Assembly: GCA_021810735.1 (NCBI GenBank)
Contig: JAJZIF010000041.1
Coordinates: forward strand, 1 to 14,798
Origin: Acidobacteriota bacterium
GTDB lineage: Bacteria; Acidobacteriota; Terriglobia; Terriglobales; Acidobacteriaceae
Length of the DNA: 14,798 nt
Direction: 5' to 3'
The translations under genes and the position numbers were made by a program. The notes beneath the pieces were generated by a model that saw only the letters and a program-made list of their open reading frames with translations, did not search any database and was not told the origin of the DNA. Below, piece after piece: positions 1 to 14,798 of the stretch; the first letter of the stretch is position 1; each line of letters begins with the position of its first letter.

Positions 1-48
1 GGGCGTTGTGCAAGAAGAATCGTATCTCTCTCTACGAAAAAGGACGCA

Positions 49-174
49 TTGAAAAAATACGGACTTGCAAGATTTGTGTTGCCTGTTTTTCTTCTCGCAT
101 CGTTCGTCGCGCCAGGGATCGCTCAATCCAACTTGCAAAACAATATTGCCTTTTCCGGGAAGCGAGTAAGAACA
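49..174 (+). other. In-frame upstream extension with a second signal-peptide-like stretch
   Basis: This stretch reads without a stop into the TonB receptor from a TTG at 49, with AGGA at 41-44 only 4 nt upstream. It encodes a basic start (MKKYGLAR), a hydrophobic core (FVLPVFLLASFVAPG) and an AQS cleavage-like site, then about 16 polar residues, then the second signal peptide starting at 175. It could be a true N-terminal extension, a relic of an older start, or part of a leader. Two consecutive Sec signals in one protein would be unusual. Confidence 0.4.
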
Positions 175-3100
175 ATGACGCGATATTTTTTGGCATTTTT
201 GTGCCTGCTGCTTGCAGTGGCGGCACAAGCCCAGGTGAATTTTGCCAACCTGCACGGAGTCGTGCTCGATCCGCAGCAGAAGCCCATTTCCAACGCAACC
301 GTCGTCCTCACCGGTACGGAAACCGGCGCGACTCGATATGTCGTTACGAATACGGACGGGCTGTATGAAGCGCCGACGGTTGCGTCCGGCACGTACACGG
401 TCTCAGTCGCCGTACCTGGCTTTGCCCCGCTCAGTCGGACGCTGACACTGGAAGTGGGCCAGAACCTCGACCTCGATTTCCATCTTCAGATCGTCACGGT
501 CGCACAGTCCGTCTCCGTCCAAGCGGGTTCGGTGGCGATGGATTCGACGAAGACCAGTGTTGGCGAGGTTGTCGAGCCGAAGAGCATCCAGGATTTACCG
601 ATGAATGGCCGCATGATTCTAGACTTGGTAACCACCGTGCCTGGCGCGCACATGGGCGCGGGCGCGCAAACCGGTGTTGGCAACGCGCGTTACTGGCGCC
701 CCGACCAGGATTCCGCCTTCAGCATCGGCGGAAACCGGCCAAACGCCAACTACTATCTTCTGGATGGTGCGGTGAATACGGACCCGACCTTCTGGACGCA
801 GAACATCAGCCTTTCCCTGGATGCGATCCAGGAGTTCCGAGTCGACGTCTCCAGCTACACAGCGAGCGAGTCCGGGGGGGGCGGCGGTCAGATCAACATC
901 GTCACTCGTTCAGGAACGAAGCAGTTCCACGGCACGCTCTACGACTATGTGCGGAATGGAGTCCTTGACGCCAATACGTTCGAGCAGATGAACAATAATA
1001 AGTATCTGGTGCAGAACCAATTTGGCGGTTCGCTCGGTGGTCCAATCTTCCGCCGCGCCAAGCAGACTTTTTTCTTCATCAATTACGAGGGGTACAGGCA
1101 CGTCCAAACCGACACCATGATCGACACGGTGCCGACGCTGGCGGAAATCCACGGAGATTTCAGCCAGAGCGGGGTGAAGATCTACGACCCATCCAGCGCT
1201 TCCTTCAGCGGTGGCTCGGTGGTGCGCAGCCAGTTTCCAGGCAATAAAATCCCCGCCAACAGGCTCAATTCCGTGCCCGTGCAGTTCATGACGCAATACC
1301 TTCCAAGACCAAACATGGGCATGCCGGGAGTAGACTCCAACAACTATATGGACGTGCGGAACGAGACGCAGTCCTGGAACCAGGGCACCTTCCGAGTGGA
1401 CCACAACATGAAGGGAGGAGACTTGATTTTCGCGCGATATTCCGGGTCGAGCGAGACTGGCTTTTCGCCCATCAACCTGCCGGGTTTTGGCGTTTCGAAT
1501 GACAATCTGTCGCAGCAGGCCGTCGGCTCCTGGACCCACACTTTTACGCCCGCCATACTGAATACCGCCTCCATCGCAGCGTCGCGCCTTTCCATGTTCG
1601 CCCGATCGCAAAACGACAATGTGAATAATATTGTCGGCCAGCTTGGCATACAGGGGGTGGGTTTTGGCGGGCCGGGAGCCTGGGGTGCGCCGTGGTTTGC
1701 CGTGCAAGGCTACTCAGGCTTCGGGGACTCGTTTGCCAATACTCCAGGCCACGAGTGGGACACCACCTATGAAGGCCGGGACACCGTGTATTGGCAACGT
1801 GGCCGTCACGATTTCCAGTTTGGGGGCAGCTATCGGCGTTATTTGTGGCCGATGTGGGGATTCTTCCAGAACCGCGGCTTCTATCAGTTCACCAAGGGAT
1901 ACACATCGCGCACCGCGTCCAATGACGGCACCGGTTCCGCAATGGCCAGCTTTTTACTGGGCCTTCCCGTGGTCCGGCAGCGGCAGGCCGGCATTCCCGC
2001 CATGTCCCTACGCGGTTGGTTTGCCGACGCCTATGTGCAGGACCAGTGGCGCGTCGCGGCGAATACCACCCTCAACTACGGCCTGCGCTATGAATACACC
2101 AGCCCGCTGTGGGACGCCCACTATACCAACAGCAATCTCGACATCTCTTCAGGCACTCCAGTTGCCTTCATCGGAGGCCAGCAGAATTATCCGAAAAGCC
2201 TAACGTACGCCAACGACCTGGATTTCGCTCCCCGCTTTGGCATCGCACACAACTTGCCTCGGCTGGGGATGATTGTGCGTGGCGCGTACGGCATCTTCGA
2301 TACGCCGGTGGACTACACGACGTGGTGCGACGTGCGGCATAACGTGCCGCTGGTGTTTCCAGAGACGAACCAGGGCGGCAACTATACGCCGAATCCCGCC
2401 ATTGCCGGCTTCAATTTTGCTCCGGCGGTGCTGGGAAAGACGGTCGTCAGTTTCGCTTCATTCAGTCTTCATCCGTCACCGCAGTACGTCGAGCAATGGA
2501 ACGCAACGATTGAGAAATCGCTGGGGACCACGACCAGCGTTGAAATCGGATACCTCGGGGCCGACGGATTGCATCTTATGCGGGCGGTCCTGATCAACAA
2601 TGCGTTGCCAGGACCCGGCGCGGTGGAGCCGCGCCGACCCTTCCAGCACATCAGTTTTGCCAAGGGAACGACCATCCCGTCCAATATTGAAGGCACTCCC
2701 ATCGCCATCGCCAGCCTCACCTTTCCGGTGAGCGCCATCTATCGGCTGGAAAACACGGCGCGAAGCTGGTATGACGCTGGTTACATCAATGTTCGCCACC
2801 GCTACAGCAACGGTCTCAGCCTGCTGGCCAACTACACCTTCTCAAAGGAGCTGGATACCGCTCCGGACTTTCGTTCGCCTAACCATGAGGCTGTCATACC
2901 GCAAAACAACAATGATCTCGCTGCCGAAAAAGGACCAGCAGGCGAGGACATGCGGCAGCATTTCGTTTTGAGCGCTGTCTATGAAACTCCGGCCTATATG
3001 CGTTCCCATTGGACGCGTGTTTTGACTCAGAACTGGATGTTCTCTACTGTGTGGCGGGTGATGTCCGGGAACCCATTCACGATCTCGGTTTTTGGCGATA

Positions 3101-3483
3101 CGGCCAATGCCGGCACGATCCTCGGCCAGAATCCCATCCGCGCCAATGCGACAGGACAGCCGATCTTTGGGCACGGTACCAGGAATTCCTCTCACTGGAT
3201 CAACTCCGCTGCGTTTGCAGCGCCGGCTCCTTATACCTTCGGCGACGTTGGGCGCAATTCGGTCTACGGGCCAGGCATGCAGACGATGGATCTTTCCGCA
3301 CAGAGGACAATGCCGATTCACAAGCACATGGCTTTTCTGGTTCGGGGCGATTTCTTTAACGCCTTCAATCATACCAACCTTGGCTCGCCGAACCGCTTTG
3401 TCAATACACCGCAGTTCGGCTCGATCACCATGGCGATGACTCCGGGCCGGGAGATTCAGTTGAGCGGGCGCTTTCAGTTCTGA
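175..3483 (+). CDS. Oar-like TonB-dependent outer-membrane receptor
   Basis: Predicted outer-membrane receptor that would import a ligand using TonB energy. From the ATG at 175 the protein is 1102 aa, usual for Acidobacteriota Oar-like receptors. Residues 1-19 form a signal peptide (MTRYFLAFLCLLLAVAAQA) before QVNF. Residues about 22-105 are a carboxypeptidase-regulatory/CnaB-like beta-sandwich (GVVLDPQQKPISNATVVLTG). A plug follows at about 130-250, with YYLLDGAVNTDP near 193 and QINIVTRSG near 239. The rest is a long beta-barrel ending in RFQF, the terminal aromatic expected of outer-membrane proteins. The frame stays open upstream to a TTG at 49 (1144 aa), preceded by AGGA and encoding a second signal-peptide-like stretch. 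I prefer 175 because it places one normal signal peptide directly before the CnaB-like domain, although its ribosome site is weak. It is first in a co-directional cluster of exported redox proteins. The ligand is unknown; the family assignment is firm. Confidence 0.93.
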   Translation: MTRYFLAFLCLLLAVAAQAQVNFANLHGVVLDPQQKPISNATVVLTGTETGATRYVVTNTDGLYEAPTVASGTYTVSVAVPGFAPLSRTLTLEVGQNLDLDFHLQIVTVAQSVSVQAGSVAMDSTKTSVGEVVEPKSIQDLPMNGRMILDLVTTVPGAHMGAGAQTGVGNARYWRPDQDSAFSIGGNRPNANYYLLDGAVNTDPTFWTQNISLSLDAIQEFRVDVSSYTASESGGGGGQINIVTRSGTKQFHGTLYDYVRNGVLDANTFEQMNNNKYLVQNQFGGSLGGPIFRRAKQTFFFINYEGYRHVQTDTMIDTVPTLAEIHGDFSQSGVKIYDPSSASFSGGSVVRSQFPGNKIPANRLNSVPVQFMTQYLPRPNMGMPGVDSNNYMDVRNETQSWNQGTFRVDHNMKGGDLIFARYSGSSETGFSPINLPGFGVSNDNLSQQAVGSWTHTFTPAILNTASIAASRLSMFARSQNDNVNNIVGQLGIQGVGFGGPGAWGAPWFAVQGYSGFGDSFANTPGHEWDTTYEGRDTVYWQRGRHDFQFGGSYRRYLWPMWGFFQNRGFYQFTKGYTSRTASNDGTGSAMASFLLGLPVVRQRQAGIPAMSLRGWFADAYVQDQWRVAANTTLNYGLRYEYTSPLWDAHYTNSNLDISSGTPVAFIGGQQNYPKSLTYANDLDFAPRFGIAHNLPRLGMIVRGAYGIFDTPVDYTTWCDVRHNVPLVFPETNQGGNYTPNPAIAGFNFAPAVLGKTVVSFASFSLHPSPQYVEQWNATIEKSLGTTTSVEIGYLGADGLHLMRAVLINNALPGPGAVEPRRPFQHISFAKGTTIPSNIEGTPIAIASLTFPVSAIYRLENTARSWYDAGYINVRHRYSNGLSLLANYTFSKELDTAPDFRSPNHEAVIPQNNNDLAAEKGPAGEDMRQHFVLSAVYETPAYMRSHWTRVLTQNWMFSTVWRVMSGNPFTISVFGDTANAGTILGQNPIRANATGQPIFGHGTRNSSHWINSAAFAAPAPYTFGDVGRNSVYGPGMQTMDLSAQRTMPIHKHMAFLVRGDFFNAFNHTNLGSPNRFVNTPQFGSITMAMTPGREIQLSGRFQF

Positions 3484-3487
3484 GGGA
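3482..3487 (+). promoter_or_regulatory. Shine-Dalgarno for the candidate small protein
   Basis: GAGGGA overlaps the TGA stop of the TonB receptor and lies 5 nt before the ATG at 3493. It is one of the better ribosome-binding sites in the window, and it supports translation of a short reading frame at this junction. Confidence 0.5.
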
Positions 3488-3492
3488 TATAC

Positions 3493-3615
3493 ATGGCCCT
3501 TCATTCGCGGGAACAAAATAAGCGACAGAAAGACACTGGCCGCGTCGGGTGGAATAGCGGAAGAACAGCGATCGCCAGTCCGGGGATGGTTTGGAAAGCG
3601 GAGACTGAAAATTGA
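3493..3615 (+). CDS. Candidate 40-aa small protein, translationally coupled
   Basis: Short reading frame of 40 codons starting ATG (MALHSREQNK...) and ending TGA at 3613-3615. It starts 10 nt after the receptor stop and has GAGGGA 5 nt upstream. Its stop overlaps the TTG start of the cytochrome gene (TTGA, 3612-3615), exactly the arrangement at the next junction (6488-6491). The product is polar and basic in its first half, with no membrane segment, signal peptide or cysteine. I recognise no family. It may be a real small protein or a leader cistron whose translation opens the cytochrome start. It could also be chance, since the span is short and GC-rich. Support is positional only. Confidence 0.4.
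   Translation: MALHSREQNKRQKDTGRVGWNSGRTAIASPGMVWKAETEN
3598..3603 (+). promoter_or_regulatory. Shine-Dalgarno supporting the TTG start at 3612
   Basis: GCGGAG ends 8 nt before the TTG at 3612, a normal spacing. It supports the TTG as the true start of the cytochrome gene. No ATG in that frame falls before the first membrane segment. Confidence 0.5.
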
Positions 3616-6491
3616 GGCGATTGCTCATAGCTTTGTGTGTTGCGCTGGCCGCAAGCGCCGTCTATCTCTATGCGTTTCCCACAGCAACTCTGATTTATGA
3701 AGCAGTCGTTGTGCTGCACATCTTTGCCGGCTGCTTGTTTGTCGTCAGCGTCATCCCTGGAATGGGAAAACTGCTGCGGGGAAGAAGCCGTCTGGAGCAG
3801 GCTGGATGGATCGTGCTCACGCTGGGAGGGATTGCCGGCGCAGTTCTGGTCTTTACCGGCGCGCGCCGCCAGCAATGGTCCATCCTCTTCACCCACGAAA
3901 TGGTCTCGATGCTGGCGGTGGCGATTCTGCTCGCCGTGTGGGCTGGCAACCGAGGCTGGCTGCAGCATGGCAGCGCCAAAGCTCTTCTGCGCGTAACCAC
4001 ATCGTTTGTATTGGTCGCCGCGATTGCCGCTGGGGCCTGGTGGTTGCGCACCGTTCCCTGGCAACGTGACCATGCAATCCACAACCCCAGCATGGCGCCA
4101 GCCGACCAAGCGGACGAAGGTGGAGGCCCGAAGAGTCCTTTCTTCCCCAGCGACGCCGAGACCAACAGCGGCAAAGTTGTGCCCAAGGACTATTTCCTGG
4201 ACTCCGCGACCTGCAAGACCTGCCACGCGGATATTTACAGGCAATGGGAAAGTTCGGCGCATCACTTCTCGTCCTTCAACAATCAATGGTATCGCCAGTC
4301 CATTGTCTACATGCAGCAAGTGGACGGCGTTCAAGCCTCCAAAGTGTGCGCGGGCTGCCACGATGCGGCGCTGTTCTTTCCCGGCAACTTCAATGCGCCA
4401 GTGAAAGATCACCTCTTTATTCCGGCCTCGCAGGCGGGAATGGGTTGCGTGGTCTGCCACTCCATCCGCGTGGAGAAAAGTACCATGGGCAACGCCGATT
4501 TTGTGCTGGAATATCCGCAACTGCAACGGCTGGTGGCGAGCAAAAATCCGATCGTGCATCGACTGATCGATTATCTGATCGAAGAAAATCCCGAACCTCA
4601 CCGGCGCACGTTTCTCAAGCCATTTATGAGGGGCAGCCAGTCCGCGGAATACTGCGGGAATTGCCATAAGGTGCACCTCGACGTGGCCGACAACCACTAT
4701 CGCTGGATTCGCGGCTTCGACGACTATGACAATTGGCAGGCAAGCGGCGTTTCCGGATTTGGAGCAAGGTCGTTCTATTACCCGCCCAAACCGCAGAATT
4801 GCGAGGATTGCCACATGCCGCCGACACCTTCCAATGACGCCGGCAACGTGAACGGGATGGTCCACTCGCATCGCTTCATCGCGGCCAATACGGCGCTTCC
4901 CTTTGAGAACAAGGATCAAGTGCAGCTCAAGGACACCGAGAGCTTTCTGAAGGATAAGAAAGTCCGGGTGGACATCTTCGCCATCTCTCCCGAAACGGCA
5001 ACCAATGACCTGGCCAACAACAAAGTGGCATACACCGCGCCTCAACTGGCGACTACCTTCGCGGTTGGGGAAGAATCGGAGATGAAATCGCCGACCGGCG
5101 CTGCTGGCGGTCCACCAGCGACACCGGTAACTGCGCCGCTCAACCGTGTCCGGGGAGTAGTTCGCGCCGGAGATACGGTGCGCGTCGATGTGGTCGTCCG
5201 TACTCTCGCTGTGGGACATTTCTTCCCCGGCGGAACTGTGGACGCCTTCGATTGCTGGCTGGAACTGAAGGCCACCGACGATGCCGGCCATGTGCTTTTC
5301 TGGAGCGGCATGGTGGAGAACAACGGTCATGGACCGGTCGAGCCGGGAGCGCACTTTTATCGCTCGTGGGCGATCGATGCGCACGGCAATCCGATCGACA
5401 AGCGAAATGCCTGGGCGGCGAGGGCCACCATTTATGCGCACTTGATACCTCCCGGCGCCGCCGATACGGTCCATTTTCGGCTGCAAATTCCCAAAGATGC
5501 GCGCGGCAAAATTCATCTGCAAGCCAAGCTGAATTACCGCAAATTCTCCTGGTTCAACACTCACTTTTCATTCGCCGGAGTGTCTGAAAGTACAGGCCCG
5601 CACGACGTGACGCCTTCCTACGACGACCGGCGCATGGTCTTCACCGGAAATACCAGCGATGTGTCGGGAAAGATCAAAGCCATTCCAGATCCTCCTATCG
5701 TCGTGATGGCCAGCGCAAATGCGGATCTGACCGTATTGCCTGCGAACGCGCCCATCCCTAAATCCCAGGTAGCGCTCAACAAAGCGGACTGGCAGCGCTG
5801 GAACGACTACGGCATCGGGTTGCTGCTGCAGGGAGATCTAAAGGGAGCGGAAGCGGCCTTTGAACGCGTAACGCAAGTGGACCCCACCAACCCCGACGGG
5901 TGGGTCAACATCGGCAGAGAGCGCGTGCTGGTAGGCGATATGACGGGTGCGCGCGTCGTGCTTGACAAGGCATTGCAGCTTTCTCCGCGCTTGGCGCGGA
6001 CCCATTACTTCTATGCACGCGTGCTTCGGCAGACGGGCGACTACGACGGCGCCATCGCACAGCTTCGCCAGGTCCTGGCGCAGTATCCATACGACCGCGT
6101 GGTCCGGAACGATCTAGGCCGCGTTCTATTTCTACAACACAAATATGCAGCGGCGCAGGCTCAGTTCCAACAGGCACTGGCCATCGACCCGGAGGATCTG
6201 GAAGCCAATTACAACCTGATGCTGTGTGAAACCGGAATGGGCAATCCAGGCATGGCACACCAGTATGAGGTGCGTTATCTGCGCTTCAAGGCGGATGAGT
6301 CGTCGCAGGCGTTGACCGGCCCGTATCTGGAGAAACATCCGGACGATAACCGGGAGAGGCAACCCATTCACGAACATATTTCGGTTCCTCTGCCGATTGA
6401 GAATCCCTCCAGCAAGCATGTTGCAACAACCGCGGACGCTCGTTCGAGTCGCGCTTCCGGCTCGTCCGTCCTGCACAGAGGTGGAAATTGA
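3612..6491 (+). CDS. Membrane-anchored pentaheme cytochrome c with C-terminal TPR repeats
   Basis: Predicted inner-membrane electron-transfer protein of 959 aa, facing the periplasm. Residues 1-150 hold about five hydrophobic segments (near 4-21, 27-49, 64-82, 95-111, 124-145). Basic loops after segments 2 and 4 put the N-terminus inside and the long C-terminal part outside. His36 and His95 lie near the outer ends of segments 2 and 4. A cytochrome c554-like region follows with five CxxCH motifs: CKTCH 201, CAGCH 246, CVVCH 279, CGNCH 348, CEDCH 397. Residues about 410-720 look like beta-sandwich, and about 727-880 hold roughly four TPRs. The TTG start is supported by GCGGAG 8 nt upstream. The stop overlaps the next gene's start (TTGA), implying coupling. 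Quinol oxidation or reduction is inference. No catalytic domain other than the hemes is visible, and the partner oxidoreductase is unknown. Confidence 0.88.
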   Translation: MRRLLIALCVALAASAVYLYAFPTATLIYEAVVVLHIFAGCLFVVSVIPGMGKLLRGRSRLEQAGWIVLTLGGIAGAVLVFTGARRQQWSILFTHEMVSMLAVAILLAVWAGNRGWLQHGSAKALLRVTTSFVLVAAIAAGAWWLRTVPWQRDHAIHNPSMAPADQADEGGGPKSPFFPSDAETNSGKVVPKDYFLDSATCKTCHADIYRQWESSAHHFSSFNNQWYRQSIVYMQQVDGVQASKVCAGCHDAALFFPGNFNAPVKDHLFIPASQAGMGCVVCHSIRVEKSTMGNADFVLEYPQLQRLVASKNPIVHRLIDYLIEENPEPHRRTFLKPFMRGSQSAEYCGNCHKVHLDVADNHYRWIRGFDDYDNWQASGVSGFGARSFYYPPKPQNCEDCHMPPTPSNDAGNVNGMVHSHRFIAANTALPFENKDQVQLKDTESFLKDKKVRVDIFAISPETATNDLANNKVAYTAPQLATTFAVGEESEMKSPTGAAGGPPATPVTAPLNRVRGVVRAGDTVRVDVVVRTLAVGHFFPGGTVDAFDCWLELKATDDAGHVLFWSGMVENNGHGPVEPGAHFYRSWAIDAHGNPIDKRNAWAARATIYAHLIPPGAADTVHFRLQIPKDARGKIHLQAKLNYRKFSWFNTHFSFAGVSESTGPHDVTPSYDDRRMVFTGNTSDVSGKIKAIPDPPIVVMASANADLTVLPANAPIPKSQVALNKADWQRWNDYGIGLLLQGDLKGAEAAFERVTQVDPTNPDGWVNIGRERVLVGDMTGARVVLDKALQLSPRLARTHYFYARVLRQTGDYDGAIAQLRQVLAQYPYDRVVRNDLGRVLFLQHKYAAAQAQFQQALAIDPEDLEANYNLMLCETGMGNPGMAHQYEVRYLRFKADESSQALTGPYLEKHPDDNRERQPIHEHISVPLPIENPSSKHVATTADARSSRASGSSVLHRGGN
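6478..6483 (+). promoter_or_regulatory. Shine-Dalgarno supporting the TTG start at 6488
   Basis: GAGGTG lies inside the end of the cytochrome gene. Its GAGG core (6478-6481) is 6 nt from the TTG at 6488. It favours this start over the in-frame ATG at 6521, which has no clear ribosome site. Confidence 0.5.
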
Positions 6492-8353
6492 AGGGTAGAA
6501 AATCTGCTAGTTCCGGCTTGATGGAAGAAACTCAGGGACCGCATCGACGCACATTCCTCAAGCTTTCCGGAGCTGCGCTTGCGGCATCCTTCCTTGGTTC
6601 TCTGCCAAGTTCGATTGCAGACTCAGCAATGGGAGATTTCTCAGGTTCGGAAAGTTCATCCACTGCGACACACACGTTGGCAACATCACCAGGGAACGCT
6701 CCATCCGATTCCGGAGAGCATATTCGCTTTGAAGACATCACCCGCGCCGCCGGTATTCGTTTCGTCCACAACAACGGCGCTTTCGGGAAAAAATATTTGC
6801 CGGAGACGCTGGGGCCGGGCGTCGGCTTTATCGACTATGACAACGATGGCTGGCAGGACATTTTCCTGGTCAATGGGATGAACTGGCCCGGCCACCCAGG
6901 TCGCATCACCACATCCGCTCTGTACCATAACAACCGTGATGGCACATTTACCGATGTTACCCGGAAAGCCGGCCTGGCAGTCCCCATGTACGGCATGGGA
7001 GTCGCGGTCGCGGACTATGACAACGACGGCCATGACGATCTGTTTGTGACCGCATACGGACAAAATCATCTCTTCCACAACAATGGGAACGGCACCTTTA
7101 CCGACGTCACGAAACAAGCCGGGCTATGGGGTATCGATGAATTCAGCACCAGCGCGGCCTGGGTTGATTATGACCGCGATGGCCACCTGGACCTGCTGGT
7201 GGCGAACTATGTTGCGTGGACTCCAGCGACCGACCTGTATTGTTCGATGGATGGCAAGGACAAGGCCTACTGCACTCCGGAGTCCTACAAAGGTGTCTCG
7301 GTGCGGCTCTGGCGCAACCGGGGAGACGGAACCTTTGAGGACGCCACCCGCAAAGCGGGTCTCTACGACGCTACTTCGAAGAGCCTCGGAATCGCCATTC
7401 TCGATGCCAACCAGGATGGATGGCCGGACATTGCCATCAGCAACGATACCGAGCCGAACAAGCTCTACATCAACAACCGCAACGGCACGTTTACAGAAAA
7501 AGGCGTGGTCTCCGGAATCGGCTTCAGCGAGGATGGCGTGGCCCGCGCCGGCATGGGGATCGACGCCGCCGACTACAACCACTCCGGCTATCCCAGCCTG
7601 GCGATTACAAATTTTTCCAACCAGATGATCTCTCTCTACCAGAATCAAAAGAACGGCTTGTTCGTCGATATCGCGCCTCAGTCGGAGGTCGGACGCAAAA
7701 GCCTGTTGACTCTGGGCTTCGGATGCTTCTTCTTCGATTACGATCTCGATGGATGGCTCGACCTCTTCATCGCCGATGGCCACCTGGATCCCACGATCGA
7801 GCGTGTGCAGCAGCAGGTGCACTACGCTGAATCCCCACATCTGTTTCACAACGAGGGCGGCGGCAAGTTTCAGGATGTTGCTGCGGAGGTGGGCAAGTCC
7901 TTCGATGAACGGCGTGTCGGCCGCGGCGCGGCGTATGGAGACATCAACAATGACGGCGCGCTGGACTTAATCATGACCACCAATGACGGGCCGGCAGCGC
8001 TGTTCCGCAATACCGGCGCAACCAACCATTCGTTGCGCCTCAAGCTGTGGGGAACAAAATCCAATCGCAACGGCATCGGGGCGGTGGTGTTTGTGAAATC
8101 CGCGCAGTCAGGGCAGAAATTAACCATGCGCAGCGGATCGAGCTATCTTTCTTCCAGCGAACTGGTACTCACCTTCGGACTCGCCAAGTCCGACAGGGCC
8201 GATCTGGTCGAAATTCACTGGCCCAGCGGCATCACGCAACGACTGACAAATATCAACGCCGGCCAGACGATTACCGTGCGCGAAGACTCTGGAATCGTCC
8301 ATGCAGAACCATTTCAAAAACGGGCCGTTTTAGGACGGGGGACGGGATTGTGA
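6488..8353 (+). CDS. Tat-exported CRTAC1-family FG-GAP/VCBS propeller with ASPIC/UnbV domain
   Basis: Exported protein of 621 aa. The N-terminus has a twin-arginine signal (HRRTFLKLSG, Arg20-Arg21) followed by a hydrophobic stretch, so it should be exported folded. Seven FG-GAP/VCBS repeats carry Ca-binding-type loops of the form DxDxDGxxD, starting near residues 116, 176, 227, 306, 362, 417 and 485. The fifth, DYNHSGYPS, has lost most acidic ligands. A C-terminal ASPIC/UnbV domain spans about 513-600 (NHSLRLKLWG ... IHWPSGITQRL). The family is common but has no established enzymatic activity; a structural, adhesive or partner-binding role is usually supposed. The TTG start overlaps the cytochrome stop and has GAGG upstream; the ATG at 6521 would give a shorter n-region with the Tat motif intact. 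The stop codon lies inside a CRP-type palindrome. Confidence 0.88.
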   Translation: MKGRKSASSGLMEETQGPHRRTFLKLSGAALAASFLGSLPSSIADSAMGDFSGSESSSTATHTLATSPGNAPSDSGEHIRFEDITRAAGIRFVHNNGAFGKKYLPETLGPGVGFIDYDNDGWQDIFLVNGMNWPGHPGRITTSALYHNNRDGTFTDVTRKAGLAVPMYGMGVAVADYDNDGHDDLFVTAYGQNHLFHNNGNGTFTDVTKQAGLWGIDEFSTSAAWVDYDRDGHLDLLVANYVAWTPATDLYCSMDGKDKAYCTPESYKGVSVRLWRNRGDGTFEDATRKAGLYDATSKSLGIAILDANQDGWPDIAISNDTEPNKLYINNRNGTFTEKGVVSGIGFSEDGVARAGMGIDAADYNHSGYPSLAITNFSNQMISLYQNQKNGLFVDIAPQSEVGRKSLLTLGFGCFFFDYDLDGWLDLFIADGHLDPTIERVQQQVHYAESPHLFHNEGGGKFQDVAAEVGKSFDERRVGRGAAYGDINNDGALDLIMTTNDGPAALFRNTGATNHSLRLKLWGTKSNRNGIGAVVFVKSAQSGQKLTMRSGSSYLSSSELVLTFGLAKSDRADLVEIHWPSGITQRLTNINAGQTITVREDSGIVHAEPFQKRAVLGRGTGL

Positions 8354-8364
8354 CCTGCATCACA
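8349..8364. promoter_or_regulatory. CRP-type operator (TGTGA-N6-TCACA)
   Basis: A perfect inverted repeat TGTGACCTGCATCACA matches both half-sites of the E. coli CRP consensus. It overlaps the stop codon (8351-8353) of the preceding gene and precedes the only sizeable gap in the second half of the cluster. Its centre (8356.5) is 41.5 bp upstream of the start predicted from the TACTAT element at 8386. That is class II activator geometry. A CRP/FNR-family regulator is inferred; none is encoded here. Confidence 0.6.
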
Positions 8365-8385
8365 GCCTACGTATAAAGGCTTTCG

Positions 8386-8394
8386 TACTATACT
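8386..8394 (+). promoter_or_regulatory. Putative -10 element of the internal promoter
   Basis: TACTATACT contains two overlapping -10-like hexamers, TACTAT at 8386 and TATACT at 8389. Initiation would fall near 8398 or 8401, leaving a leader of about 60 nt before the ATG at 8463. No good -35 hexamer sits 16-18 bp upstream, as expected for an activator-dependent promoter using the CRP-type site. Confidence 0.45.
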
Positions 8395-8462
8395 CTTCAG
8401 TACCTTCCACAGAAGAGGACACTCCCCAGCGGGTTTCCGCGTCGAGCGCTCAGGTTTTGTGC

Positions 8463-9935
8463 ATGAAGTCATTCTGGAGTGCGTTGGTAGCAGGCTTCTT
8501 CGTGGCATTGTGCACAATGTATGGAGCCTCAGGAGCGACGGAAGCCTCTTTCGCGAGTACTGAATCCGTCCATTCCACATTGCTGCCGGCAATTGCTTTC
8601 ATCGAAGCTCCCGTTGTAATGGCCGGCGATCTGACCCAGCGCTTCCCGCAAGGAAGCCGCCTGGTGCGAATGACGCCCGGGGTGCAGCCTTCCTCTTTGA
8701 TTCCGCTCACGCCGGAATTCTTCGCCGCCGCCGATCCTCAGGTTTCCTTCGATGGGACCCGAATCCTCTTTTCCGCCCAGCAGACCAAGGGCGCCAGTTG
8801 GCAGATTTGGGAGATGGCAGTGGACGGGTCCGGACTGCGCCAGATCACGCATTGCCCGGGCGATTGCCTCAAACCCGCGTACCTGCCGCAAAACCAGATC
8901 GTGTATACGTCCGTCAGAGGCCAGGGTGCTCAGCGCGCGTCGGCGGTGTATGTATGCCAGGAGAATGGAGAAGGCGTTCATCCGATTACGTTCGGACCGG
9001 GAAATTTCCAGATGGAGACGGTTCTCCACAGCGGACGGATACTGGTTTCGGCGGAGTCCCCTCTGCTGGCGGCCAGCAGCCCCCGTCGATCCCGCACTCT
9101 CTTCACGCTGCGACCCGATGGATCAGGCATGGCGCTGCTTCGCGACGAGGCAACCACCAACCAGAACCGCACCGGAGCTGTCGAGCTGGCCGACGGCACC
9201 ATCCTGTTTCTTGAGTCGAAAAAAGCAGCGGCAGACGCCGCGGGCGGCCAACTCGCATGGATCCACCCAGGTACATTGCGCGCGTCCATCCTAACCGGAC
9301 CATCGTCGGTCTATGGATCCGCAGCCCAACTTCAAGCGGCAACCCTGGTCGTGGCGAAGGAGAACTCGGCGAGGCCGTCCAATCGAAATTTCAATCTCTA
9401 TGCGTTCGATCTTGCCGGCAAATCCCTGGGCGATGTGCTCTACCGAAACGCAAAGGCTTCCAGCGTGCAGGCAGTCCCACTGGTGCCGCATGCGCTGCCG
9501 CAAATCTACTGGAGCATTCTCCATCCAACCGCGCAAACCGGCCGCATTCTCTGCCTCGACTCGTATGTTTCAAAAGATGCGCTGAATGGGCGTCTTGCCG
9601 GTCGCATCGCAAAGGTTCGCGTCCTTACGCTCGATCAGCCGGGAAACCTGGAGCGAATCGTGGGCGACGCGCCGGTCGAATCCGACGGATCCTTTTATGC
9701 CACTGTCCCCGCCGACATTCCAATCCGATTTGAGCTGATGGGATCCAAGGGAGAAATCCTACACGCGCAGCGCAGCTGGATATGGGTGCGAAACGGCGAA
9801 GACCGCGGATGCCAGGGATGCCATGACAGTCCCTCATTCGCCCCGGCAAACCACTTTCCGCAGGCGCTGCGGCGCTTCGATACGCCCACTCCGTTGGGCG
9901 GAGCGTTGCAGGCTCAACACCTGATGCACCCATGA
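8463..9935 (+). CDS. HzsA-related (hydrazine synthase alpha-like) propeller with one heme c motif
   Basis: Periplasmic protein of 490 aa resembling the widespread HzsA-related family. A Sec signal peptide covers about 1-24. TolB/WD40-like blades follow (VSFDGTRILFSA, PAYLPQNQIVYTS, LHSGRILVSAE, ELADGTILFLES). The C-terminal half looks like the HZS alpha middle domain, with GRILCLDSYVS, then PVESDGSFYATVPADIPIRF, then WVRNGEDRGCQGCH. That single CxxCH (450-454) should bind one c-type heme. In true hydrazine synthase the equivalent domain carries a catalytic heme, but no HzsB or HzsC partner is visible, so hydrazine chemistry is not implied. The ATG at 8463 has CAGG 8 nt upstream; a TTG two codons earlier is less likely. 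It is the first gene after the CRP-type promoter, and its stop lies 7 nt before the next gene. Confidence 0.82.
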   Translation: MKSFWSALVAGFFVALCTMYGASGATEASFASTESVHSTLLPAIAFIEAPVVMAGDLTQRFPQGSRLVRMTPGVQPSSLIPLTPEFFAAADPQVSFDGTRILFSAQQTKGASWQIWEMAVDGSGLRQITHCPGDCLKPAYLPQNQIVYTSVRGQGAQRASAVYVCQENGEGVHPITFGPGNFQMETVLHSGRILVSAESPLLAASSPRRSRTLFTLRPDGSGMALLRDEATTNQNRTGAVELADGTILFLESKKAAADAAGGQLAWIHPGTLRASILTGPSSVYGSAAQLQAATLVVAKENSARPSNRNFNLYAFDLAGKSLGDVLYRNAKASSVQAVPLVPHALPQIYWSILHPTAQTGRILCLDSYVSKDALNGRLAGRIAKVRVLTLDQPGNLERIVGDAPVESDGSFYATVPADIPIRFELMGSKGEILHAQRSWIWVRNGEDRGCQGCHDSPSFAPANHFPQALRRFDTPTPLGGALQAQHLMHP

Positions 9936-9942
9936 GAACACC

Positions 9943-11670
9943 ATGAGAAATTCCCCGCGCCCGCTCGCACAAAGGATTGCCATAGCAACGCCGCTTGTGT
10001 TGCTGATGGCGGTCTTCGGTCTCTGCGGGCAGACCGCTGGTTTAGCGCCCGCCACTGCGCAATCTCCCCTGCCGCAGTTTGAAGACGTGACCCAGAAGGC
10101 AGGGATCCATTTCCAGGGCTCATTCGGCGAAAAAGACCTGAGTTCAATCCAGGAAGGAGCTGGCACCGGATGCGCCTGGATTGACTACAACAACGACGGA
10201 CTCCTCGATCTTTACGTAGTCAATGGCCGATATATCGCCGACCTTACCGACCACTCCGCGCCCGATGGCATGAACGCCACCAACCACCTGTACCGGAACA
10301 ATGGCGACGGCACCTTCACCGATATCACGGCCCAGGCTGGAGTCTCCGGGAAAGGTTTCGGCGTCGGCGTGACCGCGGGGGATTTCGACAATGATGGAAA
10401 CGAAGACTTGTATATAACCAACTACAATTCCGCAATTCTTTACCACAACAACGGCAATGGAACTTTTACTGACGTTACGGAAAAAGCGGGCGTACAAAAT
10501 CCATTCTTCGGCACTGGCGCAGCTTTTGTCGATTACGACCGCGACGGCAAGCTGGATCTTTTCGTCGGCAATTATCTGAAGTTCGATCCAAATTATCGAC
10601 AGTATTACACCGCGCAACATTATCCCGGTCCGCTCGGCTACGCGCCGGAGACCAACCGGCTGTTTCATAACAACGGAGACGGCGCCTTTACCGATGTATC
10701 GAAGTCCTCCGGGATTGCCAGCCAGCCGGGTCGTGCCATGGGGATCACGGTCGGAGACTACGACAACGACGGATGGCCGGATATCTACATCGCCAACGAT
10801 ACGATGCCAAGCTTTCTCTACCACAACAACCACAACGGGACCTTCACCGATGTCGCTTCCGATTTGTATGTCGCCTACGGACAAAACGGCGAAGCATCCA
10901 CCGCCATGGGTCCCATCTTTGGCGACTATAACAACGACGGATGGCAGGATCTGTTTGTCTCCGACGCCCACTTCCATCGCTTCTACCAGAATCCCGGCAA
11001 AGCGGGAGGCGCGTTTCAGGATGTGACCAATGCCTCCGGGGTGGGAGCGGTCTCGGGCCAGTTTGTCGGCTGGGGGGATGGCTTTTTCGACTTCGATAAC
11101 GATGGATGGAAAGACCTCTTCATCGTGAATGGCGGGATGGTCTGGCTGGTTCCCATGCCCAGTTCCCTGCTGCGCAACAACGGCGATGGAACATTCACCG
11201 ATGTCTCCCTGCACGCCGGAGATTTCTTTCGGGAGCAAATTGTCGGGCGCGGAGCCTGCTTCGCAGACTATGACAACGACGGCTACATCGACGCGTTTGT
11301 AACCACCCTTGGCGGCAAGGGCATTCTGCTGCACAACACGCCGCCGCCGGGAAAGCGAAACCATTGGCTGACCGTCAAACTCGTGGGGACGCGCAGCAAT
11401 CGGGATGGCTACGGCGCGAGTCTGGAGGCGGTGGCTGGATCGCTGCGCCAGTTCGTCCAATCGACTTCGGAAAGCGGCTACCTTTCTCAGAGCGATCCCC
11501 GGCCGCATTTCGGCTTGGGGCCGTACACCGAAGTCGATACGCTGATCATCCACTGGCCCAGCGGGACGGTCCAGACACTGAAGAACATTCGCGCCGACCA
11601 AATCCTGACTGTGACCGAGCCGGAGTCCGCCAGTAGCGCCGGGACAACCGGAGGCAGGAAGACGCCATGA
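9943..11670 (+). CDS. Sec-exported CRTAC1-family VCBS propeller with ASPIC/UnbV domain
   Basis: Second CRTAC1-type protein, 575 aa, paralogous to the one at 6488-8353. The N-terminus has a basic start and a long hydrophobic stretch ending near PATAQ|S, a Sec signal rather than a Tat signal. Seven Ca-binding-type loops begin near residues 81, 147, 197, 272, 328, 383 and 442 (DYNNDGLLD, DFDNDGNED, DYDRDGKLD, DYDNDGWPD, DYNNDGWQD, DFDNDGWKD, DYDNDGYID). All keep their acidic residues, so a seven-bladed propeller is likely. An ASPIC/UnbV domain follows at about 473-565 (NHWLTVKLVG ... IHWPSGTVQTL). It starts 7 nt after the HzsA-like stop with a poor ribosome site, and its stop overlaps the next ATG by 4 nt, so coupling is likely. 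No enzymatic activity is established for the family. Confidence 0.88.
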   Translation: MRNSPRPLAQRIAIATPLVLLMAVFGLCGQTAGLAPATAQSPLPQFEDVTQKAGIHFQGSFGEKDLSSIQEGAGTGCAWIDYNNDGLLDLYVVNGRYIADLTDHSAPDGMNATNHLYRNNGDGTFTDITAQAGVSGKGFGVGVTAGDFDNDGNEDLYITNYNSAILYHNNGNGTFTDVTEKAGVQNPFFGTGAAFVDYDRDGKLDLFVGNYLKFDPNYRQYYTAQHYPGPLGYAPETNRLFHNNGDGAFTDVSKSSGIASQPGRAMGITVGDYDNDGWPDIYIANDTMPSFLYHNNHNGTFTDVASDLYVAYGQNGEASTAMGPIFGDYNNDGWQDLFVSDAHFHRFYQNPGKAGGAFQDVTNASGVGAVSGQFVGWGDGFFDFDNDGWKDLFIVNGGMVWLVPMPSSLLRNNGDGTFTDVSLHAGDFFREQIVGRGACFADYDNDGYIDAFVTTLGGKGILLHNTPPPGKRNHWLTVKLVGTRSNRDGYGASLEAVAGSLRQFVQSTSESGYLSQSDPRPHFGLGPYTEVDTLIIHWPSGTVQTLKNIRADQILTVTEPESASSAGTTGGRKTP

Positions 11671-13649
11671 AGGTCCGTTCCGCGAGTCCGGCCATCCGGG
11701 GCAGACACCTGGGCAAACTGCTTGCAGGCATCGCAGCTTTCGCCCTGGTCGCGGTCATGACGATCCTGGGGCGACCCTCGGTTGCCAGTGCCGCTCCCCA
11801 GACAACCGGCACGGATTCCGGCAGCTACATCCCACGAGCACAGTATCTGAGTCCGGTGGCCATGACGCTTTCCGAGGATGGCCGCTGGCTGTATATCGCC
11901 TGCGAGGACAGCGACCTGGTGCTGGCCGTGGACACCCGCTCGCAGAAGGTCGAGCGGCGCGTTCACGTGGGCAGGATGCCGAGAGGAATCGCGTTGTCTC
12001 CCGACGGAAAAACCCTGTATGTTTCCAATGAAGATAGCAATGATGTCACGGAAATCTATGCGGAGACTTTCCAGGTTCGTCGCACCCTTCCCGCCGGATG
12101 GGGGCCTGTCGGGCTGACTACAGACCGGACTGGAAACGTGCTGTACGTGGCCAACACCCTGGGCGATGACATCTCGCTCGTGGACCTGAAGTCCGGGAGG
12201 GAATTCAAGCGGCTCGACGCTGGGCATTATCCGGAATACGTCACTCTTTCGCGAGACGGTGGCCGCGTCTACGTTACGAATCTGCTGGCTCGCGTCGCGC
12301 CGGTCGATCAGCCGCCGGTGTCGGAGCTGACCGTCATCGATACTGTGCATCAAATTGTCGCTGCGCGCGTCGACGTGCCGGGAGTGATCCAGATGCGGCA
12401 CATCACGGAGCTGCCCGCAACTGCCGGCGGATATCTTCTGGTTCCATTCATGCGGCCCAAGAACCTGAACCCGCTCGTCCAGATTCAACAGGGATGGTAC
12501 CTGACCCATGGCATGGCAGTCATTCGGCCCGCTGCCGCCGCCGATGGACTGAAAAATTATCACGTGACCGAGGTCCTGCTGGACGATATCGACCGCTACT
12601 ATGCGGACGGCTTCGGCGTTGCCGCCACTCCAGATGGCCGCTGGGCGCTGGTGACAGCCTCCGGGGCCAACGTGGTTTCCGTCGTCGATACAACCAGGCT
12701 TCGCCACCTGTTGCTGCGCACCCCGCCTGCACGGCAACAGGAACTGGCGAATCGACTCGATTCCGCCAGTCACTTCGTCGTTCAGCGATTGCCGGCGGGG
12801 CGAAACCCTACCGACGCAGTCACATCGCCGGATGACCGCTTCGCGTACATCGCCAATCGCATGGACGATACGGTCAGCGTTGTGGATATGAGGCGCATGA
12901 AGATTGCGTCGACAATCGATCTGGGCGGTCCGAAGGAAATTTCACGCCAGCGGAGTGGCGAGCGCCTCTTCTTCAACGCCAGCCACTGCTACCAGGGGCA
13001 AATGGCCTGCGCCACCTGCCATCCGCACGAGGGGCTTTCCGATGGCCTTGCCTGGAGCCTGGAAACGCCGCAACTGGGTCGCGATGTGGTGGAAAACCGC
13101 ACCTTGTTCGGCATCGATGGGACTTCCCCGTTCAAGTGGAATGGAAAAAATCCCAACCTGCAGACGCAGGACGGTCCTCGCACCGCGATGTATATTTTCC
13201 GCTCCCAGGGATTCAGCCCAAAGGAAGTCAACGATCTGGTGACGTATATCCACTCGCTCCAACTGCCGCGCAATCCACATCGGGCTTCCAACGGACAACT
13301 GACCGACACTCAGGCGCGTGGACGTGCCATCTTCTTCCGCGACCGGACCACCGACGACCGGCTGATTCCGCCACTGGATCGTTGCTACACCTGTCATTCA
13401 CCGCTGACTCATTACACCTCGCGAGTGCTGATGGACGTGGGGACCGCGACGCCGTATGACACCATCCGCGCCTTCGATGTGCCGCAGTTGGAGGGCGTGA
13501 TAACACGGCCACCGTACCTTCACAACGGAGAAGCGTTGGAACTGGAAGATATCTGGACCATCTTCAATCCGGAAGACAAGCATGGAATCACTTCCGACCT
13601 GAACAAAGCGCAGTTGAACGACCTGATTGAGTTTCTAAAGACACTATGA
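11667..13649 (+). CDS. YVTN beta-propeller fused to di-heme MauG/cytochrome c peroxidase-like domain
   Basis: Periplasmic 660-aa fusion. A Sec signal peptide ends near residue 44 (PSVASA|A). Residues about 50-435 form a YVTN/lactonase-type propeller (PDGKTLYVSNEDSNDV, GNVLYVANTLGDDISLVDL, DDRFAYIANRMDDTVSVVD). The C-terminal third is a di-heme cytochrome of the bacterial cytochrome c peroxidase/MauG/MbnH superfamily. Heme motifs are CATCH (448-452) and CYTCH (573-577), with typical linking sequence (FKWNGKNPNLQ) and a closing FDVPQLEGV ... PPYLHNGEALELEDIW segment. Such enzymes use H2O2 or store high-valent iron to oxidise proteins or small molecules. Whether this one is a peroxidase, a protein-modifying enzyme or an electron carrier cannot be told, because the distal ligands are not identifiable by eye. 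It overlaps both neighbours by ATGA. Confidence 0.87.
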   Translation: MKVRSASPAIRGRHLGKLLAGIAAFALVAVMTILGRPSVASAAPQTTGTDSGSYIPRAQYLSPVAMTLSEDGRWLYIACEDSDLVLAVDTRSQKVERRVHVGRMPRGIALSPDGKTLYVSNEDSNDVTEIYAETFQVRRTLPAGWGPVGLTTDRTGNVLYVANTLGDDISLVDLKSGREFKRLDAGHYPEYVTLSRDGGRVYVTNLLARVAPVDQPPVSELTVIDTVHQIVAARVDVPGVIQMRHITELPATAGGYLLVPFMRPKNLNPLVQIQQGWYLTHGMAVIRPAAAADGLKNYHVTEVLLDDIDRYYADGFGVAATPDGRWALVTASGANVVSVVDTTRLRHLLLRTPPARQQELANRLDSASHFVVQRLPAGRNPTDAVTSPDDRFAYIANRMDDTVSVVDMRRMKIASTIDLGGPKEISRQRSGERLFFNASHCYQGQMACATCHPHEGLSDGLAWSLETPQLGRDVVENRTLFGIDGTSPFKWNGKNPNLQTQDGPRTAMYIFRSQGFSPKEVNDLVTYIHSLQLPRNPHRASNGQLTDTQARGRAIFFRDRTTDDRLIPPLDRCYTCHSPLTHYTSRVLMDVGTATPYDTIRAFDVPQLEGVITRPPYLHNGEALELEDIWTIFNPEDKHGITSDLNKAQLNDLIEFLKTL

Positions 13650-14779
13650 AAACTAGATCGGAGATTTCGATGAAGCGGGCAAGCGCAGCATGCCACGACC
13701 GCAAAATCCTGTGGGCCGTCAGCATCCTCATTCTGGCCACGGGTATGGCGGCGGCGCAACACCCTTCCTACTACACGAAGTGGGTCAATTACACCGTGGC
13801 GAACGGCTTTCCGCCCGGCGAAGTCTATTGCGTCACTGTGGATGGCAATCGTGTGTGGGCAGGAACCGGCCATGGATTGGTGCTGCTGGAAGATGGCCGT
13901 GTACAAAAGGTCTTCACCACGAAAGACGGCTTGTCCGGCATGGCCGTCATGTCGGTGGCCGTGGATAAACTCACTGGAGATGTCTGGATCGGGACCTTTG
14001 GCGGACTCAGCCGCTATTCCGGCGGGCAATTCAAAAACTACACCAACCTGAGCAGCGGTCTGGCGAATGACCTGGTGTATGGGGTTGCCGTTCAGGGGAA
14101 ATACCTCTGGGTGGCCACCACGGCGGGCGTCAACCGTCTGGATACCCATACCGGAAGCTGGTCGATTTTTAACGAATCCAATGCTCCGTTTGAAGAGCCC
14201 TGGGCCTATGGCATATCCGTGGGAGCGGAAAAGATATATTTCGCCGTCTGGGGAGGTGGAGTGCTTTCCTATGACCTGGCAAATCATTATTGGAAGCCGT
14301 ACACCGATCCTGACGGCGAAATGGAACTGGTCCTTTATCGCAATCAGGGGCTCATTCACAACATTGTCAGCAGCGTCTCCTGGAATCCCGACACAAAAAC
14401 GTTCTGGGCCTCCACCTATTTCGGCCTCAGCAGCTATGACGGGCGAAACTGGCATAACTATCTAAAGAAGGACAGCGGCCTGCCTTCGAATTTCATCAAT
14501 GCGGTAAAGTCGCGCGGCAATGAAGTGTGGAGCTGCACGCAGAAGGGACTCAGCGAATTCAACACCGCGACCAACACCTGGGTCACATACCGACCTAATC
14601 TCAAAACCGGACGCGGAGAAATCCTCATTACTCGTCCAGACGGCAGCAAGCACCGGATCGCATCCAGCACCACCCTGGCGCACAACTACATTCTGAATCT
14701 CGACTTTCAAGGGGACGACATTTGGGTAGCCACGGCAAATGGATTGAGCCATGGCATTCGCCAGCCCCACAAGGAGTAA
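13646..14779 (+). CDS. Stand-alone periplasmic Reg_prop-type beta-propeller
   Basis: Exported 377-aa protein made almost wholly of short propeller repeats like the two-component regulator propeller family: NRVWAGTGHGLVLLEDGRVQ, GDVWIGTFGGLSRYSGGQFK, KYLWVATTAGVNRLDTHTGS, TFWASTYFGLSSYDGRNWH, NEVWSCTQKGLSEFNTATNT, DDIWVATANGLSHGI. A signal peptide ends near AAAQ|HPS. The usual Reg_prop proteins are sensor parts of hybrid histidine kinases, but this one ends after the last blade with no membrane segment, kinase or output domain. It overlaps the preceding stop by ATGA. An internal ATG at 13670 has GGAG 6 nt upstream and keeps the signal peptide, so translation may start there. A role as binding partner or scaffold for the neighbouring redox proteins is inference. 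Confidence 0.82.
   Translation: MKTRSEISMKRASAACHDRKILWAVSILILATGMAAAQHPSYYTKWVNYTVANGFPPGEVYCVTVDGNRVWAGTGHGLVLLEDGRVQKVFTTKDGLSGMAVMSVAVDKLTGDVWIGTFGGLSRYSGGQFKNYTNLSSGLANDLVYGVAVQGKYLWVATTAGVNRLDTHTGSWSIFNESNAPFEEPWAYGISVGAEKIYFAVWGGGVLSYDLANHYWKPYTDPDGEMELVLYRNQGLIHNIVSSVSWNPDTKTFWASTYFGLSSYDGRNWHNYLKKDSGLPSNFINAVKSRGNEVWSCTQKGLSEFNTATNTWVTYRPNLKTGRGEILITRPDGSKHRIASSTTLAHNYILNLDFQGDDIWVATANGLSHGIRQPHKE
13660..13663 (+). promoter_or_regulatory. Internal Shine-Dalgarno favouring the start at 13670
   Basis: GGAG lies 6 nt before the in-frame ATG at 13670, while the outer ATG at 13646 has only a weak AAAG upstream and probably relies on coupling. Both starts give a workable signal peptide; they differ by eight residues. 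Confidence 0.4.
14771..14776 (+). promoter_or_regulatory. Shine-Dalgarno of the next gene
   Basis: AAGGAG, the full consensus, overlaps the last codons of the Reg_prop gene and lies 9 nt before the ATG at 14786. It indicates that the cluster continues past the window edge. Confidence 0.6.
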
Positions 14780-14785
14780 TTTTCC

Positions 14786-14798
14786 ATGCGCGAAACAA
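14786..14798 (+). CDS. Start of a further gene, cut by the window end
   Basis: An ATG 6 nt after the preceding stop, with AAGGAG 9 nt upstream, opens a frame reading M-R-E-T before the sequence ends. The product cannot be identified. Spacing and strand suggest the same operon. Confidence 0.55.

Follow-up and report, generated by a model that had tools for sequence, protein, structure and literature searches.

The stretch of DNA considered here (14,798 nt from an Acidobacteriota bacterium; hereafter the window, with coordinates counted from its first letter) encodes a row of heme proteins and beta-propellers, which raises the question of whether they constitute a single system and what chemistry such a system would perform. 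The initial annotation had placed all of them in one extracytoplasmic electron-transfer or oxidation system, and much of its inventory holds (Table 1). All genes lie on the plus strand. The eight heme c sites are found as CXXCH motifs, five in the membrane cytochrome with TPRs, one in the HzsA-like protein and two in the fusion protein, and the five propellers are those of two FG-GAP/UnbV_ASPIC proteins, a TolB-like one in the HzsA-like protein, a YVTN one in the fusion and Reg_prop. Both FG-GAP/UnbV_ASPIC proteins match the two Pfam families above cut-off and are of the CRTAC1 type, and no kinase domain was found in the Reg_prop protein. Judged solely from family matches or a simple hydrophobicity scan, every product does appear to be exported or membrane-anchored; the cytochrome contains five hydrophobic helices, the first CRTAC1 has a Tat-type signal (TAT_signal 18.6 bits, under the cut-off of 22.7), and the second CRTAC1, the HzsA-like protein, the fusion and Reg_prop have one N-terminal hydrophobic stretch each. 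An electron transfer or oxidation role for these exported proteins is a fair guess.

Table 1. Features of the window and the matches that identify them.
Feature	Coordinates	Strand	Place in the locus	Matches
Oar-type TonB-dependent receptor	1..3483	+	Neighbor; cut at the window start	PF25183, PF13620
Pentaheme cytochrome (C554-like, 5 TM) with TPR	3612..6491	+	Neighboring unit, not core	PF13435, TPR families
First CRTAC1, Tat-type	6488..8353	+	Pair partner of the cytochrome; neighboring unit, not core	PF13517, PF07593 (above cut-off)
CRP-type palindrome TGTGA-N6-TCACA	8349..8364		Head of the HZS-like operon; overlaps the stop of the first CRTAC1	
HzsA-like protein (HZS alpha homologue)	8463..9935	+		PF18582, NF052339, 5c2v_A
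Second CRTAC1-type FG-GAP/UnbV_ASPIC protein	9943..11670	+	Between both HZS-like genes	PF13517 (183 bits), PF07593 (72 bits), both above cut-off
HzsBC-like fusion (HZS beta + gamma)	11667..13649	+		NF052342, 5c2v_B, 5c2v_C
Reg_prop propeller, predicted to be exported	13646..14779	+	Fourth conserved member	PF07494 (32.9 bits, cut-off 20.4)

Two structural claims did not survive. The run had been described as gapless; its intergenic gaps are 128, −4, 109, 7, −4 and −4 nt, and the genes therefore form two coupled blocks 109 nt apart. A single transcription unit for the whole run was rejected on the 109-nt gap with its CRP-type site. The supposed lack of a cytoplasmic enzyme is an edge effect, since the window stops 19 nt past Reg_prop; a 99.3% identical contig continues with a cytoplasmic-type protein and further genes.

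The heme proteins of the second block are related to anammox hydrazine synthase (HZS; HzsA, HzsB and HzsC; PDB 5C2V). That the first of them is an HzsA-related heme protein had been noticed, and its homology to HZS alpha is borne out by sequence and model; it consists of an N-terminal hydrophobic stretch, a TolB-like propeller, the HZS alpha middle domain and one CXXCH (CQGCH), matches PF18582 above cut-off (65.6 bits) and 5c2v_A (E 3.6e-22), and its predicted model has 5c2v_A as top match (E 4.3e-25, TMq 0.69). The other had been described as a propeller/di-heme (MauG) fusion, which is correct as to both parts and missed their identity as HZS beta and gamma. Homology to these subunits extends over most of its length; the seven-bladed YVTN propeller aligns with 5c2v_B over residues 61-406 (E 3.4e-30), and the di-heme MauG/CCP-like domain aligns with 5c2v_C in two pieces, 428-558 and 597-660 (E 2.3e-20). 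The top match of its predicted model is 5c2v_B (E 3.9e-32, TMt 0.91), and no heme geometry is claimed because confidence is low in the di-heme part. Like MauG and bacterial di-heme cytochrome c peroxidases, the fusion has two CXXCH and the inter-heme Trp, whose role is described in PMC12758564, and matches PF03150 (33.9 bits, cut-off 25.6); it differs from them in carrying a propeller on the same chain and in its linkage to an alpha-like heme protein. Judging from sequence, all three HZS subunits are represented and encoded together.

The residues on which HZS depends are nevertheless changed. The C-terminal domain with the second alpha heme (alphaII) is absent, as the single CXXCH lies about 36 residues before the protein end. 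No equivalent was found for Tyr591, the iron ligand of heme alphaI four residues after His587; none of 46 rows has Tyr at +4 of the alpha CXXCH, nor anywhere from +1 to +9. Gamma-His144, near heme gammaI, is Trp in all 44 readable rows of 46, as it is in the window by alignment with 5c2v_C. Gamma-Cys165, which forms a third covalent bond to heme gammaI, is replaced by Asp in the window, and its column over 46 rows holds 23 Cys, 17 Asp, 3 Ala, 1 Gly and 2 unreadable or gapped positions. Scores are far under the curated cut-offs, being 95 bits against 800 for HzsA (NF052339) and 168 bits against 1250 for HzsBC (NF052342). With these catalytic residues missing, hydrazine synthesis is unlikely, and it was rejected for the window proteins on the changes in both active sites and the low scores. 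Compared with anammox HZS, which likewise consists of exported heme c proteins, the window also has the reverse gene order (anammox order: PMC12758564) and extra propeller partners.

The unit hzsA-like/CRTAC1/hzsBC-like/Reg_prop is conserved in eight Acidobacteriota families. Among 45 loci with both HZS-like genes, some of them cut by contig ends, CRTAC1 is present in 41 and Reg_prop in 39, as counted on tblastn maps, where the cytochrome label in L066, L072 and L075 denotes its TPR part only; longest-ORF calls were set aside, antisense ORFs being misleading in GC-rich DNA. The 45 contain some redundancy, since the window and L081 share 99.3% identity over their overlap, and L011 and L162, equal in length and coordinates, are regarded as a single contig. 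The order holds beyond close relatives, with CRTAC1 placed before the HzsA-like gene in some families, and for these four members the idea of one extracytoplasmic unit stands. Past the window the operon continues with genes for a cytoplasmic protein of the Rid/chorismatase-like kind, frequently a DAHP synthase (DAHPS), two periplasmic binding proteins and sometimes a GMC oxidoreductase; same-locus counts among the 45 are 35 for binding protein(s), 30 for the Rid-like gene, 24 for DAHPS and 12 for GMC. Locus L009 comprises hzsA-like, CRTAC1, hzsBC-like, Reg_prop, Rid-like and DAHPS genes and those of both binding proteins.

Part of this arrangement has been described. In December 2025, HZS homologues that flank CRTAC1 were reported as HZS-like clades I-IV (Hagglund et al., 2025; PMC12758564); they share with the window the order alpha-like, CRTAC1, fused beta-gamma and Trp at gamma-144. 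The short alpha without alphaII is as in clades II/III, and the window agrees with clade II in gene order, short alpha and the lack of extra hemes on beta-gamma; ABC substrate-binding genes are reported for clade III. In Phycisphaerae and KSB1 MAGs an hzsA-like gene lies directly upstream of a fused hzsBC-like gene, and a wider enzyme family with other substrates has been proposed (PMC10732223); these are other phyla, and the passages of that paper examined show no CRTAC1, Reg_prop or DAHPS linkage. The sections and passages of PMC12758564 examined do not mention Reg_prop, the Rid-like protein, DAHPS, GMC or the CRP-type site, and linkage of Reg_prop and of DAHPS/Rid to HZS-like genes was not found in the passages and search results examined. 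A lack of homologues has led to the proposal that HZS arose de novo (abstract of PMC12758564); CRTAC1 and Reg_prop are concrete partner proteins to look for in an ancestral HZS complex, and relatives of HZS in one conserved operon have partner genes that hint at substrate and associated proteins.

The Rid-like protein, as encoded in L081, matches the RidA family. A plain RidA deaminase was rejected, since the Arg of the PAR motif that RidA function needs is Ser (PAS) in L081 and in the 36 rows listed, but about 10% of RidA proteins carry Ser there (PMC4433059). Its profile matches the chorismatase-type chains 5ag3 (E 3e-9) and 4bps (2.4e-8), with the best RidA proteins scoring higher, and when the profile is restricted to its N-terminal part, FkbO and Hyg5-type chains are the best matches; these matches come from profiles only, a single-sequence search with 65 residues returning nothing relevant. 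Against the chorismatase model TIGR04444 it reaches 26.7 of 325 bits, over model positions 182-309 of 311 only, and a proven chorismatase was rejected because of this low score and of one domain in place of two. The protein thus shares the RidA-family match with FkbO/Hyg5 chorismatases and RidA and differs in its single domain and in the Ser that replaces the essential Arg of RidA. Its gene is present in 13 of 20 genomes with the fusion versus 9 of 376 without it. It lies apart from the fusion in G157 and G177 and on other contigs in G105 and G165, and Rid-like and DAHPS genes are neighbors also away from the HZS-like module.

The operon DAHP synthases of L009 and L070 score 352 and 406 bits with NF006421 (cut-off 335), and the other operon copies were assigned by Pfam PF00793 in 16 genomes, or by similarity. 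In a tree of 51 rows (53 gathered, the duplicates L109 and L125 dropped) the operon-linked enzymes form two clusters apart from other copies; L104, L107 and L114-L118, with weak propeller matches of 50-83 bits, were tagged as not linked, and L086 was kept as linked through a 77-bit HzsA-like match at a contig edge. The operon-linked label needs four changes, at least three of them forced by well-supported branches, in a tree with 24 of 48 inner branches well supported and a long-branch warning from the program. This suggests that the operon acquired DAHPS several times independently; a single gain followed by two losses also fits. No DAHPS is present at 21 of the 45 loci, among them the near-identical G001 (contig ends truncate some of the 21), and an aromatic product is therefore not general evidence for every member.

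The palindrome at the operon head is perfect and is the sole match with at most one mismatch in the window, and is weak by itself, such a match arising in 47 of 200 shuffles. Among the operon heads compared, a site with at most one mismatch occurs at 12 of 38 versus 38 of 2280 random windows; at the other 26 heads only sites with two or more mismatches were found. A scan of 8200-8700 for sigma-70 promoters and terminators returned nothing. On this sequence evidence a CRP-family regulator probably controls the operon.

Drawing on the homology, gene order, residue changes and motif described above, we tentatively prefer, at somewhat short of an even chance, the reading that the window, from 8349 on, holds the first half of an operon conserved in Acidobacteriota, and that this core encodes an exported HZS-like heme complex oxidising a shikimate/chorismate-derived or other small organic compound. 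The complex would comprise the alpha-like protein with its propeller and heme alphaI domain, the beta-gamma fusion, and CRTAC1 and Reg_prop as accessory propellers. Its gamma-type di-heme would perform peroxidase/MauG-type oxidation with the inter-heme Trp as relay, and the alpha-type heme, docked on it as in HZS, would provide a second redox site; no hydrazine would be made. The organic compound may be the substrate or a redox partner; a dedicated DAHPS would raise its supply, the Rid-like protein would handle it and the binding proteins would hold it in the periplasm. Our best guess for the chemistry is an oxidation of MauG/peroxidase type linked to a shikimate-derived compound. A more elaborate proposal, which we regard as quite doubtful, has Acidobacteriota run a dedicated system for an aromatic redox mediator or cofactor, with the hydrazine-free HZS-like complex as its exported half. 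DAHPS and a new, single-domain, chorismatase-like Rid enzyme would synthesize a phenolic or quinone from chorismate within the cell, the binding proteins would retain it outside, and the complex and GMC would oxidise and reduce it; if so, anammox HZS would descend from a phenol/quinone-oxidising complex, not from a nitrogen enzyme.

The single system of the initial annotation, in which the cytochrome provides the quinone link to both CRTAC1 proteins, the HZS-like proteins, Reg_prop and Oar, is supported for HzsA-like, second CRTAC1, fusion and Reg_prop and not for the cytochrome, first CRTAC1 and Oar; in its full form it is improbable. The invariant TM histidines of the cytochrome (His36 and His95, conserved with all five CXXCH in 23 of 23 rows) would suit a quinone or heme b site. 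Three loci, the window, L153 and L154, also have the cytochrome and its CRTAC1 next to the module, in differing arrangements (in L004 only the CRTAC1 is visible, upstream), and this repeated neighborhood leaves room for a loose link. However, among 100 family genomes the cytochrome is found in 47 and the fusion in 14, and the former accompanies the latter without significant association (9 of 14 with the fusion vs 38 of 86 without, p = 0.25); G395 has the two on different contigs, and in G474 some 55 kb separate them. The pentaheme/TPR gene adjoins its own CRTAC1 in eight of eight mapped loci, and the operon head with its CRP-type site separates both units. The cytochrome and first CRTAC1 are a separate pair, commoner than the HZS-like unit, and on co-occurrence and this pairing the cytochrome/CRTAC1/Oar unit was rejected as core. 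In L145 and L152, too, Oar precedes the cytochrome; near HZS-like genes elsewhere, the only match is 25% identical and on the other strand (L008). A genuine HZS, implying unrecognised anammox-like metabolism, is largely refuted and extremely improbable: in its favor are the three subunits, with beta-gamma fused as in Scalindua, and the octaheme HAO/HDH family (PF13447), which is matched in 12 of 19 fusion-carrying genomes, but the other seven, including G001 (85% complete), have no PF13447 match, and the residue, alphaII and score evidence stands against it.

A periplasmic sugar or alcohol oxidation chain, with GMC and a Tat-borne Gluconate_2-dh3 as catalyst and the HZS-like hemes only carrying electrons to the respiratory chain or peroxide, is unlikely. 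GMC follows in 12 of the 45 loci and is present in the near-identical G001 contig, Gluconate_2-dh3 comes after GMC in L003, L011, L016, L018, L019, L020 and L162, and L002 has a GH30 gene upstream; the minimal loci (L011 = L162, and L020) retain only hzsA-like, hzsBC-like, GMC and Gluconate_2-dh3, a content that fits sugar oxidation better than the aromatic reading. Against this, no GMC is within reach in 33 of 45 loci, some cut short, and the Rid-like/DAHPS linkage is left unexplained. Rather improbable too is a defence against nitrosative or peroxide stress, in which the complex reduces NO, hydroxylamine or H2O2 under an HcpR-like CRP-family switch. The palindrome is identical to the central part of wTGTGAnnnnnnTCACAw, the HcpR motif of Desulfovibrio (PMC1274295), L007 has a Crp-family gene upstream of hzsA-like, with relatives of that gene in L008, L012 and L015, and the fusion has MauG/CCP-like residues; but the motif is identical to the ordinary CRP consensus, and binding proteins and DAHPS do not fit detoxification. 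The genes past the window hint at aromatic chemistry and so make the job of the HZS-like enzyme family testable. The operon is also found in Granulicella sp. L46 (RefSeq genome, L009), a strain assumed from its record type to be growable.

The seven genes of the 14,798-nt window, all on the plus strand, were correctly described in the initial annotation, including the eight CXXCH sites (5 + 1 + 2). The single gapless run that it proposed, however, resolves into two coupled blocks, the intergenic gaps being, in order, 128, -4, 109, 7, -4 and -4 nt.

Genes in the window
Feature	Position	Strand
Oar-type receptor, cut	1-3483	+
5-TM pentaheme/TPR cytochrome, TTG start as listed	3612-6491	+
CRTAC1 protein with Tat-type signal	6488-8353	+
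HzsA-like protein	8463-9935	+
Second CRTAC1	9943-11670	+
Propeller/di-heme fusion	11667-13649	+
Reg_prop protein	13646-14779	+

An HzsA-related gene had also been recognized earlier, but not that all three hydrazine synthase (HZS) subunits are represented. The HzsA-like protein scores 65.6 bits with Pfam HZS_alpha (cut-off, 26.6) and 95 bits with NCBIfam HzsA (cut-off, 800). It matches chain A of the Kuenenia HZS structure 5C2V, which is also the top match of its AlphaFold model (mean pLDDT 77; E 4.3e-25), the next different protein being TolB (2.8e-10). The fusion scores 168 bits with the NCBIfam HzsBC fusion (cut-off, 1250); its residues 61-406 match chain B, likewise the top match of its model (TMt 0.91; mean pLDDT 73, with a poor di-heme part), and residues 428-558 and 597-660 match chain C. 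Therefore, all three HZS subunits have homologues in the window. Fusion proteins with extra hemes (6 or 10 CXXCH) occur in L063, L065, L066, L068, L071 and L073, and resemble those described for the published HZS-like clade I (PMC12758564).

Judged by sequence, the module proteins are no hydrazine synthase, because a Tyr591 equivalent was not found in any of 46 HzsA-like rows, the gamma-His144 position is Trp in all 44 readable rows, the alphaII of HZS is not present in the HzsA-like protein, and the gamma-Cys165 position is Asp in the window (residue roles from PMC12758564 and PMC12607021). Identical losses have been described in HZS-like clades (PMC12758564). The HZS-like architecture, two heme sites with a beta-type propeller in between, may be retained. 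Gamma-Cys165 provides HZS gamma with its third link to heme; among 46 homologues this position varies (Cys in 23, Asp in 17), which may reflect a switch in heme chemistry.

A wider HZS-like enzyme family has been proposed (PMC10732223), and PMC12758564 describes clades with CRTAC1 lying between the alpha-like and beta-gamma-like genes and, in clade III, binding-protein genes. The core module is already known; what is new is the extension of the operon, with genes on the chorismate side. The main text of PMC12758564 has no word starting with chorism-, nor DAHP, Reg_prop, two-component regulator or quinone, and among the matches listed no title or abstract opening connects HZS-like genes with genes for Reg_prop, Rid-like proteins or DAHP synthase, a silence that is a weak sign of true absence.

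The nearest genome among those searched, G001, has a contig (L081) that is 99.3% identical to window positions 7870-14798 and extends further, with genes for a Rid-like protein, two binding proteins and a GMC oxidoreductase that overlap or almost touch (the names Peripla_BP_6 and GMC_oxred were assigned via homologues in L016). A hydrophobic stretch was looked for in the 191-aa Rid-like protein and none was found; both binding-protein genes encode N-terminal ones. For the first binding protein an NCBIfam search gave NF011933, at a score below its cut-off, and for the second it gave no family.

Besides this contig, loci were drawn from a contig scan with the HzsA-like alignment, which gave 59 loci, including 19 from close Acidobacteriota (L002-L020), from a phylum sample (PF18582 in 47 of 396 genomes; 20 regions retrieved) and from 100 family genomes, 14 of which have the fusion (12 regions retrieved). 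Both HZS-like genes are present in 45 of the resulting 53 stretches (the window plus 52 loci); eight in which the two were not both seen (L004, L008, L061, L062, L067, L069, L158 and L163) were set aside. Since the HZS-like genes alone served to choose loci, partner-gene counts are free of selection: among the 45 loci, which are mutually related and include two duplicate pairs (the window and L081 where overlapping; L011 = L162), CRTAC1 is found in 41, Reg_prop in 39, binding protein(s) in 35, the Rid-like gene in 30, DAHP synthase in 24 and GMC in 12. Where more than 2.5 kb follows the fusion (38 loci), Reg_prop is found in 34 and the Rid-like gene in 29. Loci from family-coded genomes cover eight families (f1, f17, f25, f27, f33, f40, f44 and f52). 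By our own estimate, the homology and operon claims together are close to certain. Minimal operons in L011 (= L162) and L020 consist of hzsA-like, hzsBC-like, GMC oxidoreductase and Gluconate_2-dh3 genes, and lack CRTAC1, Reg_prop and Rid-like genes. Divergent from the HZS-like genes, L063:12085-15278 holds molybdenum hydroxylase subunit-like genes (XdhA/XdhB type, below cut-offs), which also resemble 4-hydroxybenzoyl-CoA reductase beta; L061, from the same family, has relatives of these genes.

The Rid-like profile best matches RidA-type proteins (3.5e-15) and also chorismatase-type chains, namely 5ag3 (3e-9), FkbO 4bps (2.4e-8) and 5a3k (9e-8). A 66-column profile of the N-terminal part alone matched FkbO at 0.0034 and 5ag3/5a3k at 0.13 and 0.14, with no match to RidA. 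We take 5ag3 and 5a3k to be Hyg5; their records name both putative pteridine-dependent dioxygenase. The Arg position that RidA requires (PMC4433059) is Ser in the Rid-like protein. Genomes with the fusion carry a Rid-like gene (E <= 1e-25) in 13 of 20 cases, versus 9 of 376 without it, and in some of those 13 (G157, G177) it is distant from the fusion. DAHP synthase lies in many relatives 3′ of the Rid-like gene or 5′ of the HzsA-like gene; a Rid-like gene and a DAHP synthase adjoin in 5 of 16 stretches, namely L085, L089, L090 and L096 (without fusion) and L086, the last with an HzsA-like match nearby. An operon copy is present in nine of 16 genomes searched, each of the nine having 3-5 DAHP synthases; the single DAHP synthase of G001, G381 and G157 is not part of the operon. 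Operon-linked copies form two clusters apart from other copies in a 51-sequence DAHP synthase tree, where 24 of 48 inner branches are well supported and a long-branch warning applies.

Elsewhere, Rid-like copies (L082:8371-8910, L083, L084) lie directly 3′ of a gene for a 2OG-Fe(II) oxygenase (PF13640); their genomes belong to the same family, and two of them (G008, G322) gave no fusion match at E <= 1e-40. Heme and propeller are associated again at L089:4738-7239 and L090:9674-12217, where the Rid-like/DAHP synthase pair is followed by a TolB-propeller/TPR protein that has one CXXCH. Further DAHP synthase copies in the family (L107, L114-L118) are followed by weakly fusion-like proteins (65-83 bits).

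A perfect TGTGA-N6-TCACA palindrome lies at 8349-8364; alone it is weak, because 47 of 200 window shuffles also match with at most one mismatch. At this threshold 12 of 38 operon heads match (five perfectly) and 26 do not, versus 38 of 2280 windows of 430 nt drawn at random from these loci; none of 11 cytochrome-unit heads has a CRP-type match. A Crp-family gene (L007:8864-9688) lies directly 5′ of an HzsA-like gene, and relatives of it occur in L008, L012 and L015. The motif equals both the CRP consensus and the core of the Desulfovibrio HcpR motif (PMC1274295), and would thus fit more than one signal. Three perfect palindromes, 23 nt apart, stand in tandem 5′ of the HzsA-like gene at L010:3568-3629.

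Homology, gene order, changed residues, linkage and the motif are shown directly. In the scheme that we propose, the HZS-like proteins would form a complex performing a MauG/CCP-type oxidation, its partner would be an aromatic compound, and the operon would be under CRP-family control; taken whole, this mechanism is tentative, its chances falling a little short of even.

The upstream cytochrome is found in 47 of the 100 family genomes and adjoins a CRTAC1 gene in all eight mapped loci, none of which showed a DAHP synthase. It has five TM helices, with His36 and His95 invariant over 23 rows, as are five CXXCH. Its co-occurrence with the fusion in the family genomes is not significant (9/14 vs 38/86, p = 0.25). 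The window, L153 and L154 nevertheless have it next to the module, in differing arrangements, and in L004 its CRTAC1 partner lies upstream; we think that this recurrence is more than chance. A TPR-plus-CRTAC1 protein or pair recurs beside the cytochrome/CRTAC1 pair and near the HZS-like module in L149, L150, L151, L009, L072 and L075.
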